A DNA stretch of 64,000 nucleotides from Desulfopila aestuarii DSM 18488 (lineage in GTDB: Bacteria; Desulfobacterota; Desulfobulbia; Desulfobulbales; Desulfocapsaceae): contig CAMBBS010000002.1 of NCBI GenBank assembly GCA_945863875.1, forward strand, positions 150,462-214,461, written 5' to 3'. Position 1 is the first letter of the stretch. Each line of letters opens with the position of its first letter. The position numbers were made by a program, and so were the translations under genes. The notes beneath the pieces were generated by a model. It saw nothing but the letters and a program-made list of their open reading frames with translations. It was not told where the DNA came from and ran no database searches. This document shows, piece after piece, positions 1-64,000 of this stretch.

Positions 1-666
1 AATGAACAAAAGGCCGTGCTGAAAGAGGTCATGCAGAAGACCCTCAGGGAATTCAATAAAAGAATAGATCCCCGGGCAGTGGAAATATTTTTTGAGCGGG
101 TGGGTTTTCATCCGGTGGCCGTTGTCACGGAAACAGAAAAACTGGCCCATTTTGTCGGTGACCGGCCGGTGATCACCTGCGATGACCTGGAAGAAATGGT
201 CGCCCGCAACCGGGAAGACGCCCTGTATGAATTGACCGATGCCTTCAGTAAGCGGCAGGTAAGCAGAACCCTGATAATTTTGTCGCGCCTGCTGGAACAA
301 GGGTTCCACAGCCTGGCCATCCTCGCCACCATGCGCAATTTTCTCAAAAAACAATTGATCTATCGCTCTCTGCAGATGCGCCCCACCCCGGCCTGGCGAC
401 GTGGCATGAATGCCAAGGAATTCCAGAACAGCTACCTGCCGGACCTTAAGCTCCAGGGGGAATGGAGTGATATGCTCCAGGGCCACCCATACGCCCTGTT
501 CATGAGTTTCACCAAGGCATCGGAATATTCCTGTTCGGGGCTGAGACGATGGCTGGCCATGCTCCTCGAGGCGGAATTTCGCCTGAAGGGCTCGCCTTTG
601 CCGGCACAACTCATCCTTGAAGAACTTTTCCTGGCAATGCTCCAGGGGGCACCAAAATTTTCCTGA
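1..666 (+). CDS. holA: DNA polymerase III subunit delta, C-terminal part (5' truncated by window edge)
   Basis: The frame is open from base 1 and ends at 666, so about 221 residues are visible and the start lies outside the window. HolA is the clamp-loader subunit that opens the beta sliding clamp. The visible part matches the end of AAA+ domain II (a segment reading FVGDRPVITCDDLEEMVARNREDALYE, quoted here only as FVGDRPVITCDDLEEMV) followed by the helical collar domain (LIILSRLLEQGFHSLAILAT and FLKKQLIYRSL). The N-terminal fold is not visible. The next gene, clpS, lies 261 bp away, so there is no sign of a shared transcript. The assignment rests on the typical delta-subunit pattern and is fairly secure. 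Confidence 0.82.
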   Translation, partial: NEQKAVLKEVMQKTLREFNKRIDPRAVEIFFERVGFHPVAVVTETEKLAHFVGDRPVITCDDLEEMVARNREDALYELTDAFSKRQVSRTLIILSRLLEQGFHSLAILATMRNFLKKQLIYRSLQMRPTPAWRRGMNAKEFQNSYLPDLKLQGEWSDMLQGHPYALFMSFTKASEYSCSGLRRWLAMLLEAEFRLKGSPLPAQLILEELFLAMLQGAPKFS

Positions 667-734
667 GACGCAGTTTTGTGGTATATTGAAAATGCGCCGA
701 GAGTTATTATCGTAAGTGGTGTTTGATGATCCTG

Positions 735-840
735 TCGTCATGGGCAGTGGATTCCGGGCCAGGCCCCGGAATGACGGCAGGTCAACCATAATTTGTCGGT
801 CGGCAGGAATGGGCAAGGGCCAGGCCGGGAACGACGGATG
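735..840. repeat. Dispersed-type palindromic intergenic repeat, one good and one degenerate copy
   Basis: Bases 735-780 carry the stem ATTCCGG/CCGGAAT around GCCAGGCC, flanked by GTCGTCATGGGCAGTGG and ATGACGG. This is the general form of short palindromic repeats found between genes in many proteobacteria. A second, weaker copy sits at about 800-840 (GGAATGGGCAAGGGCCAGG ... GGGAACGACGG). The pair fills most of the holA-clpS gap. An open frame across it (716-964) looks like a by-product of the repeat. Confidence 0.6.
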
Positions 841-927
841 GCACCAGGTAACGATGCAGTCCCCAAGCTACCGATCGGTTCCTAACAGAACAAAACAATT
901 AACGTTTTTATTATTTATTGCAGAACC

Positions 928-1242
928 ATGGCAGAGAGCAAACGACGAAGAGAAGGATCGGTAGTTACCAAAGATACCATTGAGACAAAAGAACCGCGAC
1001 TCTACAAAGTATTGATGCACAATGACGACTATACTTCCATGGAATTTGTCATTGCCATCCTTGAAACCGTTTTTCACAAGTCGCCCCATGACGCAACAAA
1101 AATAATGCTTAATGTCCATAACGAAGGTGTAGGAATCGCTGGCGTCTATACCCGGGAAATCTGCGAAACAAAGATCTCGGTGGTGCACCAGCTGGCGAAG
1201 AAAAACGAGTTTCCACTCCGCTGTTCAATGGAAACAGTCTAA
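928..1242 (+). CDS. clpS: ATP-dependent Clp protease adaptor ClpS
   Basis: A 104-residue protein of normal ClpS size. ClpS binds the N-terminal domain of ClpA and hands it N-end-rule substrates. The sequence shows the family hallmarks: YKVLMHNDDYTSMEFVIAIL, where the Asn-Asp-Asp region helps bind the substrate N-terminus, then HKSPHDATKIMLNVHNEGVG and GVYTREICETKI. ClpA follows 41 bp downstream in the usual clpS-clpA order. No clear Shine-Dalgarno sequence precedes the ATG at 928. The start is chosen because the protein then has the usual charged, disordered N-terminal tail of about 20 residues. Confidence 0.95.
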   Translation: MAESKRRREGSVVTKDTIETKEPRLYKVLMHNDDYTSMEFVIAILETVFHKSPHDATKIMLNVHNEGVGIAGVYTREICETKISVVHQLAKKNEFPLRCSMETV

Positions 1243-1283
1243 CAGGCGAAAGTACCCCTTTCACCCAACAAAGTGCGAGAATT

Positions 1284-3548
1284 ATGCTGAGCAAAACACT
1301 GGAAAAAGCCCTGATAATGGCTATAAGAGAAGCAAAAACCCATAATCATGAATATGTCACTGTTGAGCACATGCTCTATGGCCTTTTGCATGACGAGCTC
1401 ACCAGTTACATCATTAATGAGTGCGGTGGGTCAACCCAGGTATTAAAGGAACGCCTGGAGAAGTTTTTTCTTATGGAAATTCCAAAATTTACCAACACCA
1501 CCTCAGGTGAACCGGCCCAGACCATCGCCTTCAACCGGGTACTGCAACGTGCCGTCGCCCATGTGCAGAGCTGCGGCAAACAGCAGGTCGACAGCGGTGA
1601 TGTGCTGGTCTCCATCCTGGCCGAGGAAGAGTCCCATGCCGTCTACTTCCTCACATCAATCGGCATCGGCAAGATGTCGGTGGTGAACTTCATTTCCCAC
1701 GAACTGCCCGCCGATGGCCTGCAGAAAGAACCTTTTACCACACCACCTGAGAGTCCCTTGCCGCAAAAAGGGATAAAAGACGCCAAGGCCCTGGAAGATT
1801 TCACCATCAACCTGGCGGAATATGCCGCCCAGGGCAGACTCGACCCGCTCATCGGTCGCAATGAGGAAATCGGCAGAATCATGCAGGTGCTGTGCCGGCG
1901 GAAGAAAAACAATCCGCTGCTGGTCGGAGAACCAGGCGTTGGTAAAACGGCCATGGCCGAGGGGCTCGCCCTGCGTATTTATGAGGACAAGGTTGCCAGA
2001 GAAAAAGGTGAAAAACCACGGGTTCCCGACCTGCTGCAGGATGTCGAGATCCACCTGCTCGATATGGGCACCCTGGTCGCCGGCACAAAATATCGCGGCG
2101 ACTTTGAAAAAAGGCTGAAAAGCGTGGTGTCGGCCATAGAGCAGAAAGAAAATGCCATCCTCTTCATCGACGAGATGCATACCATCGTCGGCGCAGGCGC
2201 CACCAGTGGCGGCTCGATGGACGCCTCGAACCTGCTGAAACCTGCCCTGCAGGCCGGCATTTTGCGCTGCATCGGTTCGACCACCTATGAAGAGTATAAA
2301 AACCAGATTGAAAAAGACCGGGCCCTTTCCCGACGTTTTCAAAAAATCGACATCGAAGAACCATCGGTCGCCGATACCCATCTTATCCTCAAGGGGCTGA
2401 AAGATAAATACGAAAGCCACCACGACGTGCGCTACTCGCAGAATTCACTGAAGGCCATGGCCGAACTTTCCGACCGCTATATCAACGAGCGTTTCCTGCC
2501 GGACAAGGCCATTGATATCATGGATGAGGTCGGTTCTTTTTTCCGGCTTGAAGGCAGACAGGGCACCATGGTCAGGGTAGGCGATGTCGAAAAGGTCGTC
2601 TCCCGGATAGCCAGAATTCCGGCGAAGAGCAGTTCCATCTCGGAAATCCATGAACTGCGTGAGCTGGCGGTCAATCTGAAAAACGTGGTCTTTGGCCAGA
2701 ACGACGCCATCGAGGCGGTGACGACCGCGGTCAAGCGGTCGCGGGCCGGCCTCGGCAACCCTGACTCCCCCACCGGCAGCTTTATCTTTGCCGGCCCGAC
2801 CGGGGTTGGCAAAACAGAGGTGGCCAGACAACTGGCCGTCACCCTCAATGTCCATTTCGAGCGCTTTGACATGAGTGAGTACATGGAAAAACATGCCGTG
2901 GCCAGGCTGATCGGTTCACCTCCCGGCTATGTCGGTTTCGATCAGGGCGGCCTGCTCACCGAAGCCATCCGCAAACATCCCTACTCGGTGCTGCTGCTCG
3001 ACGAGATCGAAAAGGCCCATCCAGACATTTTCTCCATCCTGCTGCAGGTGATGGATCACTCGACCCTCACCGACAATTCGGGCCGAAAGGCGGATTTTCG
3101 AAACGTCATACTGATCATGACCACCAACGCCGGCGCGAGAGAATTGGCCAACAGAAGCATCGGTTTCGTCACCAGCAAGAAAGGCAGGGATCAGGCGGCG
3201 GTGAACAAGCTCTTTGCCCCCGAGTTTCGCAACAGGCTTGATGCCATCGTCTCGTTCAGCTCGCTTGATCAGCAGGCGACCGAGCACATTGTTGACAAGT
3301 TGATCCGCGAACTCGAAGGACAGCTGGCCGAAAAACGGGTGAGCATCAAGCTCAGTGCGCAGGCCAGAAAATACCTGGCCGTCAAGGGCTACGACCCAGA
3401 CTATGGCGCCAGGCCGCTCAGGCGTCTGATTATGAAGGAGATTGGCGATACCCTCACCGAGGAAATCCTCTTCGGCAAACTGGCCAAGGGCGGAGAAGTG
3501 CTTATCGACGAAGCCAATAAGGAACTGACCTTCAATTACACCAGGTAA
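1284..3548 (+). CDS. clpA: ATP-dependent Clp protease ATP-binding subunit ClpA
   Basis: A 754-residue AAA+ unfoldase that feeds substrates to ClpP. In order it shows the Clp N-domain (about residues 1-145), the first AAA+ module with Walker A GEPGVGKT and Walker B ILFIDEMHT, and the second module with GPTGVGKT and VLLLDEIEK. The ClpP-docking tripeptide loop is visible as IGF (NRSIGFVTSKKG). The C-terminal small domain includes YDPDYGARPLRRLI. There is no long coiled-coil middle domain, which separates it from ClpB and ClpC. It lies 41 bp after its adaptor clpS, and a strong terminator follows at 3610-3650. Size and motif set are normal. Confidence 0.96.
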   Translation: MLSKTLEKALIMAIREAKTHNHEYVTVEHMLYGLLHDELTSYIINECGGSTQVLKERLEKFFLMEIPKFTNTTSGEPAQTIAFNRVLQRAVAHVQSCGKQQVDSGDVLVSILAEEESHAVYFLTSIGIGKMSVVNFISHELPADGLQKEPFTTPPESPLPQKGIKDAKALEDFTINLAEYAAQGRLDPLIGRNEEIGRIMQVLCRRKKNNPLLVGEPGVGKTAMAEGLALRIYEDKVAREKGEKPRVPDLLQDVEIHLLDMGTLVAGTKYRGDFEKRLKSVVSAIEQKENAILFIDEMHTIVGAGATSGGSMDASNLLKPALQAGILRCIGSTTYEEYKNQIEKDRALSRRFQKIDIEEPSVADTHLILKGLKDKYESHHDVRYSQNSLKAMAELSDRYINERFLPDKAIDIMDEVGSFFRLEGRQGTMVRVGDVEKVVSRIARIPAKSSSISEIHELRELAVNLKNVVFGQNDAIEAVTTAVKRSRAGLGNPDSPTGSFIFAGPTGVGKTEVARQLAVTLNVHFERFDMSEYMEKHAVARLIGSPPGYVGFDQGGLLTEAIRKHPYSVLLLDEIEKAHPDIFSILLQVMDHSTLTDNSGRKADFRNVILIMTTNAGARELANRSIGFVTSKKGRDQAAVNKLFAPEFRNRLDAIVSFSSLDQQATEHIVDKLIRELEGQLAEKRVSIKLSAQARKYLAVKGYDPDYGARPLRRLIMKEIGDTLTEEILFGKLAKGGEVLIDEANKELTFNYTR

Positions 3549-3609
3549 CCGGAGAAAGGAGATCTTTTCCTCCTGACCTGGCAGAGCGTATATTTATTTC
3601 ATTTTCCGC

Positions 3610-3650
3610 CGCAAAACAGTATGCCCCACGTACTGTTTTGCGTTTTTTTA
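3610..3650 (+). terminator. Rho-independent terminator after clpA
   Basis: A perfect 12-bp stem (CGCAAAACAGTA at 3610-3621 with TACTGTTTTGCG at 3631-3642) closes a 9-nt loop and runs directly into seven T residues at 3643-3649. It sits 62 bp past the clpA stop and ends the clpS-clpA transcript. Confidence 0.9.
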
Positions 3651-3788
3651 TGCTCTTTACCGGAAAAGCCGAAAAACCGTCCTTCCGTGCATTTACGAAA
3701 ACCGACTGTTGTTGTATAGAATACCAATACATGTGGTTTTTATGTTCATTTCTACAACGAGATGATCAATAACAAAGGAGAAGCGGCC

Positions 3789-4127
3789 ATGCATGACTGT
3801 ATCTTTTGCAAGATTGTTGCAGGTGATATCCCCGCAGAAAAGCTCTATGAGGACGACGAGGTGCTGGCCTTCCGGGATATTGCCCCCCAGGCACCCGTGC
3901 ATTTTCTGGTAATCCCGAAAAAACATATTGCCGGTCCGGCGGATGTGGTTGAAGCCGATGACAGACTCGTCGGCAAGCTGCTGCGTGTCGGTGCCCAGGT
4001 GGCAGCGGAAAACGGCACCGGTGGCGCCTACCGGGTCATCTGCAATAATGGCAGCAAGGCCGGGCAGGTGGTGTTCCATATCCATCTGCACATCCTCGGC
4101 GGCAAAGACCGCCCCTGGCCCATTTGA
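3789..4127 (+). CDS. HIT-family (HinT-like) nucleotide hydrolase
   Basis: A histidine-triad protein of 112 residues. HinT-type enzymes hydrolyse purine nucleoside phosphoramidates and adenylated lysine conjugates. Visible features are the N-terminal CIFCKIVAGDIPAEKLYEDD segment, the VHFLVIPKKHI strand, and the C-terminal active site HIHLHIL, which carries the H-x-H-x-H triad. The frame is open further upstream, but the ATG at 3789 follows an AAAGGAG ribosome site (3774-3780) at good distance and gives the normal HinT length. It stands alone between the clpA terminator and a ZIP transporter. Confidence 0.93.
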   Translation: MHDCIFCKIVAGDIPAEKLYEDDEVLAFRDIAPQAPVHFLVIPKKHIAGPADVVEADDRLVGKLLRVGAQVAAENGTGGAYRVICNNGSKAGQVVFHIHLHILGGKDRPWPI

Positions 4128-4171
4128 TCTCTGTGTTCCGAGCTTAGAGAAAACAGCAAAGGAAAAACCGT

Positions 4172-4984
4172 ATGGAAGAATGGCTCCGTCAATTTTCGCC
4201 GATCACCCAGGCCTTCATGGGCACCTGCTTTACCTGGTTTTTGACCGCCCTGGGCGCGGGTCTCGTCTTTTTCTTTAAGAAAATTGACCGGAAGGTCATG
4301 GACGGCATGCTCGGCTTTGCCGCCGGGGTGATGATTGCCGCCAGTTTCTGGTCCCTGCTCGCCCCGGCCATTGACATGGTCGAGTCGAGAGGCGGAATCG
4401 CCTGGCTGGCGTCCTTGGTCGGCTTTTTAAGCGGCGGGCTGTTTCTCTGGTGCGCGGACAAACTTCTGCCGCATCTTCATCCTGGTTTTCCGCCCAAAGA
4501 GGCGGAGGGAATTAAAACCGGCTGGCAGCGCTCGGTCCTGCTGGTTCTGGCCATAACCCTGCACAATATCCCTGAAGGACTGGCGGTGGGCGTCGCCTTC
4601 GGGGCCGCGGCTGCCGGGCATCCTGCTGCCTCTATCGGCGCGGCGGTTGCCCTGGCCATCGGTATCGGCATCCAGAATTTTCCGGAAGGTGCCGCTGTTT
4701 CCGTACCGCTCCGCCGGGAAGGCATGTCGCGCACGAAAAGCTTTCTCTACGGCCAGGCTTCCGGGATCGTCGAGCCGGTCGCCGGGGTTCTCGGCGCGGT
4801 CGCGGTGATCTCCATGCAGCCGATTCTGCCCTACGCCCTGTCCTTTGCCGCCGGGGCGATGATCTACGTCGTCGCCGAAGAACTGATTCCCGAGTCACAG
4901 GCCGCGCGGCACTCGGACATCCCGACCATCGGTGTTATGCTCGGATTCGCCATCATGATGACCCTTGATGTGGCACTTGGTTGA
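4172..4984 (+). CDS. ZIP-family divalent metal transporter (ZupT-like)
   Basis: A 270-residue inner-membrane protein with about eight hydrophobic segments. It imports divalent metals such as zinc or iron. The two ZIP metal-binding helices are clear: [14 protein letters not shown] in TM4 and [12 protein letters not shown] in TM5, the ZupT/GufA-type signature. The acidic VAEELIPES in the C-terminal part is also typical. The ATG at 4172 follows AAAGGA. It lies 44 bp after the HIT gene and may share its transcript. The metal preference cannot be read from the sequence. Confidence 0.88.
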
Positions 4985-5014
4985 GATGATCTTTTTTCCG
5001 GCAGAGCCTTTGAC

Positions 5015-6361
5015 ATGAATGACTTTTCCATGGCATTCGTCCTTTTTCTCCAGGGTTTCCTGCCACGGGATCTCCCTGTACCGAGCCTGGTCCTGCTGCT
5101 GTTCGGTACCTCGTCGCTGTTGTTGTGTGTCTGCATCCTGCTGTTGGTCAAACGTGCCGCATTACAGGCGCAGCACCGGGTGAGCCAAGAGCGACTGACG
5201 GCGGCTGAAAAAACCATCGCCGACACCCTGGCAAAGAGCAACAGCCAGGCCATCCGGGAAGCCCGGCTGACGACGCTGCTGGAAAATGAACGTAAACACG
5301 CCGGCGAAAAGCTGCAGCTGCTTGAAGACGCCAGGGAAGAGCTGCGCCTGCAGTTCGCCGGCCTGGCCCAGCAGATCTTCGACGAAAAAAGTGTCAGATT
5401 CAGCGAACTGAACCGGGACAAGCTGGAGGCGATCCTGCAGCCATTCAACAGTCAGCTGACCGCCCTCAAACAGGAAATAACCGAAATCTATCGACATGAC
5501 AGCCGCGAAAGGTTTTCCCTGAAAGGTGAGATCGTCCAGCTGCGTGACCTCAACCAGCAGATAAACCAGGAGGCGATCAACCTGACCAGGGCCCTGAAAA
5601 GTGATACGAAGGTTCAAGGCAACTGGGGCGAGCTGGTTCTGGAACGGGTCCTCGAGCGGTCCGGCTTGCGCCGCGGCCTTGAATACGACAGTCAGGGCGG
5701 CTTTCGGGATAACAATAACCGGTTATTAAAACCGGATGTGCTGGTGCATCTGCCGGAAGGCAAAGATATCATTATTGACTCCAAGGTATCCTTGATAAGC
5801 TGGGAGAGATATGTCAACAGTGATGACGAAGACGACCGCGCCGCCCATCTCACCGCACTGCTGCAGGCCATTCGCGAACATATCAACAGCCTGAGTAAAA
5901 AAAATTATGCCGAGCTGAGCGGCGTACACTCCCTGGATTTCGTCCTGATGTTCATGCCTATCGAGGCTGCTTTTTCCACCGTCTTCGCCCAGGATGACAA
6001 TCTTTTCGGCGAGGCGCTCAGCAAAAACATCATCATTGTAACGCCGACAACCCTGCTCGCCACCCTTCGCACGGTGGAAAATATCTGGCAATTTGAACAC
6101 CAGAGCAAGAATTCCCTGGAGATCGCCAGACGGGCCGGTATTATGTATGATAAATTTCGCGGCTTTATGGAAGAGATGGAAAAAATCGGCAAACAGCTGG
6201 CCACCTGCCACAGCACCTACGATGGCGCGCTGCTGAAACTGACCCAGGGCCGGGGCAACCTGATTGCCCAGGCCGAACAGTTGAAGGAATTAGGCGTACA
6301 GGTGAAAAAGGATATGCCCTCTTCGATAACCGATATGGCCGACCTCGAACTGAAAAACTAA
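5015..6361 (+). CDS. rmuC: DNA recombination protein RmuC
   Basis: A 448-residue RmuC-family protein, thought to be a nuclease that limits inversions at short inverted repeats. An N-terminal membrane anchor (about residues 25-48) leads into a long coiled coil (about 50-190). The RmuC domain follows, with NWGELVLERVLERSGL and a PD-(D/E)xK-like core (KPDVLVHLP ... IIIDSKVS). The conserved NIWQFEHQSKN and AGIMYDKFRGFMEEM blocks come later. No strong ribosome site precedes 5015. Length and motif order are typical. Confidence 0.93.
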   Translation: MNDFSMAFVLFLQGFLPRDLPVPSLVLLLFGTSSLLLCVCILLLVKRAALQAQHRVSQERLTAAEKTIADTLAKSNSQAIREARLTTLLENERKHAGEKLQLLEDAREELRLQFAGLAQQIFDEKSVRFSELNRDKLEAILQPFNSQLTALKQEITEIYRHDSRERFSLKGEIVQLRDLNQQINQEAINLTRALKSDTKVQGNWGELVLERVLERSGLRRGLEYDSQGGFRDNNNRLLKPDVLVHLPEGKDIIIDSKVSLISWERYVNSDDEDDRAAHLTALLQAIREHINSLSKKNYAELSGVHSLDFVLMFMPIEAAFSTVFAQDDNLFGEALSKNIIIVTPTTLLATLRTVENIWQFEHQSKNSLEIARRAGIMYDKFRGFMEEMEKIGKQLATCHSTYDGALLKLTQGRGNLIAQAEQLKELGVQVKKDMPSSITDMADLELKN

Positions 6362-6362
6362 C

Positions 6363-6396
6363 CCCGGTAAACGGGAAACTAGCCGGGATTCTTTTT
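6363..6396 (+). terminator. Possible weak terminator after rmuC
   Basis: CCCGGT (6363-6368) can pair with GCCGGG (6382-6387), with one G-T pair, and is followed by ATTCTTTTT. The stem is short and the loop is 13 nt, so termination is only a possibility. Confidence 0.35.
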
Positions 6397-6532
6397 AATG
6401 CTCGCCTGTCGGGTACTCTTTCCAGTACCCGTGCTTTGCAGCGGACACCGTACCATCAACCTTGACAAGCTCGCTAAAAGCCAGATTGCAAGATGGCTGA
6501 GTAAAAAAACTTCACCACAGCAGGAGACGCCG

Positions 6533-8062
6533 ATGCTGTTACATCATCAATTTATCGACATCGCCAAACGGTTTGGCAAAAAACTGGCCATGCATGACTT
6601 CTCCACCGACCGGAAACTCACCTACTCCAGAGCGCTTATCGCCTGTTTCATTCTCTGCCGTTTTTTTTCGCGGCTCGATAAGGGGTTTATCGGCATCATG
6701 ATACCGACGTCGGCCGGCTGCATTCTCTGCAAAATTGCCGTTTTGATGAGCGGTCGTATCCCGGTGATGATCAACTACTCGACAGGGGCGGAACAAAACG
6801 CCGGATATGCCCAGCGGAAGTGTGATTTCAAAACGATCATTACCTCGAAGGCCCTGCTGGAAAAAATAGAATGCCCCCATGTCGCCGGCATGATCTATAT
6901 CGAAGACATCATGGCGTCCATAACCACCGCCATGAAAGTGCGGGCCGCCATCACCGCGGCCCTTCCGGCAGCACTGCTGAAAAAGCTCGTCCACGGCGGT
7001 CAGGAAGATGACACGGCGGTTATCCTGTTTACCAGCGGCAGTGAAAAAGATCCGAAGGCGGTGCAGCTGACCCATAAAAACATTCTTTCCAATATTGCCT
7101 CCGTTTCGCCGATTTTCGATTTTCGCAGCGACGATGTGTTCATGTGCACCCTGCCTTTTTTCCATGTCTTCGGCCTTACCGTCAACCTCTGGCTGCCCAT
7201 ATACCACGGCATGACCATGCTCACCTACGCCAATCCGCTCGACTTCAAGAAGGTGTGCACCATCGTCCGCGACCATAAAGCAACCTTCCTGGTCGGCACG
7301 CCCTCTTTTTTCTGGGGATATCTGCGAAAATCCGAGAGAGGCGATTTTGATACGCTGCGTATCGCCCTGACCGGAGCGGACAAGTGCCCCGAGGCGCTCC
7401 GGGAAGGTTTTAAAACCAAACACAATATTACCGTCTACGAAGGGTATGGCGCAACGGAATGCTCGCCGGTAATATCGACCAACACCCCGGAATTCAACAG
7501 GCCTGGCAGTGTCGGCAAGCCTATTCCCGGTATCCAGATACGTATCGAGAATTACGAGACCGGCGAGGAATGCGCTCTTGGCGAGGATGGCCGTATCCTG
7601 GTCAAAGGCGACAGCGTCATGAAGGGATATTTCAATGACTTTGAACAGACCTCCCTGCACATCCGCCGTGGCTGGTATGATTCCGGTGATATGGGAAACC
7701 TGGACGAAGACGGCTATCTGTGGCATGTCGGCCGGTTAAAGCGATTTGTTAAAATCGGCGGGGAAATGGTTTCTCTGGTGAAGATCGAGGATGTACTGGA
7801 AAAATTTCTGCCCGCAGACAGCTATTGCTGTGTTGTGGAGATCCCCGATGCCATAAAAGGGGCGCGAATCGTCGCGGTGGTCACCACGCCGCTGAATGAA
7901 AAAACCGTCCTGAAACAGATGGCCAGACAGCTTCCGGCCATCGCCCTGCCGAAAATTTTTCTTGTCTGGGAGACACTGCCGAAAATGGGCAGCGGTAAAA
8001 TTGATTTCCGCACCATCTCGGAAATGGCCAGGGAGCAGCTGACACGGAAAGGTATTGCCTGA
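6533..8062 (+). CDS. AMP-dependent acyl-ACP/acyl-CoA synthetase (Aas C-terminal-like)
   Basis: A 509-residue adenylate-forming ligase. The phosphate-binding loop reads AVILFTSGSEKDPKAVQLTH, followed by MCTLPFFHVFGLTVNLWLP, YEGYGATECSPVIS, the hinge GWYDSGDMGNLDEDGYLWH, and a C-terminal catalytic lysine in LPKMGSGKIDFRTI. The spacing and the TSGSE loop resemble the acyl-ACP synthetase half of Aas (phospholipid repair) more than a CoA ligase for small acids. No acyltransferase domain is fused. The frame is open to 6398, but the ATG at 6533 follows CAGGAGA and starts where family members start. The substrate is not known. Confidence 0.8.
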   Translation: MLLHHQFIDIAKRFGKKLAMHDFSTDRKLTYSRALIACFILCRFFSRLDKGFIGIMIPTSAGCILCKIAVLMSGRIPVMINYSTGAEQNAGYAQRKCDFKTIITSKALLEKIECPHVAGMIYIEDIMASITTAMKVRAAITAALPAALLKKLVHGGQEDDTAVILFTSGSEKDPKAVQLTHKNILSNIASVSPIFDFRSDDVFMCTLPFFHVFGLTVNLWLPIYHGMTMLTYANPLDFKKVCTIVRDHKATFLVGTPSFFWGYLRKSERGDFDTLRIALTGADKCPEALREGFKTKHNITVYEGYGATECSPVISTNTPEFNRPGSVGKPIPGIQIRIENYETGEECALGEDGRILVKGDSVMKGYFNDFEQTSLHIRRGWYDSGDMGNLDEDGYLWHVGRLKRFVKIGGEMVSLVKIEDVLEKFLPADSYCCVVEIPDAIKGARIVAVVTTPLNEKTVLKQMARQLPAIALPKIFLVWETLPKMGSGKIDFRTISEMAREQLTRKGIA

Positions 8063-8116
8063 CGTGGCCATCTTGAAATTCGACTTTTGACGAATTTATC
8101 AATTTATCAATCAATT

Positions 8117-8929
8117 ATGTTATCTGCCGAAAAAAATGACAGTGCGCTGCGAACGTTTTTCCGCAGCCCGCTTTTTGATTGTTTCCAGTTTACTGTCCTC
8201 ATTGCCGTCCTCGGCTGGCTGGCGGTGCACAGTGCCGACAATATCGGCTATAACTGGCAATGGTACCAAATCCCCCGCTACCTGTTTTCGACGACCGAGT
8301 CGGGGGTGGTCGCCGGTCCGTTACTCGAAGGGCTGCTGATTACCCTGCAGATCTCTCTGATAAGTTTGTTTTTTGCCCTGGCTATCGGCCTGCTAACCGC
8401 ACTGTTTCGCCTGTCCAACTCCTTTGTCGCACGGTGGCTGGCAATCATCTATCTTGAAACAAGCAGAAACACCCCCCTGCTTATCCAGATATTTTTCATC
8501 TATTTCGTCCTTGGGCCTATGCTTGGGCTGGATCGAATGACCGCCGCCATCCTCGCCCTCAGTCTCTTCGAAGGCGCCTACGCCTCGGAGATTTTCCGTT
8601 CCGGGATCCAGTCGGTTGACCGGGGGCAGATCGAGGCGGCCAGCAGCCTTGGTCTGACCACCTTTGCCACCTACCGCCATATCATCATTCCACAAGCCAT
8701 CCGAACGGTGCTGCCGCCGCTCACCAGTCAGGCCATCTCGCTGGTCAAGGATTCGGCCCTGGTCAGCACCATTGCCATTTACGATCTAACCATGCAGGGC
8801 CAGGCCCTTATCGCCGAGTCCTATCTGACCTTTGAGATCTGGTTTACCGTCGCGGCCATGTATCTGTGCATTACATTATTTTTATCGGTGGTTGTTGGCA
8901 TAATGGAAAAACGTCTTAGTTTACCTTGA
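8117..8929 (+). CDS. Amino-acid ABC transporter permease (HisM/GlnP family)
   Basis: About 270 residues with five to six membrane segments. The polar amino-acid permease signature is present: EGLLITLQISLISLFFALAIG near the start, YLETSRNTPLLIQIFFIYFV, and the ATPase-contact EAA loop EAASSLGLTTFATYRHIIIPQA. It forms a set with the binding protein and second permease that follow. An in-frame TTG at 8087 would add ten residues. The ATG at 8117 is preferred, although neither has a good ribosome site. No ATPase gene accompanies the set in this window. Confidence 0.87.
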   Translation: MLSAEKNDSALRTFFRSPLFDCFQFTVLIAVLGWLAVHSADNIGYNWQWYQIPRYLFSTTESGVVAGPLLEGLLITLQISLISLFFALAIGLLTALFRLSNSFVARWLAIIYLETSRNTPLLIQIFFIYFVLGPMLGLDRMTAAILALSLFEGAYASEIFRSGIQSVDRGQIEAASSLGLTTFATYRHIIIPQAIRTVLPPLTSQAISLVKDSALVSTIAIYDLTMQGQALIAESYLTFEIWFTVAAMYLCITLFLSVVVGIMEKRLSLP

Positions 8930-8975
8930 GATGTATGGGTTACCCACTTTATTCCTAACGTACAGGGAGACTGAG

Positions 8976-9809
8976 ATGAAAACACAACACCATAGCCTGC
9001 GCCTGACCACATTCGCCCTCCTGCTGCTGTGCATCACCGGCTTCAGCTACGCGGCAACCATCCAGCAGGAGATTTCCGCGACCAGCACCATCGAAACCGT
9101 TAAAAAAAGAGGGGTTTTGAAAGTCGGCATGGATATCTTCCAGCCCTGGGCGATGAAGGATAAAAACGGCAAACTGATCGGTTTTGAGATTGATGTCGCC
9201 ACTCGTCTGGCTGAAGATATCGGCGTTAAAGTTGAATTTCTGCCCACCGCCTGGTCCGGGATTATTCCGGCGCTGCTGACTGGGAAATTCGATGTCATTA
9301 TTGGCGGGATGGGTATCACGCCGCAACGTGGTCTGCAGGTCAACTTCACCCAGCCCTACGACTACTCGGGGATGGCTATCGTCGCCCACAAAAAGCTCGC
9401 CGCCGGTTTTGACTCTCTTGAAGACTTCAACCAACCGGAGGTGCAGATTGCCGTAAAACTTGGTACCACCGCCGCAGCCGCCGCCAAGAAATTCCTGCCC
9501 CAGGCCAAACTGCGGATGTTTGACACCGAGCCCCAGGCCTACCAGGAGCTGCGCAACGGCAATGTCCATGCGGTGGTGGGCAATGCGCCACGGCCGGCCT
9601 ATGAGGCCGTCGATTACAGCGACACCCTGTTTCTGCCGGTGCAGGGCACCTTTACCAGGGAGCCGATTGGTTTTGCCATGAGAAAGGGCGATCCGGATAC
9701 TCTCGCCTTCTTTAACAGCTGGATCACCGTGGCCACCCTTGAAGGCTGGCTGGAAGAACGGCACACCTACTGGTTTGGCGGCAAAGACTGGCAGAACCAG
9801 GTCGAATAG
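8976..9809 (+). CDS. Amino-acid ABC transporter periplasmic binding protein
   Basis: A 277-residue solute-binding protein of family 3. An N-terminal signal peptide (about residues 1-27, hydrophobic core FALLLLCITGFSYA) precedes the two-lobed domain. This contains GVLKVGMDIFQPWAMKD, GKLIGFEIDVATRLAEDIGV and FDVIIGGMGITPQRGLQVNF. The ATG at 8976 follows AGGGAGA. It sits between two permease genes, an order of permease, binding protein, permease. The likely substrates are polar amino acids; which one cannot be told from the sequence. Confidence 0.88.
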   Translation: MKTQHHSLRLTTFALLLLCITGFSYAATIQQEISATSTIETVKKRGVLKVGMDIFQPWAMKDKNGKLIGFEIDVATRLAEDIGVKVEFLPTAWSGIIPALLTGKFDVIIGGMGITPQRGLQVNFTQPYDYSGMAIVAHKKLAAGFDSLEDFNQPEVQIAVKLGTTAAAAAKKFLPQAKLRMFDTEPQAYQELRNGNVHAVVGNAPRPAYEAVDYSDTLFLPVQGTFTREPIGFAMRKGDPDTLAFFNSWITVATLEGWLEERHTYWFGGKDWQNQVE

Positions 9810-9938
9810 GCAAGAAACCATTAGCCACCATGGCTGTTTTGCCGGCTTTTTCTCTTGAGGCGGGGGCAACCTTTGCCGTTACCCCGCCTTCTTGTCCACG
9901 CCTCCCCCGAGTGCTGGACTTTTAATCCTCCTTTTTCT

Positions 9939-10853
9939 ATGCAAGCGAAGAAACCAGCAGTCACCCTCCTCGACGGCGTCATTCTCCTGGCCATTATTGG
10001 TTTCTTCGCCTACATCTGGTATCGGCTTTTCTTCTCCCTCAACTACAAGTGGAACTGGGAGATTATTCCGACCTATCTTGTTCGTTTTGATGCGGAAAAA
10101 CAACGATGGACGGCAAACATTCTCCTTGAAGGATTCCTCACCACCATCAAAATCAGTATCTGGGCGACACTGCTGGCGGCCCTGCTCGGCTTTACCATTG
10201 GCCTGATGCGCGTCTCCCCCCGGCTTTTTTTCCGCCTGATCGGCAGGACGTATATCGAGGCGATCCGCAATACCCCGCCACTGGTGCTGGTGTTTATCTT
10301 TTATTACTTTGTCAGCGACCAGCTGCTCACCTTTCTCGGCATCGAAGATATGTTCCGGGCAAGCCCGGACGGCGTGCGGCAATTTCTCGCCTTCGTTCTT
10401 GCCGAACCAGGCCTGATCACCCCTTTTCTGTCAGGAGTGCTCACCCTCGCTCTTTTCCAGGGCGCCTATATCGCCGAAATCGTCCGGGCGGGAATCCAGG
10501 CCATCGATACCGGACAATGGGAAGCAGGCATGGCCCTCGGCCTGACCCGATGGAAGATGATGCGTCTGGTCGTTCTGCCCCAGGCCATACGCATTATGCT
10601 GCCGCCGCTGGCCAATGAATTTATCAATACCATCAAATGGTCATCCATTGTCTCGATAATTTCCATCCAGGAACTGACCTTCCAGGGATTGCAGGTGATG
10701 GCCTCGACCCAGGCAACAATTGAGGTCTGGTTGACTATTTCTTTTATGTATCTCCTCCTCTGCCTGACGCTTTCTCTGGTGGTCCGGAGAATAGAGATAC
10801 ATCTGAGCCGTTCCGACCAGACGGTGCTTCCCAGTCGTCAATATATGCCGTAA
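9939..10853 (+). CDS. Amino-acid ABC transporter permease, second subunit
   Basis: A permease of 304 residues in the same family as the gene at 8117. It shows LEGFLTTIKISIWATLLAAL, YIEAIRNTPPLVLVFIFYYF and the EAA loop EAGMALGLTRWKMMRLVVLPQA. It carries an extra segment between the second and third helices (about residues 130-165) that is seen in the GltJ/AapQ-like partner subunit. The two permeases would form the heterodimeric channel. The ATG at 9939 is preferred over upstream in-frame codons because it begins just before the first membrane segment. The cognate ATPase is missing here. Confidence 0.87.
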   Translation: MQAKKPAVTLLDGVILLAIIGFFAYIWYRLFFSLNYKWNWEIIPTYLVRFDAEKQRWTANILLEGFLTTIKISIWATLLAALLGFTIGLMRVSPRLFFRLIGRTYIEAIRNTPPLVLVFIFYYFVSDQLLTFLGIEDMFRASPDGVRQFLAFVLAEPGLITPFLSGVLTLALFQGAYIAEIVRAGIQAIDTGQWEAGMALGLTRWKMMRLVVLPQAIRIMLPPLANEFINTIKWSSIVSIISIQELTFQGLQVMASTQATIEVWLTISFMYLLLCLTLSLVVRRIEIHLSRSDQTVLPSRQYMP

Positions 10854-10887
10854 TATGGTCCGGCTATTTTTCTTTAAAGGACTTATA

Positions 10888-12240
10888 ATGCCAGCCGCAG
10901 TTTCGCCTTTTTCGATTACCAATATCAGGCTGTTTATCGCCTTTAGGTTTTTTTTCAATGCCCGGTTTTACTACCCGGTCTTCACCATTCTCTTTCTCGA
11001 TTTCGGCCTGACCATTGAACAGTTTGCCCTGTTGAACACCGTCTGGGCAATGACCATTGTCTGTGCCGAAGTCCCCTCCGGCGCCCTCGCGGATATTCTC
11101 GGCAGAAAATACCTGCTGGTCTCGACAGCCCTGCTCATGGTAGCAGAAATGTCTCTTCTGGCCTTCGTTCCCCTTGGCAACAGCAGCCTTATTTTCTTGG
11201 TCTTTCTCATCAACCGCGTTCTCAGCGGTCTGGCGGAGGCCATGGCCAGCGGGGCTGACGAGGCAATTGCCTACGACACCCTGGCCGCAGAGGGCAACCC
11301 CGACGACTGGCCGAAGGTACTCAGCCTGCAGATGCGGCTGCGCTCCATCGGCACGATTGTCACCATGACCACCGGGGCGCTCATCTACGACCCGAACATG
11401 GTCAACCGTTTCCTCGCCTGGACCGGCACCTCTTTCGTTGTCGACCAGCAGACAACCATGCGCTTTCCAATCTACCTGACCCTTGTTCTCGCCATACTCG
11501 CGACCATTACTGCCTGCAAAATGGAGGAAAAAAAGAAAGGGGACACGGAGGGCATTAATTTCAGAACACTGGCCGCACTGAAAATGACCTGGCAGGCCGG
11601 CGCATGGATCGCCCGGACGCCGCTGGCCATGGCCATCATCCTCTTTGGCATGTGTTACGACCATATTCTGCGCATGATTGTCACCATGAACAGCCAGTAC
11701 TATCGGCAGATCGATCTCCCGGAGGCCAGTTTCGGGGTGATCGGTTCAGGCATTGCCCTGCTTGGCCTGCTCGCCCCGAAACTGGCCGAATACATGATTG
11801 AAAAAAATTCACCGACCACGAACATGCTCTGGGTGGCGGCCATCAGTCTCGCCGGACTGTTCGGCCTCACCGGCTTTTTCCCTTACTGGGGGCTGCTGCC
11901 CATGGCCTTGATCTTTGTCGCCATGATGTTTGTCTCCTTTTTTACCAGCCACTATCTCAATCGCATAACCGCATCGCACCAGCGGGCAACGGTGCTCAGT
12001 TTCAAGGGGATGGCCTTCAATCTCGCCTATGGCCTGATCGGCTTTCTCTTTGCCCTGCTCATCACCCACCAGCGGACGGCCGCAGCAGGGCTCCATCCGA
12101 CATGGTCACCCTCGGCCATTGACAATCTGGCCTTTGTTCGAGCCATCTCCTGGTTTCCCTGGTATACGATCATCTGCCTCGGCTTGATCAGCCTCTACTG
12201 TCTGCTCCGGCTGCGAGGCCGACCGGCCGAATCACTGTAG
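10888..12240 (+). CDS. MFS transporter
   Basis: A 450-residue membrane protein with about twelve hydrophobic segments. The inter-helix 2-3 motif of the major facilitator superfamily reads GALADILGRKYLLVSTAL, preceded by VCAEVPSG, a pattern common in MFS proteins of the DHA-like groups. The ATG at 10888 follows AAAGGA. It begins 34 bp after the ABC permease and could be co-transcribed. The substrate is unknown; a role in efflux is possible but unsupported. Confidence 0.82.
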   Translation: MPAAVSPFSITNIRLFIAFRFFFNARFYYPVFTILFLDFGLTIEQFALLNTVWAMTIVCAEVPSGALADILGRKYLLVSTALLMVAEMSLLAFVPLGNSSLIFLVFLINRVLSGLAEAMASGADEAIAYDTLAAEGNPDDWPKVLSLQMRLRSIGTIVTMTTGALIYDPNMVNRFLAWTGTSFVVDQQTTMRFPIYLTLVLAILATITACKMEEKKKGDTEGINFRTLAALKMTWQAGAWIARTPLAMAIILFGMCYDHILRMIVTMNSQYYRQIDLPEASFGVIGSGIALLGLLAPKLAEYMIEKNSPTTNMLWVAAISLAGLFGLTGFFPYWGLLPMALIFVAMMFVSFFTSHYLNRITASHQRATVLSFKGMAFNLAYGLIGFLFALLITHQRTAAAGLHPTWSPSAIDNLAFVRAISWFPWYTIICLGLISLYCLLRLRGRPAESL

Positions 12241-12326
12241 CAGGCTGTCAATGCGCTTGCATAGAACACAACGAACATTTATAGTGGGGACCATAACAAC
12301 CGCGACCGCCTGGGGAGGTGATTTTC

Positions 12327-12737
12327 ATGTTAAAGCGATTTTCCATATCACTTGAAGAAAAGCTGCTGGACATTTTCGATGAGCACATCAAGACGCACAG
12401 TTACAACAATCGCTCGGAAGCTATCCGGGATCTGATCCGCAAGGCCTTCGTCAAGGAAGAATGGGAAGCCGACAAACAGGTCATGGGCGTTATCAGCCTG
12501 GTCTATGATCATCATCAGCATAAGCTGCAGGAAAAAGTTACCCTGGTGCAACACGACTACCATCATCATATCGTCTCCACCACCCACGTGCATATGGACC
12601 ATGACAACTGCCTCGAAGTCATCGTCGTCCGGGGCAAGGCCAAAGAAGTGCAGGAGCTGTCGGATCGGCTCACGTCCCTCCGGGGGGTTCGGGACGGCAA
12701 CCTGGCCATGTCCAGTACCGGAATATCGCTGCATTAA
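12327..12737 (+). CDS. nikR: Nickel-responsive transcriptional regulator NikR
   Basis: A 136-residue regulator with an N-terminal ribbon-helix-helix DNA-binding domain (LKRFSISLEEKLLDIFDEH ... RSEAIRDLIRKAF) and a C-terminal ACT-like nickel-binding domain. The four square-planar nickel ligands fall at His76, His87, His89 and Cys95, exactly the E. coli NikR numbering. NikR normally represses nickel uptake genes when nickel is replete. No nickel transporter or hydrogenase is in this window. The ATG at 12327 follows GGGGAGGTG. A GTG at 12318 lies inside that ribosome site and is rejected. Confidence 0.93.
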   Translation: MLKRFSISLEEKLLDIFDEHIKTHSYNNRSEAIRDLIRKAFVKEEWEADKQVMGVISLVYDHHQHKLQEKVTLVQHDYHHHIVSTTHVHMDHDNCLEVIVVRGKAKEVQELSDRLTSLRGVRDGNLAMSSTGISLH

Positions 12738-12742
12738 CTCCC

Positions 12743-13597
12743 ATGAAAAAGATCACATTGGTCTCCGTGCATGGTGGCCATAGCGGCCAGTTCTGCCACC
12801 ATGCCACCGATTCGCTGGAAGAAATAGTCCAGTTATATATAAAGAAGCAATTCCGCTGGGTCGGCATCACCGAACACTCCCCGGCCATCAGCGATGCATT
12901 GCTTTATCCTGATCAGAGAGCGGCCGGTCTAACGCCGGATTTCCTCCTCGATCGTTTTGCCGCCTATATGCAGGAATGCCGCCGGCTGCAAAAGAAATAT
13001 CGCTCGGAGATCCGTATCTTTGCGGCAATGGAGATTGAAACCTACAGCGGCTATGAGACGTTTATTCCGTCGCTGATCAACAGGTTTCAGCCGGATTATA
13101 TCGTCGGTTCCGTGCATTTCGTCAACGATATGGGCTTTGACTATTCCCAGGGGCAGTACGACAAAACGGTCGCCGCCGCAGGCGGCATAGACCAGCTGTA
13201 CTGCAACTACTTTGACGCCCAGTACCAGATGATCAAACTGCTGCAGCCGGCGGTCGTCGGCCATTTCGACCTGATCCGTATTTTTGATCCAGGCTATAAG
13301 CAGAGACTTCTGCAGCCGAAGATCATGGCGCGGATCAAAAGAAATCTCCAGCTTATCCGCGAGCTGGATCTGATCATGGATTTCAACCTTCGCTCGCTGC
13401 TGAAGGGAGCAGACGAGCCGTACATTTCCCGGGTGATCCTGGAAATGGCCCTGGCCATGGGCATCGCCGTGGTCCCCGGAGACGATTCCCACGGCCTGGC
13501 CTCCGTCGGCGCCAATATGGAGCAGGGTATCGCCATTCTTCGCGAACAACCGGGCTGCGACAATGGTTGGAGAGAGCCGCAGCTACTGCACTATTGA
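12743..13597 (+). CDS. PHP-domain phosphatase, histidinol-phosphatase type
   Basis: A 284-residue PHP metal-dependent phosphohydrolase. The N-terminal metal motif reads VSVHGGHSGQFCHHATDSLE, followed by GITEHSP, the glutamate-bearing FAAMEIETYS, DYIVGSVHFV, VGHFDLIRIF and the late PGDDSHGLASVG. The order matches HisK-type histidinol-phosphate phosphatases (the last but one step of histidine synthesis). The gene starts 5 bp after nikR, so the two are probably co-transcribed, an unusual pairing. The specificity is inferred from family likeness only. Confidence 0.78.
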   Translation: MKKITLVSVHGGHSGQFCHHATDSLEEIVQLYIKKQFRWVGITEHSPAISDALLYPDQRAAGLTPDFLLDRFAAYMQECRRLQKKYRSEIRIFAAMEIETYSGYETFIPSLINRFQPDYIVGSVHFVNDMGFDYSQGQYDKTVAAAGGIDQLYCNYFDAQYQMIKLLQPAVVGHFDLIRIFDPGYKQRLLQPKIMARIKRNLQLIRELDLIMDFNLRSLLKGADEPYISRVILEMALAMGIAVVPGDDSHGLASVGANMEQGIAILREQPGCDNGWREPQLLHY

Positions 13598-13619
13598 TGG
13601 ACACCTGTTCCCGTCGGCT

Positions 13620-15218
13620 CTAGCGAAAAGATTCATAGCGATTGAGACCGTATTTTTTTATGCGGTAGCCGATCTGCCTCTCGGTCAGCCCCAGGTCCCG
13701 TGCCGCCCGCACCTGCACCCAGCCATGACGGCGAAGAGCTGCTTCAATCTCCGTCCGTTCAATATCCTGCAGCGACTTTCGGGTAAAGTTCGGCTGTCGG
13801 TTCACCGATTGATCTCCCGCCTCCCGAGATTTTTCCAGCTTCATTTTTTCCAGAGAGAACAGGCTGGGGGGCAGATCCGCCAGTCCGAGCCGATCGCCTT
13901 CGGCCAGGATAACCATGCGTTCAACCAGATTCTGCATCTCGCGGACATTGCCGGGCCAGGAGTAGTTAATCAAAAAATCAAGGAGCTCCGAGGTAATCTT
14001 GATCTCTCTGCCGTTGCGCTCATTGCTCTTACTTAAAAAATGGCTGAACAACAGTGGAATATCGTCTTTGCGGTCGCGCAGAGGTGGCAGAACAATGGGC
14101 ACGACATTGAGGCGGTAGTATAAATCCGCCCGGAATTGTCCGTTGGCCACCGCCTGTTCCAGGCTGACATTCGTTGCGGCGACGATGCGTACGTCGATGG
14201 TGAAGGTTTTCGAACCGCCGATTCTTTCAAATTGTTTTTCCTGCAGCACCCGAAGCATCTTTGCCTGCAGAGACAGAGGCATTTCGCCGATTTCATCGAG
14301 AAAAATAGTCCCGGCGTCGGCCAGTTCAAATCTGCCGGGCCGTGAGGCATGGGCCCCGGTAAAGGCGCCCCGCTCATGACCAAACAATTCACTTTCCAGC
14401 AACGTTTCCGGCAGGGCGGCACAGTTAATCTTAATAAAGGGATTATTCTTGCGCCGGCCGCCCTCATGGATCGCCTTGGCCACCAGCTCTTTTCCCGTCC
14501 CCGATTCACCGAGCAGCAGCGCCGTTACATCACTGCTGGAAATTTTATCGATGACGCTGAACACCTCCTGCATCGGTTTGGAGTGGCCAATGATAAAATG
14601 CCCCTGATGGACATGGTGCAGTTTCGCCTTGAGCGTGGCGTTCTCCTTGAGCAGTTTCGCCTCCTTTTTCTCAATCTCCCGGTGCAGGGTGAGAAACTGG
14701 GCAATCAAGGTCGCCAGTACCGTGAGAAAGCGCAGGTCTTCCTCAAAGGAAATGTCATCGGCGAACAACCGGTCAACGGTCAGCACCCCTTCCGGCGTCC
14801 CTTTGACCATTACCGGCACGCCAAGAAAGGAGATCTTACTTTTGCGCACTTTTGACCGCGCGCCGGTTCTATTGAGAAAAAGCGGCTCGCTGTTGATGTC
14901 GGGCACGACAAACGGCGAGCGGGTCTGAAATATCTGCCCGCACACCCCTTCATCCGGGCGGTAAACACCGCGCATTTCCTCCGCTTCCGACAAGCCGCAG
15001 GAGGCCTTGATCGTCAGTTTCTGTTTGGCCTTGTCAAACATCAACAGGGTCGCCCGTTCCATTTTCATGGTATCATTGAGGACACCGAGAATACGCGACA
15101 GGGTATTGCTCAGATCAACCGCCGTGCCGATCAGTTCGGTGATGCGGTACAAGGCAATGAGTTCCATGCCCTGGGTTTTGGTCTGCCCGTCCAGCAAAAT
15201 TCCTTTAAATGACTGCAT
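13620..15218 (-). CDS. nifA: Nif-specific sigma-54-dependent activator NifA
   Basis: A 532-residue bacterial enhancer-binding protein. An N-terminal GAF domain (about residues 30-185) is followed by the AAA+ domain with Walker A LLLGESGTGKE and the sigma-54 contact loop GAFTGA, and by a C-terminal Fis-type helix-turn-helix (AARDLGLTERQIGYRIKKYG). It is transcribed away from nifH, from which it is separated by 535 bp. The linker between the AAA+ and DNA-binding domains has no cysteine pair, so it is not the directly oxygen-sensing rhizobial type. No nifL is nearby, so how it senses nitrogen or oxygen is open. Confidence 0.94.
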   Translation of the reverse strand: MQSFKGILLDGQTKTQGMELIALYRITELIGTAVDLSNTLSRILGVLNDTMKMERATLLMFDKAKQKLTIKASCGLSEAEEMRGVYRPDEGVCGQIFQTRSPFVVPDINSEPLFLNRTGARSKVRKSKISFLGVPVMVKGTPEGVLTVDRLFADDISFEEDLRFLTVLATLIAQFLTLHREIEKKEAKLLKENATLKAKLHHVHQGHFIIGHSKPMQEVFSVIDKISSSDVTALLLGESGTGKELVAKAIHEGGRRKNNPFIKINCAALPETLLESELFGHERGAFTGAHASRPGRFELADAGTIFLDEIGEMPLSLQAKMLRVLQEKQFERIGGSKTFTIDVRIVAATNVSLEQAVANGQFRADLYYRLNVVPIVLPPLRDRKDDIPLLFSHFLSKSNERNGREIKITSELLDFLINYSWPGNVREMQNLVERMVILAEGDRLGLADLPPSLFSLEKMKLEKSREAGDQSVNRQPNFTRKSLQDIERTEIEAALRRHGWVQVRAARDLGLTERQIGYRIKKYGLNRYESFR

Positions 15219-16584
<1,366 letters not shown>

Positions 16585-16612
16585 CACTTACAAAAACGAA
16601 GGAGATAAACAA

Positions 16613-16966
16613 ATGATGATCATGATCAGAGCCATTGTTCGACCGGAAAAAGCAGATGACGTTCTTGCCGCCTTGATGGATGCCGGATTTCCGGCGGTAA
16701 CCAAGTATTCGGTCACCGGTCGCGGCAAACAGCGCGGTATAAAAATCGGCGAGGTGACCTATGACGAGATTCCGAAAACCATGTTGCTCAGCGTCGTCAA
16801 GGCGGAGGACAAGGATTTCGTTATCAGCACCATCATGGATGCGGCCCGCTCCGGCATCAAGGGCGCCTTTGGCGACGGGAAGATTTTCGTCGCCGAGGTT
16901 GAAGACGTCTACACCATCAGTTCCGGCGTGAAAGAGGGTGCCGATACGGCCGAGGTGACCGCATGA
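16613..16966 (+). CDS. nifI1: PII-like nitrogenase regulator NifI1
   Basis: A 117-residue PII-family protein between nifH and nifD, where nifI1 always lies in anaerobe-type nif operons. NifI1 with NifI2 binds the MoFe protein and blocks its docking to NifH when ammonium is available; 2-oxoglutarate and ATP release the block. The sequence shows the PII core (MIRAIVRPEKADDVLAALMD) and the T-loop region VTGRGKQRGIKIGEVTYDEI. The ATG at 16613 follows AAGGAGATA. Its stop overlaps the start of nifI2 (ATGA), so translation is probably coupled. Confidence 0.93.
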   Translation: MMIMIRAIVRPEKADDVLAALMDAGFPAVTKYSVTGRGKQRGIKIGEVTYDEIPKTMLLSVVKAEDKDFVISTIMDAARSGIKGAFGDGKIFVAEVEDVYTISSGVKEGADTAEVTA

Positions 16967-17337
16967 AAGAAATTGTTGCCGTCGTACGCATGAACATGAT
17001 GAACAAGACCAAGGCGGCCCTCACCGCCGCCGGCGTCAACGCTTTTTTTGCCCATGAAGCCCAGGGACGAGGCGTTGGTTTTATCAACCGAAAATTGGTC
17101 AAAGGTGCCGAACAGGGCTATGAAGAAGCCGCCGCTCTGCTCGGGGAAAAGGGCAACCTCTACCCAAAACGAATGGTCACCATCGTCGTCGACGATGATG
17201 ACGTCGACGATGTTATCGAGGCACTTATCACCACCAACCAGACCGGCAAACCCGGTGACGGTAAAATATTCGTCCTCCCCGTGGCCGACGGCGTCAGGGT
17301 GAGAACAGGCGAGAAAGGTACAAAATCAATAACATAG
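16963..17337 (+). CDS. nifI2: PII-like nitrogenase regulator NifI2
   Basis: A 124-residue partner of NifI1. It starts with MKEIVAVVRMNMMNKTKAAL and has the NifI2-type T-loop AQGRGVGFINRKLVKGAEQGY with an extended loop (LLGEKGNLYPKRMVTIVVDD). The end (TGKPGDGKIFVLPVADGVRVRTGE) is the PII C-terminal signature. It overlaps nifI1 by 4 bp and is followed by nifD. Presence of the pair indicates ammonium switch-off at the protein level. Confidence 0.93.
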   Translation: MKEIVAVVRMNMMNKTKAALTAAGVNAFFAHEAQGRGVGFINRKLVKGAEQGYEEAAALLGEKGNLYPKRMVTIVVDDDDVDDVIEALITTNQTGKPGDGKIFVLPVADGVRVRTGEKGTKSIT

Positions 17338-17355
17338 ATTGTGAGGAAACACGTC

Positions 17356-18993
17356 ATGGGAAAAGCACATAAACTGGTGCAGTGGGATCCCCACAACATC
17401 AAGGAAAAACTTCTGGAAAAATATCCGCCGAAGGTCGCCCGAAAACGCGCCAAGCAGATAATGATCAACGAGGCGCTGGAAAACACCACGCCGGAAATTG
17501 TCGCCAACGTGCGCACCATCCCCGGCATCATCACCATGCGCGGCTGCACCTATGCCGGATGCAAGGGGGTTATCATGGGACCGGCCAGCGATATCGTCAA
17601 TCTCGTCCACGGGCCGATCGGCTGCAGTTTTTACGCCTGGCTGACCCGTCGCAACCAGACCGACGGTATCAACGACACGGATGCGAACTTTATCAACTAC
17701 TGCATGTCCACCGACATGCAGGATTCGGATATCATCTTCGGCGGAGAAAAAAAACTCGAAGCAGCTATCCAGGAGGCCTACGAGCTGTTTCACCCGAAGG
17801 CGATCGCCGTCTTTGCCACCTGTCCGGTCGGCTTGATCGGCGACGATATCCACGCCGTGGCAAAAAAAATGCGCGAAAAGTTCGGTGACTGCAACGTCTT
17901 TGCCTTCAGCTGCGAAGGCTACAAAGGTGTGTCGCAATCCGCCGGGCACCATATCGCCAACAACCAGGTATTCACCCACGTCGTCGGCAGGAGCGAAACC
18001 GAGAAAACGGAAAAGTTTAAAATCAACCTGCTTGGCGAATACAACATCGGCGGGGACGGCTTTGAGATCGACCGCATCTTCCAGAAATGCGGCATCACCA
18101 ATATCTCAACCTTTTCCGGCAATGCGACCTATGACAAATTTGCCTCGGCCAACCAGGCGGACCTGAGCTGCGTCATGTGCCACCGGTCGATCAACTATGT
18201 GGCCGACATGCTCGAGACCAAATACGGTATACCGTGGATCAAGGTCAATTTTATCGGCGCGGAGGCGACGGCAAAATCGCTCAGGAAAATTGCCCAGTAC
18301 TTCGGCGACCAGGAACTGACCGACCGGGTTGAAGCAGTCATAGATGAAGAAATGCCTGCGGTGGCCTCGGCCCTGCAAGAGGTATTGCCAAGGACCCAGG
18401 GTAAAACGGCAATGATTTTTGTCGGCGGTTCCCGGGCGCATCATTACCAGGAACTGTTTAACGAACTGGGCATGAAGACCATTTCAGCAGGCTATGAGTT
18501 CGGCCATCGTGACGACTACGAAGGCAGGGAGGTCATTCCTACCCTGAAGGTCGACGCCGACAGCAGGAACATAGAGGAAATAAAAGTCGAAGCGGATCCT
18601 TTCTTGTACAAGCCGAGAAAAACGCCGGAAGAACTGGTGGCGCTTGAAGAGGCCGGCCTTGAATTCAAGGCCTACACCGGGTTGAACCCGGATATGGCAT
18701 TGAACACGCTGGTCGTCGATGACCTGAACCAGTATGAGGCGGAAAAACTGGTGCAACTGATGAAGCCGGACCTGTTCTGTGCGGGCATCAAGGAAAAATA
18801 TTCCATCCAGAAGCTCGGCGTGCCGATGAAACAGCTGCACAGCTACGATTCAGGCGGACCGTATGCCGGCTTCAAGGGTGCGGTCAATTTCTATCAAGAG
18901 ATCGACCGGTTGGTCAACAGCAAAATCTGGAGCTATATGAAGGCGCCCTGGCAGGAAAAACCGGAACTTTCCGCGACCTACGTCTGGGAGTAA
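17356..18993 (+). CDS. nifD: Nitrogenase MoFe protein alpha chain NifD
   Basis: A 545-residue alpha chain. P-cluster ligands are visible at Cys64 (MRGCTYAGCKG), Cys90 (HGPIGCSFYAW) and Cys156 (VFATCPVGLIGDD). FeMo-cofactor ligands fall at Cys275 (CVMCHRSINY) and His495 (MKQLHSYDSGGPYAG). An extra segment of about 50-60 residues (around 390-450) marks the clostridial type. The start at 17356 follows a GAGGAAAC ribosome site; the in-frame GTG at 17341 is part of that region. No vnfG or anfG gene lies between nifD and nifK, so this is the molybdenum enzyme. Confidence 0.97.
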   Translation: MGKAHKLVQWDPHNIKEKLLEKYPPKVARKRAKQIMINEALENTTPEIVANVRTIPGIITMRGCTYAGCKGVIMGPASDIVNLVHGPIGCSFYAWLTRRNQTDGINDTDANFINYCMSTDMQDSDIIFGGEKKLEAAIQEAYELFHPKAIAVFATCPVGLIGDDIHAVAKKMREKFGDCNVFAFSCEGYKGVSQSAGHHIANNQVFTHVVGRSETEKTEKFKINLLGEYNIGGDGFEIDRIFQKCGITNISTFSGNATYDKFASANQADLSCVMCHRSINYVADMLETKYGIPWIKVNFIGAEATAKSLRKIAQYFGDQELTDRVEAVIDEEMPAVASALQEVLPRTQGKTAMIFVGGSRAHHYQELFNELGMKTISAGYEFGHRDDYEGREVIPTLKVDADSRNIEEIKVEADPFLYKPRKTPEELVALEEAGLEFKAYTGLNPDMALNTLVVDDLNQYEAEKLVQLMKPDLFCAGIKEKYSIQKLGVPMKQLHSYDSGGPYAGFKGAVNFYQEIDRLVNSKIWSYMKAPWQEKPELSATYVWE

Positions 18994-19061
18994 AACCTGC
19001 GCGAGTGTATTAAAAAATAGAAGATGACGAGTTTTGGCTCGATCATCGGGAAGGGAAGACA

Positions 19062-20435
19062 ATGTTACTACGACATACACCTCAAGAAATAACAGAGCGT
19101 AAAGCCCTGATGATAAACCCGGCCAAGACCTGTCAGCCGATCGGTGCCATGTACGCCGCCCTGGGAATAAAAGGATGTCTGCCGCACAGTCATGGTTCCC
19201 AGGGTTGCTGCGCCTATCATCGCAGCACCCTGACCAGGCACTACAAGGAACCGATTTCCGCAGCCACCAGTTCCTTTACCGAGGGTGCGTCGGTCTTCGG
19301 CGGGGCGGCTAATCTGATACAGGCAATCGATAATATCTTCACGGTCTACCAGCCGGAGGTTATCGCCGTGCATACCACCTGCCTGTCGGAAACAATCGGC
19401 GACGACCTGCCGCAGATTTTCGACAAGGCCAAAAAAGACAAAAAAGTCCCGGCGGGCAAGACTGTTCTCGGCGCCCCGACGCCAAGCTATGTCGGTTCCC
19501 ATGTCACCGGTTTTTCCAACATGGTCAAGGCGATGGCGGCTCTGGCCGAGCCCTCGACGAAGAAAAACGGCAAGATCAACGTCATTCCCGGCTGGGTAGA
19601 GCCCTCGGACATGGAAGAGATCAAGAGGCTTGCCGCCATGGTTGGCGCCAGAATCAACATGTTCCCGGACACCTCGGGGGTGCTCAATGGACCTTTGACC
19701 GGCGAATACAAGATGTTCCCCGACAGCGGCGCCTCCATCGACGACATTAAAAACAGCGGCAGCAGTATCGGGACCCTCGCCCTCGGCGAATGGTGTTCCG
19801 CCGATGCAGCCAGACTGCTCGATACTAAATGCAAGGTGCCCTGCTCTATCCTCGATATGCCCTTTGGGCTGCAGGCCACCGATCGATTCATCGATGCCCT
19901 GAGAACTGTGGCCGGCACCTCGGTACCCGATGAGATCGCCGCGGAAAGAGGCACCCTGGTGGATTTGATTTCCGATATGCACCAGTATTTCTACGGCAAG
20001 AAGGTTGCGCTGGTCGGAGATCCCGATCAGGTGATTGCCATGACCGAATTCCTCGTGGCCATCGATATGCGTCCCGTGCATATCATCACCGGAACGCCGG
20101 GTAAAAAATTCGAGTCCCGGATAAAAGAGATCACCAAGGACATGGGCCGTGCGGTCAATGTCAAGGCCAAGGGCGACATGTTCCTGCTGCACCAGTGGAT
20201 AAAAAATGAGCCGGTTGAGCTGCTTATCGGCAACACCTACTGCAAGTACATCGCCCGGGATGAAGACCTGCCTTTTGTTCGCTGGGGTTTCCCCATTCTT
20301 GACCGCCAGGGGCATCAGCACTTTCCGACGGTCGGCTACAAAGGGGGACTGCGCCTGCTGGAGAAGATCCTCGGCGTATTACTTGATCGTAAAGATCGAG
20401 ACGACCCTGAAGAAAAGTTTGAACTGGTCCTGTAA
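19062..20435 (+). CDS. nifK: Nitrogenase MoFe protein beta chain NifK
   Basis: A 457-residue beta chain, lacking the N-terminal extension of about 50 residues found in Azotobacter NifK, as is usual for the clostridial type. P-cluster cysteines are visible at Cys24 (AKTCQPIGAMYAALG), Cys49 (HGSQGCCAYHR) and Cys107 (HTTCLSETIGDD). The DMPFGLQATDRFIDAL and GFPILDRQGHQHFP blocks are typical. It lies 68 bp after nifD behind GGGAAGGGAAG. A short inverted repeat follows the stop codon. Confidence 0.97.
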   Translation: MLLRHTPQEITERKALMINPAKTCQPIGAMYAALGIKGCLPHSHGSQGCCAYHRSTLTRHYKEPISAATSSFTEGASVFGGAANLIQAIDNIFTVYQPEVIAVHTTCLSETIGDDLPQIFDKAKKDKKVPAGKTVLGAPTPSYVGSHVTGFSNMVKAMAALAEPSTKKNGKINVIPGWVEPSDMEEIKRLAAMVGARINMFPDTSGVLNGPLTGEYKMFPDSGASIDDIKNSGSSIGTLALGEWCSADAARLLDTKCKVPCSILDMPFGLQATDRFIDALRTVAGTSVPDEIAAERGTLVDLISDMHQYFYGKKVALVGDPDQVIAMTEFLVAIDMRPVHIITGTPGKKFESRIKEITKDMGRAVNVKAKGDMFLLHQWIKNEPVELLIGNTYCKYIARDEDLPFVRWGFPILDRQGHQHFPTVGYKGGLRLLEKILGVLLDRKDRDDPEEKFELVL

Positions 20436-20449
20436 TACCGGCTTTTCCC

Positions 20450-20479
20450 GCAGCAGCCGAGCGTTCATGCCGCTGCTGC
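20450..20479. repeat. Inverted repeat between nifK and the NifB-like gene
   Basis: GCAGCAGC (20450-20457) pairs with GCTGCTGC (20472-20479) across a 14-nt loop. There is no T-run, so full termination is unlikely. Such a hairpin could stabilise the 3' end of a processed nifHDK message or reduce read-through. Confidence 0.5.
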
Positions 20480-20494
20480 CTTTGCTATAAAGCT

Positions 20495-21679
20495 ATGAAG
20501 TTTTTGGTGAAAAAGATGACTGAGCTCTCCAGTACACACCGTCACGATTGCCGTTGTTGGCAGAAAACAGACAAAACGGCCGGAGTTATCCACCTGCCCA
20601 TTGCGCCCCAGATTGTCGCCCGAACACGGTTTTCGCCGCCGCCCCCTGTGCGCAATTCAAGCATCATGGTTCCCGAGGCAATGGACTACTTAGCCCAGGC
20701 AATGCAAGGGAAGCCGGACGTCACCATGGTGGCCATAACCGGCCCCGGCGATCCGCTGGCAACACCAGGGATCACCATAAGTGCGGTGGAGCAGATTCGA
20801 ACACGTTATCCGGGACTGAAGATCGGCCTGAAGACGCTCGGCATGGGCGGCGACAAATTAGCAGGCGCTCTCGCCCAGGCCGGCGTCGATTATGTTGAAA
20901 TGCAGGTGGATGGCGTTCGTGCCGAGATTCTTGAAAAAATCTATGCCTGGATCAGGCCGGGTCTGAAGACTCTGAAGATATCCGAAGCCGTGAAACTGCT
21001 CCTCAAGGAACAGCAAAACGCGATTCCGGCACTCAAATTTCATAATGTCGATGTGTCCATCCTGACGACGCTCTACCCCGGATGCAACATCGACCATGTG
21101 ACGAAAATCGCAGTTGAAATGATGGAACTCGGCAGCAGGAGCATCTCGCTTCTGCCCTACAAACCCGAACCGGGCGCAGAAGTTGATCTGGACAGCCCAG
21201 ACGCGAAGATCCTCCAGGAAGCCGCGGAAAAAGTGCGCAGATATCTGCCCATAGTCGAGCCGACGCTGCTGCAGCCGACTGGCCATTCCGGCGGCGAAGC
21301 AATTTCCGAGCAGCCGTATCAGGCCAAGCCGAGTAAACAGCGGCCGAATGTGGCGGTCGTCAGCTCCAACGGCATCGAAATCGACCTGCATCTCGGCCAG
21401 GCCAGCCGTTTTCTGATTTACGGCCCCCGGGCAGACGGTCTGCCCTGTCTTCTCAGCACCAGAGATGCCCCGGAACCGGGCACAGGAAAAAACCGCTGGC
21501 AGGACGTGGCCGCTCTCCTGGCCGACTGCTTTACCCTTCTTGCCGTCAGTGCCGGGGAAGGTCCTCGGCGCATTCTCGGCGAAACAGGCCTCAAGGTGCA
21601 CCTTGCCGAGGACAACATCGAAGGGCTTGTCGATGTGCTGTACGGCGGCGGTAAAAAATGTAAAAAAAATAAAAAATAA
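20495..21679 (+). CDS. NifB-NifX-like fusion lacking all radical-SAM cysteines (probable pseudoenzyme)
   Basis: A 394-residue protein that follows NifB along its length. HRHDC and GVIHLPIAPQ match NifB SHPC and GRVHLPVAPK; ITGPGDPLAT matches IAGPGDPFAN; EKIYAWIRPG matches QKIYAWVKDG. The block NifB uses for its clusters is replaced: where the true NifB of this window has CNIKCNFCDRKYDC, this protein has IVARTRFSPPPPVRN. The later HCTRC is LLQPTGH. Only the first Cys (in HDC) remains. Residues about 283-385 form a NifX-like cofactor-binding domain, and the tail is lysine-rich. The frame is intact, so it is probably a cofactor carrier or scaffold rather than an enzyme. The start may instead be the ATG at 20516. 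Confidence 0.78.
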   Translation: MKFLVKKMTELSSTHRHDCRCWQKTDKTAGVIHLPIAPQIVARTRFSPPPPVRNSSIMVPEAMDYLAQAMQGKPDVTMVAITGPGDPLATPGITISAVEQIRTRYPGLKIGLKTLGMGGDKLAGALAQAGVDYVEMQVDGVRAEILEKIYAWIRPGLKTLKISEAVKLLLKEQQNAIPALKFHNVDVSILTTLYPGCNIDHVTKIAVEMMELGSRSISLLPYKPEPGAEVDLDSPDAKILQEAAEKVRRYLPIVEPTLLQPTGHSGGEAISEQPYQAKPSKQRPNVAVVSSNGIEIDLHLGQASRFLIYGPRADGLPCLLSTRDAPEPGTGKNRWQDVAALLADCFTLLAVSAGEGPRRILGETGLKVHLAEDNIEGLVDVLYGGGKKCKKNKK

Positions 21680-21745
21680 ACTGCCTGCACAAACAACAAC
21701 CTGTTTTTACAAGTATTTTACCCTCAACACCGGAGTACATATACC

Positions 21746-22048
21746 ATGGCCTTACCTGCGAGGCAGATTCTTCTCTGCCAGAGTTTTCGATCAAAAGGCG
21801 ACCCCAAGGGGATCTGCCACAAACAGACCGACGGTTTTCTGCAGTATATCGAGGAGGAAATTCTCGATCGCGGTCTGGATATGCAGATTGTCGCCACCGG
21901 CTGTCTGAAACAGTGTGAATCCGGGCCAATCATGGTCATCCAGCCGGACAATCTCTGGTTCAAAAACATTGACAGCGAGGAGGCGATTGATGCGGTGCTC
22001 GATGGGCTGGAAGACGGCGAGCCGCCAAGCGACTATCTCCTCGCATAG
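21746..22048 (+). CDS. Thioredoxin-like [2Fe-2S] ferredoxin
   Basis: A 100-residue ferredoxin with the cluster ligands Cys11, Cys24, Cys53 and Cys57 in the C-x12-C ... C-x3-C pattern of thioredoxin-fold [2Fe-2S] ferredoxins (LLCQSF ... GICHKQTDGF ... ATGCLKQCESGP). The Clostridium pasteurianum and Azotobacter members of this family are known to associate with nitrogenase MoFe protein. It lies in the nif transcript 66 bp after the NifB-like gene, so it may deliver electrons to nitrogenase or its assembly. The physiological partner here is inferred from position. Confidence 0.9.
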   Translation: MALPARQILLCQSFRSKGDPKGICHKQTDGFLQYIEEEILDRGLDMQIVATGCLKQCESGPIMVIQPDNLWFKNIDSEEAIDAVLDGLEDGEPPSDYLLA

Positions 22049-22054
22049 GGCACA

Positions 22055-22525
22055 ATGGACATATCGCCGATAATCCGCCCGGCCGAACAGTCGGATGTCG
22101 ACGGCATGGTGTTGCTGCTGCAGCAACTTTTCGCCCTTGAAAAAGACTTTGCTTTTGATGCAGATCGACAAAAAAAAGGGCTGAATCTGCTGCTTGAGGC
22201 GGCAAACGGCGTGATCATGGTCGCCTGGGCAAAGCAGGGGGTGATCGGCATGGGCAGTGGTCAGCTGGTTATTTCCACCGCCGAGGGCGGGCCGTCGCTG
22301 TTCGTTGAAGATGTCGTGGTACAGCCATCACGGCACAGCCACGGAATCGGCACCAGGCTGCTGCAGACACTTGGCGACTGGGGGGCGGCAAGAGGGGCAA
22401 GACGCATGCAGCTGCTGGCCGATCGGAACAACGCTTTTGCCCTCGAATTTTACCATCGCCGCGGCTGGCAGCAAACGCAACTCATCTGTCTGCGAAAATT
22501 TCACCGTGAAAGGGACCAAACATGA
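22055..22525 (+). CDS. GNAT-family N-acetyltransferase in the nif operon
   Basis: A 156-residue GNAT protein. The acetyl-CoA binding motif A reads VEDVVVQPSRHSHGIGTRLLQTL, with the R/Q-x-x-G-x-G/A form as RHSHGIG. The C-terminal ALEFYHRRGW is motif B. It starts 6 bp after the ferredoxin stop and overlaps the next gene by 4 bp, so it is clearly part of the nif transcript. The target is unknown. A role in modifying a nif protein or a small molecule is only a guess from context. Confidence 0.85.
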   Translation: MDISPIIRPAEQSDVDGMVLLLQQLFALEKDFAFDADRQKKGLNLLLEAANGVIMVAWAKQGVIGMGSGQLVISTAEGGPSLFVEDVVVQPSRHSHGIGTRLLQTLGDWGAARGARRMQLLADRNNAFALEFYHRRGWQQTQLICLRKFHRERDQT

Positions 22526-22941
22526 ACATTGTACAGATTGACAACTGGCGCGACTATCGGCGGGACGGCGAGCAGTTTCTGCACACCGCCACGGCGGCAC
22601 ACCAGAAAAAACGCAAGGCCTTCTCGACGGACACCCTCTACAATGTCACCTGTATGGCCATCGAAAAGCTGATCATGGCCTTTTTGATGAAAAACGGTGA
22701 TCTTGCCGAAAACCATACCATGGCCGATCTGCTCAGGGCGCTGCAGCTCCATCTCGGCGATATTCCTGATCTCACCGAAAAGCTTCTGTATATGGACACC
22801 TTTCAGGAGATATGCTCGCTGGATAATTTTACCATCCATACGCCAAGCGAGGATGATGTCGCTAAAATGCTCGCCATCGGTGAGGATGTCCGGGCGCTTT
22901 TGCACCCCCATCTCTATGACCAGCGTAGTTCTCTACATTAA
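22522..22941 (+). CDS. HEPN-like small helical protein in the nif operon
   Basis: A 139-residue, mostly helical protein overlapping the GNAT gene by 4 bp. The stretch YNVTCMAIEKLIMAFLMKNG followed by ENHTMADLLRAL resembles HEPN domains, which often pair a helix of this kind with a conserved H-(D/T)-L region. An R-x4-H string (RALQLH) is present, but whether it sits at the nuclease position is not clear, so RNase activity should not be assumed. No nucleotidyltransferase partner is adjacent. The function in nitrogen fixation is unknown. Confidence 0.6.
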   Translation: MNIVQIDNWRDYRRDGEQFLHTATAAHQKKRKAFSTDTLYNVTCMAIEKLIMAFLMKNGDLAENHTMADLLRALQLHLGDIPDLTEKLLYMDTFQEICSLDNFTIHTPSEDDVAKMLAIGEDVRALLHPHLYDQRSSLH

Positions 22942-22961
22942 CAATCAACAAGGACAATATC

Positions 22962-23207
22962 ATGGAAAAAGAAACCTTAGAAAAGATCTTTGAATATGCT
23001 TCGATGCCGGTGCATGGCACCCTGTCGAGAAAAATCAGGAAAAATGTCAAAGTGCAGATCAACGAAGGGGCGATATATGAAAGCGCGGTGCTCTTTCTCG
23101 GCGACGGCTTTATCCGTGTCACCGAACAGAAGGAAAAAGAGGCCGTCAATACCTATTACGGCTGGGATAAAATTGCCTCCATCCGCACCCTTAGCCTGGC
23201 CGAATAA
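22962..23207 (+). CDS. Small protein of unknown function, nif-linked
   Basis: An 81-residue protein that I do not recognise. After a helical start (EKETLEKIFEYASMPVHGTL) it is predicted to be mostly beta (VKVQINEGAIYESAVLFLGDGFIRVTE), which would suit a small barrel. It has no cysteine or signal peptide, so it is probably a cytoplasmic binding protein. It begins 20 bp after the HEPN-like gene behind ACAAGGAC and is followed after 40 bp by another small gene on the same strand. Confidence 0.6.
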   Translation: MEKETLEKIFEYASMPVHGTLSRKIRKNVKVQINEGAIYESAVLFLGDGFIRVTEQKEKEAVNTYYGWDKIASIRTLSLAE

Positions 23208-23247
23208 CTCTGTCGCTGCATGCTGGCTGTTTTGTAAGGAGAATATC

Positions 23248-23583
23248 GTGACAATGACCCAAACGGTTCCCTACCGCCCCTTAGGCATCCTGAAAACACT
23301 CGTGGAAAGTCTTGGCTTCGAGGTGAGCCACTGCTACGAGGATCTGGTCTTTTTGGCACACAATGCCTTTTTGTTTCGCATGGAGGACAAAGGCGAAGAG
23401 GTCAGCCTGCTGTTCAATATGGATTCGCACCCAGGCAAGCGCCTCGAAATAACCGAACTTCTGGCAACCGAGGGGAAAAAACACCACCTTGTCATTACCA
23501 GTCCGGGCACCTACCGGATAACCGCCAACGAAGCAGACGGCGCTATTAACCTGGAGTTTTACGAAGAAACGGAAGAGACGTAG
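23248..23583 (+). CDS. Small protein of unknown function, last gene of the first nif block
   Basis: A 111-residue acidic protein that I do not recognise. It begins with PYRPLGILKTLVESLGFEV and continues with a beta-rich core (AFLFRMEDKGEEVSLLFNMD, HHLVITSPGTYRI). GTG at 23248 is chosen because AAGGAG lies six bases before it; an ATG two codons later is the alternative. An inverted repeat follows and the next gene is convergent, so this is the end of the transcript that starts at nifH. Confidence 0.58.
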   Translation: MTMTQTVPYRPLGILKTLVESLGFEVSHCYEDLVFLAHNAFLFRMEDKGEEVSLLFNMDSHPGKRLEITELLATEGKKHHLVITSPGTYRITANEADGAINLEFYEETEET

Positions 23584-23599
23584 TAGGCAGCGTTACTCG

Positions 23600-23643
23600 A
23601 TTCGCGATCACCGCCATGGGTAGCCATGATGGTGATCGCGAAT
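23600..23643. terminator. Hairpin between convergent genes at the end of the nif block
   Basis: A perfect 13-bp stem, ATTCGCGATCACC (23600-23612) with GGTGATCGCGAAT (23631-23643). The loop itself contains CATGG/CCATG pairing. There is no T-run on either side, so this would need Rho or act as an RNA-stabilising end. Confidence 0.55.
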
Positions 23644-23670
23644 GCACATTAAAGCCATCCTTCAGAACCA

Positions 23671-23943
23671 TTATTTCCCTTTTTTTCCGCCTCCGGATCC
23701 CTTCCCACTGCCACCTTGCGTTTTGGAACGCTCTTGCATGAGTTGATGATTTTCCCGTCGAATTTGCTCTTGTTCCTCCGATGTTTTCGCTGAACGCATT
23801 CTTGACTGAAATTCGTTACGCTCCTGCTGGGTCATGAGCTGCCGGCTTTTGCCCTGATCCCCGGCGGTAGCCGGGGAAATACCGGCAGCAAATAGCGACA
23901 GAACAGCAACCGAGGCAAACACTGCCAATAATCTTTTCGTCAT
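23671..23943 (-). CDS. Small secreted/periplasmic protein, unknown
   Basis: A 90-residue protein with a clear signal peptide (MTKRLLAVFASVAVLSLFAA, cleavage probably after PATAG). The mature part is a charged helical stretch (LMTQQERNEFQSRMRSAKTS) like a widespread family of short periplasmic proteins with TPQER...QxRMR repeats, ending in a Gly/Lys-rich tail. ATG at 23943 is chosen because AAGGAG lies seven bases before it; the frame is open 12 codons further upstream. No functional assignment is possible. Confidence 0.72.
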   Translation of the reverse strand: MTKRLLAVFASVAVLSLFAAGISPATAGDQGKSRQLMTQQERNEFQSRMRSAKTSEEQEQIRRENHQLMQERSKTQGGSGKGSGGGKKGK

Positions 23944-24028
23944 ATTGCACTCCTTAGATAAACTCTTTGTCTGCTTCATTATGTCAATTTTGAGATCGCA
24001 GCGACTGCGACGGCAGACCAGTCAATAG

Positions 24029-24385
24029 TTATCTGCTATAATATCGCGGGAGAAGCAGAACGACAAGCAACGTCATAGGCCGGGTCAGTTTTTTTTCTTG
24101 CCATTTTGGCTGAATGTTCCACCACCACTTGTGCATCTCCATGGCCGCAAAGATAGTCAGAGCAAGCCCAGGCAATGCGGCGAAGGTGAGTGTGCAGGTT
24201 TTATCGCTGCCGATCAAAGTGCAGCCGCCCAGCCCTTTGACCGCCGCCAGCCGGCGGACGTTTACACCCCGGCGGGCCATGTGCGCTGTGGCGATGACCA
24301 GGGCAACCGTCAAGGCTACCGGTAGCCCTTCAGGAATGGCGGAAAGCGCCAGAGCAACGCTGAACAAAAACTTATCGTTCAGACT
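24029..24385 (-). pseudogene. Remnant of a cation-transporting P-type ATPase
   Basis: The translation begins mid-protein with LNDKFLFSVALALSAIPEGL, the M4 helix of a Ca/Na-type P-type ATPase, preceded directly by a stop codon. It continues through AVKGLGGCTLIGSDKTCTLT, the phosphorylation site, where the invariant DKTGT has become DKTCT. It then jumps to sequence resembling the final membrane helices (LALTIFAAMEMHKWWWNIQP). All the nucleotide-binding region and the N-terminal third are gone. This is a decayed gene with an internal deletion and not a working pump. Confidence 0.8.
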
Positions 24386-24409
24386 CTAGCCGCGAAAAGA
24401 ATGCAGCAA

Positions 24410-24772
24410 TCATCGTTTCTCGGCCGATGCGGACGAGGTAAACTGGTCGAAGGCCTCCAGCGCCTTGCAGGCATAGACCACCGCCGGGCCGCCGCCCATC
24501 AGGATTGCCAGGGCTATGGTCTCCATTATTTCGGGCCTGGTGGCCCCGGCCCGGATAGCGTCATGAACGTGGTAGGCGATACACCCTTCACACCGGGCAG
24601 TGATGCTCATGCCGAGTGTCATGAGCTGTTTTGTCCGGGCATCGAGAGCGCCCGGTGCGGTTGCCGCACCGTTGAGCTGGGCAAAGGCCGACATCGGCGA
24701 GCCCAGCTCTTTCGCCAGTTCAGCGGACAACCGCTGCAGATGTTTATGCAAGGCAGGGTAGTCTTCACTCAT
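24410..24772 (-). CDS. Carboxymuconolactone decarboxylase-family (AhpD-like) CxxC protein
   Basis: A 120-residue protein of the AhpD/CMD fold. The redox motif ITARCEGCIAYHVHDAI gives Cys61, Cys64 and His68, the C-x2-C-x3-H of AhpD-like peroxidase partners. It follows the acyl carrier protein gene by 51 bp at the end of the pyruvate dehydrogenase-type operon. In Mycobacterium, AhpD is reduced by the lipoyl group of an E2 protein, so a link between this protein and the E2 encoded here is plausible but not shown. Confidence 0.87.
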   Translation of the reverse strand: MSEDYPALHKHLQRLSAELAKELGSPMSAFAQLNGAATAPGALDARTKQLMTLGMSITARCEGCIAYHVHDAIRAGATRPEIMETIALAILMGGGPAVVYACKALEAFDQFTSSASAEKR

Positions 24773-24823
24773 ATCGTCGATCTCCTCTGTTCAAGTGAGC
24801 TGCGGCCGATGGAGGTAGATGCT

Positions 24824-25069
24824 TCAAGCCAGACGGCGGGAGAAATAGGCAAGCATTTCCGTGAGGGTATTCAGCTTGCCGTAATCCGCCTCGGGGACGG
24901 AGACGCCGAGTTCCTCATCGATACGGACAAAGAAATTCAGGGCATCAAAGGAGTCGATATCCAGCGCTTTCCGGATATTTTCGTCCGGCGCCAGCTCGCT
25001 TGGGTCCGACTCGGGTGCAAGCCGTTTAAGAATGGTGAAGATAACCTCTTTGATATCATTTTCGTTCAT
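24824..25069 (-). CDS. Stand-alone acyl carrier protein
   Basis: An 81-residue ACP. The phosphopantetheine site is Ser40 in [19 protein letters not shown], a slight variant of the usual DSL motif. It is acidic and helical as expected. Its start overlaps the E2 stop codon by 4 bp (ATGA), so it is translationally coupled to the dehydrogenase complex genes and not to a fatty-acid synthesis cluster. Which acyl group it carries is unknown. Confidence 0.85.
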
Positions 25070-26190
25070 AGCTTTTCCGGCTCCTGCAGGTAGCGGTTCA
25101 AGGCGTCGAGAAACTGGGCGCCGCGATGGCCGTCGGTAGCCCGGTGGTCGGCGGCAAGGGTGGCGGTAAGAACCGGCCGTATGCCGAGCATACCGTCCTC
25201 GGCCCAGGGCTGCTCGATGATCTTGCCAAAGCCGACCAGGGCCACCTGGGGCGGGTAAATAATCCCGTAAACCGTCTCCACGCCGAGGTCGCCTAGACTG
25301 GTGATGGTGACGGTGGCGTCGGTCATCTCGGTGCTGCGCAGTCCGCCGGATCGGGCGCGCTGAATAAGGTCGCGCAGCGCGGTCATAAGTTCATCCAGGC
25401 CCAGGGCGTCGGCATGGAGGATGGCCGGGGCCATCAGGCCACCCTGGCGCAGGGCGATGACAAACCCGATATGCATCGCCTCGGAAATCCGATGGTGGTC
25501 ATCGAGCCAGTAGCCATTGAGTTCCGGCACTTCGCCCAGGGCCAGCGCCACCGCCCTGATGAGCGGGACGACGGGCAATATCCGCTCCTTGATCGGCCGC
25601 TGCGCATTTTCCGACGCCAGCCATTGCAGGGTGCGGTGCATATCGATGCGCGTCTGCAGATAGTAGTGGGGGATTTCCCGCTTCGAGCGGGCCATGGCCG
25701 AGGCGATGGCCCGGCGCATGGCCGCCCGCTGCGTCGGTTCGGCCACCTCCCCAGGCTGCTCGGCCGGCTTGGCTGGTTCGGCTGGAGCTGCCTGCTCGAT
25801 GTCGGCGGCGCATATGGCGCCCTCCGGACCGGTCCCGATAACCATGTTCAGGTCGACGCCGCGCGCGGCGGCCAGCGTGCGGGCATACGGCGAGACCTTG
25901 CCCCGGTGCATTCCGGGGGCGGAAATGGCCGGCATGGCCTGTTCCTTCACCGCTGATTCCGTGCCGATGACGGCCATGGCCGTGCCCACGGCCACCTTTT
26001 CGCCCGGCTCGACCAGGAGCGATTCAATGACCCCGTCTTCGTACACTTCGATCTCGATGGCCGCCTTGTCCGTTTCCACCACGGCGATGACATCCCGCCG
26101 CCGGACGCGGTCTCCCTGCTGCACCCGCCATTCGATAAGTGTCCCCGCCTGCATATCCGAACCCAGACTGGGCATGCAAAATTCAGCCAT
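25066..26190 (-). CDS. Dihydrolipoamide acyltransferase (E2) of a 2-oxoacid dehydrogenase complex
   Basis: A 374-residue E2. One lipoyl domain (about residues 1-78) carries the lipoylated lysine in [18 protein letters not shown] peripheral-subunit-binding domain follows ([20 protein letters not shown], about 98-135). The rest is the catalytic domain with the active-site motif [14 protein letters not shown]. The frame is open upstream to 26394, but the ATG at 26190 begins exactly at the lipoyl domain ([13 protein letters not shown]). It overlaps the E1-beta stop by 8 bp. No E3 gene is nearby, so lipoamide dehydrogenase must come from elsewhere. Confidence 0.9.
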
Positions 26191-27187
26191 CGGCACCCAC
26201 CATTTTACGAACGAGGTTGACGATTTGATCCACCTGCGGCAGGACCGCCTGCTCAAGATGTCCGGCGTAGGGCATGGGCACCTCGACGCTGCACAGGCGT
26301 GCAACCGGAGCGTCCAGCTCGTAGAAAACATTCTCCATAATCCGCGCGGCAATCTCGGCGGCAATGGAGCCGCTGCGGCATCCCTCATCGACAATGAGGG
26401 CGCGGTGTGACGCCGCCACCGAGTTCAGAAAGGTCTGTTCATCCAGAGGGCGCAGGGAGCGCAGGTCGATGACCTCCGCCTCAATTCCCTCTTTGGCCAA
26501 TATTGCCGCCGCCTCGATCGATTTGTGCAGGCTCGCCGAATAGCTGATAATTGTGATATCTTTTCCGGCCCGGCAGACACGGGCCCGGTCGATATCGACC
26601 GGGCCGGCAGTGGCAGTAACAGTCCCTTCCATATTGTAGAGGCCGGCGTTTTCAAAGATCAGCACCGGATCCGGGTCCTGCAGCGCCGTCCAGAGCATGC
26701 CGCGCGCGTCCTCAAGGGTCGCCGGGCATACTACCTTGATGCCAGGGATATGGGCATACCAGCCCTCGAGCGAGCGGGAGTGCTGCGCCGCCAGCTGTCG
26801 ACCGCCGCCGGTGGCCATGCGGATGACGAGGGGCACATTGAACTGGCCGCCGGACATGTACAGGTAGACGGCGGCGGTATTGAGGATCTGGTCGGCGGCG
26901 AGCAGGCTGAAGTTGACCGTCATCACCTCGACGATCGGGCGCATGCCGCCGAGAGCCGCGCCAATGCCCGCCCCGACGAAGCCGGATTCGGACAGCGGCG
27001 TGTCGCGGATTCTCTCCGAGCCAAACTCCTCGAGCAAGCCTTTGCTTACCGCAAAACAGCCGCCGTATCGGCCGACGTCCTCGCCCATGAGGAAAACCCG
27101 TTCGTCTTTGTGCATCGCCTCGCGGATGGCTTCGCGCACCGCTTCACGGTAGGTCAATTTGTGCAGGCCCTTGTCAGAGTTGGTCAT
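26183..27187 (-). CDS. Pyruvate dehydrogenase-type E1 component, beta subunit
   Basis: A 334-residue E1-beta. It shows the TPP-site glutamate region ([20 protein letters not shown]), [20 protein letters not shown], and the C-terminal transketolase domain ([17 protein letters not shown]). The start at 27187 overlaps the E1-alpha stop by 4 bp. With E1-alpha it forms the thiamine-dependent decarboxylase that acylates the E2 lipoyl arm. Pyruvate is the likeliest substrate; acetoin dehydrogenase is the main alternative. Confidence 0.9.
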
Positions 27188-28191
27188 GGCGCCCTCCGTT
27201 CCGAATAGACAAAGCGGGTCAGGTCTTCGAGAGACTCCCAGGGAGAGGCCTCGGCAAAGGCCACGGCTTCGTCGATTTCCCGGGCGACGTCCTGCTCGAT
27301 CTTCTCGATATCGCCATCGCCGACCGTCCCCTGATCCTTCATCTTTCCGGCGAATGTGGCGATCGGGCAGCGCCCTTTCCACTCTTCGACTTCCGCTTTG
27401 CTGCGATAGAGTTCCGGGTCGTACATCGAGTGGGCGCGAAAACGATAGGTGCGGCACTCGAAAAAAAACGGTTTGCCACTGCCGCGAACCACCTCGGCCG
27501 CCTCTTTTGCCGCCTTTTCGACGGCCAGTACATCCATGCCGTCCACCGCCGCGGCCGCCACGCCGTAGCTTGCCGCTTTGGTGGCAAGATCGACGACGGC
27601 CTGGGAATATTTCAGCGCCGTGCCCATGGCATACAGGTTGTTTTCGCAGACGAAGAGCACCGGCAAATGCCACAGGGCGGCGAGATTCATGCTTTCGTGG
27701 AACTCCCCTTCGGCCACCGCGCCATCGCCAAAAAAGCAGCAGGTCACCCGCGATCTCTGCTGCATTTTGTCGGCGAGGGCCAGACCGACGGCCATCGGCA
27801 GGCCACCGCCGACGATGGCATTGCCGCCATAGAACCTGGCTTTGCCATCGAAAAGATGCATCGAGCCGCCGCGCCCCCGGCTGCAGCCGTCCTGCTTGCC
27901 GTACATCTCGGCGAGGATAGCGCCCATGCCGATACCCCGGATGAGGGCATGGCCATGCTCGCGGTAGGTGGCGACGACGGCGTCGTCGCCGGTCAGCGCC
28001 TCCAGCACGCCGACGGCCACCGCCTCTTCGCCGTCATAGAGGTGGAGAAAGCCGCGTATCTTCATGGCGCTGTACAGTTCGGCACACTTTTCCTCCAGGC
28101 GACGGATGCGTATCATGCTGTGCAGCAGGTGGCGTGCATGGACAGAGTCGACCATGTCGGTCTTGGTTTTGCCGGATTCTTTCCTATGCAT
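27184..28191 (-). CDS. Pyruvate dehydrogenase-type E1 component, alpha subunit
   Basis: A 335-residue E1-alpha with the thiamine-diphosphate motif [20 protein letters not shown] and the later [11 protein letters not shown]. The loop [20 protein letters not shown] matches the pyruvate dehydrogenase form (HSM-DP-YR) better than the acetoin form, which supports pyruvate as substrate. ATG at 28191 is chosen because GGAGGA lies six bases before it; a TTG at 28197 is rejected. The gene begins 2 bp after the acsA-like stop. Confidence 0.9.
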
Positions 28192-28193
28192 TG

Positions 28194-29951
28194 TCAATCC
28201 TCCAGTGTCGACAGATCGCCTTCGGGCAAGCCCAGCTCGCGGGCCTTGAGCAGTCGCCGCATGATCTTGCCGCCCTTGTTTTTCGGGATGTTCTGCTGGA
28301 AATCGATCTCTTTGGGCGCCACGGCCGAGCCGAGTTTTTTACGGGCAAAACCGAGAAGCTCCAACCGCAGCGCATCGCTCGGCAGCCTCCCCGGCTTCAG
28401 CGCCACGAAGGCCTTGACGATTTCACCGATAAGCGGATCCGGTTTGCCGATGACCCCCACTTCGGCAACGGCAGGGTGCTCCATGAGCGCACTTTCGACC
28501 TCGAAGGGACCGACCATGTGTCCGGAGGTTTTGATGATGTCATCGGCGCGGCCGACGAACCAGAAATAGCCGTCCGCGTCGCGTCTGGCCAGGTCCCCGG
28601 TCAGATACCAGCCGCCGGCGAAGCACTTGCGGTAGCGCTCCTCGTCGTGCAGGTAGCCGCGAAACATCGACGGCCAGCCCGGCCGGAGGGCCAGATCGCC
28701 CTGCACGTCGGCCTCCTCGACCACCCTGACCCTGTCGTCACCAAGGCGCTGGACAATGGCCGCCTCGATGCCGGGAAGCGGTCGCCCCATCGAGCCGGGA
28801 CGAATGGCCATGGCCGGGAAATTGGCGATCATGATGCCGCCGGTTTCCGTCTGCCACCAGTTGTCATGGATCGGCAAGCCCAGCGCCTTTATCCCCCAGA
28901 TCACCGCCTCCGGGTTGAGCGGTTCCCCTACGCTGTGAATGAGGCGCAGATGACCCAGGTCGACGGCCTGGGCCGGCTCGATACCGAGCCGCATGAACCG
29001 CCGGATGGCCGTCGGCGCCGTGTACCAGACGCTCACCTGCCGGGAGGCGAGAATTTGACACCAGCGCATGGCGTCAAAATCCGCCTCATCAACGATATTG
29101 GTGATGCCGTGCAGCAGCGGGGCAATGATGCCATACGACGTCCCGGTCACCCAGCCGGGATCGGCCGTGCACCAGAAAATATCCTCCGGATGAAAATCCA
29201 TGACATATTTGCCGGTCATGTAATGGGTGAGGGCGGCGCTGTGGGCATGGAGCGCGCCCTTGGGCATGCCGGTGGTGCCGCTGGTAAAATGCAGCAGGGC
29301 GATATCTTCCGGGTCGGTCGGCGGAATGGTATAGACGTCGGAAGCCGCCTCCATCAGTTTCGGCAGCGACATCGGACCGCCCCCCGGATGCTCTTTGACG
29401 TCTACCAGCAGGACATAGCGCAGCGCCGGCAGCCTGTCCATCAGCTGACTCACCTTCTGGCGGTACAAACGTTCGGTGGTCAGCAGAAGTTTTGCCTCCC
29501 CCTTGCTCAGCCGCTGAAAAATCGGCTCGGGACCAAAGGCGGAGAACAGGGGACAAAAGATGCTCGTGTTTTTGAAAACCCCCAGGGCACCGATATACAA
29601 TTCGGGGATACGGCCGGCCAGGGTGCAGACCGTATCCCCCTTGCCGATGCCGAGGTCGGCAAGGATGTTGGCAAAGCGGTTGCTCTCTGCTCTTAATTCG
29701 CCGTAGGTGAAGGTGCGGGAGGTATCGTCGCTGCCGAGCCATTGCAAGGCCACGTGGTCGCGCAGACGACCGCCGGCATGACAATCGACCGCCGCATGGG
29801 CGATGTTAAAGCCTCTGCCCTCGGCAAGCCTTGGTAATTCGGCCCGGATGGTCTCCCAGGAAAACGTGGCCCGCGTGTCGGCATACTCCAGGAGATTTGG
29901 CGCCTTCTTCAACGAATCCAGATGTTTCTCAATTGAGTTATACAGCATCAT
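28194..29951 (-). CDS. acsA: Acetate--CoA ligase (AcsA type)
   Basis: A 585-residue adenylate-forming enzyme. Motifs include [19 protein letters not shown], the acetyl-CoA synthetase signature [17 protein letters not shown], and [20 protein letters not shown]. The C-terminal catalytic lysine is in [14 protein letters not shown]. The stretch [20 protein letters not shown] is typical of Bacillus-like AcsA. It is the first gene of the operon acsA, E1-alpha, E1-beta, E2, ACP, AhpD-like, so both arms of the operon converge on acetyl-CoA, one from acetate and one from a 2-oxoacid. Tandem ATG codons at 29951 and 29948 follow GAGGTG. Confidence 0.87.
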
Positions 29952-30173
29952 CGCACCTCGCCGCCCTGTCTCATCCGAAAAATACGCTTAAAGTATGTTA
30001 TGTATTATATGTCGAAGTCCGGTGTTTTGTCAAGAACCCTCAGCCGTTAATGCAGCGGACAAAAAACAGCCGCTCACCTAATTCCTCAACCGGACAATTG
30101 AACATACAACCGCTTACCGATATGGTTGTTTCTTCTCTGAATGATTCGGGTACGATGCGAGGATCCTCAATAG

Positions 30174-30197
30174 GGATATACTCGGGAGGATATACTC
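30174..30197. repeat. Direct repeat in the acsA-dctP divergent promoter region
   Basis: GGATATACTC occurs at 30174-30183 and again at 30188-30197, a 14-bp period, just before the dctP ribosome site. It could be a regulator site for the neighbouring LytTR protein or a chance repeat. Confidence 0.4.
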
Positions 30198-30219
30198 AAC
30201 TCAACGAAAGGAGGAAACA

Positions 30220-31293
30220 ATGAGACTGGTTTATCGTATTTCAACCGCGCTGGTCGCACTCGTTCTGATCGCTGCACCGGCCCTGGCCGTTGAAAAAGTG
30301 CGCTGGAAGATGGCCATGTCCTGGTCATCAACACTCACCCCCTTTGCCACCGCCCCGATTGAATTGGCGAAAATTATCGAGGAAATGAGCGGCGGCGACT
30401 TCACCATCAGGGTAGAGGGCGCTGAAAAACACAAGGCGGCCCTGGGTATTCTCGACATGACCAAAGGCGGCCAGTACGAGATGGGTCACAGCGCCTCCTA
30501 TTACTGGAAAGGCAAGGATATCACCACGGTCTTTTTCTGCACCGTTCCCTTCGGCATGAATGCCGACGAGCAGAATGCCTGGTTCTACAAAGGCGGCGGC
30601 ATGGAGCTGATGCAGAAGACCTACGACAAATTTGATGTCCTCAGCTTCCCCGGCGGCAACACCGGGGTGCAGATGGGCGGCTGGTTCCAAAAAGAAATCA
30701 AGGGATTAGATGATCTGAAAGGCCTGAAAATGCGTATCCCCGGACTGGCCGGAGAGGTTTTTGCGAAACTCGGCGTCAATGTCACCAATATCGCACCGGG
30801 GGAACTCTACACCTCTCTCGACCGTGGCACCATCGATGCGCTGGAATGGGTTGGACCGGCCATGGATATCAAGATGGGCTTTCATAAGATAGCGCCTTTC
30901 TATTACACCGGCTGGCATGAGCCCGCCACCGAACTGCAGTTCCTCATCAACAAGAAAGCCTACGACAAGCTGCCGAAAGAGTATCAGGCCATGCTGGTCA
31001 CCGCCATGAAAGCGGTAACCGCCGACCTGTTCATCGACAACTTTGCCGGCAGTGCCGATGCCTGGGAACAGATGAAGACCGAATTCCCGAACATCCAGGT
31101 GAAGACCTTCCCGAAAGAGGTCATGCAGGCGATGAAGACCGCCTCCGACGAACTCTATGATGAATATGCCGCAAAAGACGCCAGCTTCAAAGAGGTACTC
31201 GATTCGCAGCGGGCCTACACCAAAAAGGCCCGGGCCTGGACCAACATTTCCGAATACAACTACATAAAAACCTTAGAGGAACTGGCGGACTAA
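30220..31293 (+). CDS. dctP: TRAP transporter substrate-binding protein (TakP-like, 2-oxoacid type)
   Basis: A 357-residue periplasmic protein with a signal peptide (about residues 1-23, ISTALVALVLIAAPALA). The stretch MRIPGLAGEVFAKLGVNVTN and the sequence TIDALEWVGPAMDIKMGFHK are characteristic of the TakP/DctP7 group, whose Rhodobacter member binds pyruvate and other 2-oxoacids with a sodium ion. An excellent AAAGGAGG ribosome site precedes it. It opens a dctP-dctQ-dctM set and lies opposite the pyruvate dehydrogenase-type operon, which suits a 2-oxoacid ligand. Confidence 0.9.
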   Translation: MRLVYRISTALVALVLIAAPALAVEKVRWKMAMSWSSTLTPFATAPIELAKIIEEMSGGDFTIRVEGAEKHKAALGILDMTKGGQYEMGHSASYYWKGKDITTVFFCTVPFGMNADEQNAWFYKGGGMELMQKTYDKFDVLSFPGGNTGVQMGGWFQKEIKGLDDLKGLKMRIPGLAGEVFAKLGVNVTNIAPGELYTSLDRGTIDALEWVGPAMDIKMGFHKIAPFYYTGWHEPATELQFLINKKAYDKLPKEYQAMLVTAMKAVTADLFIDNFAGSADAWEQMKTEFPNIQVKTFPKEVMQAMKTASDELYDEYAAKDASFKEVLDSQRAYTKKARAWTNISEYNYIKTLEELAD

Positions 31294-31387
31294 CGCTGGC
31301 AACAGCCCACCCGCCGGCCATGCCGCACCGTCCAGTCTTCGCCGGCTGGACGGGAGCATCCCTCATTTTCCCTTACAACCGATAGCC

Positions 31388-31891
31388 ATGCTTACAAAAA
31401 TCGAAAAGGTTATTCACCGTCTCGTCGACATCATCGGCAAATTTCTCGCCATCGCCCTGCTGCTGATGGTGCTCAACATCGCCTTTGATGTGATGATGCG
31501 CTATCTCTTCCACGCCAGTTCTGTCGGCATGCAGGAGATGGAGTGGCATCTGTTTGCCATTATCATCCTCTATGGCGTCGGGGTGGCCTTGCAGCATGAG
31601 GCCCATGTGCGGGTCGATTTTCTCTATGACAAAATGAGCCTCAGGACCAAATCGCTCATCAATATCCTTGGCACAATTCTGTTTCTTATGCCGCTGAGCC
31701 TGCTCATTCTGTTCGGTTCATTCGATTTCGTCGGCGATGCCTACACCATAAATGAGATCTCCGAAGATCCCGGCGGGCTGCCCTACCGCTGGATCATCAA
31801 GAGCATGATCCCGATTGCCTTCGGGTTTCTGCTGTTCAGCGCAACCGGCTATATTCTGAAAAACATCCATCAGCTGAGGATCGCTCAATGA
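31388..31891 (+). CDS. dctQ: TRAP transporter small permease (DctQ)
   Basis: A 167-residue protein with four membrane segments. It shows the DctQ features AFDVMMRYLFHASSVGMQEM and GVGVALQHEAHVRVDFLYDK. It lies 94 bp after dctP and overlaps dctM by 4 bp. With DctM it forms the sodium-coupled membrane unit of the TRAP transporter. Confidence 0.9.
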   Translation: MLTKIEKVIHRLVDIIGKFLAIALLLMVLNIAFDVMMRYLFHASSVGMQEMEWHLFAIIILYGVGVALQHEAHVRVDFLYDKMSLRTKSLINILGTILFLMPLSLLILFGSFDFVGDAYTINEISEDPGGLPYRWIIKSMIPIAFGFLLFSATGYILKNIHQLRIAQ

Positions 31892-33219
31892 CAGGTATAA
31901 TTATGTTTTTCGCGGCGCTAATTCTCCTCAGCGTCGGTTATCCGGTGGCCTTTACCTTCGGCGCGGTGGCGATGTTTTTCGGGGCGATTGCCGCCTTTGT
32001 CGAACTGATGCCCGACCCAAATCTAGTCCTGGTCGCCGAAGAATTTTTCAGCATGTTTTCGATGATGCCGTTTCGCATCTATTCCATCATGACCAACACA
32101 ATCCTGATGGCCGTACCGCTGTTTATCCTCATGGGCATCATCCTGCAGAAATCAGAACTGGCGGAACGGCTGCTGGAATCAATGGGCATCCTGTTCGGCA
32201 GAGTCCGTGGCGGGCTGGCCATCAGCACCGTACTGGTCGGTACGCTGCTGGCTGCTTCCACCGGGGTGGTCGGCGCCTCGGTGGTGGCGATGGGCGTCAT
32301 TGCCCTGCCGGTCATGCTGAAATACGGCTACTCGAAAAAACTGGCCACCGGCACTATCTGTGCGGCGGGAACCCTGGGCCAGATCATCCCACCGTCGATT
32401 GTGTTGATCATCCTCGGGGATGTCTTTCAGCTGCCGGTCGGAGATCTCTTCAAGGCGGCGTTGGTGCCCGGCCTCGTACTGGTCGGCTGCTACATTGTCT
32501 ACATCGTCATCATCGCCCTGGTCGACAAAAAGGTCGCCCCCGAGATTACCGTGCCGGAGGCGAAGAAGAAGGGATCGGTCATGCGGGCCCTCATTGCCAT
32601 TCTGCCACCGCTTGCCCTGATTATCATCGTCCTCGGCTCAATCTTTGTCGGTATCGCCACGCCAACCGAATCGGCGGCGGTCGGCGCCCTGGGCGCCATG
32701 ATTCTCGCCGCCATGTACCGCAAACTCAGCTGGCAGATCGTCATCGACTCTTCTCTGCAGACGGTGATGATTACCGCCATGGTCTTTGCCATCCTCATCG
32801 GCGCCACGGCTTTTTCCATGGTCTTTGTCTACACCGGCGCCGATCTCATCGTCGAAGAATTTATGACCGGGCTGCCCGGCGAAAAATGGGGCTTTCTCAT
32901 TCTCTCCATGGGCGCCATCATGCTGCTCGGCTTTTTCATTGATTTTATCGAGATTTCCTATATCGTCGTGCCGATCCTTTTGCCGATCGCCCAGGTCATC
33001 GGCATCGAACCGATGTGGTTCGCCATCCTCATTGCCATGAATCTGCAGACCTCGTTTCTCACTCCACCGTTCGGTTTTTCTCTCTTTTACCTGAAAGGAG
33101 TATGCCCGCCGGAGGTCCGGACCGTGGACATCTACCAGGGGGTAGTGCCGTTTATCATTATTCAGGTGCTGGTTCTCGCTTCCATTGTCATTTTTCCCCA
33201 TCTTTATGGGTTGACCTGA
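31888..33219 (+). CDS. dctM: TRAP transporter large permease (DctM)
   Basis: A 443-residue protein with about twelve membrane segments. Typical blocks are VPLFILMGIILQKSELAERL, CAAGTLGQIIPPSIVLIILG and GIATPTESAAVGALGAMILA. It is the transport channel proper and follows dctQ with a 4-bp overlap. A hairpin at 33255-33294 follows the gene before the sensor kinase gene. Confidence 0.92.
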   Translation: MTGIIMFFAALILLSVGYPVAFTFGAVAMFFGAIAAFVELMPDPNLVLVAEEFFSMFSMMPFRIYSIMTNTILMAVPLFILMGIILQKSELAERLLESMGILFGRVRGGLAISTVLVGTLLAASTGVVGASVVAMGVIALPVMLKYGYSKKLATGTICAAGTLGQIIPPSIVLIILGDVFQLPVGDLFKAALVPGLVLVGCYIVYIVIIALVDKKVAPEITVPEAKKKGSVMRALIAILPPLALIIIVLGSIFVGIATPTESAAVGALGAMILAAMYRKLSWQIVIDSSLQTVMITAMVFAILIGATAFSMVFVYTGADLIVEEFMTGLPGEKWGFLILSMGAIMLLGFFIDFIEISYIVVPILLPIAQVIGIEPMWFAILIAMNLQTSFLTPPFGFSLFYLKGVCPPEVRTVDIYQGVVPFIIIQVLVLASIVIFPHLYGLT

Positions 33220-33254
33220 TGGGGAAGATCCTGCCGCCCAAGAAAAAATAACCT

Positions 33255-33294
33255 CTCCGGGCGGAGGGGAATTTGGTTTTCCCGCCGCCCGGAG
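33255..33294 (+). terminator. Terminator-like hairpin after dctM
   Basis: CTCCGGGCGG (33255-33264) pairs perfectly with CCGCCCGGAG (33285-33294), and the loop holds a further AGGGGAA/TTTTCCC pairing. A run of seven T residues occurs only about 18 nt downstream, so termination may be partial, leaving some read-through into the kinase gene. Confidence 0.55.
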
Positions 33295-33353
33295 TATGGT
33301 AGGCTGTACATTTTTTTGGCATGTGACGGTACAATGCGACGTTCAGGAACTCT

Positions 33354-35051
33354 ATGGATCTGCTCACTTTCTCCCTGCATAATATTTTTGCCCTCCTGCA
33401 GCAGATGTCGGTTTTTCTTGTCATCGCCTATCTCTTCACCAAGTCGCCATTTTTCCGGTCTTTTCATGTTCACACCCTGCATCCGCGGACATTGCTGCTG
33501 CTCTATTTTATTTTTTCAACCTTTTCCATTCTCGGCACCTACTTCGGTTTGCCGATCAACGATGCCATTGCCAATACCCGGGCCATCGGGGCGGTGCTTG
33601 CCGGCATCATCGGCGGACCACTGCTTGGCGGGGCGGTCGGCCTGACCGCCGGACTGCATCGTTTTTCCCTTGGCGGCTTTACCGCTGTCTCCTGCGGCGT
33701 CTCCACCACCGTGGAGGGGTTGATCGGCGGCCTGGTGCATATCTACCTGGTGCGCCATTACCAGCAGCACCGACTGCTCAGTCCAATGGTCGCTTTTCTC
33801 ACCACCTTGGTCGCCGAGATTACCCAGATGCTCATCATCCTGACACTGTCACAGCCTTTTGAGCAAGCGGTAGCCCTGGTCCGCATCATCGCCCTGCCGA
33901 TGATTCTGGCCAACAGCACCGGGGCGGCCGTCTTCGTCAGTATCATCCGCGACCAGCGCAAAATGTATGACGAACTGAGTGTCTTTTTCTCGACCAAGGC
34001 GCTGAAAATGGCCGAAAAGACCGTGGCGATTCTTGGCCGGGGTTTCAATATGCAGACGGCCGGGGAGGTTGCCTCGGTCATCCTGCAGGAAACCGGGGTC
34101 GGGGCGGTGGGAATTACCGACCGGGAAAAGGTGCTCGCCTTTGTCGGTGACGGCAGTGACCACCATCAGGTCGGCCAGGGCATCAGCTCGACGCAGACCA
34201 TGAAAGCGATCCGGGAAAACCGGATAGTCTATGCCGACGGCGGAGAAAAGAAATGGCGCTGTAATCTTTCAGCGGCGTGTCCACTCGGTTCGGTGCTGTG
34301 CGTTCCGCTGCGCCTTGATAATGAGCTGATCGGCACCATCAATCTCTTTGAGCCGAAAAATAAGCTTTTTCTGGTGACCAACAAGACCCTCGGCGAAGGT
34401 ATCACCAAGCTGCTCTCCGATCAGATTCTCTATGCCCGGTATATCGAGCAGAAAACCCTGGTCACCTCGGCGGAGCTGAAGATTGCCCAGGCACAGATAA
34501 GCCCGCATTTTTTATTTAACGCACTCAACACCATCATCGCCATTACCCGTAAGGATGCCGATCGGGCGAGGGATCTGCTCTTGCATCTTTCCAATTTTTT
34601 TCGTAAAAATCTTAAACATACCGGAAATCTGGCGACACTTGAAGAAGAACTCAATCATGTGCATTCCTACCTGGTGATCGAAAAAGCCAGGTTTGAGGAC
34701 CGTTTGCAGCTGGAAATGGCTGTCGATGACGACCTGCTCGCCCTGAAGCTGCCGGTCTTTTCCCTGCAGCCGATTGTCGAAAATGCCATCAAGCATGGGA
34801 TATCGAATATGCTCGGCCAGGGCGTGATCCGTTTGACCGCCGTTCGACAGCCAGGCTCTCTGCGCATCATGGTCGAGGATAATGCCGGCAATTTCATCGA
34901 GAGAGGAAAAAAGGGTCTGGGCATGAGCATTGTCGAAAAAAGGATCAAAAATCTCTGCGGCGAAAACCACGGCCTGGAGATTTCCTGTAATCCAGGGGAA
35001 CGGACGGTCGTCGCCATAACCTTACCGGAAGGAGGGTGTGGAGAAAAATGA
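33354..35051 (+). CDS. LytS-type sensor histidine kinase (BtsS/YpdA-like, probable pyruvate sensor)
   Basis: A 565-residue membrane kinase. The 5TMR-LYT sensor domain spans about residues 10-200, a GAF domain about 225-360, then the LytS-type dimerisation box QISPHFLFNALNTI with phospho-acceptor His385, and an HATPase domain (VENAIKHGIS, GKKGLGMSIVEKRI). Residues Arg76, Arg103, Cys114 and Ser117 have the same spacing (27, 38 and 41 from the first) as Arg72, Arg99, Cys110 and Ser113, which I recall as the pyruvate-binding residues of E. coli BtsS. It overlaps its response regulator by 4 bp. Confidence 0.88.
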   Translation: MDLLTFSLHNIFALLQQMSVFLVIAYLFTKSPFFRSFHVHTLHPRTLLLLYFIFSTFSILGTYFGLPINDAIANTRAIGAVLAGIIGGPLLGGAVGLTAGLHRFSLGGFTAVSCGVSTTVEGLIGGLVHIYLVRHYQQHRLLSPMVAFLTTLVAEITQMLIILTLSQPFEQAVALVRIIALPMILANSTGAAVFVSIIRDQRKMYDELSVFFSTKALKMAEKTVAILGRGFNMQTAGEVASVILQETGVGAVGITDREKVLAFVGDGSDHHQVGQGISSTQTMKAIRENRIVYADGGEKKWRCNLSAACPLGSVLCVPLRLDNELIGTINLFEPKNKLFLVTNKTLGEGITKLLSDQILYARYIEQKTLVTSAELKIAQAQISPHFLFNALNTIIAITRKDADRARDLLLHLSNFFRKNLKHTGNLATLEEELNHVHSYLVIEKARFEDRLQLEMAVDDDLLALKLPVFSLQPIVENAIKHGISNMLGQGVIRLTAVRQPGSLRIMVEDNAGNFIERGKKGLGMSIVEKRIKNLCGENHGLEISCNPGERTVVAITLPEGGCGEK

Positions 35052-35758
35052 TTCGCGCGCTGATTGTCGATGATGAAATACATGCCCGCGAGGAGATGGC
35101 GATTCTCCTGGCGGAAACGGCGGTAATCGAGGTAGTCGGTTCCTGCGGCAACGGCATCGAAGCGCTAAAAATGATCAACAGGCTGCGGCCGCAGGTGCTG
35201 TTTCTTGACATTCAGATGCCGGTCATCAGCGGTTTCGAGCTGCTCAATATGGTCAACCAGGAGATCATGCCCCATGTGGTCTTTGTCACCGCCTTTGACC
35301 AATACTCGCTGAAGGCCTTTGAGGAAAAGACCCTCGACTACCTGCTCAAGCCGGTCGACAGTCACCGCCTGGCAAAAACCGTCAGCAAGCTGCAGCAGAC
35401 CATCGGCGAAAACCGCCCGCCGACCTTCGACAGCGAGGAGATACGCCGCATCCCCTGCCTGCTTGGCAACAGGATCAGGCTCGTTGGTCTGGAGGAGGTG
35501 GAATTCATTGCCACCAGCATCGCCGGAGTCCACCTGACGACCAGGGACCACGAGTATTTCACCGAGGTCACCCTCAAGGTCCTCGAAGAACGAACGCCGC
35601 TCTTACGCTGCCATAAACAGTATCTGATCAATATCGACCAGATCAGGGAAATTGTCCTGCTTGACGGCGGCATGGCCCAAATCGCCACCCACGGCGGAAA
35701 ACATATCCCGGTGAGCAGACGCTATCTGAAAATCATCAAGAAAAAATTATTTATCTGA
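35048..35758 (+). CDS. LytTR-family response regulator (BtsR/YpdB-like)
   Basis: A 236-residue regulator. The receiver domain has the phospho-acceptor Asp54 in LFLDIQMPVISGFELL and the conserved FVTAFDQYSLKAFEEKTLDYLLKPV. The C-terminal LytTR DNA-binding domain covers about residues 135-236 (HLTTRDHEYF ... LLRCHKQYLINIDQI). The start at 35048 overlaps the kinase stop (ATGA). Its targets are probably the neighbouring TRAP transporter and perhaps the acsA operon. Confidence 0.92.
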   Translation: MIRALIVDDEIHAREEMAILLAETAVIEVVGSCGNGIEALKMINRLRPQVLFLDIQMPVISGFELLNMVNQEIMPHVVFVTAFDQYSLKAFEEKTLDYLLKPVDSHRLAKTVSKLQQTIGENRPPTFDSEEIRRIPCLLGNRIRLVGLEEVEFIATSIAGVHLTTRDHEYFTEVTLKVLEERTPLLRCHKQYLINIDQIREIVLLDGGMAQIATHGGKHIPVSRRYLKIIKKKLFI

Positions 35759-35883
35759 GGCCGACTCCGGTTCCAGAACCCCTCTCCCTCTGCCCTGGAT
35801 ACCCTGCCCGGGCGGTGTCCTGACGGTACTTGCCCCAAGGGGGGTACTGCCACGAGCCCCGGCTTATTTTCCGTTTACCGGTA

Positions 35884-36234
35884 TTAGACAAATTTGCTGC
35901 GGAACATGAAATAAACCGAACCGACAAGGCACAAGCCGGCCCATAAATAATCCAATTTCAACGGTTCTTTTAAATACATTACCGAAAACGGTACAAAAAT
36001 GGACAGGGTAATGACTTCCTGCAATATCTTCAGCTGGCCGACGTTTAACACGGTATAGCCGATTCTATTGGCCGGAACCTGGAAAAGATATTCCAGCAGG
36101 GCAATTCCCCAGCTGACAAAAGCGGCAATTATCCAGGGCTTGTTATTTAATTCCTTGAGATGGGCATACCAGGCAAAGGTCATAAAAACATTACTGCAGA
36201 GAAGCAAAGCTATTGAAATTATTACTGGGCGCAT
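35884..36234 (-). CDS. DMT-superfamily small membrane protein (DUF486 type)
   Basis: A 116-residue protein with four membrane segments, of the DUF486 group in the drug/metabolite transporter superfamily. It shows LLLCSNVFMTFAWYAHLKEL, SWGIALLEYLFQVPANRIGY and a C-terminal GLCLVGSVYFMFRSKF. The family has no proven substrate. ATG at 36234 is chosen over an upstream in-frame codon because it gives the normal family length and N-terminus. It converges on the LytTR gene. Confidence 0.82.
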   Translation of the reverse strand: MRPVIISIALLLCSNVFMTFAWYAHLKELNNKPWIIAAFVSWGIALLEYLFQVPANRIGYTVLNVGQLKILQEVITLSIFVPFSVMYLKEPLKLDYLWAGLCLVGSVYFMFRSKFV

Positions 36235-36446
36235 ATTATACCTGCATACTTGCTGGGTGCTTGTGCACAATGTGATCAACGGGGTATCCGGCAATAGTCT
36301 CTGGCTGGAACAATTGAAACTCCAACCGCATGACGATGTCAAGCGCGATCCATTCTACCGCCTCGCACGCACCATTTTCTGCCAAGGCCGGTGACGGATC
36401 ATGCTGCACACATCCCCCCAGGCACCGAGGAGCAACAGAGGATAAT

Positions 36447-37850
36447 TCAGCGAAAGAGCAGGGACTTGAGGCGTACCGGCCAGAGCCGGGGACTGCGCAG
36501 TCTGGTGCAGGCCGCCCAGGCGTGGTGCAGCCGCTCCCCCTGTCCGGTTCGTCCGCCATAGACGGATGCATTGTGCACGGCGATAATAAGTTCGATTTCG
36601 TCGGTTACCGCCGGCAGCCGTTTAATCAGCCGCCGGCCATATTCCCTCGGCGTTTCCGACGGCGCGAGGGGCAGCCCACTCACAGCACCCCAGTTCATCA
36701 GGGACAGATAGAGCTGAACGGGACTCCGGGAAGGTCTGCCCGTACCGCGCAATTTCCCCGGCAGGACCATGACTGCGGCAAGAATGGTGCGCAGCAGTTG
36801 CCAGAACAGCCGCCAGGGGCTGGGACCAGGCACTGCCCTGTCAGTTTTCTTGGTGAGCCACCAGACCAGCTGCCAGACGAGCAAGGCGCACAAAGCAAGC
36901 GCGAGCAGCACACCCAGGCCGGCAGCGAAAACAAGAAGGATTTTCTGCACCAGCAGCAGCCATCCCTGCACCGGCTGTTCAGCGATTAGCTGGATGGAGG
37001 CATCCGCCGCCGAGCCGGAACCTGCCGCATCCGAGCGAAGGCGGCCAGGGCCAAAGACAAAGGTCAGAATACGCAGCAAGAGTGCACAAAGCGGCGCGGT
37101 CACCGTTTTCAGAACCGCCACCCCGGTCTCGGCAGCCACGGCCAGATACGGCAGAGACAAGGCGGTGACGCCGCCGCCCAGCAGCAGCACCAGGGCGAGA
37201 AAACTGACTGCCGCACCGATGCCGCGAAAGCCGGAGATGAAACCGCTTGTCCCTTGCCCCGTGCCGCAGCGGGCCAGGCAGAAAGCCGGTACAGTGAAGG
37301 CAAAAAAAGCCAGGAGCAGCCGCGGCAGGGAAAGCCCGGTAAGAATAATGCCCCCTTCGACCAAGAGGAGCATCTCAAGCAGGTGCAGCAACACCAGGGC
37401 GATGACACCGAAATCAAAGTGATTAGATACCGTGACATGGCTTCTCGGCAGCAGAGCCAACCGGGTTCCCGTTATCCACAGGGCACAGCAGCAGCAAAGA
37501 GTCACCGCCAGCCGCAGCCAGTGCAGCGGCGTTCTGGACATGGTAAAAAAATCAGCTCCCCAGGCCATTTCGAAAAATGAGTACGCCGGGGTTTCAACGC
37601 CATAGATGAGAACGGCACAGGCCAGGAGCAGAGCGGTCAGGTGCAGGGCGCCGATCTGATAGATCCGCCAGCCGCGGCGATGATGGGAAACGGTCAGCAG
37701 CGTGGCCAACATGGCGATACCGAGTGCCGTCAGATGCGGCAAAGGCTGGCGAAAACCGGCGAGCATGATCAGCGAAGCCCAGCCATACAGCCAGCTGAGA
37801 TCCATACCCAGCAGAGCCGCCAGGATCAGCCATTCCCTCCTGTCGTTCAT
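36447..37850 (-). CDS. DUF4129-domain membrane protein of a MoxR operon
   Basis: A 467-residue protein with about eight to ten hydrophobic segments and a C-terminal cytoplasmic DUF4129 domain (SLMNWGAVSGLPLAPSETPR followed by EYGRRLIKRLPAVTDEI). It overlaps the DUF58 gene by 4 bp. In comparable operons the neighbouring slot is taken by a transglutaminase-like membrane protein. Here no transglutaminase core is visible, so only the DUF4129 part of that function remains. ATG at 37850 starts just before the first membrane segment. Confidence 0.75.
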   Translation of the reverse strand: MNDRREWLILAALLGMDLSWLYGWASLIMLAGFRQPLPHLTALGIAMLATLLTVSHHRRGWRIYQIGALHLTALLLACAVLIYGVETPAYSFFEMAWGADFFTMSRTPLHWLRLAVTLCCCCALWITGTRLALLPRSHVTVSNHFDFGVIALVLLHLLEMLLLVEGGIILTGLSLPRLLLAFFAFTVPAFCLARCGTGQGTSGFISGFRGIGAAVSFLALVLLLGGGVTALSLPYLAVAAETGVAVLKTVTAPLCALLLRILTFVFGPGRLRSDAAGSGSAADASIQLIAEQPVQGWLLLVQKILLVFAAGLGVLLALALCALLVWQLVWWLTKKTDRAVPGPSPWRLFWQLLRTILAAVMVLPGKLRGTGRPSRSPVQLYLSLMNWGAVSGLPLAPSETPREYGRRLIKRLPAVTDEIELIIAVHNASVYGGRTGQGERLHHAWAACTRLRSPRLWPVRLKSLLFR

Positions 37851-39046
37851 GCGGGTCGAGCCTCCGGCAGCAGGTGGTCCAGCGGCAGTACTCGTTCTCC
37901 GGGAAAGCCGGACGGGGCCGGGTGGCCGGACTGGGTACAATAGACCGTGGTCACCGTGATTTTTTTCCGCCGCAGGAGGTGTACCGGCTCATATGCCTTC
38001 TCCGGCCGGTGCAGGGTAAAGAGGATACAGCTCAGGCCGCTGTTCAGTCCTCGCACCTGCCGGAGATAGTCGCCGATGGTCCGGCGGCAGGTCATCTCCA
38101 CCCCGGCCAGTGTCTCGAGCATCAGGGTCGACTGACGGGCGCTTCGGGCCACCGTGACAAATGGTGATCGATTGCCGGTCATGACGCCGTTGGTAACCAG
38201 ACCGACGGCGAAACCCTGCCGTTCACACTCCACAGCCAGCGAGGCGAGCCCCGACACCGTCCTCTCAAAGCTGGCAGCAGCCGCCGCCGCGGCAAAGGGG
38301 CCGACATCGAGGACAAACAGCGCCCGGGCCTGGCGCGAGGGTTCAAAAACCCTTTCCTGCAACCGGTTCAACCTGGCGCTGGCGGTCCAGTGGATATAGC
38401 GGGATGGCCGGCCGGCGTGGTACTCGCGGGTGCCGAGAAGGTAGATCGGGTCTTCGACCGGGCTCTTCGCCCCCGGACTGCCGAAGAGATCTTTTTTAAT
38501 GTATACAAAGGGCCGCAGCGGCAGCAGGCGCGGGTAGACGATCAGGTCGAGCGGCTGTTGCATCAGAACCTTTTCCCGGGGGTAGATGCCGAGCAGATCC
38601 CCGCATACCACCCGCGGCGGGCCGAGCCGATAGATGCCGCGCTGCCGCGGCCGAAGACGCCAGGAAAAATGCACCGATTGATACCACAACAGACCCTGCT
38701 CCCGGACCGGTGCGAGCTGACCGGATGCATCCTCGACCGAGCCGGGAACGGGAACAATCACCCGCATCCACACCGGCAGTGGCTGCCGATTTTCAGCGAC
38801 GATCGCCATCTGCACCGGTTCGCCGGGAAAAACCCGGTCCCGGTCAAAAGACGCGCAGACCTGCAGCCGGTCAAGACTGAGCCGACTCCAGAGCCAGGCG
38901 CCGTAGACAAAGGCCAGCAGGAGCACGAGCAACAGGGTCAGATTTTTCTGGGAATGAACGAGGGAGAAGGCCAGCAGCCCGAGGAGAAGCAGCTGCATGA
39001 GGCCGAATTTTAAAAAGGTTGCTTCCCTGTCGTCAACGACTGCCAT
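37847..39046 (-). CDS. DUF58-domain protein
   Basis: A 399-residue protein with two N-terminal membrane helices and a DUF58 domain. The family signature reads YHAGRPSRYIHWTASARLNR, the counterpart of the usual Y-x-x-G-D-x-x-R-x-I-x-W motif; it is followed by a von Willebrand A-like fold (ALFVLDVG). It lies 8 bp after moxR and overlaps the DUF4129 gene. MoxR-DUF58 pairs act in the assembly or activation of envelope or enzyme complexes, but the client here is unknown. Confidence 0.85.
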   Translation of the reverse strand: MAVVDDREATFLKFGLMQLLLLGLLAFSLVHSQKNLTLLLVLLLAFVYGAWLWSRLSLDRLQVCASFDRDRVFPGEPVQMAIVAENRQPLPVWMRVIVPVPGSVEDASGQLAPVREQGLLWYQSVHFSWRLRPRQRGIYRLGPPRVVCGDLLGIYPREKVLMQQPLDLIVYPRLLPLRPFVYIKKDLFGSPGAKSPVEDPIYLLGTREYHAGRPSRYIHWTASARLNRLQERVFEPSRQARALFVLDVGPFAAAAAAASFERTVSGLASLAVECERQGFAVGLVTNGVMTGNRSPFVTVARSARQSTLMLETLAGVEMTCRRTIGDYLRQVRGLNSGLSCILFTLHRPEKAYEPVHLLRRKKITVTTVYCTQSGHPAPSGFPGERVLPLDHLLPEARPA

Positions 39047-39054
39047 GGTTTTTT

Positions 39055-39996
39055 TCAGCGGACGCCGATTGGAACGGGGATGCGGGCGATGATATCATCG
39101 AGAACCTGGTCAACGGTAGTCCCCCGGAACCGTTCTTCTTCGCGGAGAATCAACCGATGGCTGAGAACGGGCCGACACAGGGCCTTGATGTCGTCCGGCA
39201 GCACATAGTCCCGGGCCTGCAGGGCGGCATAGGCCTGCCCTGCCCGCTGCAACCCAAGGGCTCCGCGGGGGCTGGCCCCGAACAGAATGGTCGGTTCCTG
39301 CCGGGTGGCCCGGACGATATCGGCAATATAGTGGCGGATGGGGTCTGCCACGCGAATCTCCTTTCGCGCCTTTTGCATGGCGACGATTTCCCAAGGTGCG
39401 GCGACGGCACCGAGCTCCAGCAGGGGTTCGTCCTTTTGGAAGCGGGCCATGATGGCAATTTCCTCTTCGCGGCTGGGGTATCCCAGATGAATACGCAGGA
39501 GGAACCGGTCGAGCTGCGCCTCGGGCAGGGGAAAGGTCCCTTCCTGCTCGATGGGATTCTGGGTGGCGATGACAAAAAAAGGCGCGGGTAAGGCCATGGT
39601 CTGCCCGTCCACGGTAACCTGACGTTCTTCCATGCTTTCCAGCAGGCTGGACTGGGTACGCTGGATGGTACGATTGACCTCGTCGGCCAACAGCACATTA
39701 CTCATCACCGGTCCGGCCTGAAAGGTGAACTGGCCGGTCTGCTGATTGAAGACATTAAAGCCGGTGATATCCGATGGCAGCAGGTCCGGGGTGAACTGCA
39801 CCCGCTTGAAGGTCCCGCCGATGGAGAGCGCCAGGGATTTGGCGATAAGCGTCTTGCCCAGACCTGGCACATCCTCGAGCAGGACATGACCATCGGCCAA
39901 AAGAGACGTCATAAGCAGGCGGACAACTTCCTCCTTGCCGATAATGACCCGGCCGATATTCTCAATTATTCGTTGACACAGGGTCAGATCCACCAT
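39055..39996 (-). CDS. MoxR-family AAA+ ATPase
   Basis: A 313-residue AAA+ ATPase with Walker A EDVPGLGKTLIAKSLA, Walker B NVLLADEVNRT, sensor FFVIATQNPIEQEGTFPLPE, and the arginine-rich RFLLRIHLGYPSREEE. This is the MoxR subtype that acts as a chaperone for metal insertion or complex assembly. It is the first gene of the moxR-DUF58-DUF4129 operon. It is transcribed away from the double-cubane genes, 375 bp off. Confidence 0.92.
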   Translation of the reverse strand: MVDLTLCQRIIENIGRVIIGKEEVVRLLMTSLLADGHVLLEDVPGLGKTLIAKSLALSIGGTFKRVQFTPDLLPSDITGFNVFNQQTGQFTFQAGPVMSNVLLADEVNRTIQRTQSSLLESMEERQVTVDGQTMALPAPFFVIATQNPIEQEGTFPLPEAQLDRFLLRIHLGYPSREEEIAIMARFQKDEPLLELGAVAAPWEIVAMQKARKEIRVADPIRHYIADIVRATRQEPTILFGASPRGALGLQRAGQAYAALQARDYVLPDDIKALCRPVLSHRLILREEERFRGTTVDQVLDDIIARIPVPIGVR

Positions 39997-40228
39997 GCTC
40001 GGTCACTCCTCCTTTTTTTATTATTCTCATCTTTATTCTATAGACAAGACTGGCTAAATCAGCCCTGGCCGCACGACACACCGGCCCTACTCTACCATTT
40101 TTGTGTACAAGAAACGAGACCTCTCTCCTGTGCTGATCATTATGCATGAGAAGGTACCGCTTCGAGCGGCGGGTGCTTTTTGATCGGATAACCCTTCCGA
40201 TAGCCGCCCAACCATAGGAATATCCAGT
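39997..40228. other. Intergenic region between moxR and the double-cubane operon
   Basis: The gap between the two divergent genes holds a small CCGCT-TCG-AGCGG hairpin near 40157 and no open frame of note. A ribosome site for moxR (GGAGG, minus strand) is at its left end. The sigma-70 promoter of the right-hand operon begins at 40229. Confidence 0.5.
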
Positions 40229-40256
40229 TTGACAAATAGATCCATTCAACTATAAC
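40229..40256 (+). promoter_or_regulatory. Sigma-70 promoter of the double-cubane operon
   Basis: TTGACA at 40229-40234, 16 bases, then TATAAC at 40251-40256. Transcription would begin near 40263, about 109 nt before the gene. The match is close to consensus and contrasts with the sigma-54 promoters of the nif operons, so this operon is probably not under NifA. Confidence 0.78.
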
Positions 40257-40371
40257 TTCACCCCATGAGCGTCTGGGCAGAAGCATATCATGCCCCTATC
40301 ACAACGCGACGGACGAACAACGTGCAGGCCGACATCGGCCTTGAATAAACAAAAGAAAAAAGGTGAAGAGG

Positions 40372-41649
40372 ATGGGCGAGGATTATCGATTAATGTGGAC
40401 GGAACTAGGGCTTGATCTTGAGGCGCACGATGCACTGCTTGGCGTCCTGGGACAGGCATATGGCGATATATTTTTATCCCAGAAGAATCGCCCGGATGGG
40501 ATGGGCTATTTTGATTTTGTCATGAGTGAGGTCCATGGTCTGCGCATCCGCGAATTACTCGATGAGAAAGAGGCCGGCAGGAAAATCATCGGTTCTTATT
40601 GCGTTTTTGTTCCTGAAGAGATTGCCCTCGCCGCCAACGCCACGCTGGTTGGGCTCTGTTCCGGTGCCGATTTTGCTATGGAAGACGTGGAGAGAATACT
40701 CCCGCGCAACACCTGCGCGCTGATTAAATCCTCTTTCGGTTTCAAGCTGGGCAAGGTCTGTCCCTACCTGGAGAGCGCCGACATGATCGTCGGAGAAAAC
40801 ACCTGCGACGGCAAGAAAAAAGCCTACGAATCACTTGGCCATCTCGTTGAAAACCTCTATGTCATGGATCTCCCCCAGGTGAAATCGGCGAACGGCAAAG
40901 CGTTGCTCAAAAGTGAATTCCAGCGGTTCAAGACAGCGGTCGAACAATTGACCGGGGTTTCTATCACCGTGGAATCCTTGCAGCAGGCGATCAAGACGGT
41001 GAACGCCAAGCGGGCGGCGATGCACCGCCTTTCGTCGCTGCGGAAATCTGATCCGGTAACCATCTCCGGCCTTGATGCCCTGCTGGCCAACCAGGTGTTC
41101 TTTTATGACAATCCGGCCAGATTTACCGAGTCGGTCAACAAAATATGCGATGAGCTGGAAAAACGCATAGCGGTAAATGATGGCGTTTTCCCCGCCCGTA
41201 CGCCACGCATTCTTATTTCCGGTTGTCCCCAGGCGGTGCCCAACTGGAAACTGCCCTGGATTATAGAAACTTCCGGCGCGGTCATTGTCGGGGAAGAAAG
41301 CTGCGTCGGGGAACGCGGCACACGCAATCTCACCGATGACTCCGGAACGACCATCGATACGATGCTCGATGCCCTTGTCGACCGCTATTTCCAGGTTGAT
41401 TGCGCCATTTTCACACCCAACCATGAACGTCTTGACCATATTCAGGAAATGGTCACCGACTACCGGGCGGATGGCGTCATCCACTATGGCTTGCAGTTCT
41501 GTCAACCGTATCTTATGGAATCGATGCCGGTGGAAAAGGCGCTGGAGCAGAAAGATATCCCCTGCCTGCGCATTGAAACCGATTACAGCATGGAAGACGT
41601 GGGACAACTGAAAACGCGGGTTGAAGCGTTCATTGAACAACTTCGCTAG
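40372..41649 (+). CDS. Double-cubane-cluster protein (2-hydroxyacyl-CoA dehydratase D family)
   Basis: A 425-residue protein of the HgdB/BcrC/DCCP family. Cysteines with family positions are Cys77 (IGSYCVFVPEE), Cys96 (VGLCSGADF), Cys115, Cys130 (GKVCPYLESADMIV) and Cys145 (GENTCDGKKK), then one in ISGCPQAVPNW, one in GEESCVGERG and one in LQFCQPY. A single catalytic chain paired with one activase is the arrangement of double-cubane proteins, which carry an [8Fe-9S] cluster and reduce small molecules such as acetylene or azide. True dehydratases use two different chains. ATG at 40372 is chosen; a GTG at 40363 lies in its ribosome site. Confidence 0.85.
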   Translation: MGEDYRLMWTELGLDLEAHDALLGVLGQAYGDIFLSQKNRPDGMGYFDFVMSEVHGLRIRELLDEKEAGRKIIGSYCVFVPEEIALAANATLVGLCSGADFAMEDVERILPRNTCALIKSSFGFKLGKVCPYLESADMIVGENTCDGKKKAYESLGHLVENLYVMDLPQVKSANGKALLKSEFQRFKTAVEQLTGVSITVESLQQAIKTVNAKRAAMHRLSSLRKSDPVTISGLDALLANQVFFYDNPARFTESVNKICDELEKRIAVNDGVFPARTPRILISGCPQAVPNWKLPWIIETSGAVIVGEESCVGERGTRNLTDDSGTTIDTMLDALVDRYFQVDCAIFTPNHERLDHIQEMVTDYRADGVIHYGLQFCQPYLMESMPVEKALEQKDIPCLRIETDYSMEDVGQLKTRVEAFIEQLR

Positions 41650-41660
41650 GAGACATTAGA

Positions 41661-42416
41661 GTGCACAAGCGTTTTGCTGGAATCGATATCGGCTCAAGGA
41701 CCATTGAGCTGGTCGTGGTGAATGAAGAAGGAAAAATTGTCGAAAGTCTGCAGTCGGACACCAACTTTGATCCCATGGCCGAAGCAAAAAAGTTGCTTGC
41801 CGGGGTACAATACGATTGTATTATGGCCACCGGGTATGGGCGAACTCTTTTCGAACTTGCCTTTGAATCACCGACAGTCACGGAAATAAAGGCGCATGCC
41901 ACCGGGGCGCGAGTTTTTTTTCCCCAGGCCCTGACCATTCTCGACATTGGCGGCCAGGACAGCAAGGCTATTGCTCTCGCCGAAAATGGCCGGGTGAAAA
42001 AATTCGAGATGAACGACCGCTGTGCCGCCGGGACAGGTAAATTTCTCGAGGTAATGGCCAGAACCCTTGGCTGCGCGATCGAGGCCTTCGGCAAGGAAGC
42101 TCTTCTTGCCGAGCAGGATGTGCATATCTCCAGCATGTGCACCGTCTTTGCCGAATCGGAAGTAACCTCCCTGATTGCCAAGGGCACGAACCCCCGGGAG
42201 ATCGCCCTTGGCCTGCACGCAAGCGTCATTCGCCGAGCCGCCGGCATGATCAACCGGGTATCATCGGAGGGCGATATCGTCTTTACCGGCGGGGTCGCTA
42301 AAAACCCCTGCATGACCTCCCTGCTCGCCAAGAGACTTGGCCGCAGGGTGTTCATCCCCGAGGATCCGCAGTGTATCGGTGCATTTGGCGCCGCACTGCT
42401 GGCCCGGGAAAGGTGA
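41661..42416 (+). CDS. Activase/reductase of the double-cubane protein (HgdC family)
   Basis: A 251-residue ASKHA-fold ATPase. It begins FAGIDIGSRTIELVVVNEEG, has LDIGGQDSKAIALAENGRV, and carries the two cysteines that share a [4Fe-4S] cluster between subunits: NDRCAAGTGKFLEV and ISSMCTVFAESEV. It ends with GGVAKNPCM and DPQCIGAFGAALLA. This protein uses ATP hydrolysis to push electrons into its partner, in the way NifH serves NifDK. The GTG start follows GGAGA, 11 bp after the partner gene. Confidence 0.92.
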   Translation: MHKRFAGIDIGSRTIELVVVNEEGKIVESLQSDTNFDPMAEAKKLLAGVQYDCIMATGYGRTLFELAFESPTVTEIKAHATGARVFFPQALTILDIGGQDSKAIALAENGRVKKFEMNDRCAAGTGKFLEVMARTLGCAIEAFGKEALLAEQDVHISSMCTVFAESEVTSLIAKGTNPREIALGLHASVIRRAAGMINRVSSEGDIVFTGGVAKNPCMTSLLAKRLGRRVFIPEDPQCIGAFGAALLARER

Positions 42417-42472
42417 TATGCGCTCTGGACTCCCTCGATAACCAGGCACATCAATCTAGCCTGTGCTCCTGC

Positions 42473-45400
42473 TCATTTGCCTGCCGCCGATATGTTCACC
42501 TCTACCCAGTGTTCTTTATGGTCATCCACCAAGGGGATGATCGTATCGTTGAGCTCCTTGCCATTTACCTTTACCTGTCTTGCGCTGTTGCCGGAGACCC
42601 CTTGCCGGACGTTGATATGATAGATAGTCTCCCGGAAGCGATAGTGCATGGTGAAGCCCGGCCAATCGGCCGGCAGGCACGGACTGAAATGCAGCCTGTC
42701 GACGTCGAGCCGCAAACCCAACAGCGATTCGACGATGAGCCGATACATCCATGCCGCCGATCCGGTGTACCAGGTCCAGCCGCCGCGTCCGGTATGCGGG
42801 GCTACCGCATAAACATCGGCGGCAACGACGTAGGGTTCGACCTTGTAGACGGCAGTCTCGGCCGGCGTTCGGCCATGATGTATCGGGTTGATCATGGTGA
42901 AAATCTCCCAGGCCCGCCGGTTGTCGCCCTGGCGCGCAAAGGCCATGGCCGTCCAGATTGCCGCATGAGTGTATTGCCCGCCGTTTTCGCGCACACCGGG
43001 AACGTAGCCTTTGATATAGCCGGGATTAAGCGCCGACGTGTCAAACGGCGGATCGAGAAGCTGAACAAGGTCATGCTCACGGCGGACGAGGTGCTTGTCG
43101 ACTGCCTCCATGGCCTGGCGGGAGCGCCCTTCATTTCCCGCGCCGGACAGCACGGACCAGCTCTGGGCGATGGAATCGATGCGGCATTCGGAGTTCTCCA
43201 TTGAACCGAGCGGCGTCCCGTCGTCGAAATAGGCTCGGCGATACCACTCGCCGTCCCAGCCATGCTCCTCGATATTGCGCTGCAGTTTTTCGGCCTCTGC
43301 ATGGCAGCGTTCGACCATGGCTATGTCATTGCGCAGGTCCGCAACTTCAGCAAAGCGCATGAGGACCTCGTAAAGAAAAAATCCCAACCAGACGCTTTCG
43401 CCTCTGCCGTGTTCGCCGACCAGATTCATCCCGTCATTCCAGTCGCAGGAGCCGATCAGCGGCAGGCCATGCCCGCCAAACCGGAGGCTGTTGAGAATGG
43501 CCCGGACACAGTGGTCATAGAGACAGGCCGTCTCATCGGTGCGGATCGGCAAATCGTAATACGAGTCTTCATCGGCGTTTACTTCCCGTCCCCGGAGGAA
43601 GTGGATCTGCTCATCGAGCACGCCGCTGTCGCCGGTGGTAAGAACATAGCGGCAGGCGGTCAGCACCAGCCAGAGGTAATCGTCGGAACAATGGGTACGT
43701 ACGCCTCGACCGATCGGCGGATGCCACCAGTGCTGCACGTCTCCTTCCTCGAATTGCCGGGATGCCGCAAGCAGCAGATGCTCCCGCACCAGGTTCGGCC
43801 GGGTGTAGAGCAGGGCCATCACGTCCTGCAGCTGATCGCGGAAGCCAAAGGCACCGCCCGACTGGTACGTTGCGCAGCGCGCCCAAAGCCGACAGGCGAG
43901 AGTCTGATAGAGGAGCCAGCCGTTGGCCAGAACATTGAGGGATTGATCCGGTGTCTCGACATGGACTGCGCCGAGGGTATGGGCCCAGTGCTGCCAGACC
44001 GTGTCGAGGGCGACGCGGGCGGCGGCTCCGCCGTGGAATCGATTGATCAGTTTTTCGGCTTCATCCCGGTCTTGTCCAACACCGAGCCTGAAGACGATCT
44101 CCCGCTCCTGCCCGGCAGCAAGGTCGAAACTTACCTGGATGGCGGCGCATGGATCAAAGGCAGCCCCGACCCTCCCGGACAGGCGGATCCGGCCCATCGC
44201 GGCAGGTGTCGCCAGGGTTCCGTTACGGCCTAAAAATTCGGTCCGGTCGCCGGTTATGCTGCGATTCCGGTCATCCACATCAAAGAACGCCGTGCGGTTG
44301 GGGAACTCGGTATTGTAGGGGTTGACGGCGAGGAGTGCGCCGCTTTTCGGCTCAATGGCGGTAACAACATGCATGGTCGATTTTCGCCGCAGGTCTCCAA
44401 GCACCCATTCGACATAGCCGGTGGCCGAAAGTTTCCGGGACCGGTCCGATTCGTTGCGCACTTTCAGTACCGCAAATTTAATTGGTGCATCGAGAGCCAC
44501 GTACAACCACAGCTCGGAGCGGATGCCGCGTTCCGTACATTCAAAGACGGTATAGCCGAAGCCATGCCGGGTGACGTAGGGCGAAGCGCCGCGGCAGGGT
44601 GAAGGTGTTGGCGACCAGAAGTGACCCCGCTCTTCATCGCGAAGGTAAAAGGCCTCACCGCTGACGTCGCTGACCGGATCGTTGGCCCAGGGGGTCAGTC
44701 GGAATTCATGGGCATTCTCGTTCCAGGTGCAGACCGGACCGCTTTCACCGATTATCGTACCGAAAGAAGGATTGGCCAGCACGTTTACCCACGGCGCCGG
44801 GGTTCGGTCACCAGCAGTGGTGGTGATGACATATTCGCGACCATCCGGAGTAAAGCCGCCAAGGCCGTTAAAAAACAGTAAATCGTGGCGCGGCTGGGAC
44901 GCTGCCGCCTCTGGTTCGCGACGGAGGGTCCGGGTGGGGATGAGCGTGGGGACATGTATCCCCTGCAGGCTGCGCCCGCCGATCTGCTCGGCAAGCGTCC
45001 CTTTACTGTCGGTGAGAATAACCCGGGCAACAGCCTGAAACAGGATGCGATCCTCCTCAGCTATCTGATCGGCGAGGCGCACGAAGATGCCGCCGTGTCG
45101 TTCGGTGATACTGGCTTCTATTCCGGCGATATGATCGACGATCTGGTCGTGGAGAAGCTGCCGGTATCCGGCATGATCTTCGTTCCAGATCACCAGATCC
45201 ACCGCCAGGCCTTTCAACCGCCAATAGGCGTGGGCCTGAACCAGTTGCCGCACCAGATCGATATTGGCCGGATCGGCAATCTGCAGCAGGACAATCGGCA
45301 GATCACCGGAAATGGCATAGCCCCACAGACCGGATTGACCGCGGTTGTTCTTTTTGAGAGTGTCCGTATCGGCACGCAACGCGCCGTTGGCATAGAGGAC

Positions 45401-48400
45401 CGCTCCGGCCAGGCGGCCATAGAGATGGGCGTCAGCGTCGGTAGCGTTGATCTGGCGCAGCAGTACCTGGCCATGGGTCCAGGCCAGGTCGAAAGCTCGA
45501 TCGGCGAGATAGCGATCCTGATATTTCTCCACGAGACTCATTGCTTCATCACGGCTGGCGCCGATACCGGTAACCATCATTATCGTCACCGATTCGCCCG
45601 GCTTAACGAAAAACCGCGAGCGGATGGCGACTATCGGATCAAGCACCGAACCCTGACTGCCGGAAAGGCTGTTATCGCTGCCGGCATCCCCGCCCAGGGC
45701 TTGCGGGTTGGCACTGCTGTTGCCGCGGCCGATGAACTGGAGGCGGTCGGTTTCATAGGAAATCTCCTCGACATCTGTCCCGTGAATGGCCATCAGATGC
45801 AGCATCCAGGGCGCCTGTTCACCTCGCGACCGAGGCCTGCGGGTGCAGAGGATGGCCCGCTGTTCCGGGATTATTTCCGTCTGGACGAAGAGATTGCTGA
45901 AAGCCGGGTGCAGCGCGTCGGCTATGGACGTTGCCAGAACCACCTCGGCATAACTGGTTACATCGATCTCTCTTGTCCGGCGAGTGCGGTTGGTAACCTT
46001 TACCCGCCGCAGCTCGACATCGTCGTCGGACGACACGACAATCTCGGTATAGGCGTCCAGCTCGTCGTAACGACTGCGAAACTCGGCCCGTCCCTCTGAG
46101 AACACCGCCTCAAAATTTGTGCCCCGCTTCAAAGTCGGTTGGTGAGTCGTCGACCAGAATCTGCCGCTGTTTACATCACGGATATAACAGAAAGTGCCCC
46201 AGTTGTCACAGGTACTGTCCTCGCGCCAGCGGGTGATGTCAAGGTCTTGCCAGCGGCTGTAGCCGCCGCCGACAGCAGTGATCATTACGTGATATCTGCT
46301 GTTTGACAGGAGATGGGCCTCCGGATACGGCGAGTCGGGACTCTTGAAAACCCGGAGCGGTGCCTCCTGCCCGCCGCCAGCCATTTGATGCCCGGCCAGC
46401 TCCGAGGTGTGGGCATAAAAAGTCGTTGCCTTGGGGATTTTCTCCTGCAGCAGCAAGAGCGTCGCCTGGAACAGCGGTTCCGACTCGAATCTTTGCTGCA
46501 TCGGCCGACCAAGAAGCAAAGAAGCCAGAGAGAGAAAGCTCATGCCCTGGTGGTGGGCCATGAACGACCGCACGATCACCTTGGTCTGGCCGGGCGGCAG
46601 ACGGGAGGCGGTGTAATCGATGGCTTCATAGAAACCGTATTTTCCGGCAAAGCCTTCTGCAGTCAGGCGTTCAAGATTGAGACAGGCCTTTTCGGGAGCC
46701 ACCATCAGCGCCATCACCGAGGCATAGGGAGCGATGACCAGATCTTCGGCGAGCCCGCGCTTCAGTCCCAGCCCGGGAACGCCAAAGGCGCGGTATTGAT
46801 AGTTATGATGCACATCGATGGCATTATAGCCGCATTCAGAAATGCCCCAGGGTACCCCGCGTTTTTTACCGTATTCGATCTGGCTGGCCACCGCCGCCTT
46901 GCAGGTCTGGTGAAGCAGAGTGTTTTCGTAAGTCGGCATGACGAGCAGCGGCATTAAATATTCGAACATCGAACCGCTCCACGACAGAAGAATCGATTCG
47001 CCTCCCGTGGTCGTCAGCAGACGCCCGAGGGCAAACCAGCTTTCCTGCGGCAGTTGTCCCTGGGCAATGGCCACGAAACCGGCAAGCCGCGCTTCCGAAG
47101 CCAGGAGATCGTAACAGCTGGGATCCCGGCGATGTTCGCCGACATTGTACCCGATGGTCAGCAGACGCTGCGAGGGATCGTAAAGAAAGCCGTATTCCAT
47201 CTGGGCGAGCCGGTTTATGCGCAGGGCCAGATTTATGATGGTCGCCATGCGGGTTGCGGCCGGCCTGCTCCCGGCCGGGAAATTGCGTTCCAATTCCACC
47301 ACCTGGCGGAGGCTTGGCATCCTGTCACCGTCTCCACATGCGCCGGGTTCATCTGAAGAGGACAAACACTCCATCCACGGCGCGAGCAGGGTCAGCTCAT
47401 CCAGGGCGTCGCGGCACTGATCGGCAAAGGCCTGGGCCCACCACCGCACCTGACTGCCGGGGTCGGTATCAATTGCTACCGCTTCCGCGACCAGCAGGGC
47501 CGCAGAGCTTGTCAGCCGCAGCAGACACAACCGCAGCTCGATCAGGCTGGCCGGCGGGACGGCTGCTGCCTGATCGAGCTGCCTGTGCAATTCATTCCGC
47601 AGGCCGGCCAGGGTGCTCCCGCCCACGTCACGCAAAACCGCCAGGGTATCACTCAGGGCGGCAAACAATCGGCTGCCGGCAATCGGCAGATCGACAAGTC
47701 TTCGCAGACCAGAGGCTAAAGTGAGAAGATGGCCTGCCAGATTGCCGCTGTCAACCGACGAAATATAAAGAGGGTGCAGCGGCGTCAGGGATTGGGTGTC
47801 GTACCAGTTATAAAAGTGGCCGCGATGCCGTTCAAGGGATTCCATGGAGTGCAGAGTGTTTTCCGTTCGTTCCATGAGTTTTCCGGCGGAGATATAACCG
47901 AAATCGTAGGCTGATAAATTGGCCAGCAGGGCAAGCCCCATGTTGGTCGGCGAAGTCCGGTGGGCGATGACGCCGACCGGATGTTCCTGGAAATTATCCG
48001 GCGGCAGCCAATGGTCCTCCCTGCTGACGAAGGTCTCGAAGAAGGCCCAGGTTCTTCGGGACAGTCGGCGGAGAAAAAGCGTCTGCCCGGCGGTCAACTT
48101 TTCGGTACGGCGGGCAAGCGGCCTGCTCATCCACCAGGTGATCAGCGGCGAACAAAACCATCCAACCAGAATCGGCACGGCAACGGTAAGGGCAGCCGGT
48201 TGCAGCAGGGCGATGGCTCCTGCCGTAACGGTGGCAAAAACCGGGGCGCTGCACATCGACCGGCAGGAACCAAGAAGGCCCGGGCGTTCGGCGCTGCCCA
48301 CGTCACCCGACGGGTTCCACTGAAGCAGCCGCCGGTGTGAGATATGCATTCGCCAGAGCGTGCGCAACACACCATCCAGACTATAAAAAGCTTCATGGGG

Positions 48401-51136
48401 TAAACACACCAGGGTGAACAGCGGTTGCAGACAGTGGCGGCCGGCCGCGTGCATGTTGCTTGCCAGATGTTGACCGAGCGTCACATCGGCCGGCTTCTGC
48501 AGGACGTTCAAGGCCGAGGCCAGCAGTGAAGGGATGACGATCATGCCGATCACCGCCAGGGTCCAGAACCAGGGAGAGGCGAGTACCGTCCAGCCGAGCA
48601 GCAGCAGGAAAACCGAGGCCGCCGCCATCAGGCTGCGCCGCAGATTATCGAAGATCTTCCAGCGCGACAGCATCGACAAGGGGTTTTTGCGCAACTGGTT
48701 GTCCCGATCGGGCACCCAGGGCAACAGCCAGCGGGCAATCTGCCAATCCCCGCGAATCCATCGATAGCGGCGATGCACATCGTCGCTGTAGCGGGACGGG
48801 TACTCCTCGTACAACTGCACATCGCTCTGCAGCCCTGCTCTGGCGTAGCAGCCCTCGAGCAGATCGTGGCTCAGGATGAGGTTGTCAGGGAACCGTCCGG
48901 CCAACGCCTGCGCGAAGGCATCGACCTCATAGATGCCTTTGCCGATGAAGGAGCCTTCACCAAACAGATCCTGATACACATCGGAAACAGCGCGGGTATA
49001 CGGATCGATGCCGGGATCACTGCCGCACAGACGGGCATAGAGCGACCGATTCGCCCCGGACAGGCTGATTGCCACCCGTGGCTGAAGAATGGTGTAACCG
49101 GCAACCACCCGCTGTTTGTCTTCATCATAGAGTGGCCGGTTGAGGGGATGGGCCATGGCGCCGATAAACTGCCAGGCCGAATCGCGGGCCAATAGGGTGT
49201 CGGTATCGAGAGTAATCACGTACTTCACCGCCGACAGGATGGCCGTGTCGCCGACGACAAGGGCAAAAGGGGCGAAGCGCAGGTTACTGGTGTCACGCAG
49301 CAGCTTGTTTAAGTCGGCAAGTTTGCCTCGTTTCCGCTCGTAGCCCATCCACCTTTTCTCCTGTGGATTCCACCGGCGCGGCCGATGCAACAGAAAAAAA
49401 ATATCGCCCCCGGCTATGCAATATTTTTCATTCAATTGTTCTGTTTTCCGGTGGGCCATGTCGAGCAAGGGTCCGTCTTCCGCCAGGTTTTCTTCATCGG
49501 CATCGCGAAAATCGGTGAGCAGGCAAAAATGGAGGTGGGGATCCCGATTGGCCAGAAACCGCACCTCCATGGCCTCGATCAGCTCTTCTATGTTGTCAGC
49601 ACCGGTCAACATCGTCGGCACCACAACCAGGGTTCGCAGTTCTGCTGGAATCCCTTTGGATAAATCCAGGCGCGGCAGCGATTGCGGCGTTACCACTGCG
49701 GTCGCCAGCCAGTTTACCAGGGCGACCGCCGCCTGACTGGCACCAAGAAAGGCAAGCAGCGCGAACAGCCAGAGCGGCCACGACTGCAGGCCATCGGAGG
49801 CGGCTTTCACCGTAAAGAATCCGGCCAGCAGGGCGGTCAGCAAAAGAATAGCCCCAGCATACATCGAAAAAGGAACGCGGCGGACGACTTTGACAAGCAC
49901 TTCGGCGGGTGAAAAGCGAACTCCAGCCCTGTGTTCGAGTTCGGCTAGACCCGCATCGACAAGGTAGAAACCAACGTGGGCCGTACGGTCACCGCCTTTT
50001 GCGGCTGCGGCTTTTTGTGCCAGGCCGATCGCCTGACGCGCTACCTGGTCCTCGAAGCGGGAACTGCGGACGGCGATTTTTTCAACGACATGGCGATAGC
50101 GGTCGCGGCTGGCAAAATCCATCCGGCCATAGACATCGGCGGGATCTTCCCGCAGGACCTGCTCGACCACGCTCATCGTCTCGACGAACTCGCCCCAGTC
50201 CATGGTGCTGAGATAGCGGAGACTGCCGATGCTGCTGCTCACCGAGACCTGGTCGGCCGCCTGCTGCTGTGTTTCCGCCTGCACCAGTTGTTCGATGGTC
50301 AGGGCGAATTCGGACAATCGTTGTTCCAACCAGGTAAGCGGCAGGGCCAATGCCGGGCCCTGGCCCTTGAGGCGGCGGGTCAATTCGGCAACAAAGGAGC
50401 TGACCATCGGTGGATTTGACCGGGCCATGTCGGCGATCACCACAATGAGGTTTTTCGGATCCTCGGTGGCGATCTTGACCATTTGATCGGCCCAGTGATC
50501 AGCGAGGTTGCGATGAATTCTGTCCATGGCGATGCGGGCGGTGATCCGCCTCAGGTTTTCAATCAGGGCGAGACGCAGCATGATCGGAATGGCCCAGAGT
50601 TCACCCAGTTTCAGGACGGTGACCGCCTGATAGGAGGAGACGAAACTGCTGAGGCTTTCGCTGCCGACCCGGCCGTCTCCATGGGAGATCGTCTCCAGCG
50701 CTATGTCGTACACCCGCGGCAGGCCCGCCGATGGCCCATTCAGCAATCGCGGCAATTCACGGCTGTAGCCCTTCGGCAGATGGAGTTTTGCCGCACGGAT
50801 CTGTTCTTCAATCAAGTAAAAGTTGTCAAGCAGCCATTCTCCGGCCGGGACAATCGCCCGGTTGGCAGTGACCGCCTCAGTCAAAAGACGGCAGACGTCG
50901 ACCAGTACCGTCTCATTCTCGGCAAGCCGGGACAGCAGCTGGTCCGGTAGACGATCAGGATGCAGCGCATGACCCTTGGCAAGAGCTCGGCCATGCAGCT
51001 TCATCTGATCGCTGCCGAAAAGCTCCGACCGAAGCGGCGGTTCTTCGGTGGAGGTCATTTTCGCAGACCTTTTCTTGACGAGATCGCCGAGAAAGTGCAA
51101 GACATTTCTCCGGGTGTTCGTGGGGATGACCTTCAT
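42473..51136 (-). CDS. Cyclic beta-1,2-glucan synthase (NdvB/Cgs type)
   Basis: A 2887-residue inner-membrane enzyme, close to the length of Brucella Cgs. It primes itself, elongates, cyclises and trims beta-1,2-glucan, which goes to the periplasm for osmotic adaptation. In order: a cytoplasmic N-terminus, membrane segments near 430 and 460, a GT84 glycosyltransferase with DxD in ITLDTDTLLARDS and the RYRWIRGDWQIARWLLPW motif, more membrane segments (about 820-1020), a glucoamylase-like domain (about 1300-1600, GGESILLSWSGSMFEY), two carbohydrate-binding lobes, and a C-terminal GH94 phosphorylase domain with IGSCDWNDGMNLVGE. No ndvA exporter gene is nearby. It is transcribed alone. Confidence 0.93.
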   Translation of the reverse strand: MKVIPTNTRRNVLHFLGDLVKKRSAKMTSTEEPPLRSELFGSDQMKLHGRALAKGHALHPDRLPDQLLSRLAENETVLVDVCRLLTEAVTANRAIVPAGEWLLDNFYLIEEQIRAAKLHLPKGYSRELPRLLNGPSAGLPRVYDIALETISHGDGRVGSESLSSFVSSYQAVTVLKLGELWAIPIMLRLALIENLRRITARIAMDRIHRNLADHWADQMVKIATEDPKNLIVVIADMARSNPPMVSSFVAELTRRLKGQGPALALPLTWLEQRLSEFALTIEQLVQAETQQQAADQVSVSSSIGSLRYLSTMDWGEFVETMSVVEQVLREDPADVYGRMDFASRDRYRHVVEKIAVRSSRFEDQVARQAIGLAQKAAAAKGGDRTAHVGFYLVDAGLAELEHRAGVRFSPAEVLVKVVRRVPFSMYAGAILLLTALLAGFFTVKAASDGLQSWPLWLFALLAFLGASQAAVALVNWLATAVVTPQSLPRLDLSKGIPAELRTLVVVPTMLTGADNIEELIEAMEVRFLANRDPHLHFCLLTDFRDADEENLAEDGPLLDMAHRKTEQLNEKYCIAGGDIFFLLHRPRRWNPQEKRWMGYERKRGKLADLNKLLRDTSNLRFAPFALVVGDTAILSAVKYVITLDTDTLLARDSAWQFIGAMAHPLNRPLYDEDKQRVVAGYTILQPRVAISLSGANRSLYARLCGSDPGIDPYTRAVSDVYQDLFGEGSFIGKGIYEVDAFAQALAGRFPDNLILSHDLLEGCYARAGLQSDVQLYEEYPSRYSDDVHRRYRWIRGDWQIARWLLPWVPDRDNQLRKNPLSMLSRWKIFDNLRRSLMAAASVFLLLLGWTVLASPWFWTLAVIGMIVIPSLLASALNVLQKPADVTLGQHLASNMHAAGRHCLQPLFTLVCLPHEAFYSLDGVLRTLWRMHISHRRLLQWNPSGDVGSAERPGLLGSCRSMCSAPVFATVTAGAIALLQPAALTVAVPILVGWFCSPLITWWMSRPLARRTEKLTAGQTLFLRRLSRRTWAFFETFVSREDHWLPPDNFQEHPVGVIAHRTSPTNMGLALLANLSAYDFGYISAGKLMERTENTLHSMESLERHRGHFYNWYDTQSLTPLHPLYISSVDSGNLAGHLLTLASGLRRLVDLPIAGSRLFAALSDTLAVLRDVGGSTLAGLRNELHRQLDQAAAVPPASLIELRLCLLRLTSSAALLVAEAVAIDTDPGSQVRWWAQAFADQCRDALDELTLLAPWMECLSSSDEPGACGDGDRMPSLRQVVELERNFPAGSRPAATRMATIINLALRINRLAQMEYGFLYDPSQRLLTIGYNVGEHRRDPSCYDLLASEARLAGFVAIAQGQLPQESWFALGRLLTTTGGESILLSWSGSMFEYLMPLLVMPTYENTLLHQTCKAAVASQIEYGKKRGVPWGISECGYNAIDVHHNYQYRAFGVPGLGLKRGLAEDLVIAPYASVMALMVAPEKACLNLERLTAEGFAGKYGFYEAIDYTASRLPPGQTKVIVRSFMAHHQGMSFLSLASLLLGRPMQQRFESEPLFQATLLLLQEKIPKATTFYAHTSELAGHQMAGGGQEAPLRVFKSPDSPYPEAHLLSNSRYHVMITAVGGGYSRWQDLDITRWREDSTCDNWGTFCYIRDVNSGRFWSTTHQPTLKRGTNFEAVFSEGRAEFRSRYDELDAYTEIVVSSDDDVELRRVKVTNRTRRTREIDVTSYAEVVLATSIADALHPAFSNLFVQTEIIPEQRAILCTRRPRSRGEQAPWMLHLMAIHGTDVEEISYETDRLQFIGRGNSSANPQALGGDAGSDNSLSGSQGSVLDPIVAIRSRFFVKPGESVTIMMVTGIGASRDEAMSLVEKYQDRYLADRAFDLAWTHGQVLLRQINATDADAHLYGRLAGAVLYANGALRADTDTLKKNNRGQSGLWGYAISGDLPIVLLQIADPANIDLVRQLVQAHAYWRLKGLAVDLVIWNEDHAGYRQLLHDQIVDHIAGIEASITERHGGIFVRLADQIAEEDRILFQAVARVILTDSKGTLAEQIGGRSLQGIHVPTLIPTRTLRREPEAAASQPRHDLLFFNGLGGFTPDGREYVITTTAGDRTPAPWVNVLANPSFGTIIGESGPVCTWNENAHEFRLTPWANDPVSDVSGEAFYLRDEERGHFWSPTPSPCRGASPYVTRHGFGYTVFECTERGIRSELWLYVALDAPIKFAVLKVRNESDRSRKLSATGYVEWVLGDLRRKSTMHVVTAIEPKSGALLAVNPYNTEFPNRTAFFDVDDRNRSITGDRTEFLGRNGTLATPAAMGRIRLSGRVGAAFDPCAAIQVSFDLAAGQEREIVFRLGVGQDRDEAEKLINRFHGGAAARVALDTVWQHWAHTLGAVHVETPDQSLNVLANGWLLYQTLACRLWARCATYQSGGAFGFRDQLQDVMALLYTRPNLVREHLLLAASRQFEEGDVQHWWHPPIGRGVRTHCSDDYLWLVLTACRYVLTTGDSGVLDEQIHFLRGREVNADEDSYYDLPIRTDETACLYDHCVRAILNSLRFGGHGLPLIGSCDWNDGMNLVGEHGRGESVWLGFFLYEVLMRFAEVADLRNDIAMVERCHAEAEKLQRNIEEHGWDGEWYRRAYFDDGTPLGSMENSECRIDSIAQSWSVLSGAGNEGRSRQAMEAVDKHLVRREHDLVQLLDPPFDTSALNPGYIKGYVPGVRENGGQYTHAAIWTAMAFARQGDNRRAWEIFTMINPIHHGRTPAETAVYKVEPYVVAADVYAVAPHTGRGGWTWYTGSAAWMYRLIVESLLGLRLDVDRLHFSPCLPADWPGFTMHYRFRETIYHINVRQGVSGNSARQVKVNGKELNDTIIPLVDDHKEHWVEVNISAAGK

Positions 51137-51721
51137 TGACGGTACTCCTTGTAAGGCTTGCCGTTACGCGTGATACGATGACGCTGTGATGCGGTTATAG
51201 CCATTATTATGCTGGATTATCTGCTCCCACGAAGGCGTATGGCTACAGGAACAACCTCTGCCAGAGAGCAAGATATATGCTCCAGTGGTGGTCTCGTCAA
51301 AACACGACGGCCAAGGAAAGGCCCGGACCGGCAAAGGAAGTTATAACGAAGTGATCAGCTCATGCTGATTCGTCACGGTTAGTTATATTCACCGCATCCC
51401 GGCATCCAAATGATGGATGTAAATGGATTACACAAAGCAGCAGGATCTTGTCCCGATTATTTACGGCAGGGTTTTATGGCTGTTCCATTGGCAGCGGCTC
51501 AATGGGTATTTCGATATCTCCATATCCAACGTTTACAAACGTATGGATACGTCGTACCAATGGGCGGTTCACCGTCAATTTCGGCAATCGACCAAAACAA
51601 CCAGGGCTTTCCCTATGCAGGAAAGCCCTGTCGAATCCAGAATGCCGGTACAAGCTGTCTTGGTTGAGGATAAAACTTCACCATCTGTGAGGTCATTTCA
51701 TCCTCCTTGAGTAGCTGAGGC
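51137..51721. other. Intergenic region upstream of the glucan synthase and downstream of the DsrD-like gene
   Basis: Apart from the hairpin at 51602-51630, nothing is identifiable. Three overlapping plus-strand open frames (about 51410-51710) encode no recognisable protein and have no ribosome site. The promoter of the minus-strand glucan synthase must lie in the left part but was not recognised by eye. Confidence 0.4.
51602..51630. terminator. Strong hairpin downstream of the DsrD-like gene
   Basis: CAGGGCTTTCC (51602-51612) and GGAAAGCCCTG (51620-51630) form a perfect 11-bp stem with a 7-nt loop. On the minus strand it is followed by GTTGTTTTGG, a partial T-run. It is about 90 nt past the DsrD-like stop codon and may end that transcript. 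Confidence 0.5.
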
Positions 51722-51964
51722 TCAAATGCCCGCGACACCCTCTTCATTTTTAATTCGGCTTTGCAGCGCGTACATGGTTGTTGATCCCGAAGACCAGAAC
51801 ATAAGCTTCCCCTCTTTCACGAGGTCGTTTGCCACATTTTTCAAGTCACGTGGCTTTGTCTCCGGATCACAGGCATAGAAATCTTTGATGTACAGCTGCG
51901 CTTTCGGTGATGTTCCAGCTTTCTCAAGAATTGCAGCCTTTAGTGCTTCCTTCGTTAATTGCAT
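51722..51964 (-). CDS. DsrD-like winged-helix protein
   Basis: An 80-residue protein. The segment MFWSSGSTTMYALQSR is almost the same as the WSSGSTTMYGL signature of DsrD, the small winged-helix protein encoded beside dissimilatory sulfite reductase (dsrAB); DsrD stimulates sulfite reduction by DsrAB. The rest fits too (GTSPKAQLYIKDFY, DLKNVANDLVKEGKL). The ATG is preceded by GGAGG at the right distance. No dsrAB is in this window, so it is a stand-alone copy or paralogue. It points to a sulfur-metabolising Desulfobacterota host. Confidence 0.85.
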   Translation of the reverse strand: MQLTKEALKAAILEKAGTSPKAQLYIKDFYACDPETKPRDLKNVANDLVKEGKLMFWSSGSTTMYALQSRIKNEEGVAGI

Positions 51965-52427
51965 TTAGAACCTCCAATAGAATGTAAAATCGGCAGAGAT
52001 CTGCCAAAACGTGAACAGAACAGTATTTGTCGTCGCTCAAGGTGTCCATTCTCGTTAATGCAATTTTTACGCCTGTTCCCTGTCACTTGATCGACTGTGT
52101 CGTAAGTAGGAACTTTTATATGATAATTTACCCATGAACATTTGCGGCTTGATCAATAGCTGGCGAACTTCTGCTGGTCATATTTAACCACTGGTTATAT
52201 ATGACCAGCAATCGACGAGATCCTGACGATCGCCCGGATCTCTACAGAGGGCAGTTACTCTCTTTTCTGTTGTCTTCAAATTCTATACCTGATACCTTTG
52301 TCCACGTTCACTGCCGCTCTGCAAATGACCTCTCCTGACAGCGTCCCGTTCATGGCCGAGGCAAATCTGCTCAAAAAATCTTCATTCATTTTTTAAAAGG
52401 TAGGCGATAATTCAGGGGGGGTTCCTT
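51965..52427. other. Intergenic region between the DsrD-like gene and the SLC13 permease
   Basis: The most notable element is the 37-bp palindrome at 52173-52209. No open frame of note was seen. The right end carries the G-rich ribosome site of the permease gene. Confidence 0.45.
52173..52209. repeat. 37-bp near-perfect palindrome (operator-like site)
   Basis: GCTGGTCATAT at 52173-52183 is mirrored by ATATGACCAGC at 52199-52209. The inner part AACCA-C-TGGTT is also palindromic. In all, 17 of 18 base pairs match around one unpaired central base. No T-run follows on either side, so it looks more like a binding site for a dimeric or tetrameric regulator than a terminator. Confidence 0.75.
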
Positions 52428-54776
52428 TTGACATTTGATGTTATCCTGCTGTTCGTTATCATAGCCGTCGCCTTAATCCTGTTTATAGGCGGCTGGCTGC
52501 GTGTCGATCTGGTGGGGCTGCTGGTACTGTCGGCCCTTTCCCTCACCGGTTTAGTCACGGCGCAAGAGGCATTATCCGGCTTCAGCAGTCCTGCCGTGGT
52601 CACGGTCTGGGCCTTGTTTATCCTCTCTACGGGTCTGACGCGTACAGGCATTGCCCACCAGCTCGGCCTGCCGCTGCAAAGATTTGCCAAAGGCAGCGAA
52701 GTGAAGCTTCTGTTTGTGCTGATGATCTCTGCCAGTATATTGTCGGCGCTCATCAATACCGTTACCGTTGCGGCTATTTTACTGCCGGCGACCATGGAGC
52801 TGGCACGCCGCAGCGGGCGCCCCCCCTCTCGCCTGCTCATGCCGCTGGCACTTGGTTGTCTTTTAGGTGGTCCCTTTACCGGTATCTCAACTCCACCAAA
52901 TATTTTGGTCACCGATGCCATGCGCAATGCAGGGCTTCAGCCTTTTGCCATTTTTGACTTCACGCCAATCACCGCCGCAATCGTTATCGCCGGTATCACC
53001 TTCATGGTGCTTGTTGGCAGACACCTCCTGCCCAACAACCGTTCCCTTGATACTTCCGGCGGCACCGGTGCGATTGGTACTTCCTACCAGCTCAGTACGC
53101 ATATTTTCACGACCCAGATACCCGCCGGATCGCCGCTTGACGGCAGGACAATAGCCGAGAGCAGATTAGGCACCGCCCTCTATATGACCGTGCTGGCACT
53201 GAAACGAAAGGGAGTGTTGATGCTCGCTCCCCGCCCGGACGACGTACTGCAGACAGGAGATATACTCATTGCCCATGGCAGTCCCGAACACGTGCTACGG
53301 TATCATGCCAGTCAGCATCTCCAATTGGAATCGTCGGACGATGTCCAGGCCCAACTCCGGAAATCCCTGCATATGGCAGTAGGACATATCACTGAAGGAT
53401 CTCCGCTTATTGGTTCTACACTGGCGGAAAGTGGGCTGCGTCGGGAACATGGTGTTCATGTGCTGAAGCTGCAGGGTCCGACGGAAGATAACATTAAAGA
53501 TCTGCCTCGACACCAGCTTGCGGCTGGAGACCGCCTGCTGCTGCAGGGTGAACGGAAGGCGCTGGAAGGGCTGACGGGTCGAAAGCTTATCTCGGAACTG
53601 CACTTCGTCGGCGAAGAAGAACAAAAGGCGCTTGCCGGTAACCGTGCCGAACTTTTACCACTACGCGTGCCGCCCGGCTCGGTACTGGCCGAACATAACC
53701 TGGTTGAAAGCCGACTGGGCAATGCTTTCGGGCTTACCGTGGTCGCCCTGGTGCGGGGTGAAAAGCTGTTGTGCATGCCTTCGCCGGAGGAAAGAGTACA
53801 GGCCGACGATCTGCTCATACTGCAGGGTGCCCCTCGCGACCTGGAGATTCTGGAAGGTCTTCAGGAACTGGCGATTACAGAGCAGTCGTCGAGCCTGATC
53901 GCCGAACTGGAATCGCTGCAGATCGGGGTAACAGAAATCCTGCTCTCGCCACGGACCACCCTGGCCGGCAAGAACCTTGCCGACCTGCTTTTCCGCGATC
54001 GCTATGGCATCAGTGTACTGGCAATCTGGCGCAAGGGTTCAGCTTATCGATCAGGTCTTCAGGACATGCCTTTACAGTTCGGGGACGCCCTGCTGGTCTA
54101 TGGACAACGCCGAAAACTCGAGGCCTTGTCCCGTGACCCGAATTTTATCGTCCTCGATGAGACCGTCGCACGGGCTCCACGTCTGGAGAAGGCGCGCATC
54201 TCGGTTATCATTATGGTGGCGGTGATTCTGAGTGCTCTCCTCGGCCTTGTTCCTATCTCCATTGCCGCCCTCACCGGGGCTTCCCTGATGGTGCTATTCA
54301 ACTGCTTGACCATGGAGGAAGCGTATCGGGCAATTGAGTGGAAAGTGGTCTTTCTTATCGCCAGTATGCTGCCGCTGGGCGCAGCTCTTGAAAACACCGG
54401 GGCGGCACAGATGGGCGCGGCGGCTTTGATCGCCGCCGTTGGCGATCTCGGTCCTCGCTGGGTTGTTGCCGCACTCTTTACCGTGACGGTGCTGGGCACC
54501 CAGATCATCCCCACCGCAGCCCTGGTGGTGTTGATGGCCCCAGTGGCGCTCAGCACCGCCGCCTCCCTGGGCATCTCTCCGCATCTGCTGATGATGACGG
54601 TTGCCATCTCGGCTTCTTCAAGCTTTGCCAGCCCGCTCTCCCACCCTGCTCACCTGCTCGTCATGGGCCCCGGAGGCTATCGTTTCATTGATTATATGAA
54701 AGTTGGCGTGCCCATCACCATTATTTCTCTGCTCGTATCGGTGGGCCTTCTGCCTCTTTTCTGGCCGCCGTACTAA
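52428..54776 (+). CDS. SLC13-family permease with internal RCK_C (TrkA-C) domains
   Basis: A 782-residue protein: a first membrane half (about residues 1-200), a long cytoplasmic middle (about 210-575) made of several RCK_C-type repeats (such as HIFTTQIPAGSPLDGRTIAE and TLAGKNLADLLFRDRYGISV), and a second membrane half with the terminal SFASPLSHPAHLLVMGPGGY. SLC13 proteins of this build import anions such as sulfate, often coupled to sodium. Sulfate would fit the host but is only inferred. The TTG at 52428 is the start, with GGGGGG before it; no better ATG is in frame nearby. Confidence 0.85.
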   Translation: MTFDVILLFVIIAVALILFIGGWLRVDLVGLLVLSALSLTGLVTAQEALSGFSSPAVVTVWALFILSTGLTRTGIAHQLGLPLQRFAKGSEVKLLFVLMISASILSALINTVTVAAILLPATMELARRSGRPPSRLLMPLALGCLLGGPFTGISTPPNILVTDAMRNAGLQPFAIFDFTPITAAIVIAGITFMVLVGRHLLPNNRSLDTSGGTGAIGTSYQLSTHIFTTQIPAGSPLDGRTIAESRLGTALYMTVLALKRKGVLMLAPRPDDVLQTGDILIAHGSPEHVLRYHASQHLQLESSDDVQAQLRKSLHMAVGHITEGSPLIGSTLAESGLRREHGVHVLKLQGPTEDNIKDLPRHQLAAGDRLLLQGERKALEGLTGRKLISELHFVGEEEQKALAGNRAELLPLRVPPGSVLAEHNLVESRLGNAFGLTVVALVRGEKLLCMPSPEERVQADDLLILQGAPRDLEILEGLQELAITEQSSSLIAELESLQIGVTEILLSPRTTLAGKNLADLLFRDRYGISVLAIWRKGSAYRSGLQDMPLQFGDALLVYGQRRKLEALSRDPNFIVLDETVARAPRLEKARISVIIMVAVILSALLGLVPISIAALTGASLMVLFNCLTMEEAYRAIEWKVVFLIASMLPLGAALENTGAAQMGAAALIAAVGDLGPRWVVAALFTVTVLGTQIIPTAALVVLMAPVALSTAASLGISPHLLMMTVAISASSSFASPLSHPAHLLVMGPGGYRFIDYMKVGVPITIISLLVSVGLLPLFWPPY

Positions 54777-55008
54777 TTTCTATCATGGCTGGAAGAGACC
54801 AGGCCGAAGAGTCTCTGAAGACGCAGCCTCGTTCACCGAGGTTCTCCAACCTTCTCACTTCCTGATGTTACGACAACAAAATCCTACAAAATAAGGGCCC
54901 AGCCTTCACTTTTGTAGCCTTCGCCCCGGACCATTCGGGCACGCCCCACCCCCCTTTTCTCTCAGGCAACCGTCTGTTATCAGGCCAATAAATTGCCATA
55001 CACACACT
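54777..55008. other. Intergenic region between the SLC13 permease and the nifE promoter
   Basis: No gene was seen. A partial NifA-type site, TGT-N10-ATA, is at 54975-54990 but lies only about 20 bp before the promoter, too close for a typical enhancer. No exact TGT-N10-ACA was found. Confidence 0.4.
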
Positions 55009-55024
55009 TGGCACATCCTTTGCT
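55009..55024 (+). promoter_or_regulatory. Sigma-54 promoter of the nifEN operon
   Basis: TGGCAC at 55009-55014, five bases (ATCCT), then TTGCT at 55020-55024, an exact sigma-54 -24/-12 element. It shares TGGCACA-CCTTTGCTGA with the nifH promoter at 15612, apart from one base. Transcription would begin near 55036. Confidence 0.92.
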
Positions 55025-55079
55025 GAAGAGATGGTAACAAAAAAATCAACCTACTTTAGCTAGGAAAGGAAGGCAACCT

Positions 55080-56441
55080 ATGGGCACAGCACCTCTTTTA
55101 CAGGACAGATCGAAACAAATTCACCGCAAGGGATCCGCCCCTTTTGAAATCGACTGCAACAAGGACAGCCTGGCCGGCGCAGTCAGCCAGCGTGCCTGTG
55201 TTTTCTGCGGTTCGCGGGTGGTACTCTACCCCATCGCCGACGCGCTCCACCTGGTCCATGGCCCGATCGGCTGTGCCGTTTACACCTGGGATATTCGCGG
55301 GGCGCTGTCATCCGGACCCGAGCTGCACCGGCTCTCTTTTTCCACCGACCTGCAGGAACTCGATGTCGTCTTCGGCGGCGAGAAAAAACTCGCCAAAGCC
55401 CTCGATGAGCTTATCGACCTGCATAAACCGAAAGCCGCCTTTGTCTATTCGACCTGCATCGTCGGGTTGATCGGCGACGATCTGGAGGCGGTGTGTAAGA
55501 AGGCCACCGAGGAAAAAGGCATCCCGGTGCTGCCGGTCCAGTCGGAAGGCTTCAAGAAGGGCAACAAACGTGCCGGCTACGAAGCAGCCTGTACCGCCAT
55601 GGCCCGCTTGGTCGGCATGGGTGATATCGGCAACATCTCCAGACACTCCATCAATATCCTCGGGGATTTCAACCTTGCCGGGGAAATATGGCTGATCCGC
55701 GAATATTTCCAGCGGATCGGTGTTGAGGTAGTGGCGAATATTACCGGCGACGGCCGGGTTGCCGACATTCAACGCTGCCACGGGGCGGCATTGAATGTCG
55801 TGCAGTGTTCCGGGGCGACCATGGATCTCGCCAACATGCTGCAGGATGGCTACGGCATCCCCTCTCTTCGCGTCTCTTATTTCGGCGTCGAAGACATGGC
55901 CGAAGCGCTCTACGCTGTCGCCCGTCATTTCGGCGAACCGGAGATGCTGGAAAAGGCCCGTCAGCTGGTAAAAGAAGAACTCGCCACGCTGTTGCCCGAA
56001 TTGGCCAGATACAAAGCAGCCCTGACCGGCAAGAAGGCGGCGATCTATGTCGGCGGGGCCTTCAAGGCCTTTTCGCTGGTCAAGGCCTTTCGGCTGATCG
56101 GCATGGACGTGGTCATGGTCGGCTCCCAGACCGGCACCAAAGAGGACTACATCGAACTTGAAGAAATAACCGACGAAGGGTGCATCATCGTCGATGACAG
56201 CAACCCCCTCGAACTTTCGTCTTTTTTGAAAGAAAAGGACGTCGATCTTTTTGTCGGCGGCGTCAAGGAACGGCCTATTGCCTATAAACTCGGCGTGGCC
56301 TTCTGTGACCACAATCACGAACGTAAAGAGATGCTCGCCGGTTTCCAGGGCATGCTCAATTTTGCCCGCGAGGTGTACGGCTCGGTTATGAGTCCCGTCT
56401 GGAAATTTGTCCCCCGCAGAAACAAGGAGGTGTCGTCATGA
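55080..56441 (+). CDS. nifE: FeMo-cofactor scaffold protein NifE
   Basis: A 453-residue NifD-like protein. NifEN is the scaffold on which the NifB product becomes FeMo-cofactor. Conserved blocks are RACVFCGSRVVLYPIADALH, LVHGPIGCAVYTWDIRGALS, YSTCIVGLIGDDLEAVCKKA and QSEGFKGNKRAGYEAAC-like residues. The C-terminal half contains HNHERKEMLAGFQGMLNFA, in place of the FeMo-co His region of NifD. It follows the sigma-54 promoter behind AGGAAAGG and overlaps nifN by 4 bp. Confidence 0.95.
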   Translation: MGTAPLLQDRSKQIHRKGSAPFEIDCNKDSLAGAVSQRACVFCGSRVVLYPIADALHLVHGPIGCAVYTWDIRGALSSGPELHRLSFSTDLQELDVVFGGEKKLAKALDELIDLHKPKAAFVYSTCIVGLIGDDLEAVCKKATEEKGIPVLPVQSEGFKKGNKRAGYEAACTAMARLVGMGDIGNISRHSINILGDFNLAGEIWLIREYFQRIGVEVVANITGDGRVADIQRCHGAALNVVQCSGATMDLANMLQDGYGIPSLRVSYFGVEDMAEALYAVARHFGEPEMLEKARQLVKEELATLLPELARYKAALTGKKAAIYVGGAFKAFSLVKAFRLIGMDVVMVGSQTGTKEDYIELEEITDEGCIIVDDSNPLELSSFLKEKDVDLFVGGVKERPIAYKLGVAFCDHNHERKEMLAGFQGMLNFAREVYGSVMSPVWKFVPRRNKEVSS

Positions 56442-57790
56442 CCAAGATGCCAAGTTATACCGCCACCACCAACGCCTGCAAACTCTGTAAACCCCTCGGG
56501 GCATCGCTGGCCTTCCGGGGCATCGAGAGCTGCGTCCCCTTTCTGCACGGCTCCCAGGGCTGCGCCACCTATATGCGCCGCTATATCATCAGCCATTACA
56601 ACGAGCCTATCGATATCGCCTCGTCCTCATTGGGCGAGAAACAGGCGATTTACGGCGGAGGCGCGAATCTGAAACTGGGCCTGAAAAATGTCACCACCAA
56701 ATACGCCCCCAAAGTCATCGGCGTGGCAACAACCTGTCTGACGGAAACCATCGGCGACAATGTGCCGATGATCCTCGCCGAATATGACAAAGAATTCGGC
56801 ACCGCCGACTCTCCTCTTATCGTCCATGTCTCGACGCCAAGTTTCTCGGGCACGCACATGGAAGGCTTCAACGCGGCGGTGAAGGCGGTAGTCGAACAGC
56901 TGGCGACCGAAGCGGAGCCGAACGAAACTATCAATCTCCTCAGTGGTTTTATCTCGACCGCTGATATCAGATATCTCCGGGAAGTGTGCAACGACTTCAG
57001 CATCGATGCGACCATTCTTCCCGATTATTCGGATACCCTCGATGGTCAAGCGCTTAACGATTATCCGCTTATCCCTGAAGGCGGCACACCGCTTAAAGCC
57101 ATCGCCCATATGGGTGGTGCGAAAGCCACCATCGAACTCGGCGCAACCCTGCCGGCGGAAACCGGCGGCAAAGTGCTGGAACGAAAATTCGGCACCAGGC
57201 TGCTGCGCACCGGACTGCCGATCGGCATACGGGCAACCGACGCCCTTTTTGACCTGCTCGCCGAACTGAGCGGGCAGCAGGTTCCGGAACGACATACCGC
57301 CGCCCGGGGCCGCTTGATCGACAGTATGGTCGACGGTCATAAGTATATTTTTGGTAAGCGGGCGGTTGTCTACGGTGAAGAGGACCTGGTCGTCGGCATG
57401 ACCTCCTTTCTCGCAGAAATCGGCATACATACCGTACTCTGCGCCTCGGGCGGCAAAAGCCGCAGGTTTGCCTCTGCCGTCGCGGCGGCCCTTGAGGGGT
57501 TGGATGGCGAACTTCCGGTGGTCAAGGAGGATGTCGATTTCTTCGATATCGAAACCATGGCCAAGGAACTGCAGGTCGACCTGGTCGTCGGCCATTCAAA
57601 GGGATACGCCTTTGCCAGAAAGGAAAATTTGCCCCTGATCCGCGTGGGGTTTCCCATCCATGACCGTGTCGGCGGACAGCGGATCCTGCACCTCGGCTAC
57701 CACGGTGCCCAGACCTTGTTCGACCTCATAACCAATACGGTCATCGACAAGAAGCAAAGTGACTCGTCGGTCGGCTACAGCTACATGTAA
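56438..57790 (+). CDS. nifN: FeMo-cofactor scaffold protein NifN
   Basis: A 450-residue NifK-like protein, the partner of NifE. It starts with TATTNACKLCKPLGASLAFR and has HGSQGCATYMRRYIISHYNE and VATTCLTETIGDNVPMIL, the expected cysteine regions. It ends in HDRVGGQRILHLGYHGAQTL, like the NifK end. It is not fused to NifB, unlike in some Clostridium and Desulfovibrio clusters. It overlaps nifE by 4 bp and precedes nifB by 33 bp. Confidence 0.95.
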   Translation: MTKMPSYTATTNACKLCKPLGASLAFRGIESCVPFLHGSQGCATYMRRYIISHYNEPIDIASSSLGEKQAIYGGGANLKLGLKNVTTKYAPKVIGVATTCLTETIGDNVPMILAEYDKEFGTADSPLIVHVSTPSFSGTHMEGFNAAVKAVVEQLATEAEPNETINLLSGFISTADIRYLREVCNDFSIDATILPDYSDTLDGQALNDYPLIPEGGTPLKAIAHMGGAKATIELGATLPAETGGKVLERKFGTRLLRTGLPIGIRATDALFDLLAELSGQQVPERHTAARGRLIDSMVDGHKYIFGKRAVVYGEEDLVVGMTSFLAEIGIHTVLCASGGKSRRFASAVAAALEGLDGELPVVKEDVDFFDIETMAKELQVDLVVGHSKGYAFARKENLPLIRVGFPIHDRVGGQRILHLGYHGAQTLFDLITNTVIDKKQSDSSVGYSYM

Positions 57791-57823
57791 CTCTCTTTTA
57801 TATTTCTACACGAAGGACATATC

Positions 57824-59101
57824 ATGAAAAATTCGGAGAAAAAAGATTTCCGCAGCCACCCGTGTTTTAATGCTGATGCCAAAGGTAAATTCGGCAGGGT
57901 CCATCTGCCCGTCGCACCCAAATGCAATATCAAATGCAACTTCTGCGACCGCAAGTATGACTGCGTCAACGAGTCGCGCCCCGGTGTCACCAGCACCATC
58001 CTCTCACCGGAGCAGGCGGGTGTGTATATGCAGCGGGTACTGGAGAAAGAGCCGCGAATAAGCGTTGCCGGTATCGCCGGGCCGGGCGACCCCTTTGCCA
58101 ATGGCCTGGAAACCATCGCCACCATGCGCACGATCAGGAAAAATCATCCGCAGACCCTGCTGTGCGTCTCCTCCAACGGCCTGGCTATCGGTCCCTACAT
58201 CGAGGCCCTGGCAGAAATTGAAGTCTCCCATGTGACCATAACCGTCTGTGCTGTCGATCCGACGATCGGCCAAAAAATTTACGCCTGGGTAAAAGACGGT
58301 AATGTCATCTATCACCGCCTACAGGCGGCCGAACTGCTGCTCTCCCGTCAGCTCGCCGCGATCAGGAAACTGAAAGCCCATGACATCACCGTCAAAGTCA
58401 ACTGCATTGTCATCCCCGGCATCAACGATCACCATGTCGAGGATGTCGCCCGGACCATGAAGGAACTTGGTGTCGATCTGCTGAACTGCATGGCCATGTT
58501 TCCCAACGCCAACACACCCTTTGGCGATATTGCTCAACCGGATACGCAGATGATGGAACAGCTGCGGGCCAAAGCGGAAGAATATCTACCGCAGATGCGT
58601 CACTGCACCCGGTGCCGGGCCGATGCGGTGGGTTTACTCGATGAGGATCGCACCGAGGAATTCAGAAGCTGCCTGTCAGCCTGTTCGTCCCTCAAACCCA
58701 TGCCGGCTGAGATGCGCCCCTATGTCGCCGTCGCCACCGAAGAAGGCATCCTCATCAACCAGCATCTTGGCGAAGCCCGCAGCTTCGAGATCTGGGAACA
58801 GGTCGACGGCTCGTTTCGTAAAGTCGAGGACCGTTCAGGCCCGGCGGTTGGAGGCGGCATAAAACGCTGGCATCAGCTGGCGAAAATTCTTGGTGACTGC
58901 CGCGCCGTACTGGTCAGCGGCGTCGGCCCGACGCCCTTTGATATTCTCACCAAGTCCGGGGTAAAACCCGTGGCGGCAGCCGGCTTTATCGAGGAAGGAT
59001 TGCGCACCGTCTATGAAAACAAGAAGGCCGCATCCCTGAAAGGCAGGCGAAGCCCCTGTGCCGACGGCAGCTGCAGTGGATCGGGCGGAGGATGCGGTTG
59101 A
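57824..59101 (+). CDS. nifB: FeMo-cofactor biosynthesis protein NifB with C-terminal NifX domain
   Basis: A 425-residue radical-SAM enzyme that makes the [8Fe-9S-C] NifB-co from two [4Fe-4S] clusters. The radical-SAM cluster ligands are Cys34, Cys38 and Cys41 (CNIKCNFC). Further cluster cysteines include Cys14 in SHPCFNADAKG, Cys47, and Cys261/Cys264 in HCTRCRADAVG. The NifX-like cofactor-binding domain covers about 298-400 (VAVATEEGILINQHLGEARS). A Cys/Gly/Ser-rich tail ends the protein. All catalytic features are present, in contrast to the degenerate relative at 20495. Confidence 0.96.
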   Translation: MKNSEKKDFRSHPCFNADAKGKFGRVHLPVAPKCNIKCNFCDRKYDCVNESRPGVTSTILSPEQAGVYMQRVLEKEPRISVAGIAGPGDPFANGLETIATMRTIRKNHPQTLLCVSSNGLAIGPYIEALAEIEVSHVTITVCAVDPTIGQKIYAWVKDGNVIYHRLQAAELLLSRQLAAIRKLKAHDITVKVNCIVIPGINDHHVEDVARTMKELGVDLLNCMAMFPNANTPFGDIAQPDTQMMEQLRAKAEEYLPQMRHCTRCRADAVGLLDEDRTEEFRSCLSACSSLKPMPAEMRPYVAVATEEGILINQHLGEARSFEIWEQVDGSFRKVEDRSGPAVGGGIKRWHQLAKILGDCRAVLVSGVGPTPFDILTKSGVKPVAAAGFIEEGLRTVYENKKAASLKGRRSPCADGSCSGSGGGCG

Positions 59102-59242
59102 ATTTCTCGGATAGCCTTTTGAGAGAAATATTTGTCTCGCTGTAAAATATGATTATCTTTGTCATGAAGCGTTTTCCTGCCGGCGTGCGAAACAATTTCC
59201 TCTTAGCCAAAGGCTCAACACTCTCACCTTAAGGAGAACATT

Positions 59243-59662
59243 ATGAAAGATACTGAAAATTTACATCAGAAAGTGCAGGGGCTCTGTGACTGCTTTGCAA
59301 CCAATGACCCGCTGAAAGAAATGTCGCAACTGAAAAATGATGCCGATATCGATGAGGCGGCATTAAAATGGATCGCCCTGGCGGTTCTGCACGGAATCAA
59401 CAGCAATGCCAAAGAAATTACTATTGCCGCCACGAAGAGTGAAGGCGTCAAAGTCACCGCTGAATACAGAAAAGCCGAGCTCCCCTCCCCCGGCACTCCG
59501 ATTGGTGAAAAAATCATCAAAGCCATGCGAGAGATCTCCCATCTCGAAGGCGGCAAAGCGGAGACAACCCTGGCCCTCGGTGTACGCAATAGCAGCATGG
59601 ATCTTAAAATCAAATCCAAACAAGACGGAAGTGAACAGAAAATAACCATAAAATTCCCCTGA
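59243..59662 (+). CDS. Small protein of unknown function downstream of nifB
   Basis: A 139-residue protein I do not recognise. The N-terminal half is helical (LHQKVQGLCDCFATNDPLKE) and includes ALKWIALAVLHGINSN; the rest looks beta-rich (EITIAATKSEGVKVTAEYRK). A good AAGGAG ribosome site lies before the ATG, 141 bp after nifB, so it is probably in the nifENB transcript. A strong hairpin follows at 59685-59723. Confidence 0.68.
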   Translation: MKDTENLHQKVQGLCDCFATNDPLKEMSQLKNDADIDEAALKWIALAVLHGINSNAKEITIAATKSEGVKVTAEYRKAELPSPGTPIGEKIIKAMREISHLEGGKAETTLALGVRNSSMDLKIKSKQDGSEQKITIKFP

Positions 59663-59684
59663 GTTCAGAGGGGGTACCCAAAAT

Positions 59685-59723
59685 CCAGGGCTTACTGCCG
59701 GAGGGACTGACGGTAAGCCCTGG
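59685..59723. terminator. Hairpin ending the second nif block
   Basis: CCAGGGCTTAC (59685-59695) pairs with GTAAGCCCTGG (59713-59723), an 11-bp perfect stem that can extend inward. There is no T-run, so the termination mechanism is unclear. Confidence 0.55.
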
Positions 59724-59963
59724 GAAGCTATCCGAGAAAGCCCTTGCCCAAATGTTCCTCCGGCTCGAAACCCAGAGCGCAAACGTCCTCCCCATCAAAA
59801 CGAGAAATGAAACAGCTCTTGCCCATTTGATTTATTGTCTTTTAGCCGGGCAGACATTATCATTTTCCGAATGAGTATGACAACCGGATCATATCCCGAC
59901 GGTTTACTCTCCCTCTATTTTCCAGCCACTCTCAAGTCGTATTACATCCAGAGGAGATACAGC

Positions 59964-61517
59964 ATGCGTATCGGCGTACCAAAAGAGATACATGAAGGGG
60001 AAAAGCGTGTCGCAACGACACCTGAAGTGGCCAAGCTTCTGCAGAAAATCGGCTTCGAGGTGACCATTGAAACGGGTGCCGGGGCGGCAGCAAAGTTCAC
60101 CGATTTTGCCTATCGTACCGCCGGCGCAGGCATAGCAAAAGATGCCCAGACACTCTACCGTGAGTGCGACATCATCCTCAAGGTCCGCCCCCCCGAATCC
60201 CGTCCGGATCTGTCCATAAATGAGATCGAGCTGTTACACAAAGGACAGACCCTGATCAGCTTTATCCAGGCCGGACAAAACCAGGAACTGGTGCAAAACC
60301 TTGCCGCAAAACAAATTTCCGTGCTGGCAATGGATTCCATCCCGCGTATTTCCCGCGCCCAGAAAATGGATGCCTTGAGTTCCATGGCCAATATTGCCGG
60401 CTACCGGGCCGTCGTTGAGGCGGCGCAGCACTTTGGTCGATTTTTCACCGGTCAGATAACCGCAGCCGGCAAAATTCCCCCGGCAACGGTCCTGGTCATA
60501 GGTGCTGGAGTTGCCGGCCTTTCGGCAATCGGCGCGGCCAGGAGCCTGGGCGCAATTGTCCGGGCCTTTGACACCCGTCCCGAGGTCAAGGAACAGGTTG
60601 AGAGCATGGACGGCGAGTTCCTCATGCTCGATTTTGCCGATGAAGACGGCTCCGGTGAAGGCGGCTATGCCAAGGTGATGAGCGAGGAATTCATTAAGGC
60701 CGAGATGGAGCTGTTTGCCCGCCAGGCCAAGGAGGTCGACATCATCATTACCACGGCGCTCATTCCGGGCAGACCGGCCCCGGAGCTGATCACCGAGGCG
60801 ATGGTCGAGACCATGCGGGAAGGCAGCGTCATTGTCGATCTCGCCGCCGAAATGGGCGGCAACTGCAAACTCACCGAAGCGGACAAGGTCGTGGTCAAGC
60901 ACGGTGTGACCATCATCGGCTATACCGATCTGCCATCGCGCCTGGCCACGCAGTCAAGTCAGCTGTACGCCACGAATCTGCGCCATCTTTTAACGGATCT
61001 GACCCCTGAAAAAAACGGCCGGATTATTCTCAACATGGACGATGAAATACTTCGTGGGGCGACGGTCATCAAAGAGGGCAAAATCACCTGGCCGCCACCT
61101 GCACCCAAACTGTCGGCTGCCCCGAAAAAACCGACGGCTCCGGCCATGAAAACAGCGAAAGTGGCAAAAAAACAGGGCCCGGCGAGCCTCGTCCTCACCT
61201 TCATCATCGGCGGTCTTTGCTTACTTGGGCTCGGCAGCGTGGCGCCTCCGGCATTCATGTCACATTTTACCGTTTTTGTGCTGTCCTGCTTTGTCGGCTA
61301 TATGGTTGTCTGGAATGTCACGCCATCCTTGCACACGCCCCTGATGAGCGTCACCAACGCCATCAGCAGCATTATTGTCATCGGCGCCCTGCTGCAGATT
61401 TCCTCGGAGAGTTTCCTAATCATGTTTTTGGCGGGAATCGCAATTTTGATTACCAGCGTCAATATTTTCGGCGGCTTTGCCGTCACCCATCGCATGCTGA
61501 GCATGTTCAGGAAATAG
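59964..61517 (+). CDS. pntA: NAD(P) transhydrogenase alpha subunit PntA
   Basis: A 517-residue subunit. The N-terminal NAD(H)-binding dI domain (about residues 1-375) shows [39 protein letters not shown] and the Rossmann site [20 protein letters not shown]. After a proline/alanine linker the C-terminal part (about 410-517) has three to four membrane helices, so this is the fused alpha1-alpha2 form. Together with PntB it uses the proton gradient to make NADPH from NADH. ATG at 59964 follows GAGGAGA; upstream codons in frame lack a ribosome site. Confidence 0.94.
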
Positions 61518-61527
61518 GAGGAAACAC

Positions 61528-62925
61528 ATGGCACAAGGTATTGTCAGCGTAGCCTACATAGGCGCCACCATCATGTTTATCCTCGCCCTTGGCGGTCTGA
61601 GCCGACCGGAAACCTCGAGACGAGGAAATTATTACGGCATGCTGGGCATGCTCATGGCCCTTCTGGCAACCATCATCGGTATTGTTTCCAACAACTATTT
61701 TGTCTTATTTGCCGGGGTGATCGTCGGCGGCACCATTGGTCTGGTTCTCGCTAAAAAAGTGGCCATGACCCAGATGCCGGAGCTGGTGGCAATCCTGCAT
61801 AGTCTGGTCGGCCTGGCTGCCGTACTGGTCGGTTTTGCCAATTTTATGGATCACACCACTGTTCTTACCGGGGTGGACAAAACCATTCACGATGTAGAAA
61901 CCTATCTGGGTATCCTCATCGGGGCCCTCACTTTTTCCGGTTCGATTATCGCCTTTTTGAAATTGAGTGCCAGGATAGGCGGCAAACCCGTGCTGCTGCC
62001 GGCGCGGCACTGGTTCAATCTCGCTTTGCTGCTCGGGGCAATCTGGTTAGGAGCAAAATTTATCAATCAGTCGGCGGTGGGAGGCGGTACCTTGCCGCTT
62101 GTCCTGATGACCCTCATTGCCCTGGTCTTCGGGGTGCATATGGTCATGGCCATCGGCGGGGCCGACATGCCGGTAGTGGTATCGATGCTGAACAGCTATT
62201 CGGGATGGGCGGCGGCGGCAACCGGTTTTATGCTAAACAATGACCTGCTCATCGTCGTCGGTGCATTGGTCGGCAGCAGCGGTGCAATTCTCAGCTACAT
62301 TATGTGCCGCGCCATGAATCGAAAATTCCTTGCGGTAATCGCCGGCGGTTTCGGTACATCCGGCGGGACAACGTTAGCGGGTCCGGAGGAAGAGGCCGGG
62401 GACATCATCGCCATTGACAGTACCGAGGCGGCCGAGCTGCTGCTTGATGCGAAGGAGGTTATGATCATTCCCGGATACGGCATGGCGGTCGCCCAGGCGC
62501 AGCATATCGTCCATGAAATCACCCGGAAACTGCGGGAGAAAAAAATCAACGTCCGCTTCGGCATCCATCCGGTAGCCGGACGTATGCCGGGGCACATGAA
62601 CGTCCTCCTCGCCGAGGCCAAAGTTCCCTATGATATTGTCTTTGAGCTGGATGAGATAAATGAGGACTTTGCCAATGTCGATGTCTCGGTGGTCATCGGT
62701 GCCAATGATATTGTCAACCCGGCCGCCCTGGAGGTACCGGACAGTCCTATCGCCGGAATGCCGGTGCTTGAATGCTGGAAAGGAAGGACAACCATAGTCC
62801 TGAAACGATCGATGGCCACCGGCTATGCCGGGGTAGCTAATCCGCTTTTTTACAAAGAAAATACCCGGATGCTCTTTGGCGACGCCCGGGAGAGTCTGGA
62901 GGCCGTACTGAAAAATCTGGTGTAG
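61528..62925 (+). CDS. pntB: NAD(P) transhydrogenase beta subunit PntB
   Basis: A 465-residue subunit with eight to nine membrane helices and a C-terminal NADP(H)-binding dIII domain. The latter shows [40 protein letters not shown] and [20 protein letters not shown], all typical of PntB. It lies 10 bp after pntA with an AGGAGG ribosome site. The operon directly follows the nifENB block and ends in a terminator. Confidence 0.95.
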
Positions 62926-62935
62926 TTGACCAGGC

Positions 62936-62976
62936 AAAAGAGGCAATAGTGCTACAGCAAGGTTATTGCCTCTTTT
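62936..62976. terminator. Bidirectional terminator between pntB and rpiB
   Basis: AAAAGAGGCAATA (62936-62948) and TATTGCCTCTTTT (62964-62976) form a perfect 13-bp stem with a 15-nt loop. Each arm ends in a short T-run on its strand, so it can stop transcripts from both sides. It overlaps the rpiB stop region. Confidence 0.85.
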
Positions 62977-63424
62977 CTGGTATTTCTCGGCAATTCGTCT
63001 CTATTTTTTCAATTCTTCGCTGGTGTCTTCCACCTTGAAATGCGGCATTCAGCCAGGCGTCGACTATGGCAATCCCTTCCGCTTGCGACACCATCCTGCC
63101 ACCCAGGGCAATGACATTGGCGTTGTTGTGTTCTTTGGTTAAACGGGCACTCTCAATATTCCAGCAGACCCCGCAACGGATTCCCGGGACTTTATTTGCC
63201 ACCATCGCCTCACCGTTGCCGCTTCCGCCAAACACCAGCCCACAGTCACTGTCCCCCCTGGCGACACTCTCGGCGGCAGGCCGACAATAATCCGGATAGT
63301 CGACCGCTGCCGTGTTCGCAGTGCCAAAATCAACTATCTCATAGCCTTGTATCTCTAAATGAGCCTTGACAGCCTCTTTCATTTGGTACCCGGCATGATC
63401 TGCTCCAAGAGCAATTTTTGTCAT
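62963..63424 (-). CDS. rpiB: Ribose-5-phosphate isomerase B
   Basis: A 153-residue RpiB/LacAB-family isomerase that interconverts ribose 5-phosphate and ribulose 5-phosphate. It begins KIALGADHAGYQMKEAVKAH, followed by DFGTANTAAVDYPDY, the phosphate-binding GLVFGGSGNGEAMVANKVPG, and GVCWNIESARLTKEHNNANV. The usual catalytic Cys of RpiB, found as C-G-(T/S)-G in many members, is replaced here by GGSG, which also occurs in other RpiB proteins, for example mycobacterial ones. It converges on pntB. Confidence 0.92.
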   Translation of the reverse strand: MTKIALGADHAGYQMKEAVKAHLEIQGYEIVDFGTANTAAVDYPDYCRPAAESVARGDSDCGLVFGGSGNGEAMVANKVPGIRCGVCWNIESARLTKEHNNANVIALGGRMVSQAEGIAIVDAWLNAAFQGGRHQRRIEKIETNCREIPEKRQ

Positions 63425-63548
63425 TGACTCATTCCCTGTTTTATTGACAATTGCACATTAAATCAGAATCATGGCAACAGTTCACCGGCTAAAAAACAAG
63501 ACTGTACGCCCTGCACTCGCTAAACGTTTACCAATCATGTGCCGGGGC

Positions 63549-63755
63549 TTATCTGTGGGTCTTATCAGCGGCACCGCCCTCATAAGCACATTGTTTAAAA
63601 TCGATTGGCTGGTGGCATTTCTTACAGATGTGTTCACGGTTGAACTCATCGGAAAATATTTCTACTTCGGCACCGCATTTTTGGCATTTGCAGATAAATG
63701 ACTTGAGATTTTTAAAAGACTCAAAACCAGGACAATGGCTACTTGGTGTATTCAT
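63549..63755 (-). CDS. Small zinc-ribbon protein
   Basis: A 68-residue protein with two CxxC pairs, ICKCQKCGAEVEIF and EHICKKCHQPIDF, the pattern of a zinc ribbon related to rubredoxin-like folds. The ATG at 63755 follows GGAGAA. Its role is unknown; the whole length is taken by the metal-binding fold. It lies about 125 bp before rpiB on the same strand and may share its transcript. Confidence 0.72.
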   Translation of the reverse strand: MNTPSSHCPGFESFKNLKSFICKCQKCGAEVEIFSDEFNREHICKKCHQPIDFKQCAYEGGAADKTHR

Positions 63756-63923
63756 CGTATTCTCCTCTTGTGTGAATCAGTTTATCCTTTTGGTCCTGCA
63801 CCCGCGCACGATAACCTCAAATTCCTGTCCAACTCATTCTCTTTTTTAAGAACTTCGCGCCGCAAAGTCAAGGAAACTTCTCAACAATCAATTCCCACCA
63901 AGATTTGTCTACCCAGGAAATGA

Positions 63924-63958
63924 CAAAAAAAACCCGCAAACTGTTGCCAGTTGCGGGT
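63924..63958 (-). terminator. Rho-independent terminator of a gene lying beyond the window
   Basis: Read on the minus strand, ACCCGCA pairs with TGCGGGT, with further CAGT/ACTG pairing inside, followed by eight T residues (plus-strand A-run 63924-63931). It must end a leftward gene that starts after 64000. Confidence 0.8.
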
Positions 63959-64000
63959 CTGAAAAGACTTTCGTGCAAGTCTTTATACTAAACATGGTGC

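Follow-up and report, generated by a model that had tools for sequence, protein, structure and literature searches.

A second, cysteine-less NifB kept by selection beside the nitrogenase genes in many Desulfobacterota

The window, that is, the whole stretch of 64,000 nucleotides analysed here, carries the gene order nifH, nifI1, nifI2, nifD, nifK, PB, ferredoxin, GNAT, HEPN, in which PB is our working name for the pseudo-NifB encoded at 20495-21679 on the plus strand. Further downstream lie nifE and nifN, followed by the gene of a complete NifB-NifX fusion:

15754..16584, plus strand: nifH (open reading frame, conserved order, nifH annotation in the corresponding slot of locus L188)
16613..16966, plus strand: nifI1-type PII gene, start approximate (order, PII annotation in the L188 slot)
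16963..17337, plus strand: nifI2-type PII gene (open reading frame, order, PII annotation in the L188 slot)
17341..18993, plus strand: nifD (open reading frame, order, annotated nifD in the L188 slot)
19062..20435, plus strand: nifK, directly upstream of PB (open reading frame, order, annotated nifK in the L188 slot)
20495..21679, plus strand: PB, the pseudo-NifB gene (open frame from ATG 20495; orthologue family)
21746..22048, plus strand: 2Fe-2S ferredoxin-like gene (NF041612, E 3.7e-13, below the cut-off)
22055..22525, plus strand: GNAT-type acetyltransferase gene (PF00583)
22522..22941, plus strand: small HEPN-like gene (PF05168, E 0.00059, below the cut-off)
55080..56441, plus strand: nifE (TIGR01283, over the cut-off)
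56438..57790, plus strand: nifN, NifN/NifK-type (TIGR01285, below the cut-off; position after nifE)
57824..59101, plus strand: complete NifB-NifX fusion (TIGR01290, 375.9 bits, cut-off 343.65; all cluster ligands)

The ORF listing and the translation give PB an uninterrupted frame of 394 codons. Translation from ATG 20516 (residue M8), which would yield 387 amino acids, is the more likely start, because this methionine column is conserved and often holds the first residue: a methionine is found there in 84 of the 89 full-length orthologues (among at least 120 listed homologues), and 16 of 26 aligned orthologue rows begin with it. PB is separated from nifK by 59 bases and from the ferredoxin-like gene by 66 bases. 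Scans found no promoter, and no terminator-like site on the plus strand between nifK and PB, which is weak evidence for a single transcript. About 32 kb of other genes (22942-55079), among them an open frame of 2887 amino acids on the minus strand (42473-51136), separate the HEPN gene from nifE, whereas the distance between these two genes is only about 1 to 4 kb in several relatives, L045-L047 for example, which points to an insertion or rearrangement in the nif region of the window.

PB consists of two domains, with the following features:

20585..21262, plus strand: NifB-like barrel domain, residues ~31-256, no radical-SAM cluster motif
20612..20650, plus strand: residues 40-52, IVARTRFSPPPPV, in place of the CX3CX2C segment of NifB; the gating loop behind it is deleted
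21347..21658, plus strand: NifX/NafY-like domain, residues ~285-388
21389..21391, plus strand: codon of H299, aligned with NifX H35 and NafY H121

An earlier sequence-only reading of this DNA had described a NifB frame joined to a NifX-like domain, and our data bear this out. PB aligns with the window NifB at 30% identity over 379 columns (E 6e-47), its best NCBIfam model is nifB (TIGR01290, 91.4 bits, E 5.1e-26, below the cut-off of 343.65), and PF02579 (Nitro_FeMo-Co/NifX) matches over its gathering cut-off of 26.3. PF04055 (Radical SAM) reaches 24.6 bits, under its gathering cut-off of 29.5, and at E values up to 0.1 PB has no listed match to TIGR02663, the nifX model of NCBIfam. The structure prediction that had been proposed as a check gave an N-terminal half with a NifB-like alpha/beta barrel in place of an all-helical N-terminal domain of the NafY type, and PB and the window NifB have the same predicted fold and the same two-domain layout. 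Residues 1-26 have a pLDDT below 50, and the NifX half was modelled separately, as the whole-model comparison rows hardly cover it. The histidine at the H299 column, which is the cofactor-type histidine of NifX and NafY, is present in all 103 aligned PB. Three small PF02579 proteins (open frames of 124-139 amino acids) were also seen clustered outside the nif region (G000:C8:117885-121829).

The review PMC9692996 gives as NifB ligands the three radical-SAM cysteines plus a loop Cys and Glu, and assigns to K1 a His together with one N-terminal and one strand-3 Cys, and to K2 a C-terminal Cys pair. All of the ligands named are present in the NifB at 57824, as the sequence-only reading had noted for its cysteines; by sequence, this fusion protein is the catalytic paralogue of PB. 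In the window PB, QIVARTRFSPPPP stands where NifB has CNIKCNFC, the loop that holds C47 and E50 (window NifB numbering) is deleted, C114 is replaced by Gly, and CTRC is missing, so that the alignment of the two proteins confirms the loss of CNIKCNFC and CTRC. The claim that auxiliary-cluster cysteines are absent holds for C114 and CTRC but was slightly too strong, as C19 and H33 of PB fall on the columns of the K1 Cys and His of NifB, an assignment that is uncertain with the N-terminus poorly modelled. The Pro-rich replacement likewise describes near relatives and not the family in general: ARTRFSPP occurs in only 9 of 96 distinct locus sequences.

The losses extend through the family. CX3CX2C is found in 0/96 distinct PB and in 27/27 NifB, and a larger alignment of 103 PB and 58 NifB again gave 0/103 PB; the ligand counts that follow refer to this alignment. 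All 58 NifB have the three radical-SAM cysteines; 90 PB have lost every one of them, and 13 retain only the third. None of the 103 PB has the Cys or the Glu of the loop, and the C-terminal Cys pair is complete in none, with one of the two residues kept in seven. We infer that PB cannot cleave SAM. The K1-type ligands are lost less uniformly (the N-terminal Cys being counted when at most 30 residues before the His column): all three are kept in 9/103 PB (Desulfovibrionaceae, Desulfarculaceae-like genomes and the Desulfobulbaceae bin L058), Cys and His without the third in 12/103, including the window PB (C19, H33), the Cys as sole ligand in 56/103, and none in 26/103. In L121, L124 and L187, which branch off earliest, Cys and His remain and the third site is Thr. 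From this pattern, the radical-SAM site seems to have been lost before the K1 site, the latter in one lineage after another. Other positions in the replaced segment are shared by most PB, with a basic residue at position 43 in 98/103 and at 45 in 93/103, and Phe at 46 in 91/103.

A protein search with PB returned 918 relatives at E ≤ 0.001, a number that may include NifB; the 120 best were listed, of which 31 under 380 amino acids were left out and 89 were full-length. Thirty-six of 57 related genomes had a match, with PB in 33 and only NifB in three (G039, G044, G045), and 32 of the 33 have a second, nearly full-length NifB-like match; in the remaining genome this is a fragment at the end of a contig. 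Among named genomes, a scan (115 relatives, 80 kept) found PB in Desulfopila, Desulforhopalus, Desulfogranum, Desulfobulbus and the cable bacteria Electronema and Electrothrix, and further in Desulfamplus, Pseudodesulfovibrio, Humidesulfovibrio, Desulfarculaceae and some records with vaguer names. Of 297 sampled Desulfobacterota genomes, ten, including the window's own, had a match of the PB type, with E values no higher than 8.8e-95 (the next genome 1.6e-73), and all eight of these viewed with their context showed nifH-I1-I2-D-K, PB and ferredoxin in this order. Nitratidesulfovibrio vulgaris has the same operon with an empty PB slot, the gap between nifK and ferredoxin being 190 bases. Since orthologues across Desulfobacterota share the losses of PB, these exceed what chance would give.

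A check for orthologues at the matching position in other Desulfobacterota had been proposed, and they are there. After reduction of 112 PB frames to 96 distinct loci, nifK precedes PB on the same strand, at most 400 bases away, in 89/96, and a ferredoxin gene follows within 600 bases in 92/96; near PB and ferredoxin, a GNAT gene is found in 85 of 104 loci (a few of them doubled or cut short) and a HEPN-like gene in 77 of 104. Seven loci lack an adjacent nifK. Two of them (L056, L119) start at a contig end, and the other five (L074, L089, L107, L110, L111), four labelled as cable bacteria (Electronema, Electrothrix) and one a Desulfobulbaceae bin, have the PB-ferredoxin-GNAT-HEPN block intact but apart from nifK, so that the adjacency is not strict. 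All five genomes hold nifK, one in pieces only; in L107 it lies 5 kb upstream of PB, and in the others outside the examined stretch.

Both the rates and the trees speak for a protein retained by selection. PB has dN/dS values of 0.11-0.26 in 18 disjoint pairs, far from the neutral value near 1 and similar to the 0.08-0.25 of eight NifB pairs, and none of the 112 PB frames, duplicates included, contains an in-frame stop before the end of the match; one TAG was flagged in the genome match of G032 and was not encountered before the match end in the frame check. Together with the nearly fixed place, this upholds the view that the frame is intact and not decaying. A local sequencing error is ruled out by orthologues with the same losses, by these rates and by the lack of stops. 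The constraint is unevenly distributed. Across the 30 loci that contain the two genes, pairwise identity in PB averages 0.386 for the barrel and 0.600 for the NifX domain, versus 0.645 and 0.566 in NifB. The barrel is the less conserved domain in 15/15 disjoint PB pairs (one a near-tie, 0.89 and 0.89) and in 3/15 NifB pairs, and in 14 of 18 PB pairs the NifX domain has a lower dN/dS than the barrel. In PB, the enzyme half is now looser and the carrier half tighter.

In a tree of 129 rows (from 161, thinned at 80% identity and with a length limit), one branch parts 82 PB from 47 NifB with a support of 100, and in a rooted, barrel-only tree of 102 rows 43 PB form one clade (100) with a stem of 1.42, nested in the two-domain NifB of Desulfobacterota (98); both were quick searches with SH-aLRT support only. 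For the latter tree, PB were thinned at 55% and L039, L117, L042 and L034 left out as long-branched; the root of 12 single-domain NifB is not clean, as it took in four plasmid-borne NifB of other phyla. The pairing of PB with L165, at a support of 84, is tentative, and the stem is long. As PB is one clade inside two-domain NifB, a single duplication of a NifB-NifX fusion is its most likely origin. The best profile and this placement agree with the NifB affiliation given earlier, and an origin of the N-terminal half outside NifB is ruled out by the predicted fold and the rooted tree. In conclusion, many Desulfobacterota have a cysteine-less second NifB beside their nitrogenase genes that is kept by selection, and the proposal of a retained pseudoenzyme stands: the motif is gone, there is one clade, and selection is purifying.

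What PB does is less certain. Our leading reading, to which we give an even chance, is a chaperone of the NafY/NifY kind, which would hold a nitrogenase cofactor and dock to cofactor-free NifDK, because in PB a domain of the cofactor-binding type is joined to a second one, and its gene follows nifK. The NifX half would hold NifB-co or FeMo-co through H299, the pseudo-NifB half would, to judge only from the gene's place, dock on apo-NifDK, and PB may leave after cofactor insertion, by analogy with what has been reported for NafY and NifY. The gene nifY also sits behind nifK in some well-studied nif operons. We prefer NifDK over NifEN as the partner for this shared slot, and because the catalytic NifB already has a NifX domain of its own. 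The docking step has no homology to draw on, since the NifDK-binding half of NafY is all-helical (PMC8496260) and the pseudo-NifB half of PB is a barrel. The barrel being the less conserved half, a tight interface of PB is not favoured, and any role of PB must be dispensable in general, given the N. vulgaris operon without it and the three of 36 relatives with NifB only. In an extension that we consider unlikely, the emptied NifB active site would serve as an anion-binding cradle, and both halves would grip NifB-co or FeMo-co and pass it to NifDK. Basic residues at 43, 45, 154 and 158 are conserved and would stand at and near the former positions of the cluster ligands. The idea of a positive pocket is only partly borne out, as charge and conservation give no clear support: the net charge of segment 36-58 is 2.19 in PB versus 2.09 in NifB, which we take as equal, the barrel overall is more acidic in PB (-4.0 versus +1.1), and conservation in PB is barely higher in the catalytic-side loops than on the far side (2.54 versus 2.37 bits). 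If the cradle exists, PB would be a radical-SAM pseudoenzyme acting as a metallocofactor chaperone that holds its own former product.

In the main rival reading, PB would instead work like NifX, fetching NifB-co at the catalytic NifB and delivering it to NifEN, with the barrel sitting by NifB or, in place of NifB, on NifEN. This is possible but doubtful: the gene lies behind nifK and not beside nifEN-nifB in 89/96 loci, the catalytic NifB has its own NifX domain already, and a small NifX-like match beside NifB coexists with PB in 4 of 33 PB genomes (G036, G037, G048, G050). With this coexistence, PB as a mere replacement of NifX is a weak proposal; the small match was found in 2 of 38 locus stretches, which do not extend far enough to include it in three of these four genomes. 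The shared fold and two-domain layout, and the second, nearly full-length NifB-like match in 32/33 PB genomes (the last one a contig-end piece), would also suit a regulatory partner that pairs with active NifB and tunes or stabilises it. We think this improbable, as the constraint is on the NifX domain and not on the barrel that would pair, and PB and nifB are 36 kb apart in the window.

Little probability likewise falls to a cluster scaffold or donor that would still bind a single iron-sulfur cluster in the former K1 site. Nine of the 103 PB retain the three ligands for it, and 12 more, including the window PB and the earliest-branching L121, L124 and L187, retain Cys and His; however, the His is missing in 82/103 and the equivalent of C114 in 94/103, and the ligand pattern varies inside the family though the protein is retained. 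That PB is a decaying nifB duplicate on its way out has next to no probability, since the loss of catalytic residues, and nothing else, speaks for it, against frames without stops before the match end, low dN/dS, one deep clade and a nearly fixed place.

The chaperone reading also has to be seen against the known proteins. PMC8496260 describes NafY as a cofactor-binding core plus a second domain, and PB shares with NafY and NifY a NifX-type domain with the cofactor histidine, and with NafY the possession of a second domain, but its other half is a barrel derived from NifB and not all-helical. It differs from NifX by the pseudo-NifB half in front. The NifB-NifX fusion is its nearest sequence relative, with the same domain order and barrel fold and trees that fit descent; PB differs from NifB in the absence of the radical-SAM motif, the gating loop and CTRC, in forming its own clade with a long stem, and in a constraint that lies on the NifX domain, not the barrel. 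Among titles and the starts of abstracts in the open-access literature, no work devoted to a cysteine-less paralogue of NifB came to light. The survey of Arragain et al. 2017 excluded 28% of its NifB sequences, most of them without CX3CX2C; these 'faulty annotated NifB' each have a NifX domain and were taken for NifX (PMC5715403). PB may be among the excluded sequences, and it differs from a NifX alone by its full NifB-like barrel.

Of the 36 matching relatives, 33 have PB, and cable bacteria have it too, hidden under its source names; some PB are named 'NifB/NifX family molybdenum-iron cluster-binding protein'. It offers a natural experiment, in which the same two domains are kept with the enzyme half off and the carrier half more constrained, and it may matter in the choice of gene sets when nitrogenase is moved into new hosts. 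Two minor observations concern other NifB-type genes. In four genomes of one genus of family f54 (G130, G163, G218, G243), NifB-type matches lie inside open frames of 928-963 amino acids, possibly NifB fused to another protein. G225, which has both PB and NifB, holds an extra NifB/PB-like copy with two in-frame stops (G225:C1:1479402-1480352) that is apparently decaying.
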